Shown here one piece after another: positions 1-64,000 of a stretch of DNA of 64,000 nucleotides. How positions within the stretch are numbered: position 1 is the stretch's first letter; every line of letters starts with the position of its first letter. The position numbers and the translations under genes were made by a program. Source of the DNA: a virus; IMG/VR virus record IMGVR_UViG_3300028176_000002, positions 32,497 through 96,496 of that record. One strand, written 5' to 3'. The notes under the pieces were generated by a model that did no database searches, was not told the origin of the DNA, and saw nothing but the letters and a program-made list of their open reading frames with translations.

Positions 1-710
1 TTTCTAAGTAATTTTAAATAATCACCTAATCTTTTTCTATATTCTTTATATTCATCCCCACCAGCAGCATTATTCTTTTTAAATTTAATAGAATTAGTCC
101 AAAATACTTTAACATTACGTTTCTGTAATTCTAAAAACGCTAATTCATGTTCTCCTAGTTTAAATTCCACATCCCATAAGTCTGTGATGCTATTAGTTTT
201 AGCTAAAAATATGTTCATACATATATCTACTTTTTGGAAAGATAAGTTATTAGAAATCATATAATCCTCAGATTTCTTAAAATGAATTCCTTTATTATCA
301 ACATACATATAAAAATTCCATGGAGCTTTGGCATTCTCTAATTCAAATCCAACTACACCATAATTAGATTCAGAATTTAAGAAATCTATAATAGGTTCAA
401 AATTATATTTTTCAGTAAACTGAATTGAATCAGAAGAAACTAAACAATAATCATATCCCAATTCTTTAGCCTTATTAACCAAGAAATTTCTAGCATAACT
501 AAGTCCGCAATCAAAAGGAAGATAATATACTTCACAGGGAATCTGGGATTTAAAATAATCATATGTTATAATCTTTTCATCCGTTTGATATCCCTGGTCT
601 GCAATTAAAACTATACACTCTTCTGTATAATTATCTACAATAGATTGTACCGTTTTGTACAATGCGTAATCTCTTAAAAATGTGGTTATAAGTATTGCTA
701 CTTTATTCAC
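1..710 (-). CDS. GT2-type glycosyltransferase, partial (3' end outside window)
   Basis: The reading frame opens at a GTG directly after TGGAGGATTA, a strong ribosome binding site, and runs off the left edge without a stop. The N-terminus (VNKVAILITTFLRD) and the later segment DCGLSYARN match the donor-binding start and conserved core of family 2 glycosyltransferases; the same ARN block recurs in the GT domain of the 635-residue protein at 2809-4716. It probably transfers a sugar in the cytoplasm. Acceptor and donor cannot be told from the sequence. The start overlaps the preceding small ORF's TAG by one base. Confidence 0.75.
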   Translation of the reverse strand, partial: MNKVAILITTFLRDYALYKTVQSIVDNYTEECIVLIADQGYQTDEKIITYDYFKSQIPCEVYYLPFDCGLSYARNFLVNKAKELGYDYCLVSSDSIQFTEKYNFEPIIDFLNSESNYGVVGFELENAKAPWNFYMYVDNKGIHFKKSEDYMISNNLSFQKVDICMNIFLAKTNSITDLWDVEFKLGEHELAFLELQKRNVKVFWTNSIKFKKNNAAGGDEYKEYRKRLGDYLKLLR

Positions 711-883
711 TAATCCTCCAAGTTTACTTCAATAATCGAGGCATTCCAGTAACTGTTTCCCATTAATGGGGTATTTGTTCTTTTGCAACATGTTTCTGCC
801 TTCTTTTTTGAGAGAAATGCTTTTGCAATATGGTGAAAATTTTCTCCTGAATTATATACCACTAAATACACTATTTTACCCAT
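710..883 (-). CDS. 57-residue conserved-type phage small protein
   Basis: Starts with MGKIVYLVVYNSGENFH and ends EVNLED. It has a good GGGAGGAATT ribosome binding site, and its ATG overlaps the stop of the gene before it (ATGGGTAA), so translational coupling is likely. It resembles short phage proteins that begin with a YLV-type strand and end in an EV(N/E)L motif; no function is known to me. Its place between two glycosyltransferase genes in a tight operon supports it as real. Confidence 0.6.
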   Translation of the reverse strand: MGKIVYLVVYNSGENFHHIAKAFLSKKKAETCCKRTNTPLMGNSYWNASIIEVNLED

Positions 884-2816
884 TTTTTAATTCCTCCCAG
901 GTCTGTTTAAATGTTTTTTCTAAATAAGCAACTACAGGTATAGGAACATTAATATTTAAATCATAAAGTTTAGCGGGTTTAATGATACGTTTTGGCTCTA
1001 CTTTAATATTAAGCAATTCTTTGCAGTATTCAAATGTTTTTAGAATCAATTCTTTTTCATTTAGAGTAGAAACACCTATATACAGTTTATCGGAAACTAT
1101 GTCTTTTTTGGTAACTGCTTCTAAGCAAGAGTAATTCAATAACCAGAAAACAATAGAATTTTTATTTAGATAATTAATAATCTTAATAATAATTTCCTTC
1201 TGCTCTATATTTATTTTATTAACTTTATTGTATTCTACTGTTTCGAGTTTTTGAATTTTAATTTCAGGGGGTTTTGGTGTATTAGAATCTAAAGGTAAAT
1301 AAGTAACTGGAGTTATAGTGTTTGCTGTTTTTTCTAATTGATATAATGAACTCTTATTAAACGTATAAAAATCAGCGACATTCCAATATACTTTTAGATA
1401 ATCTAACTCTTTTTTTCTTGTCCTTAATGCATTATAAGTAGGATTTTTATTATCATGAACGTGTTTAATTTCTGTTTCAGGACAGAACCCAACAGTATAA
1501 TTAGTTTTTGTTTTAACTAACAAATATACATGCGTATGTTCTATTGTTTTAACATTGTCATCAAAAATATTTGGTACTTCTCTTTTCCACATGGTAAAAT
1601 CAGATACTATATTTGCTCTAAGAAATTTAGTTCCTTTGCTAGTAAATTCCCATTTAGCTAGATTTTTTTCGATTAAATAGTCTAGGGGGAAGTAACAAAT
1701 TTTATTATCTGCTCTATTTAAAAAATATGAATAAGAACCTGTAGTAGCGTATCCTTCTAAGTTTCCACCCACTATACCCAAAGCTGGGTTTTCTTCCAGT
1801 ATTTCTCTAAGTTTATATAAGTTAGTCTTATAAGTAGCCTGGAAATCATCTTCCATATATACTAGATACTTTTCTTTACATAATTCTTTTAAAATTCTTC
1901 TAGTTTTACTAATTCCGCTATCATACGGTATATATTTAATTGTATGACCGAGTTTAGTTAATTTAGCATATAATTTATCCTTTTTTTCGGAATGTTCCCC
2001 CTGGTCAACAATATACATTTTAAATTCCTGTAGATGCAATAGTATGGAGTCTATTAATCTAAAAAGAGATTCATCTCTTAAAAATGTAGAGATTCCGAGT
2101 CCAATATCTTTATTTCTACTACTTTTAATTAAATTTATACCTAGATATTTAATTTTCCAATCAATATCTGACATTTCTTTTCCAGTTACCTTTTCCAGAC
2201 CGTCATCTACGTTTTCTCTAACATAGAAAATATCAGGATAAAATACAAAATTAAATTTTGCTTGTTTAACTCGAATCCAAAATTCCCAGTCTTCATATGG
2301 TATATTTTTATATCCCTTAACTTTTGACCATACGGATTTTTTTAATAGACTGGAACCTGTTAAACGGTTATAATTAACCAAATCTTCTAATGTAAAAGTT
2401 TCATGACCCCAATCAAATGTTTTATTATGAAGGTTAGATTTTAAATTTTTTAGTGTAATTTTATAATTAATTACGTCTGCTTCTGGATGTTTCGCTATAT
2501 GTTTTTTTAAACTTTCCAGTGGATTTTTTGTATAGTAATCATCGTCATCTAGGAACGTAATCCATTCAGATGTACAGTTCTTTATTCCTGTATTCCGTGC
2601 TTCTCCAAGACCTCTATTCGAGCCATGCTCAATATATTTTATTTTTGGATAACAAGAAAGTATATTTTTAATATAATCAGTATGTTCTTTATCAGAACCA
2701 TCATTGACGAGTATTACTTCATCAAATTCTACGAAATATACAGAATCTAAGGCTCGTTTTAACCATGCAGTTCTATTATAGGTAGGTATAATTAAACTAA
2801 TCGTAGGGTTATACAT
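876..2816 (-). CDS. multidomain GT2 glycosyltransferase with a degenerate LicD-like tail
   Basis: About 646 residues from MYNPTISLIIPTYN. That ATG follows GGAGGGAAA and overlaps the stop of the gene before it (ATGTATAA); a longer frame exists but has no ribosome binding site. Residues 1-220 are a GT2 domain (IIPTYNR, VNDGSD, the DDDD acidic cluster for metal-nucleotide binding). About 235-450 hold a second GT-like domain (GISTFLRDE, EDDFQA). The last 120 residues look like a worn nucleotidyltransferase/LicD-like fold lacking the usual GTLLG and DxD signature. Inferred role: surface glycan synthesis. Substrates are unknown. Confidence 0.75.
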   Translation of the reverse strand: MYNPTISLIIPTYNRTAWLKRALDSVYFVEFDEVILVNDGSDKEHTDYIKNILSCYPKIKYIEHGSNRGLGEARNTGIKNCTSEWITFLDDDDYYTKNPLESLKKHIAKHPEADVINYKITLKNLKSNLHNKTFDWGHETFTLEDLVNYNRLTGSSLLKKSVWSKVKGYKNIPYEDWEFWIRVKQAKFNFVFYPDIFYVRENVDDGLEKVTGKEMSDIDWKIKYLGINLIKSSRNKDIGLGISTFLRDESLFRLIDSILLHLQEFKMYIVDQGEHSEKKDKLYAKLTKLGHTIKYIPYDSGISKTRRILKELCKEKYLVYMEDDFQATYKTNLYKLREILEENPALGIVGGNLEGYATTGSYSYFLNRADNKICYFPLDYLIEKNLAKWEFTSKGTKFLRANIVSDFTMWKREVPNIFDDNVKTIEHTHVYLLVKTKTNYTVGFCPETEIKHVHDNKNPTYNALRTRKKELDYLKVYWNVADFYTFNKSSLYQLEKTANTITPVTYLPLDSNTPKPPEIKIQKLETVEYNKVNKINIEQKEIIIKIINYLNKNSIVFWLLNYSCLEAVTKKDIVSDKLYIGVSTLNEKELILKTFEYCKELLNIKVEPKRIIKPAKLYDLNINVPIPVVAYLEKTFKQTWEELKNG

Positions 2817-4716
2817 TTTCCCTCCGATTTTCTTTATAATTAATAATAGCACTCTCTCCGAGTGTATACCCTTTTTCAATACCGTATTTTTCGTATATAA
2901 AATTATAATACATTCTTTTTCTCATTTCACGGTATTTTTCATCATCTACTGGATGCTGGTGTTCAATTAAAACATCTGGAATAAACGCTATTTTAACATT
3001 GCTATTTAATTTTATATTTAAGAAAAAATCCATGTGTTCAGAATGTATTTTATGTTTGATATCCCAGGGATTATTTTTTAAGACTTCAGTTTTAGCTAAA
3101 AAGAAGTTATAAATGATGTCGCATATACCATATTTTATTTGATTTATCTGGTGAGGTTCTATAGTTTTATTATCTACTAATTTATTCCACTCTATCGAAA
3201 GTAAAATTTTATCTAGTATGAACAAAAATTTCTCATAAGATTTTACTTGACCTTCTTGCCACAATCTTCCGCCCACTATTCCAATATCTTTATTAGCTGA
3301 AAAAACCTCCATCATATTATATATATTCGTGTTACGTGTTAGAATAAAATCATCTTCTAATAATAAAGTATACTGCGTTTTTACCTGCTTAACTAACTCA
3401 TTTCGGGCATAACTTAGTCCACAGTCTTCTGGTAGTTGTAAAACAGTAACGTTTTCATGTGTTATATTTATAGGTTCTTTATTTTGACTTCCTATAATTA
3501 GAGGAATATCTGGGTATAAATTACAGAAGGATTTAACTAACCTATCTAATGACTTTTCTCTATTTAAAGTAGTAACTACTGCAGTAATTGCAGAATAAGT
3601 GTTATCTGTATTAGAAAACTGTGTAAATTCCCAACCTGGATTAGGTATTCTCCAACTTTCGCCATATAAATAGGCTAAATATTTTTCTGACTCATTTGGC
3701 ACTCTAAATTTAGTTCCTAAGAAATCGATATATTTTAGAGGAACTATTAAATCTAGCGGAACTTTCATTCTCCATTCTTCATTCCAGTGTTTATGTATTC
3801 TATTGGGTTTATAAGAATAACAGTATGAATATTTTTCATCTGAAGTATGAAAAAATAAATCTACGTGTGGATGATTAGTATTTCCTTTATATACCGCCAA
3901 TTCCTTATCCCACTGATATTTATATTTAAAATCTGACTTATCCAAAATTTCCTTTACCTTCCATCTATCGTTTATATCCAAACTTATATCAATATCGTTT
4001 GGGTCGTGTGCTATAAAATCTTTATCTCTCACTGCACCTAATAGAGTACCTGTTTGTAACCAGAATTGAATACCATTAAAATCTAGAAGAGATTTTAAAT
4101 CTAATAGCAATTCTTTTTGTGTGAATATTTTGTTGGTAGGGACACTTCTAACTCCATTAAAATATTGGTATAACTGTTTGTTTGGTACTGCGGGTTTATA
4201 CGATAATGGAGTTATCCATTTTTTCCCATATAGCACTTCTAGCATTTTCTCTGGATTCTTAGGTATATTAAATATTTCTCCCTTTAATTCTATTTGTTTA
4301 AAGGGCAGTATATCTTCTTTATTTAATTCCCCATTAATATGATAAAAAGTATAGAATTTATCATCTTCTCCAATCCAACCGTGCCATCCGTCAAACCAAT
4401 TCTTTTCAACAAAATAATGGTTTTGTCCTAAAAAATGTAAATCTCCGCATAACCGTTTTTCGTTATGAAATTTATTATCAATATCAATTATCTGTTTTTT
4501 TACTTCTTCTTTAATATTTACAGTATGAAAAATAATAATATCAAAATCATTGTCAGATAAGATTAAATCTCTTTCTCGCATAGCACCAAGAAGAGTACCG
4601 CCATATAAGAGAATATCATACCCCATTTTCTTAAAATCGGTTTCTAATGTTTTAAGTTTTTTAATTGCTGAATCTTTATCTTCTTCGGTCCAATCTCTAA
4701 AAAATGGGTAACTCAT
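2809..4716 (-). CDS. LicD-LicD-GT2 fusion protein (nucleotidyltransferase plus glycosyltransferase)
   Basis: 635 residues. Two tandem LicD-type domains are visible: YGGTLLGAMRERD with DNDFDI near residues 40-65, and QTGTLLGAVRDKDF with DPNDIDISL near 220-250. LicD (fukutin-like) proteins attach phosphocholine or similar groups to glycans. The C-terminal third is a GT2 domain (TTLNREKSLDR, CGLSYARNE, LLEDDF). The start has an AGAGGAG site and a TAATG overlap with the cytidylyltransferase before it. The fusion suggests one protein that builds and decorates a surface polymer. The exact substrate is unknown. Confidence 0.75.
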   Translation of the reverse strand: MSYPFFRDWTEEDKDSAIKKLKTLETDFKKMGYDILLYGGTLLGAMRERDLILSDNDFDIIIFHTVNIKEEVKKQIIDIDNKFHNEKRLCGDLHFLGQNHYFVEKNWFDGWHGWIGEDDKFYTFYHINGELNKEDILPFKQIELKGEIFNIPKNPEKMLEVLYGKKWITPLSYKPAVPNKQLYQYFNGVRSVPTNKIFTQKELLLDLKSLLDFNGIQFWLQTGTLLGAVRDKDFIAHDPNDIDISLDINDRWKVKEILDKSDFKYKYQWDKELAVYKGNTNHPHVDLFFHTSDEKYSYCYSYKPNRIHKHWNEEWRMKVPLDLIVPLKYIDFLGTKFRVPNESEKYLAYLYGESWRIPNPGWEFTQFSNTDNTYSAITAVVTTLNREKSLDRLVKSFCNLYPDIPLIIGSQNKEPINITHENVTVLQLPEDCGLSYARNELVKQVKTQYTLLLEDDFILTRNTNIYNMMEVFSANKDIGIVGGRLWQEGQVKSYEKFLFILDKILLSIEWNKLVDNKTIEPHQINQIKYGICDIIYNFFLAKTEVLKNNPWDIKHKIHSEHMDFFLNIKLNSNVKIAFIPDVLIEHQHPVDDEKYREMRKRMYYNFIYEKYGIEKGYTLGESAIINYKENRRENV

Positions 4717-5180
4717 TAATTACTCCTCTTTGCTTGCGATTTAATAATACGCACCGCACTGTTAATAATCTTTTCTTTAATTTTAGAAGATGATAATCGC
4801 TTAGTATAAGGGATAAAAGCAATCTTATTATTATCTCTAAGCCAATTTATGCCGGGATTATCTTTTCGATTCTTCCAATCATCTCCTACAACGAATAAAT
4901 CCGCTTTCAATTGGATAAATTGTTCAATATCTACTAATTTAGTTTGCTTAACAACCTTATCCACTATCTTTAATTCTTTAATAATAGCAGTCCTATCTTT
5001 ATAGCAGATTATAGGACGCATGCCTTTATGCTGTAAAATGAGGGAATCTGTAGAAACCCCTACAATCAGATAGGTTCCCATTGCCTTAGCTTGTTTAAGG
5101 ACATTGATATGCCCAAAATGAAGTAAATCGAATGAGCCGGCAGTGAATATTACTTTAATTTTTGATGACATTTTACGCAT
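4716..5180 (-). CDS. TagD/RfaE-type cytidylyltransferase
   Basis: About 154 residues. FTAGSFDLLHFGHINVL is the nucleotidyltransferase signature with the HxGH active-site motif, and a relaxed ISSSxxK-like motif (LSSSKIK) lies near the end, as in glycerol-3-phosphate or heptose cytidylyltransferases. Such enzymes make CDP-activated alcohols or sugars from CTP. The start at MRKMSSK is chosen because GGGGAAT precedes it; it lies inside the 3' end of the HNH gene. The neighbouring LicD-type proteins could use the CDP-activated product (inference). Confidence 0.75.
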   Translation of the reverse strand: MRKMSSKIKVIFTAGSFDLLHFGHINVLKQAKAMGTYLIVGVSTDSLILQHKGMRPIICYKDRTAIIKELKIVDKVVKQTKLVDIEQFIQLKADLFVVGDDWKNRKDNPGINWLRDNNKIAFIPYTKRLSSSKIKEKIINSAVRIIKSQAKRSN

Positions 5181-5788
5181 AGTGTAATTCCCCAGATAAT
5201 GTTCCACATTAATTTGCAACTTCTAATGTCAATAATGGATTTTAATTGATACATTTCTATTATACAAACAACTGGTATTTTATGATGAGCATTTATATTG
5301 CCTTTTGCACCACATACTTGGCAAGTATAATCATCTCGTTTAAACACCCTATTTCTCCAATTCTTATATTTTAACGAAGCGTAAACCAACAAATTTAAAG
5401 TTGTTCTTCCACCTTTCCAATTCGGATTTTTATTTCCACTTATGTCATTATTTTTATAATATAATTTTTTATTACAGCTTTTACAACGTAAACTAATCCC
5501 TTTACCTAATTTCTTTTCACAATCAAGACAAAATTCTACTTTGCAATATTTTCCATGTTTAAAACTTGGAGCAGATGTACCATTTTTACCAAACATAGGA
5601 TTATTTACTCCAGCCATTTCTTTGCTCCGTTTTTCTTTTTGCTTTTTACTAAACCTGAATCCAAACATAGGATTTCCTGTTCCCGCCAACGTCTTATAAT
5701 AACATTCACGACATAATTTATTACTGTTATAATGAGCAGTTTTAGATAGTTTTTTATCGCATCGAAGACAGTAGACTGATTTAATCAT
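5150..5788 (-). CDS. HNH homing endonuclease with NUMOD3 repeats
   Basis: About 212 residues. Two NPMFG motifs and NPNWKGG are NUMOD3-type DNA-binding repeats; zinc-type Cys pairs occur throughout; the C-terminus has RDDYTCQVCG, NAHHK and a final CVKCH, the HNH nuclease core. Inferred role: a free-standing site-specific endonuclease that spreads itself. It sits in the operon with a 31-base overlap into the cytidylyltransferase. The ATG used (MIKSVY) overlaps the previous stop. Confidence 0.8.
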   Translation of the reverse strand: MIKSVYCLRCDKKLSKTAHYNSNKLCRECYYKTLAGTGNPMFGFRFSKKQKEKRSKEMAGVNNPMFGKNGTSAPSFKHGKYCKVEFCLDCEKKLGKGISLRCKSCNKKLYYKNNDISGNKNPNWKGGRTTLNLLVYASLKYKNWRNRVFKRDDYTCQVCGAKGNINAHHKIPVVCIIEMYQLKSIIDIRSCKLMWNIIWGITLCVKCHQKLK

Positions 5789-6275
5789 CAAAAAGCACCA
5801 AACCTATTCTGTAGAAGTAGTCTTTTACTGGAAACTTTAAATTTAATTTGGTTATTTTTTTAACCGCAGCGACTACATCTAGTCCTGTTCCCTCCAATGG
5901 AATGATTGCCTTATCAGGAAATCGACATGGAAACGAACATACATCGCAATTCTTGCAGGAGCCAGCACCAAAACATACTCCAAAATGCCCATCTGATAAT
6001 AGTTTTGCTCTAATTGCGAATAATTTGTCCTGTATTTCTTTACTAGATGAAACTCCCAATTCTTTCCAATTTTCAGGATTTTCTATCAAAAATTTCTTAA
6101 ATACCAGTGCCCCATGCTCAAATTTAGGTAGAATCTTTTTATAATAGCTTACTGATTCAATAAAAGGGGGACACTGTGCCTTGAACCCGTACCTTTTACA
6201 GCTTTTACAGTATTCTCTTACTTTATCACTAAAAAATTCTTCCAATATCTTCGGGTCAAACATTATCTGTTTCAT
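5781..6275 (-). CDS. DUF2284-type predicted metal-binding protein
   Basis: About 164 residues, cysteine rich in the DUF2284 pattern: CKSCKRYG and CPPF near the N-terminus, then GAGSCKNCDVCSFPCRFPDKA and LEGTGLDV. The family is found in bacteria and archaea and is thought to bind metal or an Fe-S centre; its reaction is unknown. The start MKQIMFD has AGGAGGGAAGTT before it. It lies between an HNH gene and an SDR with ATGA-type coupling. A DUF2284 gene in a phage is unusual and suggests capture from a host. Confidence 0.7.
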   Translation of the reverse strand: MKQIMFDPKILEEFFSDKVREYCKSCKRYGFKAQCPPFIESVSYYKKILPKFEHGALVFKKFLIENPENWKELGVSSSKEIQDKLFAIRAKLLSDGHFGVCFGAGSCKNCDVCSFPCRFPDKAIIPLEGTGLDVVAAVKKITKLNLKFPVKDYFYRIGLVLFDD

Positions 6276-6883
6276 AACTTCCCTCCTATAATAATTTCGG
6301 GTACTGAACATTCTTTCGGTAACTTAATTAACATTTTAATTATCTTTGCAATTTCTTTCGTTGAAACTGTTTTAAAATTACCCGGGCAAACAATTGTACT
6401 GTAAATTCTCGGGTTATATTCAGCATTGATACATTGCGTAAGTCCTCTAAGAGCAAATTTAGACATAGTATAAATAGATTTATTTGGTGCTCCTGTAATA
6501 GACCTAGTAGAACCAATGTTAAGTATTAATCCTTCTTTCATTAATTTAATTGCTTCTTGGGTCATATAAAATGTTCCTTTAATATTTAAATCAATTAATC
6601 TCTCAATTTCAAATGGCGGATACGCTGTTAATGGACGAAATTCTCCTAGCATACCTGCATTGTTTATTAGAACATCAATCCTTCCCCATTTTTCAAAAGT
6701 TTTGTACATCAATATCCCAGCATCACCTTGATTGGTTATGTCTCCTTTAACAACCAGACGGTTTTTAGATTCGATATTATAAGAACTCCGGCTTATAGTT
6801 GCAATGTTATACTCGGATAAAGATTGCATAATATCTTTTCCTAATCCCCTACTCGTTCCTGAAATAACGATTACTTTTTTCAT
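6272..6883 (-). CDS. short-chain dehydrogenase/reductase (SDR)
   Basis: 203 residues with the Rossmann start VISGTSRGLGKD, the NNAG motif, a Ser in LNIGSTRS and the catalytic pair YTMSK. These are the marks of NAD(P)-dependent SDRs, which reduce or oxidise sugars and many small molecules. At about 200 residues it is somewhat shorter than the usual 240-260, with a trimmed C-terminus. The setting among glycosyltransferases suggests nucleotide-sugar modification, but the substrate is not shown. Confidence 0.8.
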   Translation of the reverse strand: MKKVIVISGTSRGLGKDIMQSLSEYNIATISRSSYNIESKNRLVVKGDITNQGDAGILMYKTFEKWGRIDVLINNAGMLGEFRPLTAYPPFEIERLIDLNIKGTFYMTQEAIKLMKEGLILNIGSTRSITGAPNKSIYTMSKFALRGLTQCINAEYNPRIYSTIVCPGNFKTVSTKEIAKIIKMLIKLPKECSVPEIIIGGKL

Positions 6884-7569
6884 TAAAATTCCTTCTGTTT
6901 ATTATTTAGATATTTATCTTTTTTTATTAAGTTATCTTTCGCCCACAAGGGCTGTAAATTCGTGTAATTAAAACATTTACGCTGTTCGTCGGGTTTACTT
7001 AAATCGAACGATGCACATGGTTTTATGTGGTCGCAATGTATTTCCCCATTTAATACTTTATCCCATTTCATTCCTTGTGTAAATTTAGATTGATAATATT
7101 TAATGAAAAACGATATGGAACACCCTAGCAAATCTATAGTAGACATTGATTTGTTTTTTCCTCTTAAAACATTGCCAACCCGATTTCTTAAACAACAAGC
7201 AATTTTAAAGTTAATATCTGTTTTTAATCTATTTTTTACATATTCTCTTGCAACCTCTGCTATTCTTTTTTTGTTATTTTTCCTATATTTAGTCATATAA
7301 ACTTGATTTTCTTTTGCATTATTCTTTTTCCATTCTTTTGAAAGTTCATTTAATTTTTCTTTATGAGTTTCATAGTATTCTTTTGTTATTTTTGTAATGT
7401 GTGTGTGATTCAGTTTTAAGTATTTTTTCCTATCTTTTTTATGCAGTTTTTGATATAATTTACTTCTACTTAAATTTGCCTGTTTAGCACATATATAAGA
7501 ACAGTATTTTTGATTGTTGGATTTTCTTTTGTAAATGCATTTACAAACTATACAAGTTTTATTGTTCAT
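6883..7569 (-). CDS. HNH endonuclease, multicopy family A (copy 1)
   Basis: 228 residues. An N-terminal zinc finger with Cys pairs (CIVCK, KYCSYIC), a long basic helical linker, then LLGCSI, HCDHIKPCASFDL, EQRKCF and YTNLQPLWAKDN. The same C-terminal block occurs in the genes at 31415, 34376, 42269 and 43857 and in a remnant at 57236, so this is one homing-endonuclease family spread through the genome. It sits between the SDR and a small membrane protein without breaking either gene. Confidence 0.85.
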   Translation of the reverse strand: MNNKTCIVCKCIYKRKSNNQKYCSYICAKQANLSRSKLYQKLHKKDRKKYLKLNHTHITKITKEYYETHKEKLNELSKEWKKNNAKENQVYMTKYRKNNKKRIAEVAREYVKNRLKTDINFKIACCLRNRVGNVLRGKNKSMSTIDLLGCSISFFIKYYQSKFTQGMKWDKVLNGEIHCDHIKPCASFDLSKPDEQRKCFNYTNLQPLWAKDNLIKKDKYLNNKQKEF

Positions 7570-7763
7570 TATAAATTTTTTGCTCTCGGTTTTGGCACTA
7601 ATATAAAATTACTATCTTCGTTTGCATACACAGAACCTTTTCTAGTTAATTTATTAAGTTCTTTTATTAAATTAGGAAGATATTTAATCTTCTTCCAATC
7701 ATATGTAAGCATGATTAGAAATGCTGCCCACAATAATATCGTCCAACTAATTCTTTTTCTCAT
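7569..7763 (-). CDS. small single-span membrane protein (64 aa)
   Basis: Starts MRKRISWTILLWAAFLIML, a basic N-terminus followed by one hydrophobic helix, then a polar tail. GGAAGG precedes the ATG, which lies within the end of the phosphoesterase gene. No family recognised. Confidence 0.55.
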   Translation of the reverse strand: MRKRISWTILLWAAFLIMLTYDWKKIKYLPNLIKELNKLTRKGSVYANEDSNFILVPKPRAKNL

Positions 7764-8298
7764 ATGCCTTCCCACTTTTTTGCCATACGCTATAGGCTTG
7801 GTTAATGTCATTAATATCCACTGGTTGAAATTCCCAGCAATCCACTGATAAATCTACAATTACTGATTTCTTACCTAATCTTTTAAATACCCCCTCATTT
7901 CCATGAGTATGTCCGCAGAAATTAAATTTAAAATCATCTCTTGCATGTCTCGGATTGTGAGTCATATGAATCTTATGACCCCCAAAATTCACATTAATAG
8001 ATTCAATAATTGTTTTAGTGCCATTATTTGAATCATGATTTCCATCAATAAAAATAATATTTCTACATTTTATCTGATTTCTATAATAATCAAAGGCATT
8101 CTGAGGTGCATCTTTTGCCTCAGTGGATTTCTTCATGCAAAAATCTCCCAGAAAAAATAATACATCATTCTCATCAATCAATTCATTACAGTTTCTAATA
8201 ATAGTTTCATCCATCTCTAAAGTGGTTTTAAATGGGCGTTTGCAGTATTCAATTATTTTTCCATGCCCGAGATGAAAATCCGATGCGAACCAGTTCAC
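7747..8298 (-). CDS. calcineurin-like metallophosphoesterase
   Basis: 183 residues with the full two-metal phosphoesterase motif set: SDFHLGH, LGDF, DGNHD and GHTHG. It starts at a GTG that overlaps the previous stop (GTGA) behind GGAGAAAAAG. Small phage enzymes of this type remove phosphates from nucleotides or cyclic phosphodiesters; which substrate applies here is not visible. Soluble and cytoplasmic, with no signal peptide. Confidence 0.85.
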   Translation of the reverse strand: MNWFASDFHLGHGKIIEYCKRPFKTTLEMDETIIRNCNELIDENDVLFFLGDFCMKKSTEAKDAPQNAFDYYRNQIKCRNIIFIDGNHDSNNGTKTIIESINVNFGGHKIHMTHNPRHARDDFKFNFCGHTHGNEGVFKRLGKKSVIVDLSVDCWEFQPVDINDINQAYSVWQKSGKAYEKKN

Positions 8299-8777
8299 CT
8301 TTTTCTCCTTTTTATTATTTGTCCTACTTTAATCATTTCGCTATATGTTAAATATTTGCTCTTTATTGAATTACATATAGAACAACATAGTGCTATATTA
8401 TCAATGCAATAACCTCTAAGACTATCTTTTCTGTCTATTGTTAAACGATGGAAAACACCTTTTATATCTTTTATTGCTTCCGCTTCTGATTTACCGCAGT
8501 AAACACATAACTTTTCTTGTTTCTCATACCACATTATAAAATCTTCTTTATTCAAATTAAATTCAACTGCTCTCTGTTTTGCATGTGCTTTTAATGCTTT
8601 ATATATTCCCGCAGAGGAATACCAATATTTTTTTGCGGAAAGTTTTTGTTTAGGGTGTTGCCAATTTTTCCTGCAGCACGAATTACACCAATAATGCAAA
8701 CCAAATTTATCGTTCCCCCGATTAAACTGGTTAAATTTTTTATTTGATTTACATTTACTGCATATTTTACTTCGCAT
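8295..8777 (-). CDS. HNH endonuclease (zinc-ribbon type)
   Basis: 160 residues. N-terminal CSKCK and CNSCC pairs, then LCVYCGKSEAEA, RLTIDRKDS, GYCIDNIALCC and CNSIKS, which is the DRxD-x-GY-x-N-x-CC-x-CN core of small HNH nucleases. Unlike family A it has no LLGCSI block, so it is a separate lineage. Inferred to be a free-standing homing endonuclease coupled to the phosphoesterase start. Confidence 0.75.
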   Translation of the reverse strand: MRSKICSKCKSNKKFNQFNRGNDKFGLHYWCNSCCRKNWQHPKQKLSAKKYWYSSAGIYKALKAHAKQRAVEFNLNKEDFIMWYEKQEKLCVYCGKSEAEAIKDIKGVFHRLTIDRKDSLRGYCIDNIALCCSICNSIKSKYLTYSEMIKVGQIIKRRKR

Positions 8778-8786
8778 TATTTCTCC

Positions 8787-9359
8787 TTATATTATTTTAT
8801 CAACAATACCGTATTGTAAAGCTTCATCCGCAAACAACCACAGTTCTCCATTCCGAATCTGATTCATTTGTTTAGCAATTAAGTGTGTTTTATTCTTTAA
8901 TATTGCATCCATTCGCTTTTCCAGCTTAATTAAGAATGTAGTTCTATCTTTAATATGGGTTAAATAATCACCAACCATATCGCTAGAACAATGTTGCATC
9001 CAAACCGCATTTCTAGTGATATAGCGTTTGTTTCCTACAACGCTAATCATCGCTGCCATTGAGCATGCTTCTCCTGTTATAATCGTATTCACAGGAGCTT
9101 TTATAGCATGAATTGTGTCGATAATTGCTAAACCATAGCAAACCATCCCTCCGGGACTATTTATTTCTAGGGTGATTGGCTTTCTTTCATCCAAATAGTT
9201 CATTGCTCTTAATTTTGAGCAAACCATATCAGAAGAAAGATTATTAATTTCATCATACAAAAGGATGTACCTATTTTTGTTTAGAATCTTATAATAAAAT
9301 TCTTCAGAATATTTATCATCCTTTTTGTCGCATTCTTCGTGCTCATCTTTTTTATACAT
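8787..9359 (-). CDS. clpP: ClpP-like serine protease
   Basis: About 190 residues from MYKKDEHEE, which has GAAGGAGGCAGTG before it. ITLEINSPGG, the nucleophile region GEACSMAAM, the His in WMQHCSS and the C-terminal ELWLFADEALQYGIVD match ClpP. ClpP forms a barrel that degrades unfolded proteins fed by Clp ATPases. No phage Clp ATPase is in this window, so it may work with a host ATPase or act as a virion-maturation-type protease; neither is proven. Confidence 0.85.
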   Translation of the reverse strand: MYKKDEHEECDKKDDKYSEEFYYKILNKNRYILLYDEINNLSSDMVCSKLRAMNYLDERKPITLEINSPGGMVCYGLAIIDTIHAIKAPVNTIITGEACSMAAMISVVGNKRYITRNAVWMQHCSSDMVGDYLTHIKDRTTFLIKLEKRMDAILKNKTHLIAKQMNQIRNGELWLFADEALQYGIVDKII

Positions 9360-11043
9360 CACTGCCTCCTTCGTAGTCAAGCCTTTTCCATTCATTTAAT
9401 TTAGACCATTTCTGGGGTTTGGGTATTATATTTTTCCAATCTATATACATTGCATCAAGTATTTTTTCACTGTTATTAGGAACCATGAAAGCACTATTAT
9501 AAAAATTCTTTTTAATTAAAGGGGATATATCTTCTTTATTTCCTATTTTTCTATAAGGAATAATATGATATTCCTCATTTTCAATCCATGAGGTCCAAAC
9601 ATCAACAACAGTTTTATTACTGGGAGAAGATACACGCAGTTGTCCGCCATTATTATGGCATTTAACAAGTAATCCCACATGTCTTAAATCCCATGCAATT
9701 CTTTCCACTTCTTTTTTTACGTCTTCTACATTGGTGTATTTACTTAAATATGCAAAATCTATATCACTATCTCCTGGGATAAAACTATTATCTCTTATCG
9801 TACCTAATAATGTTCCATAAATCATATACAATTGTAAATTTAGTTTATTTTTAAAATAATCTTCAATATCTTTCATATCTTTTAAGTTCTGAGATTTTAA
9901 CTTATTATTTCTATCTGCAAAAGTGGTTACACTGTGGTCTTTTTCTCCAGGAAATTTAGTAGTTAAATATTCTTTATTAAATAATTTTTGTTCGTCATGT
10001 TGAACATTTTTTCTATTAATAGTTCTAACATCTTCTGGAATATCCTTTAGACTATCTAGTAGTATACACGCATTTCTAGATTCTTCATATTTTCCAATCC
10101 AATAAGAAGATATACTCAATTCAAATAATAAACAATAATCATATGTTGGTAAATTAACAAAAAGCATATCATGTGGTTTAGGTATTTCTAATCCTTTTTT
10201 AGTAAATAAATAAGCTTGCTGATATTCCCCATTATTCCTGCATATATATGCTAACTTATATAAAGGTTCTGCTCTGGAAGGTCTATATTCCCATGATTTT
10301 AAATAAGCTAATTTAGCATTATCATTATCTTTTAATAATTCATAACAATATCCAATTTGATATAGAGAATAAAATACCTCTTGGTCCCAACCTTTCATTT
10401 CAACTCTTTTATTAAATGTTTCAATTGCTTTTTCGTATTGTCCTACATCACGATATGTATTTGCCAAATAGAAATAATACCGAGCATTATTAGGTTCATC
10501 TTTTACACCCTGCAGTAATAAGGTTAAATCATTCATTCCTTTGGGTCTAGCCGGTCCGTGGCGGTCATGATTGATGCTCAATGAAGTAATTCTCTCTCTC
10601 GTTTTAATATCCTCAGCATACCAATACTCATGCACACAGCCAACACTTTTCCACGCCAAACGATTATTAAATAACAGGTGATTAGAAAATTCACTTCCTG
10701 CCCAATGGATAATTGTTTCGTATTGGTCTGCTACCAATTTATTTTTATCAAATCCATTTAATTCTACTAGGAAATCTGCATCTAACATCAATGAGTAATC
10801 TGCTTTATCTTTAGTTAATACAGCCACCTCACTACGATTATATCCAAAATTAACCCACGGACGATGTACGTATTCTCCCGGAATACTTTTTAATACTTCT
10901 TTGGCAATAATTTCAGTATCATCAGTAGAGCCGGTATCGCAGATAACCCAATAATCTATAATGGGCTTGACAGCTTCTAATGTTGCTCGAATATTTAGAG
11001 CCTCATTTTTCACCATCATTCCTAAACATAATGTTTTACTCAT
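9352..11043 (-). CDS. GT2-TPR-LicD fusion protein
   Basis: 563 residues. The N-terminal GT2 domain (MVKNEALNIRATLE, CDTGSTDDTE, MLDADF) is followed by TPR-like helices (YYFYLANTYRDVGQYEKAIE and later repeats) and a LicD-type nucleotidyltransferase (YGTLLGTIRD, PGDSDIDFAY). It starts with an ATGA overlap. The order GT2-TPR-LicD differs from the fusion at 2809-4716, so the phage carries at least two distinct polymer-modifying fusions. Target inferred to be a cell-surface or virion glycan. Confidence 0.8.
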   Translation of the reverse strand: MSKTLCLGMMVKNEALNIRATLEAVKPIIDYWVICDTGSTDDTEIIAKEVLKSIPGEYVHRPWVNFGYNRSEVAVLTKDKADYSLMLDADFLVELNGFDKNKLVADQYETIIHWAGSEFSNHLLFNNRLAWKSVGCVHEYWYAEDIKTRERITSLSINHDRHGPARPKGMNDLTLLLQGVKDEPNNARYYFYLANTYRDVGQYEKAIETFNKRVEMKGWDQEVFYSLYQIGYCYELLKDNDNAKLAYLKSWEYRPSRAEPLYKLAYICRNNGEYQQAYLFTKKGLEIPKPHDMLFVNLPTYDYCLLFELSISSYWIGKYEESRNACILLDSLKDIPEDVRTINRKNVQHDEQKLFNKEYLTTKFPGEKDHSVTTFADRNNKLKSQNLKDMKDIEDYFKNKLNLQLYMIYGTLLGTIRDNSFIPGDSDIDFAYLSKYTNVEDVKKEVERIAWDLRHVGLLVKCHNNGGQLRVSSPSNKTVVDVWTSWIENEEYHIIPYRKIGNKEDISPLIKKNFYNSAFMVPNNSEKILDAMYIDWKNIIPKPQKWSKLNEWKRLDYEGGSDV

Positions 11044-11192
11044 TCTTCTACCTCACATTCATAAATTTCAGTACCATCATCTTTTAATTCTTTTAATTTC
11101 CACGGTAAAGAATTAAGCATTGAATCTAAATCTTTTCCATTCATTCCCATTTTATTAAATTTATTATAAAGTGCCAAAAAGAAATTATCCAC
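11040..11192 (-). CDS. 50-residue hypothetical protein, GTG start
   Basis: Starts VDNFFLALYNKFNKMG from a GTG inside the end of the acyltransferase gene, with GAGGTCAATC before it. Ends in an acidic tail (ECEVEE) and couples by ATGA to the GT2-TPR-LicD gene. No family recognised. Confidence 0.5.
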   Translation of the reverse strand: MDNFFLALYNKFNKMGMNGKDLDSMLNSLPWKLKELKDDGTEIYECEVEE

Positions 11193-11622
11193 GATTGACC
11201 TCTGTTTTTGTAGACTTACTATAAATGATTGTATTATCGGGAACATTTTTTGTGATTACCGTTCCTGCTCCAACAAGAACATTCTTCCCAATCTTCACGG
11301 GTAAGATAGTAGAATTAGAACCTATTGATGAATTATTTCCTACATAGGTCTTTTCCATAACCCAATCTTTATTATTGACCCGAGGATTTTTATCATTTGT
11401 AAAAACGACAGAGTGTCCAATAAATACATCATTACCTAATATTACTCCTCCACAAATAAAAGAATGAGATTGTATTCTGCAATTTTTACCTATAATAACT
11501 CCTCTGGTAATTTCTACAAAAGGACCTATAAAACTTCCCGAACCGATTTCGCATTCATAGAGATTAACTAATTCTGGGTGAGGTATTTTTACGTTTTTTC
11601 CTAATTTAACATTCTTTATCAT
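11185..11622 (-). CDS. hexapeptide-repeat acyltransferase (left-handed beta helix)
   Basis: 145 residues of [LIV]-G-x4 hexapeptide repeats (IGSGSFIG, IIGKNCRI, VILGNDVFIG, SSIGSNSTI, IGKNVLVGAG), with the insert FTNDKNPR. That insert resembles the loop in WbpD/WlbB-type nucleotide-sugar N-acetyltransferases. The family transfers acetyl from acetyl-CoA to an amino-sugar as a trimer. It fits with the neighbouring glycosyltransferases as part of sugar decoration. The exact sugar is inferred only. Confidence 0.85.
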   Translation of the reverse strand: MIKNVKLGKNVKIPHPELVNLYECEIGSGSFIGPFVEITRGVIIGKNCRIQSHSFICGGVILGNDVFIGHSVVFTNDKNPRVNNKDWVMEKTYVGNNSSIGSNSTILPVKIGKNVLVGAGTVITKNVPDNTIIYSKSTKTEVNRG

Positions 11623-11819
11623 AATAAATCTCTCTTTCGCAGACCTAAATTTTTTAACATTTCTTCATCAGCATCCCATCTTAAATGTTCATCTCGGTCT
11701 TGCGGATTAAGTTTATAAAATAGAGTATTGCATCTTAAACATTTATATCCTTTTTTTAATTTCGAAGTTTTAATACCATAGCAGTAAGGGCATGATGTTT
11801 TATACATTATTTTTCTCAT
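11619..11819 (-). CDS. 66-residue zinc-ribbon protein
   Basis: Starts MRKIMYKTSCPYCYG after AGGAGGTTAAA. Two CxxC pairs (CPYC, CLRC) form a typical zinc ribbon; the tail is acidic then basic. Function unknown. Confidence 0.6.
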   Translation of the reverse strand: MRKIMYKTSCPYCYGIKTSKLKKGYKCLRCNTLFYKLNPQDRDEHLRWDADEEMLKNLGLRKRDLL

Positions 11820-11820
11820 T

Positions 11821-11985
11821 TTAACCTCCTGATGGTCCATCGTATGTTATTGGTCTATTTCCATTTTCCTCTGGATTTACTTTATATTTATCATCTCGAC
11901 ACTCATAACATCTTTTACCGTATATGATTTTAATTCCACAATGAATGCATACTCGCTTATTTTTTATCTTTATTATTTTAATCAT
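11821..11985 (-). CDS. 54-residue zinc-ribbon protein
   Basis: Reads MIKIIKIKNKRVCIHCG, then CYECRDDKY and a GPSGG end. GGAGATTAA precedes the ATG, which overlaps the transporter stop (ATGA). Two CxxC pairs suggest one zinc. Unknown function. Confidence 0.55.
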   Translation of the reverse strand: MIKIIKIKNKRVCIHCGIKIIYGKRCYECRDDKYKVNPEENGNRPITYDGPSGG

Positions 11986-13160
11986 TTAATCTCCAATCTT
12001 TTAATAAGTGGAAGGCATAAAAAACTTGTCAAAGCCGATGCAATAATAAGCCAATGTAATCCTATCTTGGGGAAAAGAAAGGCTCCTGTCAATGAACTGG
12101 CAGTTCCCGCAGCAAGGTTGTTTATACCACATAATAGAGCAAATGTAGTGGCTTCTAGACCCTTTATGGATGATTTAGCCATCCAATCCATTATAATAAG
12201 GTGAATTATCATACCTATTAAACTATAAAGGATTAAATATATTACAGCAGTATATGGTTTATAATATAAATAAGACAACGTAGTACACGCACCCAAAAAC
12301 ACAGAATAATATAACCATTTTTTAGTATTAATCTTCTGGCATATTTTCCAATAAATCATGGCACCAATTATTGAAACAACAGAAGAAATACTTCCTAAAA
12401 TTCCTATCCATGCAAAACTCCATTTAAAAATATCTCGCTCCACGTAAGATAATGGTGTGCCAAAAGAGGGAGAAAATTTATATAAGAATAAGAACAGACA
12501 AGCCCAGAGAAACGATTTATGTCTAAAAATTTCTTTATACGGTTTTATAGTGTCTATTAACTTGATTCTAATCCTTTTTACTTTTTCTTCTTTGTAAAAA
12601 TAAAGAGGAATAAACATTATTAAATAGAACGGTATAATCCACAAAAATCCTGTTTTATAGTTGTAGTGTTCAGCTAAATAACCACCTAAAAATCCGGTTA
12701 TAATTGTTGAGGCGGTAATAAACATCCACTGGATGCTCTGAATCTTTCCGGTAATATCATATTTTTTTCCTTCTACGCACATTGTTCCATCCACCCCAGT
12801 ATCTCTTATAGCTGAATCTGCAGAATTAATAAACATTAATGTAATCAAGAAAACTGCAGGAGCAGACCATAGTCCCAAAAATAAAACAGTTATAAGGTCT
12901 AAAACAAGCGAAAGAGTAATCCAAGTTTTTCGGGATAAGAATTGGTCTATACAGTATCCCCATATAATCTTCGGTATCCACGCCAGTCCTATGATAGAAT
13001 TAATATACATCAATTTCTCAGGAGAATACATTAATACTTCTTTGAAATATTTAAAAATGGATAACGATGGCAGCCCTGAGAAGCCCTGTAAAAAATAACA
13101 GGAAGCCGACATGGTAAATATCCAAAATAACTGTTTAGAATCTGTTTTTAATGTTTTCAT
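11982..13160 (-). CDS. BT1/MFS-type membrane transporter
   Basis: 392 residues with about 11-12 hydrophobic spans. The start CYFLQGFSGLPSL, the motif WIPKIIWGYCIDQF after the second span and DTGVDGTM resemble the folate/biopterin transporter (BT1) branch of the major facilitator superfamily. Members move folates, pterins or other small organic molecules across the inner membrane. The first ATG lacks a ribosome binding site and lies in the end of the HNH fragment; a downstream ATG (MSASCYF) with GGATATT is an alternative start. A complete transporter is rare in phages. Confidence 0.7.
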   Translation of the reverse strand: MKTLKTDSKQLFWIFTMSASCYFLQGFSGLPSLSIFKYFKEVLMYSPEKLMYINSIIGLAWIPKIIWGYCIDQFLSRKTWITLSLVLDLITVLFLGLWSAPAVFLITLMFINSADSAIRDTGVDGTMCVEGKKYDITGKIQSIQWMFITASTIITGFLGGYLAEHYNYKTGFLWIIPFYLIMFIPLYFYKEEKVKRIRIKLIDTIKPYKEIFRHKSFLWACLFLFLYKFSPSFGTPLSYVERDIFKWSFAWIGILGSISSVVSIIGAMIYWKICQKINTKKWLYYSVFLGACTTLSYLYYKPYTAVIYLILYSLIGMIIHLIIMDWMAKSSIKGLEATTFALLCGINNLAAGTASSLTGAFLFPKIGLHWLIIASALTSFLCLPLIKRLEIK

Positions 13161-13377
13161 AGATTGATTTAATGAGATTATAAAACTTTTCAGTTGACAT
13201 GTTCCGTTTAGCGTAGTTACAATGTTTACAACACGGTACTACATTATCTAATATATAACCTTTAGCATTGTCTATTCGGTCTAAACCGTTATAGGTGTAA
13301 TCAAAGTAATCAGATTTTTTAACGTCTTCTAGTGTTGTCGCTTTTGAATATAAATCTTCTATAATCGGATTGCTCAT
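13135..13377 (-). pseudogene. C-terminal HNH endonuclease fragment (80 aa)
   Basis: Only the back half of an HNH nuclease is present: GLDRIDNAKGY, NVVPCCKHCNYAKRNMS. The N-terminal zinc and first catalytic Cys region is missing, yet the ORF keeps an ATG with AAGGAA before it. It could be a decayed homing endonuclease or a short protein kept for DNA binding. It overlaps the transporter start by 26 bases. Confidence 0.6.
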
Positions 13378-13384
13378 AAATTCC

Positions 13385-13477
13385 TTAATAATAAATTACA
13401 CCAATCATAATTAAAATAAACAATATATACACTACAGCAGCACTTAATATACCTATTCCTAAAATTAAAGCAATCAT
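13385..13477 (-). CDS. 30-residue membrane micropeptide
   Basis: MIALILGIGILSAAVVYILF and onward is one hydrophobic helix. GGAGGAAGGG sits right before the ATG. Function unknown; its size and placement are like other one-helix peptides at 21465 and 40822. Confidence 0.5.
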   Translation of the reverse strand: MIALILGIGILSAAVVYILFILIMIGVIYY

Positions 13478-13503
13478 CCCTTCCTCCTATCCTTTGTTTG
13501 GTT

Positions 13504-13636
13504 GTGGGGCTTGGCAGGATTTGAACCTGCAAAACTTGTTTTATTTCCTTTACGGTTAATACGGCTCTACGCTTTTAAGGACTTTATCAAGTTAACACCG
13601 TAATCGTTCGGCGTATTCGATACGCTCCTGCCCCAC
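13504..13636 (-). ncRNA. tRNA-like structured RNA, non-canonical
   Basis: The 133-nt stretch is closed by a perfect 7-bp helix (GTGGGGC with GCCCCAC). Near its 3' end is an ideal T-arm, GCAGG-TTCAAAT-CCTGC. Against a normal tRNA: three extra bases lie between T-arm and acceptor, no D-arm is found, the length is far too great, and no CCA is encoded. Instead there are a GCGTAT-CGA-ATACGC hairpin and a TTACGGT/ACCGTAA helix. It may be a decayed tRNA with an insertion or a tRNA mimic. Confidence 0.45.
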
Positions 13637-13638
13637 AT

Positions 13639-13797
13639 CTATTTATCCTTAATTTCTACTAAAAAATAGTGCCATACATAGTAATAATCTTTATAATTAG
13701 ATATTTCCGCATTCATCAACCCATTCTTTATAGTTGATAAATAAATTGCTCCTTCGGGTATTTGTTCTCCTGTTGCATACTTAAATATCTTCTTCAT
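13639..13797 (-). CDS. 52-residue hypothetical protein
   Basis: MKKIFKYATGEQIPEGAIYL to a VWHYFLVEI end, the look of a small phage protein kept for one beta-rich domain. GGGGGAGAAAGA precedes the ATG. It lies just upstream of the tRNA-like RNA. Function unknown. Confidence 0.55.
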   Translation of the reverse strand: MKKIFKYATGEQIPEGAIYLSTIKNGLMNAEISNYKDYYYVWHYFLVEIKDK

Positions 13798-13954
13798 TCT
13801 TTCTCCCCCTCTTCTTGGTGGTGAGTTGGTTCTTATCTTTTTTACATTTTCCGCATTTTAATTTAATCGTATAAGTCATACAATAACAATGAGGACACAA
13901 TGAAACATTCCCTAATTCCATTAACCCCACTAAACTATTACGCTTCTTGGTCAT
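13781..13954 (-). CDS. 57-residue zinc-ribbon protein
   Basis: Begins MTKKRNSLVGLMELG; CPHC and CGKC pairs make a zinc ribbon, and the C-terminus is very basic (TTKKRGRK). GGAAGGAAATC precedes the ATG. Overlaps both neighbours. A nucleic-acid-binding role is only a guess. Confidence 0.5.
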   Translation of the reverse strand: MTKKRNSLVGLMELGNVSLCPHCYCMTYTIKLKCGKCKKDKNQLTTKKRGRKNEEDI

Positions 13955-14085
13955 TTGATTTCCTTCCAGATTAACCCCTTACCACAATAAGGACAGTAAC
14001 GATAATTTGTATCAGTAATATGCAAAGACTCTTTTTCTCGTTTATCGCAATTATGAATAGATATCTTACGCTTCTTGGTCGTCAT
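13951..14085 (-). CDS. 44-residue zinc-binding peptide
   Basis: MTTKKRKISIHNCDKRE with CPYCG near the end. GGAGGCTCAA precedes the ATG, which overlaps the aminopeptidase stop. Its first residues resemble those of the next gene (TKKRK), a hint of duplication. Function unknown. Confidence 0.5.
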   Translation of the reverse strand: MTTKKRKISIHNCDKREKESLHITDTNYRYCPYCGKGLIWKEIK

Positions 14086-14984
14086 TTGAGCCTCCTTATA
14101 AAATTAATTAACGATTTGATAGGAACGCCATTCGCACGACCATCGGCACCGAAGGCACTACTGGCGATATCTAAATGGATGAAATTTTGAGGATACTTAA
14201 CAAACTGACGGATAAAAAGCCCTCCCTGGCTTGTTCCCCCTTTAAATTCCTTAATATAATTTTTTATTGGTTCTTTTTTATAATAATCTTGCATATAATC
14301 GAACCACGGTAATGCCCAAGCCAGCTCACCAGCCTCGTGAGATGCTTCTGCGTACTTCTTTAATAAATCTTCACTATCTGACATAACTGCTGTAGCTCGG
14401 TCTCCAATAGCATATTCACATGAACCCGTTAATGTCGCAATAGTGATAATTATATCACTCTCAGTGATAGGGAGGGTCGATATTGCCTCGGCGAGCACAA
14501 GTCTGCCCTCAGCATCAGTATCTGTAACACGAACACTATGATTACCTATCGGAATAATGTCTCCAGGAGTTATACGACTATTTTGGACGAAATTGGTCGT
14601 AACGGGGCAATACGCTATGACATTACCTTTAAGATAATTGGCAACATTCATTGCAATTATCATTCCGGCTTTATCATTAGTCATATCGGTCATATGACCT
14701 GCTGGTTTAACATCTAGTCCACCACTGTCAAATAGAATTCCCTTGCCAATAATATAAATATTCTTAGTTTTTGGAGTTGGGAGTTTATAGTTCGACGTAA
14801 TTATCCGGGCATAAAAATTATCCCCAGACATTAGTTTAATAGGCAGATTTTTAGCGGTGTCAATTGTAACAGGATTTAACTCATGACTGTGAAGTACAGC
14901 AAAGCAGTTTTCTAGGTTGAATCTATTGTAGGGTAGGTCGATTAGCTTGCGAGTGGTGCTAATCACCTTGTTTAAATTATCCAT
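14082..14984 (-). CDS. M17 leucyl aminopeptidase, catalytic domain only
   Basis: 300 residues. The M17 signature is clear: GKGILFDSGGLDVKP (Lys81 and Asp86), TNDKAG (Asp104) and TDTDAEGR (Asp157, Glu159, Arg161), all matching two-metal and catalytic residues. Typical M17 enzymes are about 480-500 residues with an N-terminal regulatory domain, which is almost absent here. The enzyme should trim N-terminal residues from peptides in the cytoplasm. It has its own upstream promoter and is rare in phages. Confidence 0.85.
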   Translation of the reverse strand: MDNLNKVISTTRKLIDLPYNRFNLENCFAVLHSHELNPVTIDTAKNLPIKLMSGDNFYARIITSNYKLPTPKTKNIYIIGKGILFDSGGLDVKPAGHMTDMTNDKAGMIIAMNVANYLKGNVIAYCPVTTNFVQNSRITPGDIIPIGNHSVRVTDTDAEGRLVLAEAISTLPITESDIIITIATLTGSCEYAIGDRATAVMSDSEDLLKKYAEASHEAGELAWALPWFDYMQDYYKKEPIKNYIKEFKGGTSQGGLFIRQFVKYPQNFIHLDIASSAFGADGRANGVPIKSLINFIRRLK

Positions 14985-15019
14985 CTCTCCTCCTTATCTT
15001 TAACCGAAATTTAACCTTC

Positions 15020-15048
15020 ATACTAAAGTATACCATATTTTCTCCGCA
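15020..15048 (-). promoter_or_regulatory. class 1 promoter (extended -10) for the aminopeptidase
   Basis: On the minus strand TTGCGGAG lies 11 bases before TGG-TATACT (-10 at 15027-15032). The same module occurs at 21178, 42871 and 47370, always just upstream of a gene. No good -35 is seen; TGn before the -10 suggests an extended -10 promoter. Confidence 0.65.
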
Positions 15049-15073
15049 ATTTTCATTAAAATCATAATTATTT

Positions 15074-15310
15074 TTAATCTTCATCATATACAAAATCGCA
15101 TGCCCGGCATGCAGTTTCCCAAGATACGTCATCTTCGTGAAGTTGCCATGAAGCTGTAGTAACTACCCCACCGCAAATACACCTCTCCGGGTGTCTCTTT
15201 TCTCCATAATTACGGTAATACCATACCTTTAGGACATCTGCTAGATTAAGTCCGAATCTAGTTCTGTAGGGCAATCTCTCTAAAAAATGAAGTAAGATTA
15301 TCATTATCAT
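15074..15310 (-). CDS. 78-residue zinc-binding protein
   Basis: Starts MIMIILLHFLERLPY after CTGGAGAAAACT, with an ATGA overlap to the M50 stop. C-terminal CIC and CRAC pairs suggest zinc binding. It is transcribed with the site-2 protease and is the last gene before the class 1 promoter of the aminopeptidase. Function unknown. Confidence 0.55.
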   Translation of the reverse strand: MIMIILLHFLERLPYRTRFGLNLADVLKVWYYRNYGEKRHPERCICGGVVTTASWQLHEDDVSWETACRACDFVYDED

Positions 15311-15882
15311 AGTTTTCTCCAGTTCATAATAAGCCACGGAATACATAGATAATTTAACCACATAACTATTTTAAAACTTATTTTAACCATCTTTGCAAAT
15401 ATTAATGTTCCTTTTTCTTTCCCCCAGATTTTCATACATAAAGGGAAGAATGCGATATACCCACCATCCAAACAAGGTATAATTGGTATTAGATTCATTA
15501 TACCTAATGATACACTTATTGTTCCAAAGTAAAATAAATTTTGATTTAACGTTTTTAATCCAATCAACCCGACAATTAACCCTGAAATTATATTCACAGC
15601 ACATCCTGCTGCTGAAATAAATAATTTTTTAATGTATCTTAAATTAGTAAAAGCTGTAGAATTGTTACTTTCAGTTAATTCATCTTCCAATTCACAAAAT
15701 CCTCCTAATGGAAGTAACCGAAATTGATAATTAGTTTTTCCTATTTTTTTCTGAAACAGTATTTTACCAAAACCTACTGCATACGTAGGAACTCCACATC
15801 TACATAACTTTGCAGCGATTAAGTGTCCAAATTCATGTACAATCACACAAATATATAAAGATGTTAGAAATTGAATAATCAT
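15307..15882 (-). CDS. M50 site-2-type intramembrane metalloprotease
   Basis: 191 residues, mostly membrane helices. VHEFGHLIAAK (His16, Glu17, His20) gives the zinc site, and NLIPIIPCLDGG near residue 138 gives the third ligand, as in RseP/SpoIVFB-type site-2 proteases. These cut membrane-spanning regulators inside the lipid bilayer. No PDZ domain is visible, so it is a minimal form. A phage copy could cleave a host anti-sigma factor or a phage membrane protein; both are inference. Confidence 0.85.
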   Translation of the reverse strand: MIIQFLTSLYICVIVHEFGHLIAAKLCRCGVPTYAVGFGKILFQKKIGKTNYQFRLLPLGGFCELEDELTESNNSTAFTNLRYIKKLFISAAGCAVNIISGLIVGLIGLKTLNQNLFYFGTISVSLGIMNLIPIIPCLDGGYIAFFPLCMKIWGKEKGTLIFAKMVKISFKIVMWLNYLCIPWLIMNWRKL

Positions 15883-16424
15883 TCTTCGTTCTCCATAATA
15901 TAAGTAAAAAATGCATACCAGTAATCACGATTATGTAACGTTTCCCTATGACAATTTCTACATAAGGATATTAAATTCTTAGGTTCATTATTAGATTTAT
16001 CATAATCAATATGATGGACTGATAATTTTTCTTTGTATTGACGTTTATGGCATACTTGGCATTTATGATTATCTCTGCTTCTTATCGTTTCTCTGACGTA
16101 ATAAAATTCTTTTGGATGCAAGCAATCGGAATAAGGAATTCCTGTTCCTCCCTGCACTAAACTCATATGTTTTCTAAAAATTTCAGAACGTAATTTTCCC
16201 TTATTAAATTTACCCACTATCTGTCTATAATGATTCCAACATAATTTAGATTTATAATTCGTAAGTTGTTTACTGCATACGGTACATCTGGGTTTTCCCT
16301 TTTTAAAAGTAGCACTGTTTTCGGGGATTGCAATCCATTTACGGTAACATTTTCTACTACAAAATTTTACTTTTGAAGCCGGTGTCTTAAATTTTTTGTT
16401 GCATTGTTTACAATATTTAATCAC
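15879..16424 (-). CDS. HNH endonuclease
   Basis: 181 residues, GTG start behind ATGGAGAAG and overlapping the deformylase stop. N-terminal YCKQC and FCSRKC zinc pairs, then CTVC and a C-terminal HNH core (IRSRDNHKCQVC, LSVHHIDYDKSNNEPKN, LCRNCH). A probable free-standing homing endonuclease placed between deformylase and the M50 protease. Confidence 0.8.
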   Translation of the reverse strand: MIKYCKQCNKKFKTPASKVKFCSRKCYRKWIAIPENSATFKKGKPRCTVCSKQLTNYKSKLCWNHYRQIVGKFNKGKLRSEIFRKHMSLVQGGTGIPYSDCLHPKEFYYVRETIRSRDNHKCQVCHKRQYKEKLSVHHIDYDKSNNEPKNLISLCRNCHRETLHNRDYWYAFFTYIMENEE

Positions 16425-17047
16425 TATTTACTTCTCCATTTTCTATCGAAAATAGTTATTCCGTTGAGGTGGTCTATTTCGTGTGCTACACAAAAGGCTT
16501 CCAAATCTTGTATAGATGCTACTTGGGGTTTTAAATCTTCATTTAAATACTCAATTGTTATGTAAATGTTTCTTTTTGTATCTACGGTTATTCCTGGGAA
16601 GGAGCAACATCCTTCTCTGTTTACTCGAATAGGATTGGATACTTCTATGATTTGAGGATTAATTAAAACCTTTTCGTGATACTCAATTAAATTCTTCTCT
16701 TTATTTATTGATGGAATGCTAATAAAACACACACATTTCTTAATACCGATTTGAGGAGCAGATAAACCAATCGCATTCGGTTGCCATTTTAGTGTATCTT
16801 TTAATGCTTGAATGATTCCTTTTACATCATCTTCAATTGTTATTTTCTCACATGGCAGTTTTAAGATACTTCTTTCTGTAACTAAGGGAAGATTCTTTTT
16901 TACAATAACCGGTGCATCTTCCTTGATATAATCTTTAGGATTGTCTATCATCTTTTTTAGTGCTTCTCGTTCACTACGAGTAAGATAACCTTTTTCCATT
17001 TTTATTTTATTATCAGAAATATATTTTTCGTATTCTAATTTATTCAT
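16424..17047 (-). CDS. def: peptide deformylase
   Basis: About 207 residues from MNKLEYEKY, with GGGAGGGCATTATA before it and a TAATG overlap. The three deformylase motifs are present: AIGLSAPQIG, EGCCSFPG (metal Cys) and HEIDHLNG (two metal His and catalytic Glu). The enzyme removes formyl from new polypeptides at the ribosome. It carries an extra N-terminal segment of about 50 residues. Phages are known to carry deformylase, and here it sits with other protein-processing genes. Confidence 0.9.
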   Translation of the reverse strand: MNKLEYEKYISDNKIKMEKGYLTRSEREALKKMIDNPKDYIKEDAPVIVKKNLPLVTERSILKLPCEKITIEDDVKGIIQALKDTLKWQPNAIGLSAPQIGIKKCVCFISIPSINKEKNLIEYHEKVLINPQIIEVSNPIRVNREGCCSFPGITVDTKRNIYITIEYLNEDLKPQVASIQDLEAFCVAHEIDHLNGITIFDRKWRSK

Positions 17048-17487
17048 TATAATGCCCTCCCGATAATCAGTAATATTGTTCCTATAATTATTCCCCAAAC
17101 ATACGAAACTGGTAAAAACCAAATCCAGCGTTTATGCCAAAATATCCTTCCAGGTTTAAAATTTTTAAATCCGTATAAATTATTTTCTAGAAACCAAAAC
17201 CAATCTTCCGCAATCCAATACCAACTAAAAAATCCCATTATTAATAATTCGTGTTTTAGCGTTATAGGAATAAATAAATAAGGACTATGAAATATGACTA
17301 TATACATAATCAACATCCAAAAATGGTATCCCGTAATTTCTTTACCTAAAATTAACTGTGTAAATTTATTGTCTACTCTCCAGCATGGTAATTTTAATGC
17401 CCACCCTGCCTTCTTTCCCTCAATCATGAGTTCAAGTTTTGCATGCAAGGCTGCTAGAAATAATAGGTATATTACTATTTTAATCAT
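17047..17487 (-). CDS. multi-span membrane protein (146 aa)
   Basis: Four or so hydrophobic spans, with a tryptophan-rich segment (SWYWIAEDWFWFLENNLYG) between spans. It overlaps the SbcC stop by ATGA. The W-rich motif looks conserved-type but I cannot assign a family. Confidence 0.65.
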   Translation of the reverse strand: MIKIVIYLLFLAALHAKLELMIEGKKAGWALKLPCWRVDNKFTQLILGKEITGYHFWMLIMYIVIFHSPYLFIPITLKHELLIMGFFSWYWIAEDWFWFLENNLYGFKNFKPGRIFWHKRWIWFLPVSYVWGIIIGTILLIIGRAL

Positions 17488-18944
17488 TTAATTTTACTTT
17501 CCCCGTTTTGTCTTATAATGTCAATCTTATTTACATCTTCAATCTCAGGTAGATTCTGGTAGATTATAAAATATTGAAATGGTAATGTCTTACAAATCTC
17601 TATAAATTTAAGAAAATTAACCGCATCCATGTTACCTAAACCTTCATCTGCGATTATAATACCTTCATTTTCGCCTTTGTGGAGTAATATAGCCAGTTTA
17701 AAGACACTACTTAAAAAACATTTCTGACCGGAAGAAAGTTGTTCGTATTTTAATTCATTCTCACCGTTCTTAATTTTAATAAAATCTTTCTCTGCGTTAA
17801 ATTCTACTTGCATGTTTACTTCTTTTAATAAGTTATTGATAATTACCGCCAATTGTTTAAGCCATTGATTAATAAAATATCCTGCAAATGAGTCTAATAA
17901 CTTTACTGATTCACTATACATTAATACGTCTTTAGCAGTATACTTGTAATCCTTAAATTTAAACGCTTCTTTTAATTTTAGTAAACATTCTCTTGCCTTC
18001 TGTTCTTCGCCCTGCAGTTTACTTAGTGTTTCACTATAATACTCCAGTGCATTTAGTTCATTGTCTAACTGCAATTTTAATTCGGCAATCTCTTTATTCC
18101 AAATAGCAATTTCATTATTTATTGCTAATTCTTGACTAGGCGTAATTTGTTTAGTTATCTGAGTACATTTTGTCTTCAAAATAGGGCAAATCCCACTCTT
18201 CTGGGCTTCTTGCATCTCGTATCTTCGATTATTAATTAAACGTTCTCGGGTCTGTATTTCTGATTTTAATTTATTGGCGATACCATTTTGAAGTTCCCCG
18301 TCTTTCTCAAACTCGCTATAGTTTTTCTTTATATCATCTAATCCCGCATTAAGAATCTGTACTCTACGTTCTGACAAATAAAATTTATAATATCTTTTAT
18401 CTACATTATACGTTTCTCTTTCTGATTTTTTAAGTAATAGATTCTTTCTTATTCCGGTAAATAAGTCATCTACAAAGTTCATTAACTCTTTTCTAAGAGA
18501 AGTAATTCCTAAATCTAATAAGTTAATCCCTTTTGAATCAATCATTCTAAATTTTTTAAAGAAATCGTAATTTCCGAATTGTTCATCTATAAACTGTTGT
18601 TTGATGGTAACCGTATTTCCTTCTACAATACTTCCATTAAGAAAAATAGTTAAATCGCTAGGTATACTCCTAGTGATTACAAACGTGTCGTAACCTTTTT
18701 TGATTACAATTGTAACCTCGGTCTCTTTAGTGCCAATTCTAACTAAATCTTTTAAATTAATCCCTGAAACATCACCATAAAGGCAGAAAGTAATAGCGTT
18801 CTTTACTAATGTAGTCTTTCCAGAACCATTAGAAGATGACTGAGTATCATCTAAATTAACACCAGAAATAACATTAATCTTATTCAATGTTACTTCCGTA
18901 AATTTAAATAACTCGAAATTTTTAAGACTTAGTTTTTCTAACAT
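17484..18944 (-). CDS. sbcC: SbcC/Rad50-like (T4 gp46-type) ATPase
   Basis: 486 residues. Walker A SNGSGKTT at 39-45, coiled coil arms, a central CPILKTKC that can act as a zinc hook, the LSSGQK signature and Walker B GIIIADEGLGNMDA. With the SbcD-like nuclease at 19384 it should form the Mre11-Rad50-type complex that processes DNA ends for recombination. The arms are short compared with bacterial SbcC (about 1000 residues), as in phage versions. Confidence 0.85.
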   Translation of the reverse strand: MLEKLSLKNFELFKFTEVTLNKINVISGVNLDDTQSSSNGSGKTTLVKNAITFCLYGDVSGINLKDLVRIGTKETEVTIVIKKGYDTFVITRSIPSDLTIFLNGSIVEGNTVTIKQQFIDEQFGNYDFFKKFRMIDSKGINLLDLGITSLRKELMNFVDDLFTGIRKNLLLKKSERETYNVDKRYYKFYLSERRVQILNAGLDDIKKNYSEFEKDGELQNGIANKLKSEIQTRERLINNRRYEMQEAQKSGICPILKTKCTQITKQITPSQELAINNEIAIWNKEIAELKLQLDNELNALEYYSETLSKLQGEEQKARECLLKLKEAFKFKDYKYTAKDVLMYSESVKLLDSFAGYFINQWLKQLAVIINNLLKEVNMQVEFNAEKDFIKIKNGENELKYEQLSSGQKCFLSSVFKLAILLHKGENEGIIIADEGLGNMDAVNFLKFIEICKTLPFQYFIIYQNLPEIEDVNKIDIIRQNGESKIK

Positions 18945-19116
18945 AATTTACTCGCTCTTTTACTCCTAAATAAATCTGTTCCCATTCATCTACAGTCATC
19001 CACCCATCATGGATGCACCCGGCTATTGCAGTAACTACATCAAAAACTTTGCAGTGTTCTATTTTAACCTCTTTTGGGTCGTCTTTCTTATATTTACTTT
19101 TTCCCTTTCGTGGCAA
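18922..19116 (-). CDS. 64-residue basic hypothetical protein, TTG start
   Basis: Reads (M)PRKGKSKYKKDDPK from a TTG preceded by AGGAGGATTTTTAAA. Sits between the two genes of the SbcCD-type pair and overlaps the SbcC start. No family recognised. Confidence 0.55.
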   Translation of the reverse strand: MPRKGKSKYKKDDPKEVKIEHCKVFDVVTAIAGCIHDGWMTVDEWEQIYLGVKERVNYVRKTKS

Positions 19117-19117
19117 T

Positions 19118-19387
19118 TTAAAAATCCTCCTCTTGATGAATTTTCTTTAGTTCTTTTGCAGAAAATTTAGAATCTTTCTTTTTATTAGGAACGACTCTAG
19201 TCTTAGGATTTATTGCCCAGACTTTTCGTTCATCTGCATGAACATCACACGGTTGTTTACACTCAGTGCATGAATAATAATACGTTCCTTCAAAGTCTTT
19301 TCCTTTTCCAAAATCAGTTCCTTCTTCAATCTTTACAATTGCATTACAGCAATTTGATTTTAATGTAGATTTATTTTTCTTACTCAT
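19118..19387 (-). CDS. 89-residue cysteine-pair protein
   Basis: Contains SNCCNAIVK, then CTECKQPC, a zinc-ribbon arrangement, followed by a polar tail. It overlaps the SbcD stop. Function unknown; the operon position suggests DNA metabolism. Confidence 0.55.
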   Translation of the reverse strand: MSKKNKSTLKSNCCNAIVKIEEGTDFGKGKDFEGTYYYSCTECKQPCDVHADERKVWAINPKTRVVPNKKKDSKFSAKELKKIHQEEDF

Positions 19388-20319
19388 CGTATTTCCTCCA
19401 ATAATATTTTCTTAATATCTTCAGGTACTTTATTTTCTTCTAAATATTTAATTAAAGATTCCCTTATGCTCATTTCATTTTTAGCAGTAATAAGCGTAGT
19501 ATCTGAAATGATAAAATCCTTCTTCTCCACAAACAAACTAAACTTCTCTTTATATGTTGATAAACTGTTAATAACCTTCGAATATGAGTCAAAATCCTTA
19601 AAAATGACACGAACCTTGGTTTTTGGGACAATTTTGTCCAGTATTGACTTAAATTCCTCTTCAGATTTAGCCAAAGAAGCGTATAGTGGCACTTTCTCCC
19701 CTTTGGGGTCTAAATATACATCTTTCATTGGATAGACTGATTTTAAGCCTAAAAGATGGTTAGTTTCATCCGTTCCTTTGTAATTTTCAATAAGAAGCAC
19801 GACCTTTGCTTTGTCTTGACTTTCAGCAAAATCAATGTATCTACAAGCCCCTAAATGCATAATATTTTTACCAATTGCCTGTAAAGAATGTTGATGACCT
19901 AAAAGAACATATTTATATTTTTTATAATCTTCTGCGGTCTTTGTGGCTCCATAACTTATGCTGCTTTCTGTTAATGTAAAATGCCCGCAATACATATATT
20001 CTTCATCAATATGTTCCTTTACTACTTTTACACTGGAGTGTAAGATTCCAAAATGGTTCATTATGGATTCTTCTGGTGTTGTAGACTCATGACTGTTTGC
20101 AGCTAAACAAATTAAAGGTCCATTTAATTTAGTTATAAATTTAGAAAATAAATCTAAGCATTCAGATTCAGGTTTCAATACGTCAAACGTATCTCCTAAA
20201 TTATAAACAGCATCTATTTTATACTTATTCGAAAGCATAATAATTTCATCAAGAACCAACGCACATTCCATTAGTTCAGATTTTTTAATATGCAAATCGG
20301 TAAATATTAATAAATTCAT
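19384..20319 (-). CDS. sbcD: SbcD/Mre11-like (T4 gp47-type) nuclease
   Basis: 311 residues of the metallophosphoesterase fold: FTDLHIKK, NLGDTFD, AANSHES (where GNHD is usual) and GHQHS. The layout and the nearby SbcC-like gene support an Mre11-type nuclease subunit. The GNHD position reads N-S-H-E, with the Asn and His kept but Asp changed to Glu. It likely trims DNA ends with the ATPase. Confidence 0.8.
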   Translation of the reverse strand: MNLLIFTDLHIKKSELMECALVLDEIIMLSNKYKIDAVYNLGDTFDVLKPESECLDLFSKFITKLNGPLICLAANSHESTTPEESIMNHFGILHSSVKVVKEHIDEEYMYCGHFTLTESSISYGATKTAEDYKKYKYVLLGHQHSLQAIGKNIMHLGACRYIDFAESQDKAKVVLLIENYKGTDETNHLLGLKSVYPMKDVYLDPKGEKVPLYASLAKSEEEFKSILDKIVPKTKVRVIFKDFDSYSKVINSLSTYKEKFSLFVEKKDFIISDTTLITAKNEMSIRESLIKYLEENKVPEDIKKILLEEIR

Positions 20320-20456
20320 TTCTTTCCTTTTGCTAAATATTTTTTAATTGCTTTCTTTATAATTTTATAACCTAGTTTATGTAATTCTATTAAGTCTTGC
20401 CAGCTTGTTCTGGAAATAAACCAATAACCTTTCTTATTTTTCTTTATCTCGTACAT
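20316..20456 (-). CDS. 46-residue basic peptide
   Basis: MYEIKKNKKGYWFISRTSW and a Lys-rich end. GGGAGGAATT is right before the ATG, with TAATG and ATGA overlaps on both sides. Function unknown. Confidence 0.5.
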   Translation of the reverse strand: MYEIKKNKKGYWFISRTSWQDLIELHKLGYKIIKKAIKKYLAKGKK

Positions 20457-20773
20457 TAATTCCTCCCTTTTTTCTTTTTATCTTCCGGTTTAGGTAATGC
20501 CTTCTTTTCATAAGGCGGAAGATTAAATAATTCATAACATTCCTCCGTAAGACCAGCCATGCCTTCTAAACGATGAAAAAATATTCTATCAAATAAATGT
20601 TTACAAGTCGGACATATTTCTTTTTGTTCTGATTGAACCTTCCCAACATAATTCATTACGTCTTCTTTGGAATCCAAAGACTCTTTCATTGCTTCTGGAC
20701 TAGCAGTATAAAGTATCCATGATTGACCATCTTTCATAGGATTGGCACATAAATCACAGTAATGTATTTCCAT
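20456..20773 (-). CDS. 105-residue zinc-finger-like protein
   Basis: CDLC near the start and CPTC near residue 55 can bind one zinc; the C-terminus is proline and lysine rich. It looks like a small phage regulatory or assembly protein, but no family is recognised. Confidence 0.6.
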   Translation of the reverse strand: MEIHYCDLCANPMKDGQSWILYTASPEAMKESLDSKEDVMNYVGKVQSEQKEICPTCKHLFDRIFFHRLEGMAGLTEECYELFNLPPYEKKALPKPEDKKKKGRN

Positions 20774-20788
20774 AAATATTCCTCCTAG

Positions 20789-21157
20789 TTAAAGACGTTT
20801 ACGTAATTTATTAGGTAGTATCGAATTTACTAAATAAATAAAAACTGATGGTCTTTTAAAATTTAAACAACCACGCATCTTATACGGATAAAATCTGTAA
20901 GTAGTAATCCATAAATCTAACATACAGATAATCGCTAATATTGCAGAAACAATAATAAACCAATCTAAAATAATCACACCATAATAAAATTTTACAATAT
21001 CATTAACAATCGCAAAATTAATAAATTTTCGAGATTGAGATTTAGCGTTTTTAGTGTGTCTAATTTTATTAGCCTGTAAAGTATACTTAATAGCATCAAA
21101 AATGCTAGTAACTACGAGTACACTTCCAACTATGTCTTTTAATAACCAATTACTCAT
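20789..21157 (-). CDS. membrane protein, possibly PQ-loop/SemiSWEET-like
   Basis: 122 residues with three hydrophobic spans. AIKYTLQANKIRHTKNAKSQS followed by a span resembles the first half of a SWEET-type PQ-loop repeat, though the PQ itself is absent. SemiSWEETs pass sugars as dimers; this is a weak suggestion. It is the first gene behind a class 1 promoter. Confidence 0.5.
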   Translation of the reverse strand: MSNWLLKDIVGSVLVVTSIFDAIKYTLQANKIRHTKNAKSQSRKFINFAIVNDIVKFYYGVIILDWFIIVSAILAIICMLDLWITTYRFYPYKMRGCLNFKRPSVFIYLVNSILPNKLRKRL

Positions 21158-21170
21158 TATTATTCCTTTC

Positions 21171-21200
21171 TAATACAAGTATACCATAAATACTCCGCAA
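21171..21200 (-). promoter_or_regulatory. class 1 promoter (extended -10)
   Basis: TTGCGGAG (21193-21200) then TGG-TATACT (-10 at 21178-21183) on the minus strand, 14-20 bases before the start of the 122-residue membrane protein. Nearly identical to the module at 42871. Confidence 0.65.
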
Positions 21201-21208
21201 TTCTTTGG

Positions 21209-21238
21209 GAGAAGGCGGTTTCCCAACCTTCTCTTTTT
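21209..21238 (+). terminator. hairpin with T-run, plus-strand orientation
   Basis: GAGAAGG and CCTTCTC make a 7-bp stem with an 11-nt loop followed by TTTTT on the plus strand. All local genes run minus, so it may stop antisense transcripts or act as a weak two-way terminator between the 64-residue gene and the class 1 promoter. Confidence 0.45.
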
Positions 21239-21239
21239 C

Positions 21240-21434
21240 TTATTTCTTCTTCAACTCGTTCTTCTTAGACTTTAATTCTTTCTTATCTTCTTCAGTCAAC
21301 AATTGATTACTTCTCATTGTGCTGAGGAATTTCATTGCGACTTTAATTACTTGTATCAATTTTCGGGCATCTGTCAATGCACCATCTGCCTCGATTTTAT
21401 CAATGTCGCTCAGAACTGCTTCAATTGTTATCAT
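21240..21434 (-). CDS. 64-residue helical hypothetical protein
   Basis: MITIEAVLSDIDKIEADGAL then a Lys/Glu-rich end; probably two helices. It has AAAGGAGTAAAG before its ATG. No family recognised. Confidence 0.5.
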   Translation of the reverse strand: MITIEAVLSDIDKIEADGALTDARKLIQVIKVAMKFLSTMRSNQLLTEEDKKELKSKKNELKKK

Positions 21435-21464
21435 CTTTACTCCTTTCCTTTAGCATTATTTTTA

Positions 21465-21557
21465 TTACTTTTTGATTAAAGGATAAACGAAAACTCCTAC
21501 TAATCCGCCTAACGCAATACCAACTATCGCTCCCACAATTAATCCGGTTACAAACAT
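21465..21557 (-). CDS. 30-residue glycine-zipper membrane peptide
   Basis: MFVTGLIVGAIVGIALGG continues as one hydrophobic helix with GxxxG spacing. AAAGGAGGTCATA precedes it, which is among the strongest sites in the window. Could be holin-like, but size alone does not show this. Confidence 0.5.
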   Translation of the reverse strand: MFVTGLIVGAIVGIALGGLVGVFVYPLIKK

Positions 21558-21573
21558 TATGACCTCCTTTCAA

Positions 21574-21768
21574 TTAAAATAGCCAACTCTTGTCAATAAG
21601 ATTATAAAATGTGTTTAATAAATTATGCATATCTTTTAATTCTGTCTGTAAATTAATTAAAATAGTTAATACTTTATAAAATACTCCTACCATTAAGAAT
21701 GTTAATATAACCATTGCAACTCTTTGAACTATTCCTACTATGTTATACGCTTTTTCTAATCCGCTCAC
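21574..21768 (-). CDS. 64-residue single-span membrane protein, GTG start
   Basis: A GTG behind GAGGGATGATAA overlaps the ligase stop. One hydrophobic segment (VAMVILTFLMVGVFY) lies in the middle with an amphipathic helix after it. Function unknown. Confidence 0.5.
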   Translation of the reverse strand: MSGLEKAYNIVGIVQRVAMVILTFLMVGVFYKVLTILINLQTELKDMHNLLNTFYNLIDKSWLF

Positions 21769-22664
21769 TTATCATCCCTCATTCTTATATATACCGGGTG
21801 CCGGGGCAAATCTTTTGCCCCTACGAGCATTCCTTTATATTCAATCATTCTACCTAAATATTTCTTTTGATTTTTCCATACTTCTTCTTTTTCTTCATCA
21901 GTCATCGCAATAGTAACTTTCAGTTCTTTTCCTTCATACATAACTATAAATGCTGCAGCTTTTTCAATTAAGATTCTATCATCTTTCTTTTTGCTAGTTA
22001 CTGACCTGCCAAGTTCATTAATCTTCTTTTCTGCACCTTCTCTGACCTCTGTGGCTTGAATAATTCCTATAATCTTTGCGTCGAATGTCATAAATGGTTT
22101 CATCTTATAAATTAAACCTTCTTTAATAGTTCCTCTCCCGCATTTATATTTTCCGTTAGGGTCTCTTAAAATTAATCCATCGCATCCCCAACCAATTGCG
22201 TTATCATATATTAAATTTATTTCTTCTGGTTTAAATATGCTCCACTGTTTCACCAATTCCATGTAATAGAAAGAAAACGGTAATGTTTCCAAAATATTAA
22301 TTCTAGTTTTAAATGACAAATCGTATTGTTCAAGAGGAATCGCATCAAAACAATAAAATTTTAAATCCTCCGGCAAATCTTTATCTAACTGTCTGGTAAT
22401 TCCAGATAGTTCGTTAAATGTTAAAGATTTAGCTATTAATTCTCCATCTAAAATTACACACTCTTTTTGGGCAGACTTTGCTATTTCTTCAAATCTATCC
22501 CATAATTTTATATTAGGGAATTGTTTTAATGCCCGGGAATACATTTTCCCATCTTTAAAAATACATCTTATTCCGTCAAATTTATATGAAACTAATAACG
22601 GATATTTTAATGTATTTATATCTATTTTTTCATTAGGTGCTAACATCGGTTTAAATGTTTTCAT
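21765..22664 (-). CDS. ATP-dependent DNA ligase
   Basis: 299 residues. The nucleotidyltransferase motifs are in order: YKFDGIRC (Lys28 accepts AMP), LDGEL, CDGLILRD and LIYKMKP, followed by an OB-fold-like C-terminus. This is the minimal T7-type ligase layout that seals nicks during phage replication and repair. Neighbours are polymerase and resolvase genes. Confidence 0.9.
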   Translation of the reverse strand: MKTFKPMLAPNEKIDINTLKYPLLVSYKFDGIRCIFKDGKMYSRALKQFPNIKLWDRFEEIAKSAQKECVILDGELIAKSLTFNELSGITRQLDKDLPEDLKFYCFDAIPLEQYDLSFKTRINILETLPFSFYYMELVKQWSIFKPEEINLIYDNAIGWGCDGLILRDPNGKYKCGRGTIKEGLIYKMKPFMTFDAKIIGIIQATEVREGAEKKINELGRSVTSKKKDDRILIEKAAAFIVMYEGKELKVTIAMTDEEKEEVWKNQKKYLGRMIEYKGMLVGAKDLPRHPVYIRMRDDK

Positions 22665-22867
22665 GTTTTCCTTATACTTACCAGTTCATTCATTTCTATT
22701 ATGATATGATTAACTACAATATATCCGTTACCTATTTCATCAATAATCGCATCATGATTGCACTGTTCTCCATCTGGTTTACGGTATTCTACCCAAACGT
22801 CATCTCCAACCTTTAGGTTTCTTATTCTATTAGCAATTCTTCTATTTCTTTTCTTACGTTTCTTCAT
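22661..22867 (-). CDS. 68-residue basic beta-rich protein
   Basis: Starts MKKRKKRNRRIANRIRN after GGGATTAAAACT with an ATGA overlap; the rest is strand-rich (DVWVEYRKPDG, GYIVVNHIIIE). The basic head suggests nucleic-acid contact. Family not recognised. Confidence 0.5.
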   Translation of the reverse strand: MKKRKKRNRRIANRIRNLKVGDDVWVEYRKPDGEQCNHDAIIDEIGNGYIVVNHIIIEMNELVSIRKT

Positions 22868-23439
22868 AGTTTTAATCCCGCAAAGCAAAGTAAAAGTGCA
22901 TCCGCAATGTTATCATCCTTAATCGGTTCTTCTACTACATTTCCAATCCATTTCATAATTTCCTGTTTCTTTTCCTTACCTTTACTCTTTTTTGGTAAAT
23001 GAGATTCAAATCCTACTAAATTTCTAGCGGTTATAGGGAAGATAATTTTTATTTCTCCAAACTTATCACATAATTTAGCATAAATAATTCCCTGTAATGC
23101 TCTTAAAAATCCAAATGTTACTACATTAATTTTTAAAAATGAATTCTCTAATATAAGTAGAGATTTATTTTTATCAAACTTTGGTAAACTAGGAATTAAT
23201 TCTTTATCAATCAACTTAACAAATTCAGCCAAGTGCTCCTGATACTTTTCTGCTTTTGATTCTGAATCTTTAGATAATTTAGGCAGTTCTAAAAGATAAG
23301 TTTTAACTAATAATTTACCATTAGTAATGTCTATCATCGCAATGCCTGACTTAGTAGCAGTATCAACTGCTAGACAGAAGACATTACTCTTTAATTTAAA
23401 ACCTAAATTGCGTTCAAGTTTCTTCAGTGATTTAATCAT
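22864..23439 (-). CDS. RuvC-like RNase H-fold Holliday junction resolvase
   Basis: About 191 residues from MIKSLKK, whose ATG overlaps the polymerase stop (ATGATTAA). LAVDTATKSGIAMID gives the first catalytic Asp, LLILENSF the Glu and DDNIADALLL the C-terminal Asp pair, in the order of RuvC-type resolvases. It should cut recombination intermediates made by the RecA-like protein. The window also has a RuvB-like ATPase at 46357. Confidence 0.7.
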   Translation of the reverse strand: MIKSLKKLERNLGFKLKSNVFCLAVDTATKSGIAMIDITNGKLLVKTYLLELPKLSKDSESKAEKYQEHLAEFVKLIDKELIPSLPKFDKNKSLLILENSFLKINVVTFGFLRALQGIIYAKLCDKFGEIKIIFPITARNLVGFESHLPKKSKGKEKKQEIMKWIGNVVEEPIKDDNIADALLLCFAGLKL

Positions 23440-25651
23440 GTGGTAATTTCCATCCCATTGCTTCGTAAATTGCTGTTGCTTTTTTCCAAATATTCCTATC
23501 CGCAATAAGATTCCAATCCGGTTTATTATCTCCAATTCCAATAAAATCATCAAATGCCATAATTTCTTTATACTTCTTTACTTCTGTAGTTTTCATCTTA
23601 GTTAATTCTTGTGAAGACTCTGCTAATTCTTTTTTAGTCTTCTTAACTGATTTAGTTACAGTTCTAGTTTCAAATTTTTCAGGAATAATGTAAGTATAAT
23701 AATAATCCTGACCTATGCTTACTTGCCATTCGGGATGCTCTATCAGTGCATATCGCAAGGCTCTAATATGAATGGTTTCTACTTTATATGCTTCCGGTGA
23801 TTTACTTAATTTACATGGAAACGCTACATCTATCAAAGGTAATTTCTTCATTCTGATTTCTTCTGATAACATCCATGCATCAATTTCTTCCTTCGGTTTC
23901 TCATTTAATACATTAGTTAATAATTCCTCTTGGAATTTTTCCATAAATTTGCTACTATCACTCCTCAAAACTTCAACTCCCTTGATAGTTAATTTATCCT
24001 TTCCTATCATATGACCTATGTAATGCTTCTTAGTGAGAATAAATAACTTATCGAACGTTCCTTCGTATTTAAATTTTAACGTTCCAGAATCCTTTCCAAA
24101 ATGATTTAAAAATTCAGGAATAATTTGTTCATTAATCATTGACTGGATTACTTCATAATCTTCATCTGTCTTTACGAAAATTGAATCAGTATCACTTGCT
24201 ACAGTTTCATAACCGAATGTTTTTAGTCTTAATTTTGTATAACGAATTAAAAATCTTGCTAAATAAGTTATGGTAGATGCAATATCTTTATTATACATCC
24301 GACTGCTCTTAAATAATAAAGTTCCGTAAACGGTATTATTTACTCCTTTAATCGCAGCATCCTTTTGCTTCATCAAATCTTTAGCATCTCCGGTTAAAGT
24401 TTCTACTAATTTCTGAATCTCTTCACGGGAATTAACCATCTTTCTGCAAACCGTTGGCACAATTGCGTTTGTATTCTGCCAAATATTAACCTTATTTATT
24501 GTTACTGTTTGCGTGTTTGGTTCTTTTTTAACATTTACTGGGTCTAAATTAAAAGTGATAATAAGATTAGGATAAGTACCTCCAACGTCAAATAAATGAA
24601 CCCCTTTGTGCAATCCTGACTTAGCATAAACATAACCACCTATAATTTCGTCTTCTTCCGTACGTCTAAATTTTTCATCTTCATCTGGTTTTGACGGAAG
24701 TATAACACCTTTTTCTTTTGCTGTTTGTAAAATAACTCCATCTACTATTACTGAGTTCATGCATAAATCATCCCACATAACTTTACCTATACGTCTAAGT
24801 TCGTCAAAGTAATTAATAAGGTGAAACTTATTCTCTAATTCAACTAACATCTTAACGTCGTTAAGATTTTTCTCTTTAATCTTTTCGTCTACAATATGAA
24901 ATGCAAATTTTTCCGGTTTATATTCTTTTTTAAATTCAGTACAATACACATACTCTAATTTATACTTCTTAAATTTATAAACTTTCTTTACCATTTCATA
25001 ATAGTCTAGGATACTTATTCCTGCAGGAAAGCCATTACGTTTAACCATTTTTCCAATAGGACTAAGTTTCTCTTCTAATTTATTCGTAATATCACACACT
25101 AAATTAGCATACCTAACCGTCATATAAGGATAATCAAATCCCTTACTATTGTACCCAATTAATAAATCAGGAGAAATACTTTTAATATAATTGATGAATG
25201 CATCAATTAAAAGAAACTCGGATTTATAATCAAGTGTCCAGAATTGTTTATAGGTTTGTGTATAATTATCGTAGGTTGTTATGCAGGTAATTGGGTCCGG
25301 AGCATAAAGCGGGTCGGGCATGTTCTTAGATTGAGTTTCAATATCCCAAAATACAAATCTAAGTTCTGGTTTATCCATTGAAACTTTATCCAACAGATAT
25401 CTCTTGCAAAAATTAATATCTGCTTCTTGACTTAGATTAGTTTTCTTCTTGGATATTTGATAAGGGTCTCTTACGGTTATTTTTTCAAGTTTTTCACCAA
25501 AGTAACCTCTGAAAAGACCTGTTTTGGAAGGTTCGTAATAATAGGGGAATAGTGATTCGTCTTTCATAGTCTGCAGTTCTCTAGCAGGTCTATGAAAAAT
25601 ATAAATAGTTTTATTATCGTTATAAATATTTGTAATCTTTAATTTAAGCAT
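23432..25651 (-). CDS. family B DNA polymerase
   Basis: 739 residues. Exonuclease motifs: FWDIETQS (near 103), IGYNSKGFDYPY, and an Asp in LNDVKMLVEL. Polymerase motifs: DVGGTYPNLI (near 350, where SLYPS is usual), NNTVYG (near 437) and SDTDSIF (near 485). All carboxylates are kept, so it should be the replicative polymerase with proofreading. The change to GGTYPN in motif A is uncommon. The C-terminus has a lysine-rich, probably flexible, insert before the last 60 residues. Confidence 0.95.
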   Translation of the reverse strand: MLKLKITNIYNDNKTIYIFHRPARELQTMKDESLFPYYYEPSKTGLFRGYFGEKLEKITVRDPYQISKKKTNLSQEADINFCKRYLLDKVSMDKPELRFVFWDIETQSKNMPDPLYAPDPITCITTYDNYTQTYKQFWTLDYKSEFLLIDAFINYIKSISPDLLIGYNSKGFDYPYMTVRYANLVCDITNKLEEKLSPIGKMVKRNGFPAGISILDYYEMVKKVYKFKKYKLEYVYCTEFKKEYKPEKFAFHIVDEKIKEKNLNDVKMLVELENKFHLINYFDELRRIGKVMWDDLCMNSVIVDGVILQTAKEKGVILPSKPDEDEKFRRTEEDEIIGGYVYAKSGLHKGVHLFDVGGTYPNLIITFNLDPVNVKKEPNTQTVTINKVNIWQNTNAIVPTVCRKMVNSREEIQKLVETLTGDAKDLMKQKDAAIKGVNNTVYGTLLFKSSRMYNKDIASTITYLARFLIRYTKLRLKTFGYETVASDTDSIFVKTDEDYEVIQSMINEQIIPEFLNHFGKDSGTLKFKYEGTFDKLFILTKKHYIGHMIGKDKLTIKGVEVLRSDSSKFMEKFQEELLTNVLNEKPKEEIDAWMLSEEIRMKKLPLIDVAFPCKLSKSPEAYKVETIHIRALRYALIEHPEWQVSIGQDYYYTYIIPEKFETRTVTKSVKKTKKELAESSQELTKMKTTEVKKYKEIMAFDDFIGIGDNKPDWNLIADRNIWKKATAIYEAMGWKLPHD

Positions 25652-25673
25652 TATACCTCGTTTCTAAAAATCG

Positions 25674-26039
25674 TTATCTATCCTCAATCTTTAATAAATG
25701 AAACGGAATCCATTGTGCTTCATATCCATTATCCCTCAACAAAGTAGTCATTGCTTGACCACCTACGGGATTCATACTATGAACATAAATTACCGCATGC
25801 TTCTGTAATTCATTTAAAACTAAATACTTCACGAATTCATAACCGGTTCTTTCTTCTTTTACTGCCTGTAAATTATTATACTCTAAATCATGGTCTAAAA
25901 ACATTATATCTATTTCATTATAAGTAACTGTTTGCTGTGCATCATCCAAATCTTTTGTAATATATAAATCATGATTCTTATATATACGCTTAAAAAATTC
26001 TATTCTGTTTGGATTATCTTCTAAAATAAGAATATGCAT
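25674..26039 (-). CDS. cyclic-phosphate-processing receiver-domain (cREC) protein
   Basis: 121 residues: ILILEDNPNRIEFF, a central MFLDHDLEY, HSMNPVGGQAM and an IPFHLL end. This fits the receiver-like domain linked to cyclic-phosphate or RNA-end processing, known from phages. Acidic residues at both ends of the fold are kept. It sits between the polymerase and recombinase genes. Its exact substrate is not known. Confidence 0.75.
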   Translation of the reverse strand: MHILILEDNPNRIEFFKRIYKNHDLYITKDLDDAQQTVTYNEIDIMFLDHDLEYNNLQAVKEERTGYEFVKYLVLNELQKHAVIYVHSMNPVGGQAMTTLLRDNGYEAQWIPFHLLKIEDR

Positions 26040-26040
26040 T

Positions 26041-27084
26041 TTATTCCTTTATTCCACTCGCAAAATAAAATGGTACGTGAACTTCGTCTCCTTCGGTACA
26101 TCCGTGTATCTGGGATTTATTAACGTGAATTACCGCATCAAATCCAATTTTAACGTCTATCATTTTTTCTTTACCGTTTTTATCTTTTTCTCCGGTAGGT
26201 CTCTTTTCGGTTACAGCATCCGCTCCTTGACCACGCCTAATACGTAAAATTAATCGTGAATTGTGCATAAGTGCATGCCCACCGCTTAATGTTTCTACTT
26301 TGATAAACGAACCAAGGTCTAGCCGAGCTTGCCCAATTAACAATAATGCACATTTTGCATCCGCAATATGTGGTGTTGCCATACGGAAGAACTGTGAAAG
26401 TTTACGAGCAAGTAAAGCCATAGTATCGTCTTGCACTGAACGTTCCTTATCTGCTTTACCCTCATACTGTTCACCATGCGGGCTTAAGCCTTGCACAGAA
26501 TCTAATACAATCACATCTACGACTTTTTCCTTACATAGTTTAATAACTGCGTCTAGCACAGCCTCAGCAGTCGGACAAATTAAATAAACTAGACTTTCAG
26601 TATCTACACCAAAGGACTTCGCCCAAATTACGTCGTATGACCTTTCAACGTCAAGGTATGCTGCGATTTTTCCTTCCGCCTGTGCGGTTGCGATTAATTT
26701 CAAAGCAAGTGTTGTTTTTCCACAACCTTTTGACCCCCAGATGCATGTCGTATTCCCTCTTTCTATTCCACCTCCGGTCAATTTATCTAAACATTTATAT
26801 CCGAAAGACTGACGTTCCCTAACGGAAATTGTATTAGCATAATCAACTTTAGCACCTTCAATATTTTTATTAATTTCTCGCATGACTCCTTTTAATTTTT
26901 CTCTACGCTCAATTTGTTCTTTAGATAATTTGATTACATGCTCTTCACCAAGAGCATCTTCTAAATCAATTCTCTCTATCTTTCCTTCCTTCGCTTCTTG
27001 TAATCCTTTTTCCACTTTCTTTTTAGATTCTTCTGAAAGAGGAACTAATTTATTTTTAGATTTACTGCCCTTTGGTCTTCCCAT
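26041..27084 (-). CDS. RecA/UvsX-like recombinase
   Basis: 347 residues. Walker A GSKGCGKT (117-124), Walker B VDVIVLDSVQG, LLIGQAR and GGHALMHNSRLILR mark a RecA-fold strand-exchange ATPase. The N-terminal MGRPKGSKSKNK resembles an AT-hook and could aid DNA binding. It should drive recombination together with the SbcCD-like, RuvC-like and RuvB-like proteins. Confidence 0.9.
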   Translation of the reverse strand: MGRPKGSKSKNKLVPLSEESKKKVEKGLQEAKEGKIERIDLEDALGEEHVIKLSKEQIERREKLKGVMREINKNIEGAKVDYANTISVRERQSFGYKCLDKLTGGGIERGNTTCIWGSKGCGKTTLALKLIATAQAEGKIAAYLDVERSYDVIWAKSFGVDTESLVYLICPTAEAVLDAVIKLCKEKVVDVIVLDSVQGLSPHGEQYEGKADKERSVQDDTMALLARKLSQFFRMATPHIADAKCALLLIGQARLDLGSFIKVETLSGGHALMHNSRLILRIRRGQGADAVTEKRPTGEKDKNGKEKMIDVKIGFDAVIHVNKSQIHGCTEGDEVHVPFYFASGIKE

Positions 27085-27086
27085 GA

Positions 27087-27185
27087 TTATTCTCCTTTTA
27101 TTTTATAATAAATCAGTTTTCCAACAGATATTAAAACAAGCACTATAGAAATTAAAATCAATATCCCGCTTATAATTAAATTCAT
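27087..27185 (-). CDS. 32-residue membrane peptide
   Basis: MNLIISGILILISIVLVLIS is one hydrophobic helix with a basic tail. GGAAAGGAAAGAAGAA precedes the ATG. Function unknown. Confidence 0.45.
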   Translation of the reverse strand: MNLIISGILILISIVLVLISVGKLIYYKIKGE

Positions 27186-27304
27186 TTCTTCTTTCCTTTC
27201 CATGTATAATAACTGCAAGTATAAACTGTTCCTATGTTTTTACATTTCTTTTTACAGTCAACGCATAATCCCAGGAATATTTTTATTTTCTTATTCGAGG
27301 TCAT
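27182..27304 (-). CDS. 40-residue cysteine-rich peptide
   Basis: MTSNKKIKIFLGLCVDCKKKC has a CxxC-type pair and a later Cys; strongly basic. Overlaps both neighbours. Function unknown. Confidence 0.45.
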   Translation of the reverse strand: MTSNKKIKIFLGLCVDCKKKCKNIGTVYTCSYYTWKGKKK

Positions 27305-27410
27305 TTAATCTTTTAACTTCTTTTTCTAATTCTTCAATTGTATGCAAAGCATCACATAAGGGACAAATTCTTCCCTCATACGCAATATCGCAATCAGAAC
27401 AATAATCCAT
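27291..27410 (-). CDS. 39-residue zinc-ribbon/coil peptide
   Basis: MDYCSDCDIAYEGRICPLC is a full two-CxxC zinc knuckle, followed by a short charged helix. AAAGGAGGCAACTAAA precedes the ATG; a longer upstream frame has no such site. Confidence 0.55.
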   Translation of the reverse strand: MDYCSDCDIAYEGRICPLCDALHTIEELEKEVKRLNDLE

Positions 27411-27411
27411 T

Positions 27412-27660
27412 TTAGTTGCCTCCTTTAACATCGGTTTCCCATAAATAATCAAATAATTTATATGATTTACCATCTGAACTAGAATGATAAATTTGATTAG
27501 ATAACTGAACGTGTTTACCTAAACTTTCTAAAGGAATAGTCATTTTCTTTTTATTATAAGTAATAATTAATCCTTCTTTATTAAGAATACATTCATCTAT
27601 AATTGTACTCTTAACAGCGACATAACCTTTATACATCTTTTTAATTGTAATTTTTTTCAT
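27412..27660 (-). CDS. 82-residue hypothetical protein
   Basis: Starts MKKITIKKMYKGYVAVKS after GGGATTAAG. Beta-rich, ends in DYLWETDVKGGN. No family recognised. Confidence 0.5.
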   Translation of the reverse strand: MKKITIKKMYKGYVAVKSTIIDECILNKEGLIITYNKKKMTIPLESLGKHVQLSNQIYHSSSDGKSYKLFDYLWETDVKGGN

Positions 27661-27661
27661 C

Positions 27662-28054
27662 TTAATCCCATAGATAATTAAAATATTTTTCAAATAACAC
27701 TATACCCTTATGAAACTTATCTTTTAAAATCAAATATTCTTTACTCTTCGGATTTAAATTATCCATCATTTTTAGATTTGCTTCAAATCCTTTTATGATG
27801 ATAGTCAATTCTTTATTTGTAGGTTCGAGACCTTGATGATATGTCTTAATTTGTTTTAATCCACCAACAATTACAGTAGCCAAATAATTATCAAAATCCC
27901 ATGTGTCGTTGTCGGCATATCCTCTATAACCTCTCTGAAAAAACCAATAAATTCTTCTTGGTAACATATCTAAATATCTTACAGGTCTATAGTATAGCTG
28001 ATATTTAAGTTCGTCTAATATGGTTCTCTTAGTTAATTTATCAAACTTATTCAT
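27662..28054 (-). CDS. 130-residue hypothetical protein of phage type
   Basis: WFFQRGYRGYADNDTWDFD is a distinctive motif that I associate with small phage proteins of unknown role; the rest is helical. It lies in the DNA-metabolism operon. Confidence 0.6.
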   Translation of the reverse strand: MNKFDKLTKRTILDELKYQLYYRPVRYLDMLPRRIYWFFQRGYRGYADNDTWDFDNYLATVIVGGLKQIKTYHQGLEPTNKELTIIIKGFEANLKMMDNLNPKSKEYLILKDKFHKGIVLFEKYFNYLWD

Positions 28055-28055
28055 C

Positions 28056-28289
28056 TTATCCTCTCTTTTTAGTACCTTTAATAATCTTTAAAAATTGCTC
28101 ATTAATTTCATCAGTTTCAATCTTATTATAAATGCTTCTATAAATATCATTCGTCATTTGTTCTGCTAAAACAATTTTCTGATGAATTGTAGAATTCTTT
28201 TTAAATAACTTCTCTAACGTATCAAAAGATTTCTTCATGGATTGATAGACTTCATTTAAAATCTTAATCTGTAAAGTAAGGTCATCCAT
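28056..28289 (-). CDS. 77-residue helical/coiled-coil protein
   Basis: Almost all predicted helix (LQIKILNEVYQSMKKSFDTL and on), with heptad-like leucines. Function unknown. Confidence 0.5.
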   Translation of the reverse strand: MDDLTLQIKILNEVYQSMKKSFDTLEKLFKKNSTIHQKIVLAEQMTNDIYRSIYNKIETDEINEQFLKIIKGTKKRG

Positions 28290-28438
28290 TATAAACCTAT
28301 CTCCAATCTTGCATCTATTTCTGCAGTTAAATTATAAGGGCATGCATCACATGCATAAGGTTCAAAACAAACTGTTTCACCTTCATTAGTACATACACCG
28401 TTCATAATGTATGGAATATTATTATCCCAAACTATCAT
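28289..28438 (-). CDS. 49-residue cysteine-rich peptide
   Basis: MIVWDNNIPYIMNGVC with later CFEPYACDACP; four Cys can bind a metal. GGAAGGAGATATAAG precedes the ATG; the stop overlaps the next start (TAATG). Confidence 0.5.
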   Translation of the reverse strand: MIVWDNNIPYIMNGVCTNEGETVCFEPYACDACPYNLTAEIDARLEIGL

Positions 28439-28439
28439 C

Positions 28440-28739
28440 TTATATCTCCTTCCTAAGTAAAGGTAAAAATCTCTGTCTTCCGTGTCCGTAATTCTGAATT
28501 GATAATTTAAGCCAATCCTCTAATAACGAAATATATTCTGTATCGCCTCGAATAATTAAAATATTAATACATCCCATTATCTTTAATTCTTGTAAAACTT
28601 CTTCCTGAATACCATATCCGTGTTCTTTTACCATATAGTGTTCAGGTCTGACCTTTTTAATGAAAGTATAATCAACAGGATTATATTCTCCTGCGAGTAT
28701 AGTTGTATTTTTTCTTGGGTCATGACAATGAATAAACAT
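28440..28739 (-). CDS. 99-residue hypothetical protein
   Basis: A short alpha/beta protein (INILIIRGDTEYISLLEDW in the centre; basic end GHGRQRFLPLLRKEI). Coupled to the nuclease at 28739. Family not recognised. Confidence 0.5.
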   Translation of the reverse strand: MFIHCHDPRKNTTILAGEYNPVDYTFIKKVRPEHYMVKEHGYGIQEEVLQELKIMGCINILIIRGDTEYISLLEDWLKLSIQNYGHGRQRFLPLLRKEI

Positions 28740-29053
28740 TATTTCTCCTTAATTAACCGAAAAAATTCATCGCAATCTAAAGTTACTAATCTCCTACCAT
28801 TTACGTTTTCATGCACCATGAAGCAATATTTTGTTGTGTTAATCGGTAAATTATTATTGAGATGCAACCATACAGATTCTTTGATTGTGAAATCTTTCGT
28901 ATTTCTTTTTTTGCACTCAACATAACTAAATGAACTCATAATATCTTTCTGTTTACAATTCGTATAGAGCCTAGCATTAGGGTCTATTTCTTTAACCTTT
29001 AGTAATACGTATTCCTCAAGTTTATCGCCTATTTCCCGAGTCGTTTTACTCAT
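28739..29053 (-). CDS. small PD-(D/E)XK-type nuclease
   Basis: 104 residues. An early Glu helix (GDKLEEYVLLK), then KQKDIMSSF and YVECKKRN, which match the E...D...ExK layout of the restriction-endonuclease-like fold. This is the size of archaeal-type junction resolvases and of small phage nucleases. It might cut branched DNA or phage DNA ends. Confidence 0.6.
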   Translation of the reverse strand: MSKTTREIGDKLEEYVLLKVKEIDPNARLYTNCKQKDIMSSFSYVECKKRNTKDFTIKESVWLHLNNNLPINTTKYCFMVHENVNGRRLVTLDCDEFFRLIKEK

Positions 29054-29210
29054 ATTTTATAATATACCTTTGATTAATAATATCGTCAATAATCTCAATT
29101 TTATTTTTTACGTGCATTCCCAATAAAGAATAAAAACCCCACTTTAAACACTCCATCGTGGTTTTATGCATTTCAACGATATCGGAATATGTAAAAATTT
29201 TAGTTTTCAT
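29046..29210 (-). CDS. 54-residue hypothetical protein
   Basis: MKTKIFTYSDIVEMHKTTME and a helix-rich tail. Its stop lies inside the start of the PD-(D/E)XK gene. The ribosome binding site is weak, so moderate support only. Confidence 0.4.
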   Translation of the reverse strand: MKTKIFTYSDIVEMHKTTMECLKWGFYSLLGMHVKNKIEIIDDIINQRYIIKYE

Positions 29211-29211
29211 C

Positions 29212-29397
29212 TTAGATTAAAAATGGTTCCGAATCTGGAACTTCATTTAATGGATTCTTTTTCAATTGTGCATCTAACATAAGTGAAGCAATTACTTCCA
29301 AACAGTCATCACACATGCAGCCTTCCCATTTTAAACTTTTAGCTTTTACTAATACTTGTTCTTTTTCTTCCTTTGTCAATCTTTTCATTTCAGACAT
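29212..29397 (-). CDS. 61-residue hypothetical protein with CxxxC
   Basis: Helical start (MKRLTKEEKEQVLVKAKSL), a MCDDC cluster in the middle and a FLI end. Function unknown. Confidence 0.5.
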   Translation of the reverse strand: MSEMKRLTKEEKEQVLVKAKSLKWEGCMCDDCLEVIASLMLDAQLKKNPLNEVPDSEPFLI

Positions 29398-29398
29398 T

Positions 29399-29566
29399 TT
29401 AGACTCCTAATAATAACTTTAGTAATGAAAATTTATAATTATCACAATCTGAAACTTTATCTAATTCTATAATCTTAATTAAAACTTTTTTCCTGCAATC
29501 TAAACCAGAAACATCTGATTCATCACCGCAGTAGCAATATGTGCAGTATCTGCATGTTTTAAACAT
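29399..29566 (-). CDS. 55-residue cysteine-rich peptide
   Basis: MFKTCRYCTYCYCGDESD has four cysteines within 10 residues, then helix. TAATG overlap with the primase-helicase stop. Probably binds zinc; role unknown. Confidence 0.5.
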   Translation of the reverse strand: MFKTCRYCTYCYCGDESDVSGLDCRKKVLIKIIELDKVSDCDNYKFSLLKLLLGV

Positions 29567-31425
29567 TATACACCGCTTTCAGTTGTTAGTTCTTTAGTTT
29601 CGAAATTATATTTACATGGTATTGTTGAATTCCTATAGTTGCCCTTGGGGTCCCTCAATTTGTCGACCTGCCAATGACCACTACTACCATCTTCAGCGTC
29701 CATAAAATATCTAGCAGCTAAGGCTGGCATCTGAACTACCATTGATGGAGCGTACCAGTCAAAAGAAGCAGGTTTTAACTGCATAAAGATAACCAGAATT
29801 CCTCCTTTACGTGCCATTTCTTCCGTAAAGAATTTAAATATAGTATCTGTATTCTCTTTTTCTGACACTAATAACCAGTCTAGGATAGTAAATGCATTAG
29901 GTTCAATTTCAATCGACAATGGATTTCCGTGATATGCCTGATAGAAATCATTTTCTTTTAATCCTAATTTACTTGCGGTTTTTTGATACCTACTTCCAGA
30001 TTCGGAATAAATGTAGTAAGGCTTTATTCCTTGTTTAACTAATTGATGAATAAAATTCATACTGGTAGTAGTCTTTCCGGTTCCTGGAGTAGCACCTAAT
30101 AATATAATATCTCCCTCTTCAAAATCTTGCAAATATTCAAAGTAAGGCATCTTATATTTTAATGCTGTTCCGATTTTACCCCAGCTATCCGTCCATTCTA
30201 CTCTTTCTCTAACTTTATATCTACCTCTTGATAATCGAATCGCTTTTCCATCTTTAACAAATTTTGATAAATATTTATCTACTATTGCTCTAGATAATTT
30301 TAAATTATCCATGATATCTTTCGCATTGACATCATTTTGTAACATTTTTAAGTATTCATATATCGCTTGTTCTTGAGTTGTATCTTCGGCAGTTTTATAT
30401 TTATCTAATGAACCAATCATAGCCTGAATTGCTTGCTGAGGCATAGGGTTTTGTAATAAATTACGGTTCATTAAACTTAAAATAAACTCAGTCTGGTCTG
30501 CATTGAATTTATTTATTAAAATACCGCCTAATTTAGTAAATGTATCATTGCAACATCCATCTAAACCATTATTCACTAATTCAATTACACCGTCGGAAGA
30601 AGATGATATTTTAGTAGGTTCTTCTACCTTTCTACCTACTTCTACCTTCAATAATTCCAATAACTTAGCTTTTAATTCTGCAGGAATAATTTTGATTTCT
30701 GCGTCGATAGTTTTCCAATTATAATTTAAATTTTCTATCTTAGACGGTTGAATCAGTACCTGCCCACCGTCATTTCGGGTATCAATTTTTAAACCTGCAA
30801 TATTTACTGTCTGAGGAATATCTTTATCATACTTAAATACATAATGTGTTCCATGTGGAGAATTCTGCATTAATGTTTCTGCAGCAACTAATTCTGCTAG
30901 TAATATGTTTCTAGCTTCATTCTGGTCTTGATTAAAATCAACATCAATTACAGTTATTCCACTAACTTCACCGGTTCTAAGACCTAAGTTATAACCATTA
31001 TTCAACCATTTTATCCAATCCATTTTATCTAAATGAGTAACATTTGTCCAATCTTTCTCAATTGGATGCTTTCCGTTTTTAGCTATCGGGACTAAAGACC
31101 AAGCATTTTTCTTATATACATCTAATTCAGAATAAATATCTACTGCAAAAGAATTAATTAAATACTCTGTAATCTGAGCATCTGTATAATTCTTTTTATC
31201 CTCCTCTAGTATTCGGACTGCATCAAAAAAAGTTCCTCTCCAACCACATTGCATGCAGGTAATTTTTTGAGTACCTGAAATAGTTGTAGCTGTAGGACTT
31301 TTTCCAATGTATTTGTGTCCTGCTAGATTTGGACATGTAAATAGATTTTGTCCATTCTTACTTGTCTTCTCAAAAGTTTTTAATTTACTTTTAAGATAGT
31401 CGAATAACTTATCGTTAACATTCAT
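29566..31425 (-). CDS. prim-pol/helicase fusion (replicative primase-helicase)
   Basis: 619 residues. N-terminus: a zinc motif (CPNLAGH, CMQCGW). About 100-270: a bifunctional primase/polymerase-type domain (WSLVPIAKNGKHPI, VIDVDFNQ, SPHGTHYVF, QVLIQPS). About 340-420: helical linker. C-terminus: RecA-like ATPase with GATPGTGKTT (near 445). The usual DnaB-like Walker B is hard to see, and residues after it are short for a full helicase. It should prime and unwind DNA at the fork. Confidence 0.8.
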   Translation of the reverse strand: MNVNDKLFDYLKSKLKTFEKTSKNGQNLFTCPNLAGHKYIGKSPTATTISGTQKITCMQCGWRGTFFDAVRILEEDKKNYTDAQITEYLINSFAVDIYSELDVYKKNAWSLVPIAKNGKHPIEKDWTNVTHLDKMDWIKWLNNGYNLGLRTGEVSGITVIDVDFNQDQNEARNILLAELVAAETLMQNSPHGTHYVFKYDKDIPQTVNIAGLKIDTRNDGGQVLIQPSKIENLNYNWKTIDAEIKIIPAELKAKLLELLKVEVGRKVEEPTKISSSSDGVIELVNNGLDGCCNDTFTKLGGILINKFNADQTEFILSLMNRNLLQNPMPQQAIQAMIGSLDKYKTAEDTTQEQAIYEYLKMLQNDVNAKDIMDNLKLSRAIVDKYLSKFVKDGKAIRLSRGRYKVRERVEWTDSWGKIGTALKYKMPYFEYLQDFEEGDIILLGATPGTGKTTTSMNFIHQLVKQGIKPYYIYSESGSRYQKTASKLGLKENDFYQAYHGNPLSIEIEPNAFTILDWLLVSEKENTDTIFKFFTEEMARKGGILVIFMQLKPASFDWYAPSMVVQMPALAARYFMDAEDGSSGHWQVDKLRDPKGNYRNSTIPCKYNFETKELTTESGV

Positions 31426-31969
31426 ATCTGTCTCCTTTTGAAATATTATCTAGAGCCCACATGGGTTGTAAATTCAGGTAATGAAAACATTTAGATTGCT
31501 CTTCTGATTTAGTTAAATCGAACGAAGCACAAGGTCTAATGTGGTCGATGTGCCATCCATCGTAACCATAATTTTTCCAATCCATTCCCGCAGTAAATTT
31601 AGATTCAAGATGTTTCTTTAATTCTTCGATTGAACAACCGAGAAGTTTTAAAGTAACTTTACTTTTATTAATACCTTTTAATGATTTCCATAATCGTAAA
31701 CGCAAATTACCTAAAATCCTAAAACTAATATCAGTATTTTTCCTATTATTTTGATATTTTTGATGATATTCGTTGTATTTTGTAATATTGTTAGTTCGGT
31801 GTTTTTTCTTATAATCAGAAATAATTAATATATTTTTCTGATAATATTTACTTGAGTAATTTTTCAACCTCAGTTTTTTACTAATCATTAAACACATTTC
31901 AGAACAATATAATTGATGATTTGATTTTAATTCAAATAATTTTTTACATTCTTTACACGATTTTTTCAT
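31415..31969 (-). CDS. HNH endonuclease, family A (copy 2)
   Basis: 184 residues. CKECKK and YCSEMC at the N-terminus, a basic helical linker, LLGCSIEELKKHLES, then WHIDHIRPCASFDL, EQSKCF and YLNLQPMWALDN. Lies between the primase-helicase and the zinc-ribbon/OB protein, overlapping the primase start by 11 bases. Confidence 0.85.
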   Translation of the reverse strand: MKKSCKECKKLFELKSNHQLYCSEMCLMISKKLRLKNYSSKYYQKNILIISDYKKKHRTNNITKYNEYHQKYQNNRKNTDISFRILGNLRLRLWKSLKGINKSKVTLKLLGCSIEELKKHLESKFTAGMDWKNYGYDGWHIDHIRPCASFDLTKSEEQSKCFHYLNLQPMWALDNISKGDRYEC

Positions 31970-31970
31970 T

Positions 31971-32645
31971 TTAGTCTTGTTTTAAATAATCTAACAATGA
32001 ATCTGCTACAATTCGTGTAACCTGTGCAATACCTTCTGGGTCTAAACCGTCTAGGCATTGAGCACCGCATAATACTGCTGCTGCTGCATTTAATGCATTA
32101 CCTTTTTGAATCTGTGCGGTTTTTTCTGGAGTATCATAGCCACCAGATTTAGGTTTCCACTGTTTCTTAACCGGATTCTTTTTATTGCAAGGAAAACATT
32201 TAGTATATTTATCATCTTTTAATGCTACACCGCAGTCAACACATTTCGGACCGATTTCTGGACCGGGTGCATCTAATGCGGTGTTATTTTCTGCTGGTGC
32301 AGCTTTTGCTGCGATGTTACATTCATAACATTTTTTAAATTTACCATCTTTTAATTCTTTTCCACATTTTTCACATGCATATCCAGTCGTGGATGGTTTT
32401 GGTGCTTCTTGTTTAACTGGTTCAGGTGCTTTTTGGGCAACTGGAGCAGCATTAACTGTTCCACGAATATCAGAAACCTTTTTAATCTTTCCGTTTAATT
32501 CATAGACGACAACAACTTCAGCACCCTTTTCATATTTAGCTAAAATTGATGTGTCCGCACAATTAAACCAACCTTCTTGACCTGTAACCATAAAACCTTT
32601 CCCATTTCCTGCTTTGACTTGAATTGTACCCTTTAATTCTAACAT
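31971..32645 (-). CDS. OB-fold-like plus double zinc-ribbon protein, probable ssDNA-binding protein
   Basis: 224 residues. Residues 1-60 are strand-rich and OB-like (LKGTIQVKAGNGKGFMVTGQ). A Pro/Ala linker leads to two zinc ribbons (CEKCGKELKDGKFKKCYEC and a near repeat, CVDCGVALKDDKYTKCFPC). The end is DYLKQD, with the acidic tip seen in many SSB proteins. Its place beside primase, helicase and a FEN nuclease supports a replication role. SSB is inference. Confidence 0.55.
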   Translation of the reverse strand: MLELKGTIQVKAGNGKGFMVTGQEGWFNCADTSILAKYEKGAEVVVVYELNGKIKKVSDIRGTVNAAPVAQKAPEPVKQEAPKPSTTGYACEKCGKELKDGKFKKCYECNIAAKAAPAENNTALDAPGPEIGPKCVDCGVALKDDKYTKCFPCNKKNPVKKQWKPKSGGYDTPEKTAQIQKGNALNAAAAVLCGAQCLDGLDPEGIAQVTRIVADSLLDYLKQD

Positions 32646-32656
32646 TTTACTCCTCC

Positions 32657-32836
32657 TTATTTAATTGTGTCCATATCGTAGGCATATTTACCTACTATCA
32701 TTGTATAGTGATAATCATCATATTTGCCTTGACCGCCACAACTACAGCATCCTTTTCTTTTTGCAGTAATACCGTTTAATGTTTTATTGCATCTTCCGCA
32801 TACCATTTTTCTAATTTTCTTTATAACTTTAATCAT
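32657..32836 (-). CDS. 59-residue zinc-ribbon protein
   Basis: Starts MIKVIKKIRKMVCGRC after GGAGGAATA, overlapping the nuclease stop (ATGATTAA). CGRC and CCSCGG form a zinc ribbon. Function unknown. Confidence 0.55.
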   Translation of the reverse strand: MIKVIKKIRKMVCGRCNKTLNGITAKRKGCCSCGGQGKYDDYHYTMIVGKYAYDMDTIK

Positions 32837-33572
32837 TATTCCTCCGATATAATTTATCAATATCAGCAGCGATACTTCTATAAGGTAATTTTCTCGTATA
32901 CAGGTTCTTTGGTAAAAATGATTTAAATTTTTCTAATATTGGTTGTTCAATAAAATCCGGTAAAGGATTAATTAAATCTACAATTTTTTTTCTACGGTCA
33001 AACTCCATTTCTGACGATGGAACAGTAAGTAAATTATCGGATACGTCTCCATGAATCTTTTCCATTAAAACTTTCATAGGATTCTTTACTATTTTATATT
33101 TTTTAGTCATTGGCGAAAATATCTTTACATTTGGAAAGTTACATAACATTTCCCAGTCTTTATCACTTGAAACTAAAATAATTTCCCTATCGGTATAATA
33201 TCTGCATGCTACTGAAGCCCAATCATCTGCTTCCACTTTATATGTCTTGCAAAAATACCACGGTAATGCTAAATCTAAAACTTCAGTAAATTGATTAAAT
33301 TCATCATAAACAGTTTTCCACCATGTTGAATCCTCTTTTGACTCCCTAAAATCTTTACGTTGAGCTTTATAAACATTATCTATTTCTTTTCTCCATGAAC
33401 CATAATCTATTGCTGCGATTACGATATCATCTTTCCCTAAACCAATTTTCTTTAAGTAGCCAATACACATTCTTAAAAATGTATATGTAACTGGAACTTC
33501 CTGCATATGACGATAAGCAAAGATTGCTCTATGCATAATATAACCAAAATCCAATACTATAACTTTACTCAA
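32829..33572 (-). CDS. FEN/5'-3' exonuclease (T4 RNase H-like), TTG start
   Basis: 247 residues. DFGYIMHRA near the N-terminus, EADDWAS in the middle, SSDKD and HGDVSDN match FEN-type metal sites. Such enzymes remove RNA primers and flaps behind the polymerase. The start codon is TTG, with GAGAGGAAGAAA just before it; no in-frame ATG is nearer. Confidence 0.8.
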   Translation of the reverse strand: MSKVIVLDFGYIMHRAIFAYRHMQEVPVTYTFLRMCIGYLKKIGLGKDDIVIAAIDYGSWRKEIDNVYKAQRKDFRESKEDSTWWKTVYDEFNQFTEVLDLALPWYFCKTYKVEADDWASVACRYYTDREIILVSSDKDWEMLCNFPNVKIFSPMTKKYKIVKNPMKVLMEKIHGDVSDNLLTVPSSEMEFDRRKKIVDLINPLPDFIEQPILEKFKSFLPKNLYTRKLPYRSIAADIDKLYRRNND

Positions 33573-33672
33573 TTTCTTCCTCTCTACTATCGCAAAATAT
33601 AAATATAATAGATATAATCATACCTATATCGATAATTAATAATGCTCCTAAAAATAAACTAAAATTACTCAT
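33565..33672 (-). CDS. 35-residue membrane peptide
   Basis: MSNFSLFLGALLIIDIGMII is one hydrophobic helix with an acidic tail (SREEEIE). Its end overlaps the TTG start of the FEN gene, so it may serve translational coupling. Confidence 0.45.
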   Translation of the reverse strand: MSNFSLFLGALLIIDIGMIISIIFIFCDSREEEIE

Positions 33673-33748
33673 TTAATAATTCTCCGCAAGCAGAACATAG
33701 GTTCTGATTATCTTCACTTAAATTACCGCATTTAGGGCAAATTTTCAT
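33665..33748 (-). CDS. 27-residue zinc-knuckle peptide
   Basis: MKICPKCGNLSEDNQNLCSAC: two CxxC pairs 14 residues apart. Start and stop overlap its neighbours. Very short, so confidence is limited. Confidence 0.4.
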   Translation of the reverse strand: MKICPKCGNLSEDNQNLCSACGELLNE

Positions 33749-33915
33749 TTGATTATCTCCGAATGCATTGATGTTCTTAAATAAATATTTTCTACATCTT
33801 TCCTAATTAATTTTTGAAACCATCTATGATGACACTTTTTAACCAAGCAATAGCAGTTATCTGATATGTTATCCACTTGAATAAATATGCTATCGCACTT
33901 CGGACAACTTTCCAT
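33745..33915 (-). CDS. 56-residue zinc-binding protein, paralogue of 39285-39452
   Basis: MESCPKCDSIFIQVDNIS then CYCLVKKCHHRWF and ENIYLRTSM. The protein at 39285-39452 shares most of these positions (CPKC, CYCLVKKC, RWF, LIR, ENIYLRTSM). CGGAGAGATA precedes the ATG. Likely binds zinc; role unknown. Confidence 0.6.
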   Translation of the reverse strand: MESCPKCDSIFIQVDNISDNCYCLVKKCHHRWFQKLIRKDVENIYLRTSMHSEIIK

Positions 33916-34364
33916 TATCTCTCCGTTTTATTATATTCTTTACGATTAGCTTCAACTCTATCCTTTGTATCATAATAAAGACTCTCTGCGGATTTCAAGT
34001 ACCCACAAATCAAATCCCGGGCATTTCGATAGTTTCTAACCGCATCTTTCGCCTCTATCGTGGCACTGCCATCAGTGAATTTTACTCCGGTTGTTTCTGA
34101 ATTTAACTTTTTAGAAACATAAAACCTATATTCTTTCTGTTTCTTTAATGATAATGCTTTGCTGTATATTGGTTGGAGATTGGCTATTATCGCAGCCAAC
34201 TGTGTCTTAACGGTATTAAGTTCATCCGTAGTGGTTAATACTCCCCCGATTAACTGACCGCCAATGCTATCAATTTCATCAAAATAATCCTTGGCTAACT
34301 TTCCTAATAACTTGGCAATATCTTCGTCCGTTTCGAAATACTTAACAATCTCATTATAAAGCAT
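33915..34364 (-). CDS. 149-residue helical hypothetical protein
   Basis: Mostly helix with GGQLIGGVLTTTDELNTVK; charged end. Sits between FEN/SSB-type genes and an HNH gene, so it may be a replication accessory factor. Family not recognised. Confidence 0.55.
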   Translation of the reverse strand: MLYNEIVKYFETDEDIAKLLGKLAKDYFDEIDSIGGQLIGGVLTTTDELNTVKTQLAAIIANLQPIYSKALSLKKQKEYRFYVSKKLNSETTGVKFTDGSATIEAKDAVRNYRNARDLICGYLKSAESLYYDTKDRVEANRKEYNKTER

Positions 34365-34375
34365 ATTTCCTCCTA

Positions 34376-35017
34376 TTAGTGTTTAATCCTATTATCTCTC
34401 ATCCATAAAGGTTGGAGATTTGTATAGTGAAAGCATTTATACTGTTCTGTTTCTTTATCTAAATCGAAACTTGCACATGGAATTATGTGGTCTATCTCCC
34501 ATTTCCCGTAATTATCCCATGTCATACCATCAGCAAATAAATTACATAAATATACCCTCAAAAAATCGATATCACACCCAAGTAATTTTATAGTCTTCGA
34601 TGACTTTGAATTGTATCTTAATGCATTCCAAATTCTTTTTCTCATATTGCACAGTAGTCTAAAATTTATGTTATTTTTCTTTCTTAACTTCATATATAAC
34701 CGTGCTTTTAATTTTATTTCTTCTTTATGTGTTTTACGATAATTAACTTGATAATTCGATTTATATTCTTTTATTTCCTGTTTGTGTTTTCTATTATATT
34801 CTTTTTGTTTATTTAAAATCTTTTCTCTGTTTTTTATGTTATAATTCTTATGATTTATTTTTATTTTTTCCTTATTAACGGAATAATACTCTTTAGCGTG
34901 TTTTAATGTTCTCTTTCGATATTCGTCATAATTTATCTGACTACACTCATCAGAACAACATTTCTGATTATTGAATTTAGGAGAAAATTTTATTTGACAT
35001 GCCTTGCAAATTTTCAA
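34376..35017 (-). CDS. HNH endonuclease, family A (copy 3)
   Basis: 213 residues. CKACQIKF and CCSDECS, long basic repeats (KEYNRKHKQEIKEYK), LLGCDIDFLRVYL, WEIDHIIPCASFDL, YTNLQPLWMRDN. Family-A layout. Placed directly upstream of HNH-free genes for replication and downstream of bS21. Confidence 0.85.
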   Translation of the reverse strand: MKICKACQIKFSPKFNNQKCCSDECSQINYDEYRKRTLKHAKEYYSVNKEKIKINHKNYNIKNREKILNKQKEYNRKHKQEIKEYKSNYQVNYRKTHKEEIKLKARLYMKLRKKNNINFRLLCNMRKRIWNALRYNSKSSKTIKLLGCDIDFLRVYLCNLFADGMTWDNYGKWEIDHIIPCASFDLDKETEQYKCFHYTNLQPLWMRDNRIKH

Positions 35018-35223
35018 ACTTTTCTCCTTTTTTTGGCTTCTTCTCTTTTTTGTTCCGATGGCTTTATATAATAACGTCTCGCCTTCACTTCTTTTAATAT
35101 TCCTAATTTATCGACATTCTTGATGAAAGATTTAAGCATTCTTTCAAAATTATAGTCGATAGGAACATTTTCTGGAAGTTTTACTTCTGTCTTTTTAGTT
35201 TCTTTATCTCTAGGGTCTGCCAT
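35014..35223 (-). CDS. rpsU: ribosomal protein bS21
   Basis: About 69 residues. The core FERMLKSFIKNVDKLGILKE then RRYYIKPSE and a basic KREEAKKRRKV tail match bacterial bS21 (N-terminal strand, two helices, arginine/lysine tail). bS21 sits in the small subunit near the mRNA exit and affects initiation. Phage bS21 genes are known and are thought to be swapped into host ribosomes to favour phage mRNA. The start MADPRDKE is chosen over an upstream GTG; its ribosome binding site is weak. Confidence 0.85.
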   Translation of the reverse strand: MADPRDKETKKTEVKLPENVPIDYNFERMLKSFIKNVDKLGILKEVKARRYYIKPSEQKREEAKKRRKV

Positions 35224-35224
35224 A

Positions 35225-35458
35225 TTATTCACTCACGAACTGTCTGCCTTCTAGTTCTCCTGTGATTGTCTGGTCTACTTTTAAACCAGTTGTTACAAAT
35301 TCTCTATCTAATCTTAATTTTTTCCCAGCAATCTTTATTTCTACTCTACCCAACATTACTTTTCTCACTAACAAAATTACCGCCACACACGTAGTTCCTA
35401 CCAACGTTAAATCAATCATTGCAAAAATAATAAAAGCTGTTGTTAACTCGTCTCTCAT
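35225..35458 (-). CDS. 77-residue single-span membrane protein
   Basis: One strong span (FAMIDLTLVGTTCVAVILLV) then a soluble beta-rich tail (VEIKIAGKKLRLDREF). Overlaps the next gene's stop by ATGA. Function unknown. Confidence 0.55.
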   Translation of the reverse strand: MRDELTTAFIIFAMIDLTLVGTTCVAVILLVRKVMLGRVEIKIAGKKLRLDREFVTTGLKVDQTITGELEGRQFVSE

Positions 35459-35826
35459 TTCTCTACCTCCTTAGTAGTTTTTAATGTTTCATGTAAATAC
35501 CCCATTACATTAAATAAAATTGCACATAATACTCCTGACATTGTTAATTCTTCTTTTGTAATATCATCATATCTTTTATGACCACGATGCATAAACCACA
35601 TATCCAAAAAATGTCTCCATAATGATTTCATATAGGCATCTTTTGGTATTCCTTTTTGCCAATTATCAGAATCCCTTAATTTTCCATCAGCTTGTATCCG
35701 ATGTTTAGTCATATAGTTACCAAATTCCTCAATAACTAACGGACTTAGGAATCCTTCATAATCATTCTTTCCTGCATCTGTGTTACGTGTAGCCCCGGAA
35801 CCGAACTGTCTCATCTCAGTTGACAT
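35455..35826 (-). CDS. dATP/dGTP diphosphohydrolase-like domain protein
   Basis: 123 residues. RQFGSGATRNT, KNDYEGFLSPLV, HRIQADGKLRDSDNWQKGIP and MWFMHRGHKRYDD match the N-terminal domain known in phage dATP/dGTP diphosphohydrolase proteins. It should act on nucleotides (pool shaping or base modification). It lies next to the deoxyribosyltransferase-like gene, which supports nucleotide metabolism. Confidence 0.75.
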   Translation of the reverse strand: MSTEMRQFGSGATRNTDAGKNDYEGFLSPLVIEEFGNYMTKHRIQADGKLRDSDNWQKGIPKDAYMKSLWRHFLDMWFMHRGHKRYDDITKEELTMSGVLCAILFNVMGYLHETLKTTKEVEK

Positions 35827-36425
35827 TATTTCTCCTCTTTCTTTTCTGCTACGATTTTAGGTTCTACTCTTTTCAATTTATACTTTTCATCAATAAACTC
35901 TAAATATTTCCCGACTGTAGGAAATACTTCTCCATTTGTATTCAAAATCATTTGAATCAGACTTTTAGGTAATTCTTTTTTAGGCATGTCTGTGATAAGA
36001 TATAACGGTTTATCATATCTCATACCTATACCGCATTCTGCATAACTTCCACAACACACATCTCCTTTATGTAACGTAAATGTTAACCAATCTGAAATTA
36101 AACAATAATCTTCATCTCCGGGAATATGCATTATTCCCTTTTCTGGGTCAATGTAATATCTTCCTTTCCAGATTTCTTTAGCTTTAGCACTAAACAAATC
36201 CCAATTACCAGATGCTAACCATCCGTTCATTTTCTCTTTTACTGCATCTGTCGACATTCCAGTTTTCATTGCTTCTAATCTTACTGGATTAATCGGATAA
36301 ATATTTCTCAACAATAGTTCATTTTCAACTTCAGTACGTTGAGATTGACCGTCGTCTTTCTCTTTCGGTTTTTCCATTGCACCGATTAAGTAAGTGGTAT
36401 ACTTGTATCCGTCTATTTTAAACAT
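35826..36425 (-). CDS. nucleoside 2-deoxyribosyltransferase-like protein
   Basis: 199 residues: TYLIGAMEKPKE at the N-terminus, ISDWLTFTLHKGDVCCGSYAECGIG in the middle, PLYLITDMP after it. The order resembles deoxyribosyltransferase or LOG-like folds (YLIGAME, then GT..E..). They swap or split the glycosidic bond of nucleosides. The catalytic Glu could be in YAECG. Paired with the diphosphohydrolase-like gene. Confidence 0.55.
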   Translation of the reverse strand: MFKIDGYKYTTYLIGAMEKPKEKDDGQSQRTEVENELLLRNIYPINPVRLEAMKTGMSTDAVKEKMNGWLASGNWDLFSAKAKEIWKGRYYIDPEKGIMHIPGDEDYCLISDWLTFTLHKGDVCCGSYAECGIGMRYDKPLYLITDMPKKELPKSLIQMILNTNGEVFPTVGKYLEFIDEKYKLKRVEPKIVAEKKEEK

Positions 36426-36426
36426 C

Positions 36427-37281
36427 TTAACTCACCCCCCTCAAGAATTCTAGTATTACACTTAATCTTACGCAACCGTGTATCATCCAAGCAGGAACGG
36501 TCGGAGAAGGCTGAACCGGAATTAAGTGAGACATTATCCCTACTAATTTACCTTCTCTTGTATAAATTCCTCCACCTGAATTTCCAAAGTAAGAAGAAGT
36601 TGCAATCATATACATAAAATTTCCTTGATACATGATTACTCTCGCATCGCTAACTACGTCTTCAACTCCCATTGGATTACCTACTATATACAATTCATTC
36701 GAGGTTTCTGGTTCTATATCCGCTATTTCTACATATATTCTAGGAACAATGTTTGGGTCTTTTGGTCTTAATAAAAGTAAATCATTACCATCTTTCGTTA
36801 ATTCTTCGCTATAATCCTGTTTTACAATTTCTAATTCGCAGATAGTTTCTCCGTTTTCACTTAGAGACAATTTATCTGTCGGTGTAGTAGCCATGTGCCC
36901 GGCAGATAAAACGTAGTATCTATCTTTATATTTAATAGTAACTCCACTACCCGTTGCATTGATTGTTTCATTAACTACAAAAACATTTATTTGTTTTAAT
37001 TTTGCTTCAAGTTCCAATTTTTTTAATTTTTCTTTCTCGGGAACTTGTTCTATTTTTTTATCTAAATCTTTATAATTATCCTCTATATCTTTTTCTACAC
37101 CTTTTAAAGTGTAATCTGTTATTCTTTCAGAAGATTTTAACTGTAAAGTCAAATCTTCTATTTTATCAAACGTCTGATACTGTGTAATTCCTAAGACTAA
37201 TACTCCGCCTAAAAATAATCCTATTATCACGCATTCGATTACATCCAGAATCACACTTTTTTTCTTAATTACTTTTTTCAT
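36427..37281 (-). CDS. membrane-anchored trypsin-like serine protease
   Basis: 284 residues. Residues 10-33 form a membrane anchor; 45-95 are a coiled coil; the protease domain has His129 (LSAGHM), Asp167 (GNDLLLL) and Ser235 (FGNSGGGI), the full catalytic triad. The topology places the protease outside the cytoplasm. HtrA-type enzymes handle damaged exported proteins; no PDZ domain is present here. Role in infection unknown. Confidence 0.85.
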   Translation of the reverse strand: MKKVIKKKSVILDVIECVIIGLFLGGVLVLGITQYQTFDKIEDLTLQLKSSERITDYTLKGVEKDIEDNYKDLDKKIEQVPEKEKLKKLELEAKLKQINVFVVNETINATGSGVTIKYKDRYYVLSAGHMATTPTDKLSLSENGETICELEIVKQDYSEELTKDGNDLLLLRPKDPNIVPRIYVEIADIEPETSNELYIVGNPMGVEDVVSDARVIMYQGNFMYMIATSSYFGNSGGGIYTREGKLVGIMSHLIPVQPSPTVPAWMIHGCVRLSVILEFLRGVS

Positions 37282-37517
37282 TTAGACTCCTTTGCATTTT
37301 CTGCTGCGATGAATTTAAATAGACATATATAATTACAAAAATTATATTCTGTTCCATCTAAGGAAGAACCATACCCAAAAGTAACCGTAATCGGAATACC
37401 CTGACTAAGATTTTGACCACACGTATCACATACATACTCTTCTTTTATTCCCGGTTCTTTTCCGCATGAATTACATGTTCCGCATTTGCAACCATCACAG
37501 TAAACTAATTTTTTCAT
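37278..37517 (-). CDS. 79-residue multi-zinc protein
   Basis: CDGCKCGTCNSCG has four close CxxC-type pairs, then CDTCG and CNYIC. Overlaps the protease start and the M14-like gene. Unknown function. Confidence 0.6.
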   Translation of the reverse strand: MKKLVYCDGCKCGTCNSCGKEPGIKEEYVCDTCGQNLSQGIPITVTFGYGSSLDGTEYNFCNYICLFKFIAAENAKESK

Positions 37518-38266
37518 TTTGTCTCCTTAAATTTTGAGAGAATTTCATTTAGTAATAATAAACCACCAATCATTTGATTATCTTCTGGTATTTTTCCGGG
37601 TATTTCAATACATAAAGAATATATTGCACCCCTTTGAAACATTGAATCATCCATCGAACCATCTTTTATAGGTTGAACTACTACACCCTTTATACATTTT
37701 TCTTGATAAACTGTATCAGAATCTAGTACCGGTAATTTATTTTTCTTCAATGTTAATAAACTTTCTTCTGCTAATGATTTTTTATCCGGTCTTTTTCTTT
37801 CATAAAGATAAAATCCATTTTTTCCTGTATCAGAGTGAATGTCGATAAATAAATCAATTTTATTTGGTATTGCTTCACCTATTAATCTTGCTTCTTCCGT
37901 AAGATTTTCTTCTTTAGTTTGATTAAATCCAGTATTGCCATATTGATTTTTTCCTGTCTTTCTAACATTATAAGAATATCCATACGGATTAACTATAGGA
38001 AATAATATAAAATTATACTGTCCTAATAATTCTTTATTAAATTCCTGCAAGAATCTAAGCATAACTCTTACTCCAATTGATTCTGTTCCATGAGCCCCGG
38101 AATTAATTACAACATTATACTTCGCTAATTTAGAATGAGTATGAAAAGATATAAACGGATAGCATTTATCATAATGTATAGAACCCAGAATTTCTAAATC
38201 AAAAGGAGACTGGGTATTGATAAATTCGTTTAAAATTTTTAAATAATTTCTAGTTGGTCTTTTCAT
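37514..38266 (-). CDS. M14-like zinc carboxypeptidase / AstE-type hydrolase
   Basis: 250 residues. GAHGTES gives the HxxE metal pair (His59, Glu62), NPYGY and NVRKTGKN the substrate-binding region, DIHSD a third ligand (His144), and CIEIPG the catalytic Glu (near 221). This is the zinc carboxypeptidase fold used by M14 peptidases, peptidoglycan peptide trimmers and succinylglutamate desuccinylases. No signal peptide is seen, so a cytoplasmic target or lysis-linked role remains open. Confidence 0.75.
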   Translation of the reverse strand: MKRPTRNYLKILNEFINTQSPFDLEILGSIHYDKCYPFISFHTHSKLAKYNVVINSGAHGTESIGVRVMLRFLQEFNKELLGQYNFILFPIVNPYGYSYNVRKTGKNQYGNTGFNQTKEENLTEEARLIGEAIPNKIDLFIDIHSDTGKNGFYLYERKRPDKKSLAEESLLTLKKNKLPVLDSDTVYQEKCIKGVVVQPIKDGSMDDSMFQRGAIYSLCIEIPGKIPEDNQMIGGLLLLNEILSKFKETK

Positions 38267-38274
38267 TTATCTCC

Positions 38275-38556
38275 CTATACCGATGTATGGTCGATTGCAT
38301 TTTTTGGTTTCTTCCTATTTTCCCATTTCATAATAACCCAATTACCTACTCCACACGATAATGCATAAGCCACTAATAAAGGAACTGTATCGCCATCTTT
38401 GATTGCATAACTTATAATAAAAAGGTATATGGACATGTAAACTACCATCAAAATAGTTGATGTAGTTACTTGCTTCTTTGTAACGCTAAGAAGATAACTC
38501 GTATAAAGTAGTTGTTCAATAAAACCAACTATAAATACGAATAGTATCTTTAACAT
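38275..38556 (-). CDS. 93-residue membrane protein (about three spans)
   Basis: FIEQLLYTSYLLSVTKKQ then two more hydrophobic stretches and VGNWVIMKWE. The EQ-LYT-YL...K pattern resembles small DUF5698-type membrane proteins, a tentative link. Function unknown. Confidence 0.55.
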   Translation of the reverse strand: MLKILFVFIVGFIEQLLYTSYLLSVTKKQVTTSTILMVVYMSIYLFIISYAIKDGDTVPLLVAYALSCGVGNWVIMKWENRKKPKNAIDHTSV

Positions 38557-38834
38557 TTTTCTTCCTCACGTATTTGCGTAGCTACTCTTACTAAATCGTG
38601 GTCTATCTCGGAAATACTTGCTATCGCTTTTTCTAATGCAATATTTAAACCACAATCATTATGCCTTTGCGAAATTTCTTCCAGTTTTCCTGCAATATCA
38701 ATTAAATCTTTGTATAATTGACCTAATAATTGTGCGTCATTCGTAAAATTAACAAAGTTCGGATTGCACGATTTATAGTCAATCCCGCATTTTTTACATG
38801 ATTCAGTAATCAGATGGCTTATCTGTTTATCCAT
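38550..38834 (-). CDS. 94-residue hypothetical protein with Cys pair
   Basis: CKKCGIDYKSC near the N-terminus, then two helices. Overlaps the membrane protein by 7 bases. Function unknown. Confidence 0.5.
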   Translation of the reverse strand: MDKQISHLITESCKKCGIDYKSCNPNFVNFTNDAQLLGQLYKDLIDIAGKLEEISQRHNDCGLNIALEKAIASISEIDHDLVRVATQIREEEKC

Positions 38835-38835
38835 T

Positions 38836-39186
38836 CTACTCTACGTCTCCATTTTCCGAAATTTTTAGGTCTTCATAAATTGCAATCTGTTCATCATAAG
38901 ATTCCATCAGTTCTTCTAGATAATAACCAATATTTTTATGCAATCTTCTAGAAATTTCTTTACCACATCTAATCAAAGCTCCAGTCATATCATTATATCT
39001 TTGATAATTGGGTTTCGCACCCAAAAACTGCTCAACATAACCACGAATAATACTTTCTACACCGATTCCATAATCAACATGTTTTACAAAATAAAATATT
39101 TGATAATTAAGTTCCCCTGCGGATAAAGCAGGTTCGCCTTTTCTCAATGCTTCTCTTCTTCCATCATCAGCTTTAATATAAGGCAT
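38836..39186 (-). CDS. 116-residue DUF6899-like protein
   Basis: MPYIKADDGRREALRKGEP, LSAGELNYQIFYFV and DMTGALIRCGKEISRRLH follow the DUF6899-type pattern (MPYIK, AGELNY, GAL...E..RR). Known from phages and metagenomes; function unknown. AAAGGAGAATTAAA precedes the ATG. Confidence 0.6.
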   Translation of the reverse strand: MPYIKADDGRREALRKGEPALSAGELNYQIFYFVKHVDYGIGVESIIRGYVEQFLGAKPNYQRYNDMTGALIRCGKEISRRLHKNIGYYLEELMESYDEQIAIYEDLKISENGDVE

Positions 39187-39187
39187 T

Positions 39188-39283
39188 TTAATTCTCCTTT
39201 TCTTTTAACTGAATATATAATGTACATTCTTTACACATAAAAGCATCTGTATCACATTCAGTATCAATATATAAGCATTTCAT
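39188..39283 (-). CDS. 31-residue Cys-pair peptide
   Basis: MKCLYIDTECDTDAFMCKEC, with a CxxC near the end. GAAAGGGTTTAAT precedes the ATG. Function unknown. Confidence 0.4.
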   Translation of the reverse strand: MKCLYIDTECDTDAFMCKECTLYIQLKEKEN

Positions 39284-39284
39284 A

Positions 39285-39452
39285 TTAAACCCTTTCGACA
39301 TACATGCTTGTTCTTAAATATATATTCTCTATTTTATTTCTAATTAAATGCATAAACCATCTAAAATTGCATTTTTTAACTAAACAGTAACATTCATCCG
39401 TAATATTGCTAAATTGAATAAATCGTGTACCGCATTTAGGGCAAATTTCCAT
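39285..39452 (-). CDS. 55-residue zinc-binding protein, paralogue of 33745-33915
   Basis: MEICPKCGTRFIQFSNIT, CYCLVKKCNFRWF and ENIYLRTSM. Over half the residues are shared with the protein at 33745-33915, 5.5 kb away. GGAGATAGGATAAA precedes the ATG. Role unknown. Confidence 0.6.
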   Translation of the reverse strand: MEICPKCGTRFIQFSNITDECYCLVKKCNFRWFMHLIRNKIENIYLRTSMYVERV

Positions 39453-39453
39453 T

Positions 39454-39834
39454 TTATCCTATCTCCTTCTTTATTCCTTCCATTACATCTTCCCGTACTT
39501 GGGCATTCTTAGTGAAATCTAGCCAAAATTGCCTAATTGACTGCCTAGATTTGCCTTCTTTTACCATTTTCCGGTCAATATACTGTAAAATCTTCAAAGC
39601 CCTCTGAAGGTCTGCTTTGACCTTATTATGCTTATCGAATTCAGACTTCTGTTTACGATATTCCGGGTCTAATATAAGCAATAAATTCTTATATTCTTGT
39701 AAATGAATCTTATAATATTGCTTTAAAACGTCTCTGATAAAATAAACTAATTCTTTTGGAGAACGTTTTTTAGGAAGTTCTCTTACTAAAAATAAAATCA
39801 ATGCATAATGTAACTTAATTACTTTATTTAACAT
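39454..39834 (-). CDS. 126-residue helical hypothetical protein
   Basis: Helix-rich throughout (MLNKVIKLHYALILFLVREL and on), very basic. No family recognised. Confidence 0.5.
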   Translation of the reverse strand: MLNKVIKLHYALILFLVRELPKKRSPKELVYFIRDVLKQYYKIHLQEYKNLLLILDPEYRKQKSEFDKHNKVKADLQRALKILQYIDRKMVKEGKSRQSIRQFWLDFTKNAQVREDVMEGIKKEIG

Positions 39835-39982
39835 CTTCTTTTCCTTTCTGCTCTACATCAATTATTGATTTACAATTAATACATAAATAACCTTTTTTAG
39901 TTTGACCTCTTTGATTCCGCATAATAACAGGTGTTAAATAATTATTGGGTAAACATAATTTGCATTTATCGCATGAGTTCAT
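39824..39982 (-). CDS. 52-residue zinc-ribbon protein
   Basis: MNSCDKCKLCLPNN, later CINCKS. GGAGATAACA precedes the ATG. Probably one zinc; role unknown. Confidence 0.5.
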   Translation of the reverse strand: MNSCDKCKLCLPNNYLTPVIMRNQRGQTKKGYLCINCKSIIDVEQKGKEDVK

Positions 39983-39993
39983 TGTTATCTCCT

Positions 39994-40812
39994 TTAGAAT
40001 TTAAACTTACCAAATAATCCTACTCTATTATCACCTTTCCAGCCTTTACCAGCACCAATCATTATATCGAAATTATCTGTTATATTATATCCTACACCTA
40101 AATAACCACCTAAATTAGTTACAAAGGCATTGGCATTCCATTTAAACCATTTAAAGAAATCAATACCTGCACCACCTTCAAAACCTGCTTTAGATTCACC
40201 TAAACTTCCGCCAACAGTAACAAACGGTTTTAATCTAAATCCATATGGCTTTAATATTTTCTTTAATTCAGGTATATCCTTAACCTTTACAATTGCTACT
40301 ACTTTTCCGGTTTCTAAATTAACCCACTTTAATTCAGTAGAACCTTTTGTTTTTACTAATGCTAATACACTATTTGGAACTGGAATAGTAAATTCTGATT
40401 CTACGCTAATAACTAAATTAACTGGTTTTCCTGTATTACCTTTATAATAGCCATAACCCCATATAGCACTCAAGATAACCCCAACTATAATTAGTTTCCT
40501 TAGATTAAATATAGACGCAATATCTTTCATCCACAGAACAGGATTTTTAATATTAACTAAACCGGTAACTGCTTTTGTCGTGTTAAATGTTTCTGTAACT
40601 ACTGGAGTAACTGGGAATACTTCTTCATATACCGCTTTTGGAACTAAACCTTTTTCATATAGTTCTTTTATCTTGGCTTTATCTTCATCAGGAATAACTT
40701 TTACAACTGCTTCTTTAGCTTTGCCAAATATTTTATTCTTTAATACGATAAATAAAGTTCCTCCTACGATTCCTGATGCCACCATAATTATGTCTTTCAA
40801 TATTTCATTCAT
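39994..40812 (-). CDS. membrane protein with barrel-like, aromatic-ended C-terminus
   Basis: 272 residues. Hydrophobic helices near residues 8-25 and 107-123; a linker; then about 80 residues of alternating strands (PFVTVGGSLGES, GGYLGVGYN, NFDIMIGAGKGW, VGLFGKFKF). It ends in Phe, like the terminal strand of outer-membrane barrels. One barrel domain alone is too small, so an oligomer or a spike-type domain is possible. Location inferred to be the cell envelope. Confidence 0.6.
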   Translation of the reverse strand: MNEILKDIIMVASGIVGGTLFIVLKNKIFGKAKEAVVKVIPDEDKAKIKELYEKGLVPKAVYEEVFPVTPVVTETFNTTKAVTGLVNIKNPVLWMKDIASIFNLRKLIIVGVILSAIWGYGYYKGNTGKPVNLVISVESEFTIPVPNSVLALVKTKGSTELKWVNLETGKVVAIVKVKDIPELKKILKPYGFRLKPFVTVGGSLGESKAGFEGGAGIDFFKWFKWNANAFVTNLGGYLGVGYNITDNFDIMIGAGKGWKGDNRVGLFGKFKF

Positions 40813-40821
40813 AATATCTCC

Positions 40822-40914
40822 TTATAATGACCTATATTTATCAACTAATATTTTGACTAATACTGTTAATGCTATTACAAAAACTAATAACTCTAACCAA
40901 GTGAATGTATACAT
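40822..40914 (-). CDS. 30-residue membrane peptide
   Basis: MYTFTWLELLVFVIALTVLV is one hydrophobic helix, basic tail. Start overlaps the previous stop (TAATG). Function unknown. Confidence 0.45.
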   Translation of the reverse strand: MYTFTWLELLVFVIALTVLVKILVDKYRSL

Positions 40915-41132
40915 TATCCTACCGCCTTTTTAATTTTATCCAAATAAAACTCTAATGGTTTTAATTCTTTTAATTTAATAGGTAATTTAGTATTTGGATT
41001 AATAACTTCTTTTTTCCTATTCTCAACTAATTTATTATACCAATCAGTTACTTGGTCTACCTTTTGCTGATAAACTCCGGCACTTCTCTGTTTAACAGGA
41101 GTTTCTCTTCTTCTAGTTAATTGTTTTGTCAT
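40914..41132 (-). CDS. 72-residue basic hypothetical protein
   Basis: MTKQLTRRRETPVKQRS head and a helix-rich tail (LEFYLDKIKKAVG). It is the first gene after the structured element at 41157. Function unknown. Confidence 0.5.
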   Translation of the reverse strand: MTKQLTRRRETPVKQRSAGVYQQKVDQVTDWYNKLVENRKKEVINPNTKLPIKLKELKPLEFYLDKIKKAVG

Positions 41133-41156
41133 TTTACTTCTCCTTATTATAGGGCT

Positions 41157-41230
41157 GGGGAGATACTTGCCCTTATTTTTCTGACTTGCCAGCTCAACTT
41201 TAGCATTATGGTTGGAAGCAAGGTCTCCCC
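41157..41230 (-). ncRNA. 74-nt structured leader element
   Basis: GGGGAGA and TCTCCCC form a 7-bp closing helix exactly 74 nt end to end. Inside, CTTGC can pair with either of two GCAAG copies, and CAAC with GTTG. The length is tRNA-like but no T-arm is present. It lies between the phosphoesterase stop and the 72-residue gene, so it may be a leader, attenuator or degenerate tRNA. Confidence 0.4.
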
Positions 41231-41235
41231 GATAT

Positions 41236-42267
41236 CTATTTCTTTTCCGCTAAATCAACTGCATAAAAGAAGGTCGAAACTCTTGATTCATTAACTCCCC
41301 AAATTAATTGTATTGGTTCACTATGTTTAGCCATTGATTCGGATAAAGAATCTCCACCTACAAGAGATGCCCCTCTAAATACCCTTACTCCGTCAACATC
41401 ATTAAATCCAAAGTGATGCCAATGTCCATATACTACTGCTTCTACTTTATGCCTTCTAGCCCATTCATTAATCTTTGCCCTACCTGCCGGACTGTCGCAT
41501 TGTTCCGGGGCAATATGACGGATTAAATATCCGTGTCCTCGAATATCTAAAACCATATGTTCTGTTTCTGCAAATTTAATAGTTAATCTCGGATTCTTTA
41601 AAACTAATCTTGCCCAGAAATCCAAAATTAAATAAATCTGCAAATCCCAGTTAGAAGTTACATCTGTATCTTTTCCGGTTCTTCCGTGATTTCCTCTAAC
41701 ACCATAAAAAGTTACATTTAGTTTCCTATTTAATAGTGATGTAATTAATTTTGTAACTACATCAACTACTAACATAACTTGTTTTGGTGGGGCTAATTCC
41801 TGTTCATATGCTTGGGTAGCATATATGTTTTCTCCGTTCGCTTGGTCTCCGGTAGAAAGAATAACAACATCATTGATAGGCACACCCTTGCTAATATTGT
41901 TATCTAATAATTTTAGGATTTGTTCACAAAGAATATCTATTCTCTTTCTAAAAATATTTTCATCATATATAGTTTGACCTTCTTGGTCTGTTACAATTTT
42001 ACCTGCGTGTAAATCGCTAAGTTGAATAACTAAAGTATCTCCTTTAATATCTGCTTTAGTTTGTGGAGCAGATTTATAAGGTTGAACTTTTGAAAGTTCT
42101 TCTTTTAATAAATCATTAATTATCCCTGACAAATCTTGTTTCTTTTCTTTGCCAATAGGGGCTATGGGCAGTTGTTTATTCTTCTCTGTCCATTTATTAA
42201 AACAAATTCTACATCTCTTAGAATCTGCTCTGCTTAATTTTTCTCCACAATCTTGGCATTTATGCAT
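41236..42267 (-). CDS. metallophosphoesterase with N-terminal zinc ribbon
   Basis: 343 residues. Residues 1-25 are a zinc ribbon (CQDCG, CRICF). The phosphoesterase motifs are SDLHAGK, STGDQANG, GVRGNHGR and YGHWHHFG. A linker of about 50 residues joins them. Likely a nuclease or nucleotide phosphatase acting on DNA ends or nucleotides; the ribbon suggests nucleic-acid binding. Its size is that of phage Mre11-like enzymes, although no second ATPase is adjacent. Confidence 0.8.
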   Translation of the reverse strand: MHKCQDCGEKLSRADSKRCRICFNKWTEKNKQLPIAPIGKEKKQDLSGIINDLLKEELSKVQPYKSAPQTKADIKGDTLVIQLSDLHAGKIVTDQEGQTIYDENIFRKRIDILCEQILKLLDNNISKGVPINDVVILSTGDQANGENIYATQAYEQELAPPKQVMLVVDVVTKLITSLLNRKLNVTFYGVRGNHGRTGKDTDVTSNWDLQIYLILDFWARLVLKNPRLTIKFAETEHMVLDIRGHGYLIRHIAPEQCDSPAGRAKINEWARRHKVEAVVYGHWHHFGFNDVDGVRVFRGASLVGGDSLSESMAKHSEPIQLIWGVNESRVSTFFYAVDLAEKK

Positions 42268-42268
42268 T

Positions 42269-42841
42269 TTAATCTCCTTTAATTATTTTATCATGCTTTT
42301 TCATATTATCTAAAGCCCATAATGGTTGTAGATTCGTATAATGAAAACATAGGGCTTGTTCTCCCGGCTTACTTAAATCGTAACTGTTACAGGGTCGAAT
42401 GTGGTCTATGTGCCACTTTCCATAGTTCGACCAGGACATTCCTTTAGAAAACTGTTTTTCTAAATAATATTTTAAAAATTCTATACTGCAATCTAATAAT
42501 TTTATTGCATTACCTGATTTAGTATTTCTTTTTAACGCTTTCGCTAATCTTGCACGCATACATTTCGCAATTCTATGATTTAAATCTGTTTTATATTTAA
42601 AATTCTGATATTTCCGATTATGCTCTTTGCTATTTTGATAACGGGCTTTTATTTCTTTAATGTGTAATTTATTATATTTTTGATGTTGTTTTAATTCTTT
42701 TACTTTGTTATTTATGTAATATTCTTTCCTCATTTTACTTTGACAGACTTTGCAATAGTAATTAAATCCATCTTTTTCTCTTTTGGATTTATAAAACTCA
42801 GTTGTATTTAATTCTCTTTTACAGCTTGGGCATTTTTTCAT
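42269..42841 (-). CDS. HNH endonuclease, family A (copy 4)
   Basis: 190 residues: CPSCKREL and CKVCQ, basic linker, LLDCSIEFLKYYL, WHIDHIRPCNSYDL, GEQALCFHYTNLQPLWALDN. It is the first gene behind its own class 1 promoter. The remnant at 57236-57439 is closest to this copy (GEQALCFHYTNLQPLWAL). Confidence 0.85.
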   Translation of the reverse strand: MKKCPSCKRELNTTEFYKSKREKDGFNYYCKVCQSKMRKEYYINNKVKELKQHQKYNKLHIKEIKARYQNSKEHNRKYQNFKYKTDLNHRIAKCMRARLAKALKRNTKSGNAIKLLDCSIEFLKYYLEKQFSKGMSWSNYGKWHIDHIRPCNSYDLSKPGEQALCFHYTNLQPLWALDNMKKHDKIIKGD

Positions 42842-42863
42842 AGTTACCTCATCTTAAACCTTT

Positions 42864-42893
42864 ATACTAAAGTATACCATAAATACTCCGCAA
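42864..42893 (-). promoter_or_regulatory. class 1 promoter (extended -10)
   Basis: TTGCGGAG (42886-42893), then TGG-TATACT (-10 at 42871-42876). It lies between the sigma-like gene and the HNH gene at 42269. The sequence match to the 21178 module is almost complete. Confidence 0.65.
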
Positions 42894-42898
42894 AATTT

Positions 42899-43540
42899 TT
42901 ATTCAACATACTTTTTCTTTAATCCTTGCAAAATTTGTTTTACTCTTTGTTTTGTAACCCCAATTATACGAGCTATTTCTGTCTGTTTTATGTTACCATT
43001 TTCCTGAAATAAATTTATTATTTTTATTTCATTTTCATTCAAATTTTCGAACATATCTGTAAAATTCTCATCTGCCACGGATTTTTCCTGTGGAATATCA
43101 TCAATTAAAGATTTCTCTTTTCCTGTGTCATCAACTACATTCATTGAGTTAAATTTTAGGTAATTAAAGAATTTATTTTTCCTAGCGAATTTTGGTGTCC
43201 AATTCCAAATCGCAGCGAATAAATATGTTTCAAAAGATTCTGTCGGTTTATATTTTTTAAGAATTCTAATTACCTCAATTGCAAGTTCTTGTTCAACATC
43301 TTCTAATTCTGTCTGCTTAGTATCTACTAATCTAAAATTATGTTCATACACCGGAGTTTTCTTTCCGTCTAATGCTTTAATATGCCCTGTAAGTTTTCCT
43401 TCGTGAAAAGTTTTCTGATAATAAACAAAAGAAGCTTTCTGTTTTAAAATATGTTTTAATAATTTAAATATCTTAACTAAAATAGTCTTATCTTTAGTTT
43501 CAATATATTCTTTGGCTAGTCTGTCTAATTCAGGATTCAT
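42899..43540 (-). CDS. sigma-70-like RNA polymerase sigma factor
   Basis: About 213 residues from MNPELDRL, which has GGAGGATATACTCGA before it. LEDVEQELAIEVIRILKKYKP fits sigma region 2; the C-terminal NENEIKIINLFQENGNIKQTE-then-IARIIGVTKQRVKQIL is a region 4 helix-turn-helix. Region 3 is short. It could direct RNA polymerase to the repeated promoter modules in this genome (inference). Confidence 0.75.
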   Translation of the reverse strand: MNPELDRLAKEYIETKDKTILVKIFKLLKHILKQKASFVYYQKTFHEGKLTGHIKALDGKKTPVYEHNFRLVDTKQTELEDVEQELAIEVIRILKKYKPTESFETYLFAAIWNWTPKFARKNKFFNYLKFNSMNVVDDTGKEKSLIDDIPQEKSVADENFTDMFENLNENEIKIINLFQENGNIKQTEIARIIGVTKQRVKQILQGLKKKYVE

Positions 43541-43854
43541 TCGAGTATATCCTCCGGCATACATTCTTTATCGCTTTCTAATTCGAATAATCGCTGTTTT
43601 AAATTCGCAATCTCATCTTTTAATTTATGGTCTTTATCTCTAATAAACCCTAAATCCTCTATCATTAATCTATAAGCAGTAAGTCTATCTTCCATTTTTT
43701 GCCCGGATTCCATAGCCAGGAGTAATAATACTCTCATCTTAGTTAAAATGTCAACCAGAGCCTTCCTGTCGTTAAATACAAGGCTCAGATTGCCTATGTC
43801 GACAATCAAATCGTCGAGTTCCCTATGAATTGAACAAATTGATTTCTTTTCCAT
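43537..43854 (-). CDS. 105-residue helical hypothetical protein
   Basis: Coiled-coil-like throughout (LKDEIANLKQRLFELES near the end). ATGA overlap with the sigma start, so a regulator of sigma is possible but unproven. Confidence 0.5.
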   Translation of the reverse strand: MEKKSICSIHRELDDLIVDIGNLSLVFNDRKALVDILTKMRVLLLLAMESGQKMEDRLTAYRLMIEDLGFIRDKDHKLKDEIANLKQRLFELESDKECMPEDILE

Positions 43855-43856
43855 TT

Positions 43857-44516
43857 TTATATTTCTCCAACTCTATTACTTTTTGAAAGATTATCTTTCG
43901 CCCATAATGGTTGAAGGTTTGTATAATGAAAACATTTACGCTGTTCGTCAGGTTTACTAAGGTCAAAACTGGAACATGGAATTATGTGGTCTATATGCCA
44001 ACCATATAAACCATGATTATCCCAAGTCATTCCTACTATAAATTTACTCTCTAAATATTTTTTCAAAAATTCTACTGAACAACTAAGTAATTTCACGGTT
44101 GATTTTGATTTAAAATTATGTTTTAAAGCGTGTATTATTCTTGTTCTTAAATTACATAAAATTTTAAAACGAATATCGGTTTTTGCTTTATTATACATGT
44201 AAAAGTTTATTTCTTTTCTATGTGTTTTCCGATAGTTTTTGCGAAATTTTAGTATTTTTTGTCTATTTTTTAAATAATAATCTTTTTGATATTTTTTATC
44301 ATGTCGTTTGACTTTGGGTCTAGCTCGATATTTTTTATGAGCTTCTTTAACGCTGGGTCTAGCATAATATTCCTTAATTTTATTTTTATTAATTGAACGA
44401 TATTCTTTCCGACAATCTTTACACCATAATTGAAATCCGTCGTTATTTCGTTTACATCTGTCAAAATAATTTACGTCCTTATCTGTTTTGCATTTAGGAC
44501 ATTTTTTAATATTCAT
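43857..44516 (-). CDS. HNH endonuclease, family A (copy 5)
   Basis: 219 residues: CPKCKTDKDV and CKDCRKEYRS, KNRQKILKFRK-type repeats, LLSCSVEFLKKYL, WHIDHIIPCSSFDL, YTNLQPLWAKDN. Family-A layout, next to the coiled-coil gene before sigma. Confidence 0.85.
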   Translation of the reverse strand: MNIKKCPKCKTDKDVNYFDRCKRNNDGFQLWCKDCRKEYRSINKNKIKEYYARPSVKEAHKKYRARPKVKRHDKKYQKDYYLKNRQKILKFRKNYRKTHRKEINFYMYNKAKTDIRFKILCNLRTRIIHALKHNFKSKSTVKLLSCSVEFLKKYLESKFIVGMTWDNHGLYGWHIDHIIPCSSFDLSKPDEQRKCFHYTNLQPLWAKDNLSKSNRVGEI

Positions 44517-44526
44517 TTAAGTTCCT

Positions 44527-44658
44527 CTATTTATAAAATATTAAAGCATTAACTATTAATAATAAAATACCAATTAATTTGCCTTTAATATCCGGTGTCT
44601 GCAAAGATAAACCTAAATACCCTATTAACATCATTATATAGAAAAGTTTATATATCAT
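44527..44658 (-). CDS. 43-residue two-span membrane peptide
   Basis: MIYKLFYIMMLIGYLGLSLQ then a second hydrophobic stretch. GGAGATAGA precedes the ATG. A holin-like size, but nothing specific shown. Confidence 0.45.
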   Translation of the reverse strand: MIYKLFYIMMLIGYLGLSLQTPDIKGKLIGILLLIVNALIFYK

Positions 44659-44840
44659 TCTATCTCCTTTACAATCTTACACGTTCTTTTTAAAACTAAA
44701 ATTTTATTCTTAGGGTATGTTCTTTTTAATAATTTTAAAGTCTGATTAACTTTATTAAAAGAAAATATAGATTTAGTCAACATTCTCAATCCATACTTCT
44801 TCCTATTATCCGGGGTCGCTATTAAATACCAAGTATTCAT
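44655..44840 (-). CDS. 61-residue MNTWY-type small protein
   Basis: Begins MNTWYLIATPDN and ends basic. The protein at 50849-51037 also opens MNTWY, so they may be related small paralogues. Function unknown. Confidence 0.5.
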   Translation of the reverse strand: MNTWYLIATPDNRKKYGLRMLTKSIFSFNKVNQTLKLLKRTYPKNKILVLKRTCKIVKEIE

Positions 44841-44850
44841 TAGTTTCTCC

Positions 44851-45057
44851 TTAACTACTCATTCCTAAAAATATCTGACCTTTTTCTCTTACATCTGCGT
44901 ATATACCATATTCTAATTTTTGAGTTGCATAATTAAATTTTCCATCTACTCTTATGGAATGAATCTCTAAATCTGGAAATATAGAAATAAATTCCTCGAC
45001 TACTGCCCTTATTTCCATATTTAATGCATTACTACCTCCAATTATTCTAATTGACAT
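44851..45057 (-). CDS. 68-residue hypothetical protein
   Basis: GGAGGAAATAAA precedes the ATG. Alpha/beta pattern with LEYGIYADVREKGQIFLG. No family recognised. Confidence 0.5.
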   Translation of the reverse strand: MSIRIIGGSNALNMEIRAVVEEFISIFPDLEIHSIRVDGKFNYATQKLEYGIYADVREKGQIFLGMSS

Positions 45058-45068
45058 TTTATTTCCTC

Positions 45069-45890
45069 CTATCCCACCTTATTTCTGTAAGTATCTGATA
45101 TAGTTTTTTCATCAGGATTTATATATATCATAGTGGTCGCTATGGAACTATGCCCCAAAAGTTTGCTCACAGTATTCATATCTACCCCTTTATTAAATAG
45201 TAAATTCCGGGCAAAGCTATGTCTTAGTAAATGCAAGTAACAATTTCTACCCAAATACTTAGCCATAATCTTTGGCAAGTATTTTAATTGTTTTTCAGTA
45301 ACATTGAAAGCATTAGTAACTTCTTTTTCTCCTGCAAAATACTCTAATAATTCTTTTGATACTTTAGAAGTAAAACAGATTATCCTCTGTTTACTGCCCT
45401 TACCATTTACCCTTGCTGAATTATTTTCTAAATCAAAATCTGCTCTTTTTAAATCTAAAATCTCTTGCTTTCTGCAACCGCTATAATAACAAAAATGTAA
45501 TAATACCTTTAATTTAGTCGAGTTCATTAGTCTGCCCGATTTGTGCGTAATCATTTGAGCTATAACCTTATCTAATTCTTCTTCCCTAATATAGTTTGGT
45601 ATGTTCCTTTCAGATTTAATTAATTTTACTTTGCTCCATTCATTATTTTCTTTTGGCAGCGACAAAAATTCATTGTAATAATTTCTCCCGGCTCTGATAA
45701 AATGATTCTTGCTATTAACTTTATAATTATTTTCGGTAAAAAATTGCGTTATAGTTTCTTGCGTAAATGTTTCTAACCCTTTGGTCTGCAAATAATTAAG
45801 CCATATCCTAATAACATTATGATAATTAATGCTAAGAGAACGAGCAACTAAGTATTCTTTGTATTTAATTAACTGTTCTGCGATTATCAT
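45069..45890 (-). CDS. tyrosine recombinase (XerC/D-like)
   Basis: 273 residues with the catalytic set: Arg140 (GCRKQE), Lys164 (GKGSK), His220-x-x-Arg223 (HLLRHSFAR), His247 (LGHSS) and Tyr256 (MIYIN). It is small and lacks an arm-binding domain, which fits XerC/D-type enzymes used for dimer or concatemer resolution as well as short integrases. Overlaps the lysin stop. Confidence 0.85.
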   Translation of the reverse strand: MIIAEQLIKYKEYLVARSLSINYHNVIRIWLNYLQTKGLETFTQETITQFFTENNYKVNSKNHFIRAGRNYYNEFLSLPKENNEWSKVKLIKSERNIPNYIREEELDKVIAQMITHKSGRLMNSTKLKVLLHFCYYSGCRKQEILDLKRADFDLENNSARVNGKGSKQRIICFTSKVSKELLEYFAGEKEVTNAFNVTEKQLKYLPKIMAKYLGRNCYLHLLRHSFARNLLFNKGVDMNTVSKLLGHSSIATTMIYINPDEKTISDTYRNKVG

Positions 45891-46360
45891 AATATCCTCA
45901 CAAATTTATAAATCTTGTTATCACTAAATTGATGTGTAATTCTTTTAACCTTAGCTGGATAATTGCCTACATTACCCTCAATGCTGATAAAACTATCCTT
46001 ATTAATCTTCTCAATTATGCCTATATGCCCACCACCTTGACGATTAAAAATAACTAAGTCTCCACTTTTGAGTTCTTTAATTGATAATAGTTTACCATAG
46101 TCTACAAAACTTTTTGCTCTTAATAAATACGGAATCTTATTTCCATTCTTCTTTAAACAATAAGAAACAAATCCGGCACACCACGGAAGATTAGTTTGTC
46201 AGTTTAAATATTGCTCAACATAAATACCTTTATTATTTCCACCAAGTTCTCCATTACCTATTTCGTTTCGTGCAATAGTAACTAAATCTGCTCTAGCCAA
46301 AGTAAATAAACAGAAGATTGTGAGTATCGCTATAATTATACATTCAATTATTTTTCTCAT
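45887..46360 (-). pseudogene. exported CHAP-type peptidoglycan hydrolase interrupted by in-frame TGA
   Basis: A 158-codon frame including the final stop, with an ideal CAGGAGTTAAA site and ATGA coupling to RuvB. Codons 1-24 form a signal peptide ending TLARA. Then GELGGNNKGIYVEQYLN, a TGA at codon 54 (46199-46201), and LPWCAGFVSYC, GGGHIGI and SIEGN: the Cys, His and third residue of a CHAP amidase/endopeptidase. The TGA is followed by C, a leaky stop context. TGA is an ordinary stop elsewhere here, so this is a nonsense mutation, a sequence error or a readthrough-controlled lysin. Called pseudogene only because of the stop. Confidence 0.75.
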
Positions 46361-47349
46361 TTTAACTCCTGCAATAATTTTTTACCTAAATCAGTAATAA
46401 CCCTACCTCTACTTAATCGGGAAATGTATTTTTCCATAATCAAGAATGGTTCTTGTAGGGTCATATAGTCTTGCTTTGTGGTCTGCGTAATGATTGCTAA
46501 TACTTCTGCCCCAACTGGTTTATTTATCTCTGCTAAATGCTCTAATACAATTAAATCATTTGTAGTTAAAGAATTTTTTATAACTTGATGAGCATTTAAA
46601 ACTTTTTTCATATCTTTACAGATTACGAGGTCGTCAAAATAGTTAATCGCTATTCTTGGAGTATAACGAGTATTAACTGAAAGTAAATCATAATCTTCTT
46701 CATAGATATTTAATTTATATAATTGGTCGTTATATTGTTTTAATATGGCTTTAATATCTTCTGCGGAATAATGTTCAAGGTTTACACTCTGACATCTATC
46801 AATCATAGGGGCTAATCTCTTTTGCAGTATGTTCTTATCTGTGGTTGCCCCTATGAAGATAAATGGTTTTACTTTTAGATTACCAACAGGCAATAAGAAG
46901 TCCTCTAATAAAGGATACATAAATTCGCCTAATGATTTTTCTAATCCGTGGATTTCGTCTACAAATAATATTTGTGTTTTTTTAGCATCTGCGTTTTTTA
47001 CTAAAAATTGAATTAAATTTTCTTGTGTAAATGACCCGGCTACATAAGTAGAGATTTCATATTCTAATTCATTTCCGATAATATAAGCCAATGTAGATTT
47101 TCCTGTTCCTTTGCTTCCACTAATAATAAAATGAACTGGTTTAATTTCTTTTATTTTTTGCAAATTAATATTAATTAATTCTTTAGCCCGGGATTGCCCT
47201 ATATATTGTAATAGGGTCTTGGGTCTAAATGAATATATCTTAGGTTTAATCTGTTCAGAATGATAGGATTCTTCCTTAGAAACAATCCCTAACTTGTCCT
47301 TACCCCATTCTAATAATTGACTAATACCCAATATGTCTAAAAAGTCCAT
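46357..47349 (-). CDS. ruvB: RuvB-like Holliday junction branch-migration ATPase
   Basis: 330 residues. FRPKTLLQYIGQ, Walker A GSKGTGKST (78-86), Walker B ILFVDEIHGL, FIGATTDKN (sensor 1 region), RYTPRIAINYF (sensor 2) and the winged-helix end SRLSRGRVITDLG match RuvB. A 35-residue N-terminal extension is unusual. No RuvA was seen, but a RuvC-like gene is at 22864. It should move or resolve recombination junctions. Confidence 0.75.
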   Translation of the reverse strand: MDFLDILGISQLLEWGKDKLGIVSKEESYHSEQIKPKIYSFRPKTLLQYIGQSRAKELININLQKIKEIKPVHFIISGSKGTGKSTLAYIIGNELEYEISTYVAGSFTQENLIQFLVKNADAKKTQILFVDEIHGLEKSLGEFMYPLLEDFLLPVGNLKVKPFIFIGATTDKNILQKRLAPMIDRCQSVNLEHYSAEDIKAILKQYNDQLYKLNIYEEDYDLLSVNTRYTPRIAINYFDDLVICKDMKKVLNAHQVIKNSLTTNDLIVLEHLAEINKPVGAEVLAIITQTTKQDYMTLQEPFLIMEKYISRLSRGRVITDLGKKLLQELK

Positions 47350-47362
47350 AAATTATCCTTTC

Positions 47363-47392
47363 TAATGTAAGTATAACATAAATTCTCCGCTA
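47363..47392 (-). promoter_or_regulatory. class 1 promoter (extended -10)
   Basis: GCGGAGAATTTATGT-TATACT with -10 at 47370-47375, upstream of the RuvB start. Differs from the others by T for G just before the -10. Confidence 0.6.
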
Positions 47393-47417
47393 AATTTATC
47401 TAAACGATAAAATCTAA

Positions 47418-47591
47418 TCATTCGTCCTTCCAAAAATTTTCCCAATTTAAGTCCCAAGTGTAACCTAATAAATGACCTTTTCCACAACTTACACTTTCTT
47501 CGCACAAAACATTAATATAAACCTCTATATAGGGGTCATAATATCTATTACAATGGTAACAATATATACCCAATATATAATTAAATTTCAT
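47418..47591 (-). CDS. 57-residue Cys-pair protein
   Basis: Starts MKFNYILGIYCYHCN after GAGGATTAAA, with a CxxC and later Cys residues and a Trp-rich end (LNWENFW). Unknown. Confidence 0.5.
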   Translation of the reverse strand: MKFNYILGIYCYHCNRYYDPYIEVYINVLCEESVSCGKGHLLGYTWDLNWENFWKDE

Positions 47592-47592
47592 T

Positions 47593-47892
47593 TTAATCCT
47601 CACATAAATACGATTTATTGGTGTGAGGTTGAATATCATTTTTTATCATACCTCTACCCCAATAATCCCTCATTTTTCTTTTTGCGTCATTAAATCGTCT
47701 TTCTTCTTTCGTCTGTGTAGGAATCTTTATTCTTCCCCCATTCTTGTCCAAATATTCTCTAATCTTTACCGCATTATCAATCACATCAAGGGCAGTATAA
47801 TATTCCATATCTCCTCTGCTGACCTTTTTCTGTAATCTTGCTTCCGCAAAATCAAATATATTTCCTATCTCGATAAATTTTTTCGTGTTCAT
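47593..47892 (-). CDS. 99-residue helical hypothetical protein
   Basis: Helix-rich (FAEARLQKKVSRGDMEYYTAL); GCGAGGAAATA precedes the ATG. An in-frame extension of the collagen-like gene runs to this start. Function unknown. Confidence 0.5.
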   Translation of the reverse strand: MNTKKFIEIGNIFDFAEARLQKKVSRGDMEYYTALDVIDNAVKIREYLDKNGGRIKIPTQTKEERRFNDAKRKMRDYWGRGMIKNDIQPHTNKSYLCED

Positions 47893-47981
47893 TATTTCCT
47901 CGCTTTCTCATCTATGCTGAATTGAATTATGCTTGTAATCTGTTCATATTGTAATGCACTTATCCAACCCCGATTACCTAC

Positions 47982-49166
47982 TTAAAACCCCCCGTTAACC
48001 GCTAACTGCCCTTGTGTTATGCTTATTGACCTCACTACACCCTTTTTATCAATCGTTCGTTCAATTATCGTCGCCCCACCTACTTTTTGTTCCAATCTAT
48101 CTAATCTAGCATTAATTTTCTTATTCTCCCTATCCAAATAAGAATTGCCAATAGGGATAACTACATTCAATCCTACTTCGCTACAAACATTTCTTCCTAC
48201 ATTATATTCTCCATATACACCTATCTCTAAATGCTTTTCTCGAATAAATTTTACTTCTGTTCTAACAATATACTGCGTTCTCTCGAGTTTACTTACTCTA
48301 TTACTCACATCATCAACCCTATTATTTAACTGATTATCTGCTGTGGCTCTTGTCGTTGCTTCATTATTAATATTGTTTTGTAAATTAACATCTCTACTTT
48401 GACTATTATTATCTACTATATTGATATTGTTTTGTAACTTTTTATCTCCCAATATCCTTGCTGTTTTTTCTGTCTTATCTGCTGACTTCCTTTCGTTTGT
48501 TTCTGTGTTTATGTTATTCTGTAAAGTTTTATCTGCACTCTTGCGGTTTTTAGTTTCATTTATTATCTTATTGTCTAACTTAGTATCTGCTTGTTTTCTT
48601 TGTTTAGTTTCTTTATCAATATTATTTTGTAATTTATTATCTGCTGTCTTTCGTTGCTTAGTTTCTACATTTATTCTATTGTCTAATCTAATTACTTCTG
48701 CCGGGTCAAAATCTAACCCATTATCTCCCTTGTCGCCCTTATCCCCTTTATCTCCTTTTAATCCGTCTAAACCATTCGTTCCGTCAACTCCATTAAAACC
48801 TTGCAAACCTTGAATCCCCGGGTCGCCTTTAAGTCCCTGTAAACCCTGTTCTCCTTTGTCGCCCTTAACACCATTGATTCCATTCGTTCCGTTAGTCCCG
48901 GCTATCCCTTGTATTCCCGGTATACCTTGTAACCCGGTATCTCCTTTTTCCCCTTTCAAAAAACTCGGGTCTGTCCAAACTCCTTGATGTTTATTATCTG
49001 AATTTACTAATATATAACCCCTTTTTCCGTTTCCTGTGTCGGTAACATTGTCGTCATCTTTTGCAAAACCATTTGTTAATCCTAACATCAATAATGCGAT
49101 TACCATTAACCCTAGTATGAATAATACTTTATCATACTTTTTTACAAATTCATTTAACTTTAACAT
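47982..49166 (-). CDS. exported collagen-like, coiled-coil surface protein
   Basis: 394 residues. Signal/anchor (VLFILGLMVIALLMLGL), then about 80 residues of Gly-x-y collagen repeats (GEKGDTGLQG, GDKGDKGDKG), then about 130 residues of repeating LQNNINTET-x-RKxAD coils, then a beta-rich end (KHLEIGVYGEYN, EVGLNVVIPIG). It resembles trimeric fibrous adhesins. GGAGGAGTAAA precedes the ATG. Role may be an envelope-anchored fibre or a tail accessory. Confidence 0.75.
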   Translation of the reverse strand: MLKLNEFVKKYDKVLFILGLMVIALLMLGLTNGFAKDDDNVTDTGNGKRGYILVNSDNKHQGVWTDPSFLKGEKGDTGLQGIPGIQGIAGTNGTNGINGVKGDKGEQGLQGLKGDPGIQGLQGFNGVDGTNGLDGLKGDKGDKGDKGDNGLDFDPAEVIRLDNRINVETKQRKTADNKLQNNIDKETKQRKQADTKLDNKIINETKNRKSADKTLQNNINTETNERKSADKTEKTARILGDKKLQNNINIVDNNSQSRDVNLQNNINNEATTRATADNQLNNRVDDVSNRVSKLERTQYIVRTEVKFIREKHLEIGVYGEYNVGRNVCSEVGLNVVIPIGNSYLDRENKKINARLDRLEQKVGGATIIERTIDKKGVVRSISITQGQLAVNGGF

Positions 49167-49181
49167 TTTACTCCTCCTTAA

Positions 49182-49325
49182 TTATTCTGCTATTCTGATT
49201 AATAAATCCCCTATTACCACCAAAACAAAACAACTCGGAACAATTACACTATAACAATCTGCTAAAATATAAGTAAATCCAACGCAACCCACTAAATACA
49301 ATGCAAATCCTAATAACTTAACCAT
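49182..49325 (-). CDS. 47-residue two-span membrane peptide
   Basis: MVKLLGFALYLVGCVGFTYI and a second hydrophobic stretch. Start overlaps the HNH stop (ATGGTTAA). Function unknown. Confidence 0.45.
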   Translation of the reverse strand: MVKLLGFALYLVGCVGFTYILADCYSVIVPSCFVLVVIGDLLIRIAE

Positions 49326-49815
49326 TGTTCCTCCTTTTTAATTTTTCCTTAAACCATTTATAATACTTTTTAATTTCTTTCTTTTCTACTAAATATCTAT
49401 AAGCCCATTTATGCAAATATTGATGAGTTTTAGGTTGTAAATATAAAATATTTCTCTTTTTATTATTCTGTTTATCTAAATCTATATGGTGTTTTTGAAT
49501 TGTCGTTCTTAACTTTTCTTTATGTTCTTCGGTTAAATGGTGTCCTTTAGAATTGATTGGCTTTCCTTTTAGCCATAAGGTTGCTCTGCCTTTCATTTTT
49601 TTACTCATAAATCTTTTCTGTTTTTCTGAACATTTAATTCCAGTTCTGTTTTTGCTGATTTTCATTTTAGTTTTTAAAGATAATTTTTTTCCTTTATTAT
49701 AAGATGAATGAGTTTTAAAATATTTTTTTAAAGTTCGTCTAATCTTATTTTTTATTCTTTCGGTATGTATATGCCCTTTTTTAAAAGATGTTATGTTCTT
49801 TTTAGTTCCAACCAC
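49318..49815 (-). CDS. HNH/NUMOD3 homing endonuclease, degenerate
   Basis: 165 residues, GTG start behind GGAGGTGTCTA. Several SSYNKGKKLSLKTKMKISKN-type NUMOD3 segments and a C-terminal HHIDLDKQNN...LQPKTHQYLHKW, a reduced HNH core. Very basic. Probably a homing endonuclease of another lineage from family A. Confidence 0.65.
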   Translation of the reverse strand: MVGTKKNITSFKKGHIHTERIKNKIRRTLKKYFKTHSSYNKGKKLSLKTKMKISKNRTGIKCSEKQKRFMSKKMKGRATLWLKGKPINSKGHHLTEEHKEKLRTTIQKHHIDLDKQNNKKRNILYLQPKTHQYLHKWAYRYLVEKKEIKKYYKWFKEKLKRRNNG

Positions 49816-49969
49816 TAGACACCTCCAATCGAATTGTAAATTTCTTTCCTAATCTATAAAAACTAAATCTAAACCACCCTAACTGCCATACTTCGTGGAT
49901 ATAGACATTTTTTTTAATCTTAATTATCGGTATTCCTCTTATTCCTTTACACCCCTTAATTCCTTTCAT
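49802..49969 (-). CDS. 55-residue basic hypothetical protein
   Basis: MKGIKGCKGIRGIPIIKIKK, then an aromatic beta-like segment (VWQLGWFRFSFYRLG). AAAGGAGAACTAAA precedes it. Its end overlaps the HNH start. Confidence 0.45.
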   Translation of the reverse strand: MKGIKGCKGIRGIPIIKIKKNVYIHEVWQLGWFRFSFYRLGKKFTIRLEVSSGWN

Positions 49970-49981
49970 TTTAGTTCTCCT

Positions 49982-50158
49982 TTATAATGGGTCATAATGA
50001 TATTTAGTTTCAAATTCACGCAATACTTTTTTTAACTGATACTCATTACGTTCTATATATCTAAATTTAAAAACTTTTAATAAATCTATTGCTTCTTGCT
50101 TCCTACCTAATCTTTCTAATTGTTCAGTATCTTGCCATAAATCAATATCATTAGCCAT
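49982..50158 (-). CDS. 58-residue helical hypothetical protein
   Basis: MANDIDLWQDTEQLERLGRK, all helix. AAAGGAATATAAT precedes the ATG. Function unknown. Confidence 0.45.
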   Translation of the reverse strand: MANDIDLWQDTEQLERLGRKQEAIDLLKVFKFRYIERNEYQLKKVLREFETKYHYDPL

Positions 50159-50171
50159 ATTATATTCCTTT

Positions 50172-50360
50172 CTATTTATGTAACCTATAACTTTCCCTTA
50201 ATTTTTTATTCTCGTTAAAATCTATTGCACAAATCAAATTGTTATCGTGGTCTTGCCATAATTTTTCTGTATCAAATAAATCTACACATTTATCGCATAA
50301 TTCCAAATCTCTATCTTGATTAAACCATTCTCCACATTCTAAACATTTACATCTAGCCAT
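50172..50360 (-). CDS. 62-residue zinc-ribbon protein
   Basis: CKCLECGEWF and CDKCVDLF near the start. GAGGGATTAA precedes the ATG. Function unknown. Confidence 0.55.
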   Translation of the reverse strand: MARCKCLECGEWFNQDRDLELCDKCVDLFDTEKLWQDHDNNLICAIDFNENKKLRESYRLHK

Positions 50361-50376
50361 TTAATCCCTCGCTTTC

Positions 50377-50520
50377 TTATAATATTACTTCTGTTTCTAA
50401 ATTAAATTCTTTACCACCCATAAACCCCATAGCCCGATTCTTTTCGGTTTTAAAATATGGTTCATCTTCATAAATAAATGCTTGTCCTATATGCAAATCT
50501 TTAAATAATATCTTTTTCAT
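50377..50520 (-). CDS. 47-residue hypothetical protein
   Basis: MKKILFKDLHIGQAFIYEDE; a short beta-type protein. The ATG overlaps the gene before it. Function unknown. Confidence 0.45.
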   Translation of the reverse strand: MKKILFKDLHIGQAFIYEDEPYFKTEKNRAMGFMGGKEFNLETEVIL

Positions 50521-50852
50521 TTCTCACTCTCCTTTATTCTCTGTTTCGCTTCTATATATATCGGAATCAACAATAATCTTAAATCCATTTCGCTATGATT
50601 AATTTCCCACCATACTTTTTCCTCGCCAACTTTCTCAATATCCCTAATCATACTCGATATAAGCATATTGTCTATTTGTTCATTCATACCCTCTGTTTCG
50701 TTCTTGATTTCTTCTTTTTCTTGGTCTGCCAAATAGTCTGCTGATTGTTCAAAAAGCATAGCCCCACCACATAATTCGCAATTATCATTTTCCATAAGTT
50801 CTGATTCCATAACTGCTTTTGTATATCCACAATGGCTACATTTTATTATCAT
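50517..50852 (-). CDS. 111-residue zinc-ribbon/helical protein
   Basis: CSHCGYTK and CELCGGAM form a zinc ribbon; the rest is helical and acidic. Function unknown. Confidence 0.55.
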   Translation of the reverse strand: MIIKCSHCGYTKAVMESELMENDNCELCGGAMLFEQSADYLADQEKEEIKNETEGMNEQIDNMLISSMIRDIEKVGEEKVWWEINHSEMDLRLLLIPIYIEAKQRIKESEK

Positions 50853-51037
50853 TTAATTTCTCCTACTAATACCGGCTTATCTTCTTTTATAATATACTCG
50901 TCTATTACCACCTTTAGCCCGGTCAAAACAAACTCATTTCTCTTGTCCTCTGCCACTTCCAAACTTTGAGTATCTAAAATATGTATCTTCTTATGCTCTG
51001 ATTCTAAAACCAAACTCAATTCATACCAAGTATTCAT
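50849..51037 (-). CDS. 62-residue MNTWY-type small protein
   Basis: Opens MNTWYELSLVLESEHKK; see 44655-44840 for the related start. Alpha/beta pattern, function unknown. Confidence 0.5.
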   Translation of the reverse strand: MNTWYELSLVLESEHKKIHILDTQSLEVAEDKRNEFVLTGLKVVIDEYIIKEDKPVLVGEIK

Positions 51038-51291
51038 TTTAGTTCTCCTTTCTTGATAATAATTGTTCTTTCTTCTTCTAAAATCTTCAAAAATAAGGAT
51101 TCCGGCTTAGATTTTTCTTCTATTTCCGCCTTCACCTGCTTGAAAAAATTTTTTTCACGCAAAACACGGGTAAAATAAGAAAATAAAATTTCTGCGGGTC
51201 GGGCTAATAAATTAAAAATTTTCTTAATTTCGCCCTTCACCCCGCCAAAAAATAATAAAAATTTTTTAGTCTTCACCAAATTAGAATTCAT
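51034..51291 (-). CDS. 85-residue basic hypothetical protein
   Basis: Begins MNSNLVKTKKFLLFFGGVKG within the end of the duplicated gene; GAGG lies nine bases before this ATG. The gene after the second copy (55892) starts MNSKIYLKK in the same arrangement. Confidence 0.45.
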   Translation of the reverse strand: MNSNLVKTKKFLLFFGGVKGEIKKIFNLLARPAEILFSYFTRVLREKNFFKQVKAEIEEKSKPESLFLKILEEERTIIIKKGELK

Positions 51292-51526
51292 TTTCATTTT
51301 CCTCATTAACTTTCTTCATATAAGCCCGGCTACCTTTAGTTCCCTTTTCAACCTCAAACCTACTAGGCACATAATTGCCCCAATAATCCCTATGCCCCTT
51401 TAATCCAAGCATACAATAACCATTCTCTATCATATCCATAGCATATCTTCCTACACTACCCTCTAATCGCCAAGCATTACCATTATTGATTAACTTTTGG
51501 CACTCTCTTATCTCTGTTTTAGTCAT
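51281..51526 (-). CDS. 81-residue small phage protein, duplicate copy 1
   Basis: MTKTEIRECQKLINNGNAWR, EGSVGRYAMDMIENG, HRDYWGNYVPSRFEV. The copy at 56043-56288 differs at about nine positions, mostly around HRDYWGN (there QRNAYGG). Such YVPSR proteins are small and common in phages; role unknown. The homology extends into the flanking bases on both sides. Confidence 0.65.
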   Translation of the reverse strand: MTKTEIRECQKLINNGNAWRLEGSVGRYAMDMIENGYCMLGLKGHRDYWGNYVPSRFEVEKGTKGSRAYMKKVNEENENEF

Positions 51527-51539
51527 TTAATACTCCTTT

Positions 51540-51674
51540 TTATATTCCAATGTTACTAAATAATATACCTGCCACCCGGTAAAATTCAAAGAATACTGCA
51601 TATACAAATACTCCTAACCCTAATAAAGCCAATAAGTAGCATAAAATAACCCCTAAAATAATAATTTTTTTCAT
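51540..51674 (-). CDS. 44-residue membrane peptide
   Basis: MKKIIILGVILCYLLALLGL, then a second hydrophobic stretch. GGAGGTTGT precedes the ATG. Function unknown. Confidence 0.45.
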   Translation of the reverse strand: MKKIIILGVILCYLLALLGLGVFVYAVFFEFYRVAGILFSNIGI

Positions 51675-51685
51675 ACAACCTCCTG

Positions 51686-51844
51686 CTATTCAAAATTTTT
51701 GTAAATTTTGGCGTATACGCTGGGATATAAAAAATTTTTAATGGATACGCCCGATATAATTTTTAAAAAAATCATCTTGCCATCTAAAAAATTTTTTTGA
51801 GCATCTTTGTCCGGTAACATTAAAAAAATAGTATTTTTAGTCAT
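51686..51844 (-). CDS. 52-residue hypothetical protein
   Basis: MTKNTIFLMLPDKDAQKNFL, basic with aromatic end. GAGGTATTTA precedes the ATG. Function unknown. Confidence 0.4.
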   Translation of the reverse strand: MTKNTIFLMLPDKDAQKNFLDGKMIFLKIISGVSIKNFLYPSVYAKIYKNFE

Positions 51845-52007
51845 TAAATACCTCTATTTCTGCTATCTCATTAAGGTTCTTAGTAAACCCGGTCTGTTCT
51901 GTATCATTTTCAAAAGCAATATAACCTCTATCATAACCATAATGAATTTCCGTTAATTTTTCGAATGTTTCTCTATCGCCATTGATTAAAGTAATAATTG
52001 CCCTCAT
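51837..52007 (-). CDS. 56-residue hypothetical protein
   Basis: MRAIITLINGDRETFEKLTE, alpha/beta. GGAGAATTAAA precedes the ATG. The bases carry TCCGGG-like words (CCCGG). Function unknown. Confidence 0.45.
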   Translation of the reverse strand: MRAIITLINGDRETFEKLTEIHYGYDRGYIAFENDTEQTGFTKNLNEIAEIEVFND

Positions 52008-52008
52008 T

Positions 52009-52161
52009 TTAATTCTCCTCTCTAATAGTTTTTAAACATTTCTCGCAAAAGTCTTTCTGTATATGGTTCTCGGGTTTCTCGCATTTGCAATATTGCTTAG
52101 GTTTCGCCCCCCAAATACTACCCCCGGTATTAAATATAGTATTTTGTTCTTTTAATTCCAT
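52009..52161 (-). CDS. 50-residue zinc-ribbon protein
   Basis: MELKEQNTIFNTGGSIWGAK, then CKC and CEKC. GGGGGTGTATA precedes the ATG, a GGGGG-type site used across this block. Confidence 0.5.
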   Translation of the reverse strand: MELKEQNTIFNTGGSIWGAKPKQYCKCEKPENHIQKDFCEKCLKTIREEN

Positions 52162-52176
52162 TATACACCCCCAATT

Positions 52177-52353
52177 TTAATGTAATATAGGAATATGTTT
52201 TATATGCTCATTACATTCGCAATCTGTGGTAGTCGTGCATTTACATTTATCGCAATAATAACCCTCTACAAAATCCTCTCCACTTGAAAATGCTTGAGAT
52301 TCTGTTTTAAATATTCTATCGCTACATAAACTTAACCATACCTTTTTTAACAT
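52177..52353 (-). CDS. 58-residue cysteine-rich protein
   Basis: MLKKVWLSLCSDRIFKTE, later YYCDKCKCTTTTDCECNEH: six Cys in the second half. GGGGGTGGAAA precedes the ATG. Function unknown. Confidence 0.45.
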   Translation of the reverse strand: MLKKVWLSLCSDRIFKTESQAFSSGEDFVEGYYCDKCKCTTTTDCECNEHIKHIPILH

Positions 52354-52366
52354 TTTCCACCCCCTA

Positions 52367-52450
52367 TTATTTCATTCTTAAAGCTGAAAATTTCATTATC
52401 ATTGCCCCGATTTCTAAAATTATAGTTCCTATTCTGAAAAGTAATCTCAT
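52367..52450 (-). CDS. 27-residue basic/hydrophobic peptide
   Basis: MRLLFRIGTIILEIGAMIMK. GGAGAATAAA precedes the ATG. Real translation is likely from the site, but the peptide's role is unknown. Confidence 0.4.
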   Translation of the reverse strand: MRLLFRIGTIILEIGAMIMKFSALRMK

Positions 52451-52460
52451 TTTATTCTCC

Positions 52461-52634
52461 TTATTCTTCTGTTTCAATTAAATTTACACATTTACCACAA
52501 TGCCCGATATACATTTCCGGGTATTCTACACAATTCTGACATAAAGAATATTGTAAATCATTCGCCAATTCTTCTGTGGTAACTTCTTCCTTATCTTCTA
52601 CTCCTAATTCCTTGATTATATCTGTCCTAGTCAT
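52461..52634 (-). CDS. 57-residue zinc-binding protein
   Basis: MTRTDIIKELGVEDKEEVTT, then CQNC and CGKC pairs. AAAAGGAGAAACAA precedes the ATG. Function unknown. Confidence 0.5.
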   Translation of the reverse strand: MTRTDIIKELGVEDKEEVTTEELANDLQYSLCQNCVEYPEMYIGHCGKCVNLIETEE

Positions 52635-52755
52635 TTGTTTCTCCTTTTAATTCCGCTTTTTCTATTCTACTTCTTATTCTGTATTCATAAAAAGCATTAT
52701 CTTTATCCATTTGTTCTCGTTTCATTTGCAATATTAATTTTTTCATTATATCCAT
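52627..52755 (-). CDS. 42-residue helical peptide
   Basis: MDIMKKLILQMKREQMDKDN, all helix, start behind AAAGGAGATACAAA. A longer in-frame ORF from 52905 overlaps the E1-like gene and is probably not used. Confidence 0.45.
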   Translation of the reverse strand: MDIMKKLILQMKREQMDKDNAFYEYRIRSRIEKAELKGETND

Positions 52756-52769
52756 TTTGTATCTCCTTT

Positions 52770-53369
52770 TTATATATAGAGTATTAACTCTTTCTGTTTC
52801 GTTTCTTTTCTTAAATAGTCCAATAGGAATTGCAACCCAACATTCGCTACAATTGAATTTCCTAATTGTATATTTTTTTCTAAAATATCTTCTTTTCTTT
52901 GACAAGAACCTTTTAAATTATTTTCGGTAGTCAAATTGATATACTTATTATCTATATCCAATTCCTTTGATGTTAAATAAGCAAAAATTGATTTCCCATT
53001 CGCCCTTAAATCTAATAAAGGTTTCCCGGATTCTAAAGCGATTAATCTTGTCGTATTATTATCCACACACAAAACTATCAAATCATACCCGGATAACTGC
53101 CCGGGATTCTCTATTTTGTCGTGGATTGCCTTATACCCGGTCAAATCTGACATTACATCTGCCTTATTCAACCCTAAATGCTCAATATCATAGGTTGTAT
53201 ATGATAAATTTTTCTCCTCTACTATATCCATATCGAATAAATCTATCCCCATAACATTGATTCTATCAAGCCCGGATATATCCTTTTTAATTAACTCGGA
53301 TAATCCCCGGGTAAAATAAGAGCCGATTCCCCCTTGCCCTACGATTGCGATTTTTAAATTATCTTTCAT
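52770..53369 (-). CDS. ThiF/E1-like adenylyltransferase for ubiquitin-like protein
   Basis: 199 residues. GQGGIGSYF (11-19) is the Rossmann ATP-binding loop; GIDLFDMDIVEEKNL follows the E1 pattern of Asp then an Asn-Leu pair, though the usual Arg-Gln after NL is replaced; VDNNTTR gives the Asp and Arg near residues 103-108; Cys156 could carry the thioester. It should adenylate the C-terminal Gly of a ubiquitin-like partner, and the beta-grasp gene just upstream ends in Gly-Gly. The missing Arg makes activity uncertain. Confidence 0.75.
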   Translation of the reverse strand: MKDNLKIAIVGQGGIGSYFTRGLSELIKKDISGLDRINVMGIDLFDMDIVEEKNLSYTTYDIEHLGLNKADVMSDLTGYKAIHDKIENPGQLSGYDLIVLCVDNNTTRLIALESGKPLLDLRANGKSIFAYLTSKELDIDNKYINLTTENNLKGSCQRKEDILEKNIQLGNSIVANVGLQFLLDYLRKETKQKELILYI

Positions 53370-53389
53370 TTTAAAATCTCCTTATAATT

Positions 53390-53456
53390 TTATAAAGCCG
53401 GGGTAGAGTTTTGTTTCTTTCGGTAAACCCTACCCATTCCCGGGTAATGGGATAGT
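53390..53456 (-). promoter_or_regulatory. structured leader between Ubl and E1 genes
   Basis: CCCATT-ACCCGGG-AATGGG is a perfect dyad, followed by GGTAG with CTACC. It could tune expression of the E1-like gene (attenuator or RNA stability element). Folding is by eye only. Confidence 0.4.
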
Positions 53457-53651
53457 TTAGCCACCAATTAAACTATCCGTAACTACAATTTCTCTAGGCA
53501 TTTCCGTAATTCCGTCTAAAGTAACCTCGCTGACAAAATTTCCGTCTGCGAAAACAAACTTGTCCTTTAGGTTCACTTTTTCTTTTAATTCTGCGATTGT
53601 TTCTACTGCTAATTCTGTATGCCCACTCTCGTCTAATACTATTACTTTCAT
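53457..53651 (-). CDS. beta-grasp ubiquitin-like protein with C-terminal Gly-Gly
   Basis: 64 residues. MKVIVLDESGHTELAVETIA opens with two strands of a beta-grasp-type fold, a central helix (AELKEKV), further strands (FVFADGNFV, REIVVTD) and the end LIGG. Exact Gly-Gly termini mark proteins activated by E1-like enzymes (ubiquitin, MoaD, ThiS), and one lies next in the operon. A sulfur-carrier (MoaD/ThiS) role is the main alternative. AAAGGGGGATAAA precedes the ATG. Confidence 0.7.
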   Translation of the reverse strand: MKVIVLDESGHTELAVETIAELKEKVNLKDKFVFADGNFVSEVTLDGITEMPREIVVTDSLIGG

Positions 53652-53686
53652 TTTATCCCCCTTTCTAGTTAAGCCCTCTAATCTTT

Positions 53687-53722
53687 ATAAGCAAGTATAA
53701 CATATTTTCCGGGCTTTGTCAA
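53687..53722 (-). promoter_or_regulatory. class 2 promoter (sigma70-like) for the Ubl gene
   Basis: TTGACA (53717-53722), 17-bp spacer, TATACT (53694-53699). The -35 lies inside a CCGGG...CCCGG dyad, which may be the terminator of the gene before. Leader about 35 bases. Confidence 0.75.
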
Positions 53723-53741
53723 GCCCCGGATAAAATATATT

Positions 53742-53891
53742 TTAATCTAAACTTCCCCCGGCTAGAAAAAATGCCTTTCTATAAGCCACCCGGGTTTTCC
53801 AATTGTCTAAATTTTCTATCGCTGTCCAAATTACTTTACTGCCGGATTGTTCGATTTTTTCTTTCATTAAATCTAAATCAATTTCTTCCAT
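53742..53891 (-). CDS. 49-residue hypothetical protein
   Basis: MEEIDLDLMKEKIEQSGSKV, helical, ends AGGSLD. AAAGGGGGAAATT precedes the ATG. Lies upstream of the Ubl promoter. Function unknown. Confidence 0.45.
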   Translation of the reverse strand: MEEIDLDLMKEKIEQSGSKVIWTAIENLDNWKTRVAYRKAFFLAGGSLD

Positions 53892-53904
53892 AATTTCCCC
53901 CTTT

Positions 53905-55566
53905 TTAATGTATCGTATATATCTGTTCTCTTAAATTTCCGTCATTTAACATACATATACAAAACTGCAATAATTTATCAAACTTACATAAGTATTTCCC
54001 CTCTTTAGTTTTCTCCTCGATACATACATAATCGTTTGCCGGAAAAGTCCAAACTCCGCAATTTTCTTCGTCTTTCATTTTTACCAAATAATTTTTTAAT
54101 TTTCCTTTAACAATATATCCACCCTCTTTTTTAAATACTCGGGTTTTATTCTTCTCTAAAAATTCATTGAATAAATTTTCGGCTCTTTCTTCTGCTAATC
54201 TTCGTTTTTCTACATATCCTTGAATCTTACCAATTAAAATATCCTCTAATATCTTCCCGGCTTTTAATGTATCACAAATCCCGGATATAGAACTTAATCC
54301 ACCACCTCGCAAATCATATGATAATGTTTTAATATCTTTATATCCTCTTTTTACTGAAAAAGTATCAATGTTTACTTGCCAATTTTCCTTATCTTCTGCG
54401 GTAAAATTAAAGTTTATAGGTATGCTCAACCCATTTAATTTAATCTCTATGGTCTTACCCTCTAACAATTCCAATTGTGTGCCGGAGAATAGCCGGATTT
54501 TCTCTAAATAGTCCTCTAAGTTCGTCAATCTATGTATTAAAGTATTTTTATCTGTGCCACTCCACCTACCACCCCGGATAAATTCTATTGCTTTTCGCAT
54601 TTTTTGAATAGGTATCTTTATTCCATTTATAGTAAATCTTGATTTTCCCTTATCATTAACTTTGTTTTCTATCCTTACTTCTTTTAAAAATACTTCTGCT
54701 TTTGTTTCCGGGTCATAAGAATAAACTTTAAATCTTAACCACTTTTTAGGTAAATTTTCTAATTGTTTTTCAATCGGTTCGTCATATTTTCCACATTGAT
54801 AACACCTCTCTAAATCATTTAAAAAATCTTCATATCCTATTTCGATAAATTTCCCGGAATATACGCTATCTCTGACTAATTGTTCTTTCTTAAAAATATT
54901 TACTACTTTATCCCGGAATTCAATTTTAAAACCACTATCTTTATCAATAAAATAATTATCCTTAATTATCGTTCCCTTATCTTCTAATATGGTCATTTTA
55001 TCATACTGCCGGATTAAAGATTCTAATTTTTCTTCTTCTTCATTACCTTTAATTTTCTCTTGCTTTTCTTGATTCTCGATTTCTTTTTCTTCTGCCTGTA
55101 TCTGTGCAATTCTATTTTTAATTTTAACTAAATCTTCATTGAAAATTAAACTACAATCTAATTTATCTATATCTGCAATCGCTTTTAAATTCATACCTAC
55201 CTTATCTTTATAGTTTTCAAAATTTATTATTTCTGTGTCGGTTATAATAAGGTCATTATAAAAATATAACTTTGATTTTTCGTGATTATAATAACCTTTG
55301 TTTTCGTCAAAAGTAACTGCTCTCCCGGTATCTAAATAATTATATATCGCTGATTCACTTGTAACCATATATAAGGTTCTTCCCATACAAAAAACCCGGG
55401 TATTCTGGTCATATTGAAAAACCTTTAATCTTAAACTATCGCTACTATCTTTTATATCCTCTTGCTTAAAAAAATCCGGCTCTAAAACTTCCTTACCTAA
55501 ATTTATTTTCTGCCATATCCTTAAATAAGTGGTTTCTGTGTTCTCTATCGTATATGTTCTAATCAT
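53905..55566 (-). CDS. 553-residue protein of unknown family
   Basis: No domain recognised. The first 140 residues are beta-rich (RVFCMGRTLYMVTSESA); about 140-190 is a charged coiled coil; the middle has strand-and-helix repeats (FTINGIKIPIQKMRKAIEF, IEIKLNGLSIPINFNF); the end is aromatic. It is the largest gene of the CCGG-rich block and is transcribed just upstream of the Ubl and E1 genes, from the class 2 promoter at 55594. Its role could be as partner or substrate of the Ubl system, but that is only position. Confidence 0.6.
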   Translation of the reverse strand: MIRTYTIENTETTYLRIWQKINLGKEVLEPDFFKQEDIKDSSDSLRLKVFQYDQNTRVFCMGRTLYMVTSESAIYNYLDTGRAVTFDENKGYYNHEKSKLYFYNDLIITDTEIINFENYKDKVGMNLKAIADIDKLDCSLIFNEDLVKIKNRIAQIQAEEKEIENQEKQEKIKGNEEEEKLESLIRQYDKMTILEDKGTIIKDNYFIDKDSGFKIEFRDKVVNIFKKEQLVRDSVYSGKFIEIGYEDFLNDLERCYQCGKYDEPIEKQLENLPKKWLRFKVYSYDPETKAEVFLKEVRIENKVNDKGKSRFTINGIKIPIQKMRKAIEFIRGGRWSGTDKNTLIHRLTNLEDYLEKIRLFSGTQLELLEGKTIEIKLNGLSIPINFNFTAEDKENWQVNIDTFSVKRGYKDIKTLSYDLRGGGLSSISGICDTLKAGKILEDILIGKIQGYVEKRRLAEERAENLFNEFLEKNKTRVFKKEGGYIVKGKLKNYLVKMKDEENCGVWTFPANDYVCIEEKTKEGKYLCKFDKLLQFCICMLNDGNLREQIYTIH

Positions 55567-55586
55567 TTTTAAATCTCCTTTTGTTT

Positions 55587-55622
55587 ATAGTTAAGTATAA
55601 CATTTTATTTTCCTTTTGTCAA
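55587..55622 (-). promoter_or_regulatory. class 2 promoter (sigma70-like)
   Basis: TTGACA (55617-55622), 17-bp spacer, TATACT (55594-55599), about 25 bases before the 553-residue gene. Overlaps the 3' end of the coil gene. Confidence 0.75.
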
Positions 55623-55895
55623 GCCCCGGGCTTTTAATTTTTTTAAGTGTATTTTTAGGTTCTCAATGCTGTGATTATATAACTTGATTCCGTATAGGCT
55701 ACATTCCGGGTCAAGTCTTAATATTTCGTCTACTAGGGGCTTTTTGGCTAGGTCTATCACTTCTTTTTCTGCAATCTGCCCCTTTAGGTCTTTAATTTCC
55801 CTTTTAATCTCTTTCCGGGCTTTACTCTTAGCCGGAAAGTCTTTAATTGATTTCCTTAGTCTTCTGATTTCCTTGCGGATTTCATTCTCGGTCAT
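55605..55895 (-). CDS. 96-residue charged coiled-coil protein
   Basis: MTENEIRKEIRRLRKSIKDF to LKGQIAEKE, then ECSLYGIKLYNHSIENL; heptad-like. Overlaps the previous stop. Function unknown. Confidence 0.5.
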   Translation of the reverse strand: MTENEIRKEIRRLRKSIKDFPAKSKARKEIKREIKDLKGQIAEKEVIDLAKKPLVDEILRLDPECSLYGIKLYNHSIENLKIHLKKLKARGLTKGK

Positions 55896-56053
55896 TCTAA
55901 CACCTCAATAGGTTTTACCAAAATATCCTTTACACCTCTTAACCTTAAATCATTTATATAGGTCAATGCTTGTCTATAACTCGCCCCGGATATATAAACT
56001 CTTTCTGCTTGAGTAACTCTCCAATTCTTTTTTAAATAAATTTTAGAATTCAT
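55892..56053 (-). CDS. 53-residue hypothetical protein
   Basis: MNSKIYLKKNWRVTQAERVY. Starts within the second copy of the duplicated gene, like the gene after copy 1. Has CCGGGG in its coding bases. Function unknown. Confidence 0.45.
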   Translation of the reverse strand: MNSKIYLKKNWRVTQAERVYISGASYRQALTYINDLRLRGVKDILVKPIEVLE

Positions 56054-56288
56054 TTTCATTTTCCTCATTAACTTTCTTCATATAATCCCGGCTACCTTTA
56101 GTTCCCTTTTCCACCTCAAACCTACTAGGCACATAACCACCATAAGCATTTCTTTGCCCCTTTAGTCCAAGCATACAATAGCCATTCTCTATCATATCCA
56201 TAGCATATCTTCCTACACTACCCTCTAATCGCCAAGCATTACCATTATTGATTAACTTTTGGCACTCTCTTATCTCTGTTTTAGTCAT
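56043..56288 (-). CDS. 81-residue small phage protein, duplicate copy 2
   Basis: Near-identical to 51281-51526 (MTKTEIREC, EGSVGRYAMD, YVPSRFEV), with the same flanking bases at both ends. Differences cluster at QRNAYGG versus HRDYWGN, as if that loop is under separate selection or was swapped. Confidence 0.65.
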   Translation of the reverse strand: MTKTEIRECQKLINNGNAWRLEGSVGRYAMDMIENGYCMLGLKGQRNAYGGYVPSRFEVEKGTKGSRDYMKKVNEENENEF

Positions 56289-56289
56289 T

Positions 56290-56391
56290 TTATACTCCTT
56301 TAGTAATGTTATTCAAATCCCAAATCTTTATACAAGAAAACTCTCTTTCTGTAACTCTTTCTGCGATAAACAAATCACTTCCACAATCGCA
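56290..56391 (-). pseudogene. small cysteine ORF with broken start
   Basis: The frame CDCGSDLFIAERVTERE to WDLNNITKGV reads well as protein and ends with a normal TAA, but it has no start codon. The ATG at 56392 with AAGGGGGATATA before it is one base out of frame and stops after five codons. A single-base indel near the start would explain this. Confidence 0.4.
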
Positions 56392-56580
56392 TTATATCCC
56401 CCTTAATATAACCCCGGATTCACTTAAATATCCCCGGATTATCAAACTATTAACAAACTTCCCAAATCCTAAATCCCAAACCTTGCCGGATTTCAATAGG
56501 TAACTAAATAATTCTAACACCTCTTGCCCTCTTAAAGTTCCGGCTTTATACTTGTCAATGGATTCCAATTCGTTAATCAT
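56392..56580 (-). CDS. 62-residue hypothetical protein, related to 56926-57156
   Basis: MINELESIDKYKAGTLRGQE, then VLELFSYLLKSGKVWDLG, ending in RGYLSESGVILRGI. The protein at 56926-57156 has a similar order (DILVLFSELVKS, ESGYISDSGEIL), so these are probably paralogues. Function unknown. Confidence 0.5.
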   Translation of the reverse strand: MINELESIDKYKAGTLRGQEVLELFSYLLKSGKVWDLGFGKFVNSLIIRGYLSESGVILRGI

Positions 56581-56693
56581 TATATACCCGTAATATATTG
56601 TTCCATTGATAAAGGTTCTAAATCTTGCCCGGCTCTTGATTCGTTCTCTACTGCTAACCCTCTGTAAATATTAGCTAAAATTAAATCCCACAT
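56580..56693 (-). CDS. 37-residue hypothetical peptide
   Basis: MWDLILANIYRGLAVENESR. GGGGGGTGTAAA precedes the ATG. Overlaps the next stop. Function unknown. Confidence 0.4.
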   Translation of the reverse strand: MWDLILANIYRGLAVENESRAGQDLEPLSMEQYITGI

Positions 56694-56929
56694 TTTACAC
56701 CCCCCTCGGTTAAAAATTCTAATTCATTCGTTAATGGATTAAATAATCTTTTTGTATAATGTTTTTCACTCCAATTTTTACCACTCTCGGCTACAATTAA
56801 AAATTTTCCGTCTTTTTGTTTATAAACCTTAAAACTTTTTAATGATTGCCCGGCAAACTTCATATTGTTTTTACTAAAAAAATAAGGTTCTGTTTCTTTA
56901 GTTCTTTCTTTTATCTCATATATGGTCAT
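56681..56929 (-). CDS. 82-residue hypothetical protein
   Basis: MTIYEIKERTKETEPYFFSK, beta-rich middle (FKVYKQKDGKFLIVAES). Good start context and overlap with neighbours. No family recognised. Confidence 0.55.
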   Translation of the reverse strand: MTIYEIKERTKETEPYFFSKNNMKFAGQSLKSFKVYKQKDGKFLIVAESGKNWSEKHYTKRLFNPLTNELEFLTEGGVKCGI

Positions 56930-57156
56930 TTTTCCACCTCGTCAAATTCTTTTAAAATCTCCCCGGAATCTGATATATAGCCGGATTCTATTAAAGCCCT
57001 TGCGGTTCGCTGATAACTGCCTTGTAACCCGGCAATTATATTGCTTTTTACCAATTCACTAAATAAAACTAATATATCATTTTCCTTTAACTCCCCGGAT
57101 TCATAAGCGATTATATTCCCGGTAAAATCGTAAAACTTTGCTTTTTCTTTTTTCAC
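56926..57156 (-). CDS. 76-residue hypothetical protein, GTG start
   Basis: Starts at a GTG (VKKEKAKFYDFTG) after AAAAGGGGGATAAA; an upstream in-frame ATG would lie only about 10 bases from the promoter's start point. Shares the order of 56392-56580. Function unknown. Confidence 0.55.
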   Translation of the reverse strand: MKKEKAKFYDFTGNIIAYESGELKENDILVLFSELVKSNIIAGLQGSYQRTARALIESGYISDSGEILKEFDEVEK

Positions 57157-57189
57157 TTTATCCCCCTTTTTTATCTTTCCTTTTATATC

Positions 57190-57226
57190 CATAATAAATA
57201 CTAACATATTTTCCGGGCTTTGTCAA
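57190..57226 (-). promoter_or_regulatory. class 2 promoter (sigma70-like)
   Basis: TTGACA (57221-57226), 17-bp spacer, TAGTAT (57198-57203), upstream of the GTG-started gene. The -35 is flanked by GGGCTT/AAGCCC inverted arms. Confidence 0.7.
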
Positions 57227-57235
57227 GCCCTCTGT

Positions 57236-57439
57236 CTAAAATAATTTTATCCTTTTTTCCAAATTATACAAAGCCCATAATGGTTGTAAATTCGTGTAAT
57301 GAAAACATAGGGCTTGTTCTCCCGGCTCACTTAAATTAAAGGAATTACAGGGCTTTATATGGTCAATATGCCACTCGGTCAAGCCCTTGCCATTATCCCC
57401 CTTAACCCCAATATCTCCATTTACTTTTGCTTTATACAT
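57236..57439 (-). pseudogene. HNH family A remnant
   Basis: 67 residues. Only WHIDHIKPCNSFNL, GEQALCFHYTNLQPLWALYN remains; the zinc finger and linker are gone and a short new head (MYKAKVNGDIG) with GGGGGTAAAA replaces them. Nearest to copy 4 at 42269. Probably a decayed insertion. Confidence 0.65.
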
Positions 57440-58478
57440 TTTTACCCCCTTTTTGATTACTCTTGCCGATTTCATAGGATAACCGGCAACCCTTAACCCC
57501 TAAAATCTTTTTATCAATGTATTTTATATCCCGGAATAAACAAACTACCTTAAAGCCATTATTCCCGGATATTCCAAAATATCCCAATTTTTTAACATAT
57601 ACTAGAATTTCATTAAAATTTTTCCCGGAATCTTTTAAATTTTTCGGGTCTTTTTCAAAATCGTAAATCTTGCCCGGTTCGATTTCCGCAATATAAACAT
57701 ATTTCGCCCCGGCTAAAAAATTTTCCTTGCCCTTACCTATATAAAAAAAACTCCGGGCTAAATTCGATTCCCGGATTGATTCCTTAGTATAATGATTCTT
57801 GCCAAAATAACCCGGCTCAATTTTACCCTTAAAATCTTGATTGCTATAATGATATAATTTAATCTTTTTGGTATTATCCCCGGCATATAGCGAAAATGCC
57901 CGGGCTATTGCCGGGCTTAATACTTCCGGGCTATGCTCTAGGGCTATTGCCGGGCTTAATACTTCCGGGCTATGCTCTAGGGCTATTGCCGGGCTTAATA
58001 CTTCCGGGCTAGATTCGCCGGCAAAATCAAAAACTTTTTGCCCTTGCAAAATTTTATCCCTTGCGAAAGAATCACAATTTATTTCACGAGTTAAATTATC
58101 ATAACCCGTAAAATTTTCTTGATGTTTTAGTAAATAGTGCCCGATTTCGTGATATATAACAAACAAAAGATATTTTCTAATCCCTTTTATTTTTGCCGGG
58201 ATATATCTACCTTGTGGTAATAACCCGGGATTCTTATATATATTGATTATTTGTTTTATATTTATATCTAATTGCCAATCGTAATTTTCCGCCCGGCTTA
58301 TACTCCGCCGGCTCGATAATTTTGTATTATTATCCCCGGATTCATAATCGTATAATCTAACTTTTAAAATTTTAGGTAATTCTTTTTTATGTCTTAAAAT
58401 AAAATCGGTTATATACCTATATAATCGGGGATATTCTTTTTTTACTAGATTAGATTCTTTATTATTGAATTTTATCAT
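57432..58478 (-). CDS. zincin metallopeptidase with ART-like C-terminal domain (polyvalent protein)
   Basis: 348 residues. N-terminal zincin with YHEIGHYLLKH (His110, Glu111, His114) and downstream Glu/Asp candidates for the third ligand (REINCDSFA). Residues about 155-195 are three near-copies of AIALEHSPEVLSP. The C-terminal part (KLYHYSNQDF, FFYIGKG, KYVYIAEIEPGKIYDFE) resembles the HYS-type domain seen in phage polyvalent proteins and ADP-ribosyltransferase-like toxins. Could be an effector that acts on host proteins; activity untested. Confidence 0.6.
   Translation of the reverse strand: MIKFNNKESNLVKKEYPRLYRYITDFILRHKKELPKILKVRLYDYESGDNNTKLSSRRSISRAENYDWQLDINIKQIINIYKNPGLLPQGRYIPAKIKGIRKYLLFVIYHEIGHYLLKHQENFTGYDNLTREINCDSFARDKILQGQKVFDFAGESSPEVLSPAIALEHSPEVLSPAIALEHSPEVLSPAIARAFSLYAGDNTKKIKLYHYSNQDFKGKIEPGYFGKNHYTKESIRESNLARSFFYIGKGKENFLAGAKYVYIAEIEPGKIYDFEKDPKNLKDSGKNFNEILVYVKKLGYFGISGNNGFKVVCLFRDIKYIDKKILGVKGCRLSYEIGKSNQKGGKNV
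57902..58011. repeat. 39-bp tandem repeat, about 2.8 copies
   Basis: Three perfect or near-perfect units of 39 bp (13 codons), starting at 57902, 57941 and 57980. Each unit holds two CCGGG words. In frame with the zincin/ART-like gene, where it codes for AIALEHSPEVLSP. Confidence 0.9.
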
Positions 58479-58479
58479 T

Positions 58480-58776
58480 TTATAACCCCTTTATAAATGC
58501 TTTTTTATAACAAAATTTTCTAAAACTTGTCCTATATAGCGGTTTTGATTCTATTATTTTTTCAATACTTCTTTTTTCTTTTAATTCTTGCCTTGTTTTA
58601 GGTAAATCTAGTTCGGTTTTTTCTAATGTTAAATGTAATGCTTTTAAATTAAAACTGCTTATTTTATACCCCATATCAATTTTTACTTTAGTTTTATGCC
58701 CAAATATAGCAATTTCTAAAACCTTGCCAATTGTTTTAGAATTCCCAATTGTTACAATATCATTTATTTTAATCAT
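58480..58776 (-). CDS. 98-residue hypothetical protein
   Basis: Starts MIKINDIVTIGNSKTIGKVL after AGGGGGATAAA. First half is SH3/KOW-like beta (VKIDMGYKIS); the rest helical and basic. Function unknown. Confidence 0.5.
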   Translation of the reverse strand: MIKINDIVTIGNSKTIGKVLEIAIFGHKTKVKIDMGYKISSFNLKALHLTLEKTELDLPKTRQELKEKRSIEKIIESKPLYRTSFRKFCYKKAFIKGL

Positions 58777-58785
58777 TTTATCCCC

Positions 58786-59223
58786 CTAAATATTGGTAAA
58801 AATTTCTATATAATATCTTCCATTATCCCGGTATATTGTAAGCCCGGAATTTTCTTTTAAATCCGCTTTAATCGTATTTTTTAAATCTTCTTTTTTAACT
58901 TCCTTAATGATTCTATGCGGTAAAATTACTATTTTATCCCGGGAATAATAAACATAACCTACATTCCCAATTTTATAAAATATGCAATCTTGCGTTTTTC
59001 CATTAGTTTTAATCTGTTTTAATAAATCAAGGTAATTATAAAAATTCGATTGATAATAAATCCCCTCAATTGATTGATTATATTCCCGGCAATCAATTAA
59101 ATCGGATTCAATCTTCCCGGATTCATTAGCCCATAATCCCCGGGCTAGATTCTGTTTTCCGTATTTTCTTTTATTTACCGGGATAAAAACTACGATTTTT
59201 TGATTCAATCCTTTTGTATTCAT
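58786..59223 (-). CDS. 145-residue hypothetical protein, probably leaderless
   Basis: Starts MNTKGLNQKIVVFIPVNK; strands and helices with DCREYNQSIEG and a YVYYSRDKIVILPH stretch. The first ATG lies about one base after the likely transcription start, so it is probably translated without a leader. Family not recognised. Confidence 0.5.
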   Translation of the reverse strand: MNTKGLNQKIVVFIPVNKRKYGKQNLARGLWANESGKIESDLIDCREYNQSIEGIYYQSNFYNYLDLLKQIKTNGKTQDCIFYKIGNVGYVYYSRDKIVILPHRIIKEVKKEDLKNTIKADLKENSGLTIYRDNGRYYIEIFTNI

Positions 59224-59257
59224 AAGTAATAATAACATTTATTTTTATAAAAATCAA
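59222..59257 (-). promoter_or_regulatory. class 2-like promoter, first of the minus-strand operon
   Basis: TTGATT (59252-59257), 17-bp spacer, TATTAT (59229-59234). The predicted start point falls at about 59222, next to the ATG. The last promoter before the divergent region. Confidence 0.65.
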
Positions 59258-59316
59258 GGGCTAGAGATAAAATATTTTTTATGCTATAACCTATTGAATA
59301 ACAATCATTTATAACA

Positions 59317-59758
59317 ATTGATTATAACTATTTTATAACTATTTTATTTTATTACATAAACAATTGCAATCATTAAGGTTATAAAACCCGGTCAATTGGT
59401 TAAGTAAAGCATTGAATCGGGATTCCCGGCACTATGCCCGGCACGATTCCCGGGATAATCTAAAGAAATAAAATCAATCTAATCGGTCAAAATAGATTGA
59501 TTATAATTGAGTAATTGCCCGGGATTATTCCCGGCTAACTGAATAATAAAAAGCATTTAATTGATTAAAATAAAATCAAGATAATCATTTAAAATAAAAG
59601 CCGGATAATTGATTAAACTAATGTAAACAAGAGTAAAAATAAAATTGATTTAATGAGGTAATTTAAAAAACAGGCAAAGCCCAAATTCCCGGGCTACCTT
59701 GCCCGGATTATCTTTTATCTATACAATAAAAGCCCATTGATTATCAATTGATTATCAT
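59317..59758. repeat. ATTGATTA-type repeats
   Basis: AATTGATTATA or close relatives recur near 59317, 59494, 59559, 59608, 59736 and 59747, with reverse-sense AATCAAT copies between. AT-rich with CCCGGG islands. Spacing is irregular, unlike the phased array at 60398. Confidence 0.5.
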
Positions 59759-60183
59759 AAGTTATTGCAATTACTAGAGATACGGCAGGGTTAAATTTAG
59801 CAATTAAAACGATTAAAAAAAATTGCCGGTAGACTGTGTGCGGATTCCCAGAAATCATTTTTCCTAAATTCAGCCCCAATAAAAAATATAAAATCAATCA
59901 CACCATCATGTTACATTAATTCGCCATCATACATCTCCATAATTGGTCAATTCTCCCCCCGATATTATTATTAATTATCCTGTTTTTGTTTTAAATCGTT
60001 GATATCATTAATGTTATATTTAGTTTTGACAATTCCAGTGTCAACTTCCCAGCAAGTTCCCGGTAAAACAATCAATTTTAGGTGTTTTTTCGGTGTTGTA
60101 AGTCGTTGTGCTGCAATATGTTATTCGGCAGCCCCCGGCATGTTATTTTTAGCAAAAAGGAGTGTCAAGATACAGGACAGTGT

Positions 60184-60219
60184 GTCTAATATATTAAACA
60201 CATGTCTATTATATTAGAC
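60184..60219. repeat. 10-bp inverted repeat, 16-nt spacer
   Basis: GTCTAATATA (60184-60193) and TATATTAGAC (60210-60219), a perfect dyad. May be an operator or RNA hairpin. Confidence 0.7.
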
Positions 60220-60397
60220 TTATATATCTATCCAAATTTTTAGAGATATGCTATATTTTTCTTCAAAATCTTATATATCGGGTACGATTATTAAAGAATT
60301 AGCGGAATTTCTTCATTAAACGATTCTATTATTAAAGTTTATGCTAGATAGGGTCTAATTACTAATTAAATACTACTGAATACTATTCCAGTATTAC

Positions 60398-60691
60398 ATC
60401 TACGTCATTGCTATCATTAATTTTAGGTCAATCTACCTACCATCTACTATCAATCTACCCGGTATCTACCTTGCTAAGTCAGGTAGAAGTGAGGTAGAAC
60501 TTAGTAGATTCAGGTAGATATAGTCTTTATCACAACGATAAAGCACAATCTTATCTAAGCACTCTTAGAGTTTCTACCCTATTTCTACCTTTTACATAAC
60601 AGTTAACGATTTCAATAAGTTACGTAGTTTCTACCTAGTTTCTACTATTACAAGGTAGATGAAGGCAGATACCCAATCTGCCACAATCTAC
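60398..60691. repeat. phased iteron array, TCTACC / GGTAGA
   Basis: Direct copies of TCTACC start at 60432, 60443, 60454 and 60465, exactly 11 bp apart; inverted GGTAGA copies start at 60482, 60493, 60503 (AGTAGA) and 60513; forward pairs at 60573/60584 and 60630/60641 are again 11 bp apart, followed by GGTAGA at 60653. The 10-11 bp pitch puts sites on one face of the helix, as in replication or partition iterons or cooperative repressor arrays. Confidence 0.8.
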
Positions 60692-60891
60692 TTTTTATGT
60701 TTTATATCAAGCATCATTCTCGAAATGCCGAAGCCGAGCTTCCCCCAGCCCCCGGGGATACGTAAGTCGACCAATATGAGGAGATTAGGTACGGAGGTTC
60801 GTTTTGGAAGGGAAGAATCATTCATGGGCGAATTAAAGAAGGGAGTATAATTAATCTTGAAAATACGTTGAGCGACCGCAGGAGCGAAACC

Positions 60892-60924
60892 TATTTAGAT
60901 TTATGGTTTATATAAATCTAAATA
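60892..60924. repeat. 13-bp perfect inverted repeat
   Basis: TATTTAGATTTAT (60892-60904), a 7-nt loop, ATAAATCTAAATA (60912-60924). AT-rich; could be an operator or a stem-loop. No T-run follows, so it is not a simple terminator. Confidence 0.7.
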
Positions 60925-61104
60925 AAACAAAAGGTTTTCTTAAGTTATTGGTTATTGATATCTTATAGTCTTAACTTATTGACTATTATATTCAAAAGAC
61001 TAATAAGGTTGAGATGGGATTCGAAAAATAAGCGATATAATCATTTTAATTATTTTGGTGAGTGTGCGGGGCGTTTTTGCCCAAAATTGCTTCATATTGA
61101 GCTC

Positions 61105-61147
61105 ACAGTATACTGTTTTTAGCTTTATATACAGAATACTGTATATA
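61105..61147. promoter_or_regulatory. pair of ACAG-N4-CTGT palindromes (operator-like)
   Basis: ACAGTATACTGT (61105-61116) and ACAGAATACTGT (61131-61142) lie 26 bp apart centre to centre. The second is embedded in TATATACAG-AATA-CTGTATATA. Two near-identical dyads upstream of a promoter suggest a repressor site. Confidence 0.6.
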
Positions 61148-61278
61148 GTCATTTATATAAGTATAGTAATAGCAATGATTTAGTGAATTAAATGGTTTAT
61201 TTTAAAAATAGTTTTAGGTGTTGTTGTAAGATTAATGATTACAATGAGTTATGACAAAAATTATTTTTTAGTCGCCCC

Positions 61279-61306
61279 TTGACTTTGAGGGTAAATTAGG
61301 CATACT
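61279..61306 (+). promoter_or_regulatory. plus-strand sigma70-like promoter
   Basis: TTGACT (61279-61284), 16-bp spacer, CATACT (61301-61306), upstream of the first rightward gene at 61364. Spacer is one short of ideal. Confidence 0.55.
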
Positions 61307-61363
61307 TAGTACTTGTCCGGTATAAAGATTAATCTTAATTCGTGCTCAAGAAAGGTGAAGTAA

Positions 61364-61582
61364 ATGAGAAAAAGAATGATGGTAGGATGTCCTCAGTGCG
61401 GAAGAAAGATGTCAAATGGTAAACAAGGCTGTTTGTGCGTAGAATGTTCAGTTGGAAGAGAAAATACGCATGAAACACAAGAATCGGATAATCCTAGTTA
61501 TCTTTTAACAACTGAAATGCATGAAAGTAACTATTCAAGACGCTTAGCTGAAGGTTTCGCAATGATGAATGGAGATTATTAA
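61364..61582 (+). CDS. 72-residue zinc-ribbon protein
   Basis: MRKRMMVGCPQCGRKMSNG and CLCVEC, a two-pair zinc ribbon, then an acidic tail. AAGGTGAAGTAA precedes the ATG. It is the first gene transcribed rightward; may be a regulator. A tiny ORF (MNFFTEEEAGPY) follows directly. Confidence 0.6.
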   Translation: MRKRMMVGCPQCGRKMSNGKQGCLCVECSVGRENTHETQESDNPSYLLTTEMHESNYSRRLAEGFAMMNGDY

Positions 61583-61639
61583 AATGAATTTTTTCACGGA
61601 AGAAGAAGCAGGTCCTTATTAAATTGTTCTTAAAAATAT

Positions 61640-62215
61640 AAATACATAAATTTTTCAGGGGCTGATACCTGGCAAAGTTCGGAGTCTTGACTCCCATAAT
61701 CGGCTGGCTAAAACGAAAACCCCAAAAATTTTCAACCCGGATTAAATCAAACGATTTAATTCCTCTCTTTCTGACTTCCGGTCGCTCAAAAATGTTTTAA
61801 TGTGGATTATTTAAAAATAATTCATGACTGGCTCGGAAAGAGTTTTTCAAATCATCCCGGCAATAGCCGGATATAAAAGTCCACTCGCCGAAAAAGGTCG
61901 GTGGCAATTGTTGGGAGCACTGCGGATAGCGGGGCTCCCTTACTGACAAGTCATTCTTCAGGTGATAAGATTAATATTGGTCGACTGAAGATGCAAGATA
62001 GATAGGAGAATTAATTTTCTCCTACCAAATGTATCTATCGGAAATAAAAATATTAATGTTAATGCTTAGGGCGAAGAAATTTTTTCGCTCTATTCGTGTT
62101 TTCAAAATGTAGATGAGAATTAAAATACTCATCACCAAAGTTCAGTCTCGGTAGTCATGTCGGGAACAAAAACTTAGTGCCACATTAGGCACACCTGAAC
62201 AACAATTTTTAACGA
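61640..62215 (+). ncRNA. candidate large structured non-coding RNA
   Basis: No ORF of note over about 570 bases, but at least ten hairpins: AAATTTTT-x-GGGG with CCCC-AAAAATTT (61648-61732), enclosing GGAGTC-TT-GACTCC (61681-61694); GGATTAAATC/GATTTAATTCC; CCGGC-AATA-GCCGG (61857-61870); GGGAGC/GCTCCC; CTTCAG/CTGAAG; GATAGATA with TATCTATC enclosing AGGAGAA/TTCTCCT (61997-62039); GGGCGAA/TTCGCTC; GATGAG/CTCATC; GTGCC/GGCAC inside TTCAG/CTGAA. Length and branching resemble phage giant RNAs such as ROOL or GOLLD, but no known consensus was matched. Confidence 0.6.
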
Positions 62216-62226
62216 AAGGAATTAGA

Positions 62227-62760
62227 ATGAATTTTAAAAATGTAATAAATAAAATCGGATTATTTACTCTACCAGTATTAGGTGGTCTGCTCGGAGCGTT
62301 AGGCGGAGCCGATAAGAGTTCTAAATCATATCGAAGATTTGTTCTTCCGGCTTTATTAACAAGTTTTGCTTTTTCAAATACTCAAAGCGTTTTTGTAATT
62401 ACAGCAATGGCGATGAGCGGTGCTCTGAGTATTGGTTACGGAATTCCTGGAGTAGGCGACGCAGGAAGTTTTCTTGGAAGATTTTTTTATAAATTATTTA
62501 AACAAAATCATTTAGTCGCTGACATAATGACCAGAGCGACTATTGGTTTATTAATTTCATTATCATTTATTTCATTACCAATTATAAAACATAATTGGAT
62601 AATTTATTCTGCGTGTTCTTTAGGAATTATTTTAACGAATGGATTAATTTCTTGGAGAAATTTAGGCGGGTATAAATTATTCAATCGAAATCTTATTTGG
62701 AGCGAAACTATCACGTGGTTTTTAATCACATTATTTGCAACTATTTTAATATATTTTTAA
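62227..62760 (+). CDS. membrane protein (177 aa) of phage type
   Basis: About four to five spans. GGLLGALGGADKSSKSYRRF and GYGIPGVGDAGSFLGRFFY are conserved-type segments seen in small phage membrane proteins of unknown role. GAAAGGAATTAGA precedes the ATG. It is directly downstream of the structured RNA. Confidence 0.65.
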   Translation: MNFKNVINKIGLFTLPVLGGLLGALGGADKSSKSYRRFVLPALLTSFAFSNTQSVFVITAMAMSGALSIGYGIPGVGDAGSFLGRFFYKLFKQNHLVADIMTRATIGLLISLSFISLPIIKHNWIIYSACSLGIILTNGLISWRNLGGYKLFNRNLIWSETITWFLITLFATILIYF

Positions 62761-62809
62761 ATAAAACAAATTATAATCATTATAAATAAAATTAATTAAG
62801 GAGTTTAAT

Positions 62810-63160
62810 ATGCAGATAGTTAATTGGGAAATTACTAGGGGCGATTCTTGGGCAAGAGACCTTTATTTTACAGACGATGGGGTTGCACTTGATATAACCG
62901 GATATATTATCTTTCTAACAGCCAAAGAGAGAATCTCTGACCTCGATGCAGCAGCAAAAATTTCTAAGACTATTACAGTCGTTGCTGGTGTTGATGCAAC
63001 AAATGGAAAAACAACAATTTCATTATCTACTACAGAAACAGCTATAGCAATTGGTTCTTATGTTTATGATATACAGATTAAATCAGCTTCAGGAACAGTT
63101 TTAACAATTGTTTCTGGAACGATAACGATATTAAGTGATGTTACTATTCGCACTGCGTAA
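62810..63160 (+). CDS. baseplate-type (BppU N-terminal-like) virion protein
   Basis: 116 residues: NWEITRGDSWARDLYF, DDGVALDITGYIIFLTAK and GSYVYDIQIKSASGTVLT match the immunoglobulin-like N-terminal domain of phage baseplate/tail proteins (RGD, LTGY, YxYDI). AATTAAGGAGTTTAAT precedes the ATG. It opens a run of virion fibre genes. Confidence 0.7.
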   Translation: MQIVNWEITRGDSWARDLYFTDDGVALDITGYIIFLTAKERISDLDAAAKISKTITVVAGVDATNGKTTISLSTTETAIAIGSYVYDIQIKSASGTVLTIVSGTITILSDVTIRTA

Positions 63161-63185
63161 TATAAATTTTTTAATAGGAGCATAA

Positions 63186-63464
63186 ATGGCTGATAAGAAT
63201 ATAAAAATAAATTTTGTCGATGCCCAAGCAATTAGAGTAAAATTGCACGAGGGAATTCAAGGAACTGTTGGTGCTACTGGTACAACCGGTGCAGCGTCTA
63301 CTATTCCTGGACCTATCGGTACAACAGGTGCAATCGGAACAACAGGTCCAGCAGCTACAGACCATAATTTATTAACTAATAAAGATTATGTTCATGCGGG
63401 GCATACTGGTTTTCAAAAACAATTAGTATATTCACCAGATTTTAAATGTTATGAGATTGAATAA
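63186..63464 (+). CDS. short collagen-like tail protein
   Basis: 92 residues with a soluble head (DKNIKINFVDAQAIRVKL), a collagen stretch of Gly-x-y (GTVGATGTTGAAS, GPIGTTGAIGTTG) and a tail similar in type to fibre ends (HAGHTGFQKQLVYSPD). AATAGGAGCATAA precedes the ATG. Confidence 0.7.
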   Translation: MADKNIKINFVDAQAIRVKLHEGIQGTVGATGTTGAASTIPGPIGTTGAIGTTGPAATDHNLLTNKDYVHAGHTGFQKQLVYSPDFKCYEIE

Positions 63465-63493
63465 ACAGAGAAAAGATATTATCTGTTTTTTTC
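63465..63493 (+). terminator. weak hairpin-T-run
   Basis: ACAGA and TCTGT can pair around a 12-base loop, followed by seven T. Located after the collagen-like gene. Weak stem, so it may only reduce readthrough. Confidence 0.4.
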
Positions 63494-63543
63494 CGTAAGG
63501 AAAATTTGATGAGAAAGAAAAATCAACAAAAAGGAGAATTAAG

Positions 63544-64000
63544 ATGGCAATTAAAAGAATTGCGGTCATGGATGAGTTTCCGTTTCAACCGAATGCGTTA
63601 GCTTTTATAACACATGCGGATTTAGCAACAATGGCTGGTGGTACTACAGTAAAAGGAGCGAGATACATTGTTAGCGATGCTGGTGCTAATCAATATAAAA
63701 TTGCTTATTTTACTGATACTATCGGAAGTTTAGTGTATTTAGTTCCAACCGTCGGGTGGTTAATATTTGTTGAAGATGCAGATAAATATTATAAATACAT
63801 TACTTCTTGGACTGAGTACATTGGGCAGCAAGGTATCGCAGGTACCACAGGTGCTGTAGGTGCTGACGGTACTACAGGTGCAGTTGGAACTACAGGTGCT
63901 GTAGGTGCTGACGGTACTACAGGTGCAGTTGGAACTACAGGTGCTGTAGGTGCTGACGGTACTACAGGTGCAGTTGGAACTACAGGTGCTGTAGGTGCTG
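63544..64000 (+). CDS. collagen-like tail fibre, partial
   Basis: Runs off the right edge. [20 protein letters not shown], a beta-rich head of about 95 residues ending near EYIGQQG, then a perfect 15-residue repeat rich in Gly-Ala/Thr-x. AAAAGGAGAATTAAG precedes the ATG. Likely a trimeric virion fibre shaft. Confidence 0.75.
63856..64000 (+). repeat. 45-bp perfect tandem repeat in the fibre gene
   Basis: Units start at 63856, 63901, 63946 and 63991, three full copies and a part at the edge, with no base differences. Codes for 15 residues with Gly every third. May vary in copy number between phages. Confidence 0.9.

Follow-up and report, generated by a model that had tools for sequence, protein, structure and literature searches.

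A 64,000-nucleotide window of a viral genome (bases 32497–96496 of a 96,496-base, or 96.5-kb, IMG/VR virus record, here G000) encodes on its minus strand a 64-residue ubiquitin-like protein (Ubl; 53457–53651) with a C-terminal Ile-Gly-Gly and, after it, a 199-residue homologue of E1/ThiF-fold Ubl-activating enzymes (52770–53369) with a candidate thioester cysteine, C156. By its gene content G000 reads as a tailed phage: terminase-, portal- and capsid-like genes (names that are our own reading, made without a PHROG match) and a weak tape-measure match lie in its first 32 kb, and the window carries genes for a DNA polymerase, a UvsX-like recombinase, a primase and a DNA ligase. Both open reading frames (ORFs) were confirmed where a preliminary description of this DNA had placed them. 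The first ends in TDSLIGG followed by the stop, the second carries the motifs GQGGIG, N54-L55 and C156, and each is preceded by a Shine–Dalgarno-like site read from the sequence (AAAGGGGG at 53657–53664 for the Ubl gene and AAGGAGA at 53377–53383 for the E1 gene). A terminal GG alone is unremarkable, since 2 of the 389 ORFs of the record end in this way. The two genes are not chance ORFs, because the pair is conserved with low dN/dS in two related phages and the Ubl of each of the three phages has IGG as its end. The E1 gene had been described as directly following the Ubl gene; this order holds, but an 87-nt, hairpin-bearing spacer lies in between.

AlphaFold2 models of the Ubl, computed with three sequences as input, show the secondary-structure order of a beta-grasp domain (E2–7, E10–14, H19–25, E32–35, E38–40, H42–47 and E54–58), with a mean pLDDT of 76.8 for the best model and lower values for the other four. 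All 50 of the 50 listed Foldseek matches in the PDB are ubiquitins, ubiquitin variants or other ubiquitin-superfold domains, with probabilities of 0.8–0.99 (mostly above 0.9), E values of at least 3.3e-3 and TM scores of 0.4–0.5. Among viral models the best match (TM 0.65) is a 311-residue protein of an uncultured Caudovirales phage, and most of those next in rank are viral ubiquitins. Sequence searches with the Ubl gave no match in Pfam, NCBIfam or the PDB and none of significance in PHROGs, so the fold assignment rests on structure prediction and not on sequence. These models and matches moderately support the beta-grasp, ubiquitin-like fold first proposed for the 64-mer, and the prediction did not return a fold other than beta-grasp. 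The terminal IGG is present in all three Ubl homologues, and the proteins of the two related phages, G001 and G002, are 70% and 80% identical to that of the window. Among 60 proteins shared with G002 the Ubl is the most conserved (80% identity against a median of 44%), it ranks fourth of the 82 shared with G001 (70% against a median of 49%), and its dN/dS relative to these phages is 0.04–0.15.

The 199-mer belongs to the E1/ThiF family, as had been suggested. It passes the Pfam ThiF profile (PF00899; 31.5 bits, gathering cut-off 28.1), an E1 profile (four relatives) matches UBA6, UBA3, TcdA, UBA5, MccB, Cap2, MoeB and BubCD in the PDB with E values down to 1.6e-6, and hhalign aligns it with the ThiF protein of plasmid PRTRC systems over 185 columns (E 2e-17). 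When 21 E1s are aligned, the window protein is seen to retain the GxGGxG loop of the adenylation site, D46, N54, K69 and D103. The column of C156, already singled out in the preliminary description, is Cys in 21 of 21 sequences and falls at the crossover-loop position of a catalytic-type Cys. The same alignment bears out the reported lack of an Arg after the Asn-Leu pair: of the 21 E1s, 13 have an Arg after Asn-x-x and 8, all of them phage proteins, do not; in its place stand Tyr in the window E1 (Tyr57) and its two relatives, Ala in the proteins of loci L004 and L027, and Gly in the Flavobacterium and crAss-like phage E1s. The window E1 clade also begins directly at the first strand, without the Arg-bearing N-terminal extension of canonical E1s. 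With both this extension and the Arg after Asn-Leu missing, adenylation by the window E1 is not assured. Its dN/dS of 0.19–0.27 relative to the two related phages indicates that the protein is under purifying selection. A scan of genome contigs with the E1 returned remote chromosomal E1s only.

The preliminary description considered Ubl and E1 a minimal pair, a view that does not hold: the unit is larger, because a 553-residue and a 49-residue protein encoded upstream accompany Ubl and E1 in every phage that has them, and are lost with them. The cassette runs, on the minus strand, from the 553-residue protein (53905–55566) through the 49-residue protein (53742–53891) to the Ubl and the E1. The same four genes occur in the same order in the IMG/VR phages G001 (97 kb, locus L002) and G002 (110 kb, locus L003), where they encode proteins of 552–556 residues, proteins of 53–54 residues at the position of the 49-residue protein, 65-residue Ubls ending in IGG and 196-residue E1s, with identities that exceed the genome medians in both phages. 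The 553-residue protein, a candidate transfer partner or target, is an orphan that is 61–65% identical in the two related phages, with a dN/dS of 0.18–0.25. Nothing exceeded threshold in Pfam, NCBIfam, PHROG or PDB sequence searches with it, its AlphaFold2 model (pLDDT 47) is uninformative and Foldseek gave nothing usable. None of these sources gave usable support for an E2 or JAB domain inside this protein, and its 'GICDTL' stretch, which resembles an E2 Cys motif by eye alone, is not claimed as one. Viral contig scans found no further Ubl or full-length 553-residue homologue beyond the two phages, and none was found in a phage collection (searched with both proteins) or in a plasmid collection (searched with the 553-residue protein).

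The cassette is missing from a third related record, G004 (50.8 kb), a closer relative of G000 with a median identity of 70%. At the G004 junction (L023 5652–6210) the first codons of the 553-residue gene are fused to the counterpart of window positions 51034–51306. This corresponds to a deletion of about 4.3 kb, with the join at a short stretch common to both sides around TTTTTT[T/C]AAGCA. This may be a natural deletion, and could also be an assembly artefact. On either side of the cassette lies one copy of a direct repeat of 259 nt (51281–51539 and 56043–56301; copies 94% identical) that could provide a route for cassette loss or gain; each copy contains an 81-residue ORF. Absence from a close relative suggests that the cassette is an accessory, perhaps host-dependent trait of this phage group.

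A scan of the window's minus strand (64 kb) for TTGACA-16/18-TATAAT with at most one mismatch identified five sites, two of them directly before the 553-residue and Ubl genes. Both are predicted near-consensus extended −10 sigma-70 promoters on the minus strand (TTGACA-17-TATACT, with TG before the −10 box), located at 55594–55622 upstream of the 553-residue gene and at 53694–53722 directly upstream of the Ubl gene. The former is likewise present in L002; the latter is present in L002 with an 18-nt spacer and reduced in L003 to the TATACT −10 box. Within the 87-nt spacer between Ubl and E1 lies a predicted RNA hairpin (53401–53435, minus strand) with an 11-bp stem and a 13-nt loop. It occupies the same place in three phages, with 100% pairing and four pairs changed on both sides. 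Pairing falls to 38–57% when the partner is slid by 1 to 3 columns, and a shuffle control gave 40 of 500, which with three sequences is merely suggestive. A promoter of its own for the Ubl and a hairpin before the E1 would fit production of the Ubl in excess over the E1.

Neither a JAMM motif nor a Prok-JAB match was found in G000; the Prok-JAB profile also missed a protein of locus L004 with a visible HRHPGNAAHSGVDDED motif, so G000 may encode a divergent JAB. No E2 motif or Prok-E2_D match was found in G000, and because Prok-E2_D matched no control genome either, this null result proves nothing. Profiles for ThiS (PF02597), rhodanese, cysteine desulfurase (Aminotran_5) and PAPS reductase had no match in G000. 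The earlier statement that no E2, JAB or sulfur-pathway gene lies nearby thus stands in so far as none was found in the record, its E2 part coming from a search without a working control. A SprT-like/M78-like metallopeptidase upstream was considered as a deconjugase and rejected as an obligate partner, because its family differs between G000 and G001/G002 and stops interrupt it in G002. In a 348-residue protein of the window (57432–58478, minus strand), three SPEVLSPAIALEH-type repeats link a HEIGH metallopeptidase region, which has weak Lit/M78-like matches, to a C-terminal domain; in G001, G002 and G004 this domain stands alone.

Phage-borne E1 loci are not unique to this group, as loci in a 111-kb phage (L004), a crAss-like phage and Acinetobacter phage ME3 illustrate. 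L004 is the only other IMG/VR phage found with the window E1 as query. Its operon (2587–6618) encodes, one after the other, a 122-residue protein, a 516-residue protein with HPHASGSGSSGLSTPC, a 447-residue JAMM-motif protein and an E1; the motifs were called by eye, and the first three proteins have no Pfam match worth keeping. The 122-residue protein may hold a Ubl domain, the Cys-bearing HPH...C protein is a candidate E2 by its visual likeness, and the operon looks like a full conjugation system. In the crAss-like phage an annotated metalloprotease adjoins 'ThiF', and in ME3 a gene annotated PRTRC protein A lies near 'ThiF'. In a maximum-likelihood tree the window E1 groups weakly (77/94) with the E1s of crAss-like cr85_1, Flavobacterium Fpv1 and L004, likewise phage-borne, short and devoid of the Arg. 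Among these loci the window cassette is a distinct version: unlike the crAss-like and L004 loci it has no adjacent metalloprotease or JAMM protein (Fpv1 has just a weak Prok-JAB trace nearby), and the 553-residue and 49-residue partners are absent from all three.

Together these observations suggest that, within infected cells, the virus carries out protein tagging, or sulfur transfer, by itself. With about an even chance, we read the cassette as a phage Ubl-activation system for protein conjugation in which the 553-residue protein is a candidate transfer partner or target. The Ubl would be made in quantity from its own promoter and the E1, lying behind the hairpin, in smaller amount. The E1 would use ATP to adenylate the C-terminal glycine of the Ubl and probably hold it as a thioester on Cys156, and the Ubl would then be passed to amines of phage or host proteins, straight from the E1 or aided by the 553-residue protein, which would stand in for classical E2/JAB modules. 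Conjugation is favoured by the Ubl fold, the invariant IGG, the family and motifs of the E1, the conservation of the cassette and its joint absence from G004, and the promoter and hairpin. The JAMM protein and candidate E2 beside the E1 of L004 and the metalloprotease beside that of the crAss-like phage point the same way. This reading is weakened by the missing Arg and N-terminal extension, by the lack of a recognisable E2 or JAB and of an assignable fold for the 553-residue protein, and by the modest Foldseek matches of the Ubl, with no E value below 1e-3 and only the best of five models fair. A tentative further possibility is self-contained viral tagging, in which a stripped-down E1 activates the GG-ended Ubl and a new partner, the 553-residue protein, transfers it onto host or virion proteins without E2 or JAB. 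Counter-defence, virion modification and host modification are possible biological roles.

Rather unlikely is a sulfur carrier: after adenylation by the E1, the Ubl would receive sulfur from a cysteine desulfurase or rhodanese of the host and, as a thiocarboxylate, pass it on for a phage or host modification such as that of tRNA or nucleotides. ThiF/MoeB-type E1s act on GG-ended beta-grasp carriers, and the window pair resembles ThiS–ThiF and MoaD–MoeB in joining such a protein to an E1 fold. Unlike both, it has no ThiS Pfam match, its E1 is without the Arg, and the record contains no genes of a sulfur or cofactor pathway. PAPS-reductase-family genes are present in two of the three cassette-bearing phages, G001 and G002, as tandem genes near the DNA polymerase (G001:C1:47006-48512 and G002:C1:91087-92591), but these lie far from the cassette, and PAPS reductase was rejected as the sulfur partner on its absence from G000, which lacks matches to rhodanese and cysteine desulfurase as well. 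Nor are the cassette partners recognisable as sulfur enzymes.

Still less probable is a non-catalytic or divergent pair: an E1-fold protein that has lost adenylation would bind the Ubl in a scaffolding role, or the two together would be a decoy of host Ubl-based defence of the CBASS Cap2 or Bil/Bub type. The window clade lacks the Arg at both positions where one is expected at the ATP phosphates, and a weak profile similarity links the E1 domain to defence E1–E2 proteins; against this, the nucleotide-binding loop, D46, N54, K69, D103 and C156 are all kept and purifying selection acts on the E1. In Bil/Bub and type II CBASS (Cap2–Cap3), as is predicted for the window pair, an E1 activates a C-terminal Gly in prokaryotic cells. 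Those systems serve bacteria against phages and include E2 and JAB modules, whereas the window cassette is encoded by a phage and has neither in recognisable form. That a bacterial E1–E2 can join a C-terminal Gly in thioester and in isopeptide bonds is shown by Cap2 (PMC10097602).

Operon classes combining E1, E2, JAB and Ubl genes were described by Iyer et al. 2006 (PMC1779556), and class 6d, judged by gene content, probably corresponds to the plasmid PRTRC (ParB-related, ThiF-related cassette) system. PRTRC systems resemble the window cassette in encoding a stand-alone small Ubl together with a stand-alone E1 on a mobile element, in providing its best E1 family match, and in the common Cys column and GxGGxG loop. 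The window cassette lacks their E2-like (B), JAB (A), ParB, E and F proteins; no PRTRC partner was matched in it by NCBIfam, and hhalign profiles of the Ubl and the 553-residue protein match none of PRTRC A, B, C, E or F (up to six plasmids). The window Ubl ends in GG and cannot be aligned with PRTRC C, which ends in a single Gly, and the window E1, unlike PRTRC E1s, has neither the Arg after Asn-Leu nor the N-terminal extension. A PRTRC variant serving phage genome maintenance or partition is thus disfavoured as very improbable: in NCBIfam all three close-relative E1s match PRTRC_ThiF (TIGR03736) best, but at 38–55 bits against a cut-off of 144.75, and the partner comparison together with the E1 tree, in which a PRTRC clade with support of 99/95 excludes the window E1, led us to reject membership.

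The phage TAPI proteins are likewise Ubls with a conserved C-terminal Gly (PMC1779556); they lie in tail operons with JAB/NlpC proteins, whereas the window Ubl adjoins an E1 outside the structural genes. No phage Ubl–E1 pair is described in the literature searched, most subscription papers and preprints being outside that search. Bacterial Ubl conjugation is known so far mostly as an antiphage weapon, and the retention in a phage group of its own E1, together with a Ubl that ranks among its best conserved proteins, suggests that phages too use Ubl chemistry. The four-gene cassette and a natural relative without it make testable what is tagged, which partner takes part and which hosts require it. 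Should E1s without the Arg prove active, the view of the minimal needs of an adenylating E1 would change.

Elsewhere in the record, seven HNH-endonuclease-like genes, recognised by motif, are scattered between phage genes, including those at window positions 15879–16424, 31415–31969, 42269–42841, 43857–44516 and 57236–57475. Collagen-like proteins with GxY repeats are encoded at 47982–49166 and 63186–63999, one with coiled-coil-like repeats and others at the contig end. A RuvB/clamp-loader-like AAA ATPase (46357–47349, minus strand) is kept in all four related phages.
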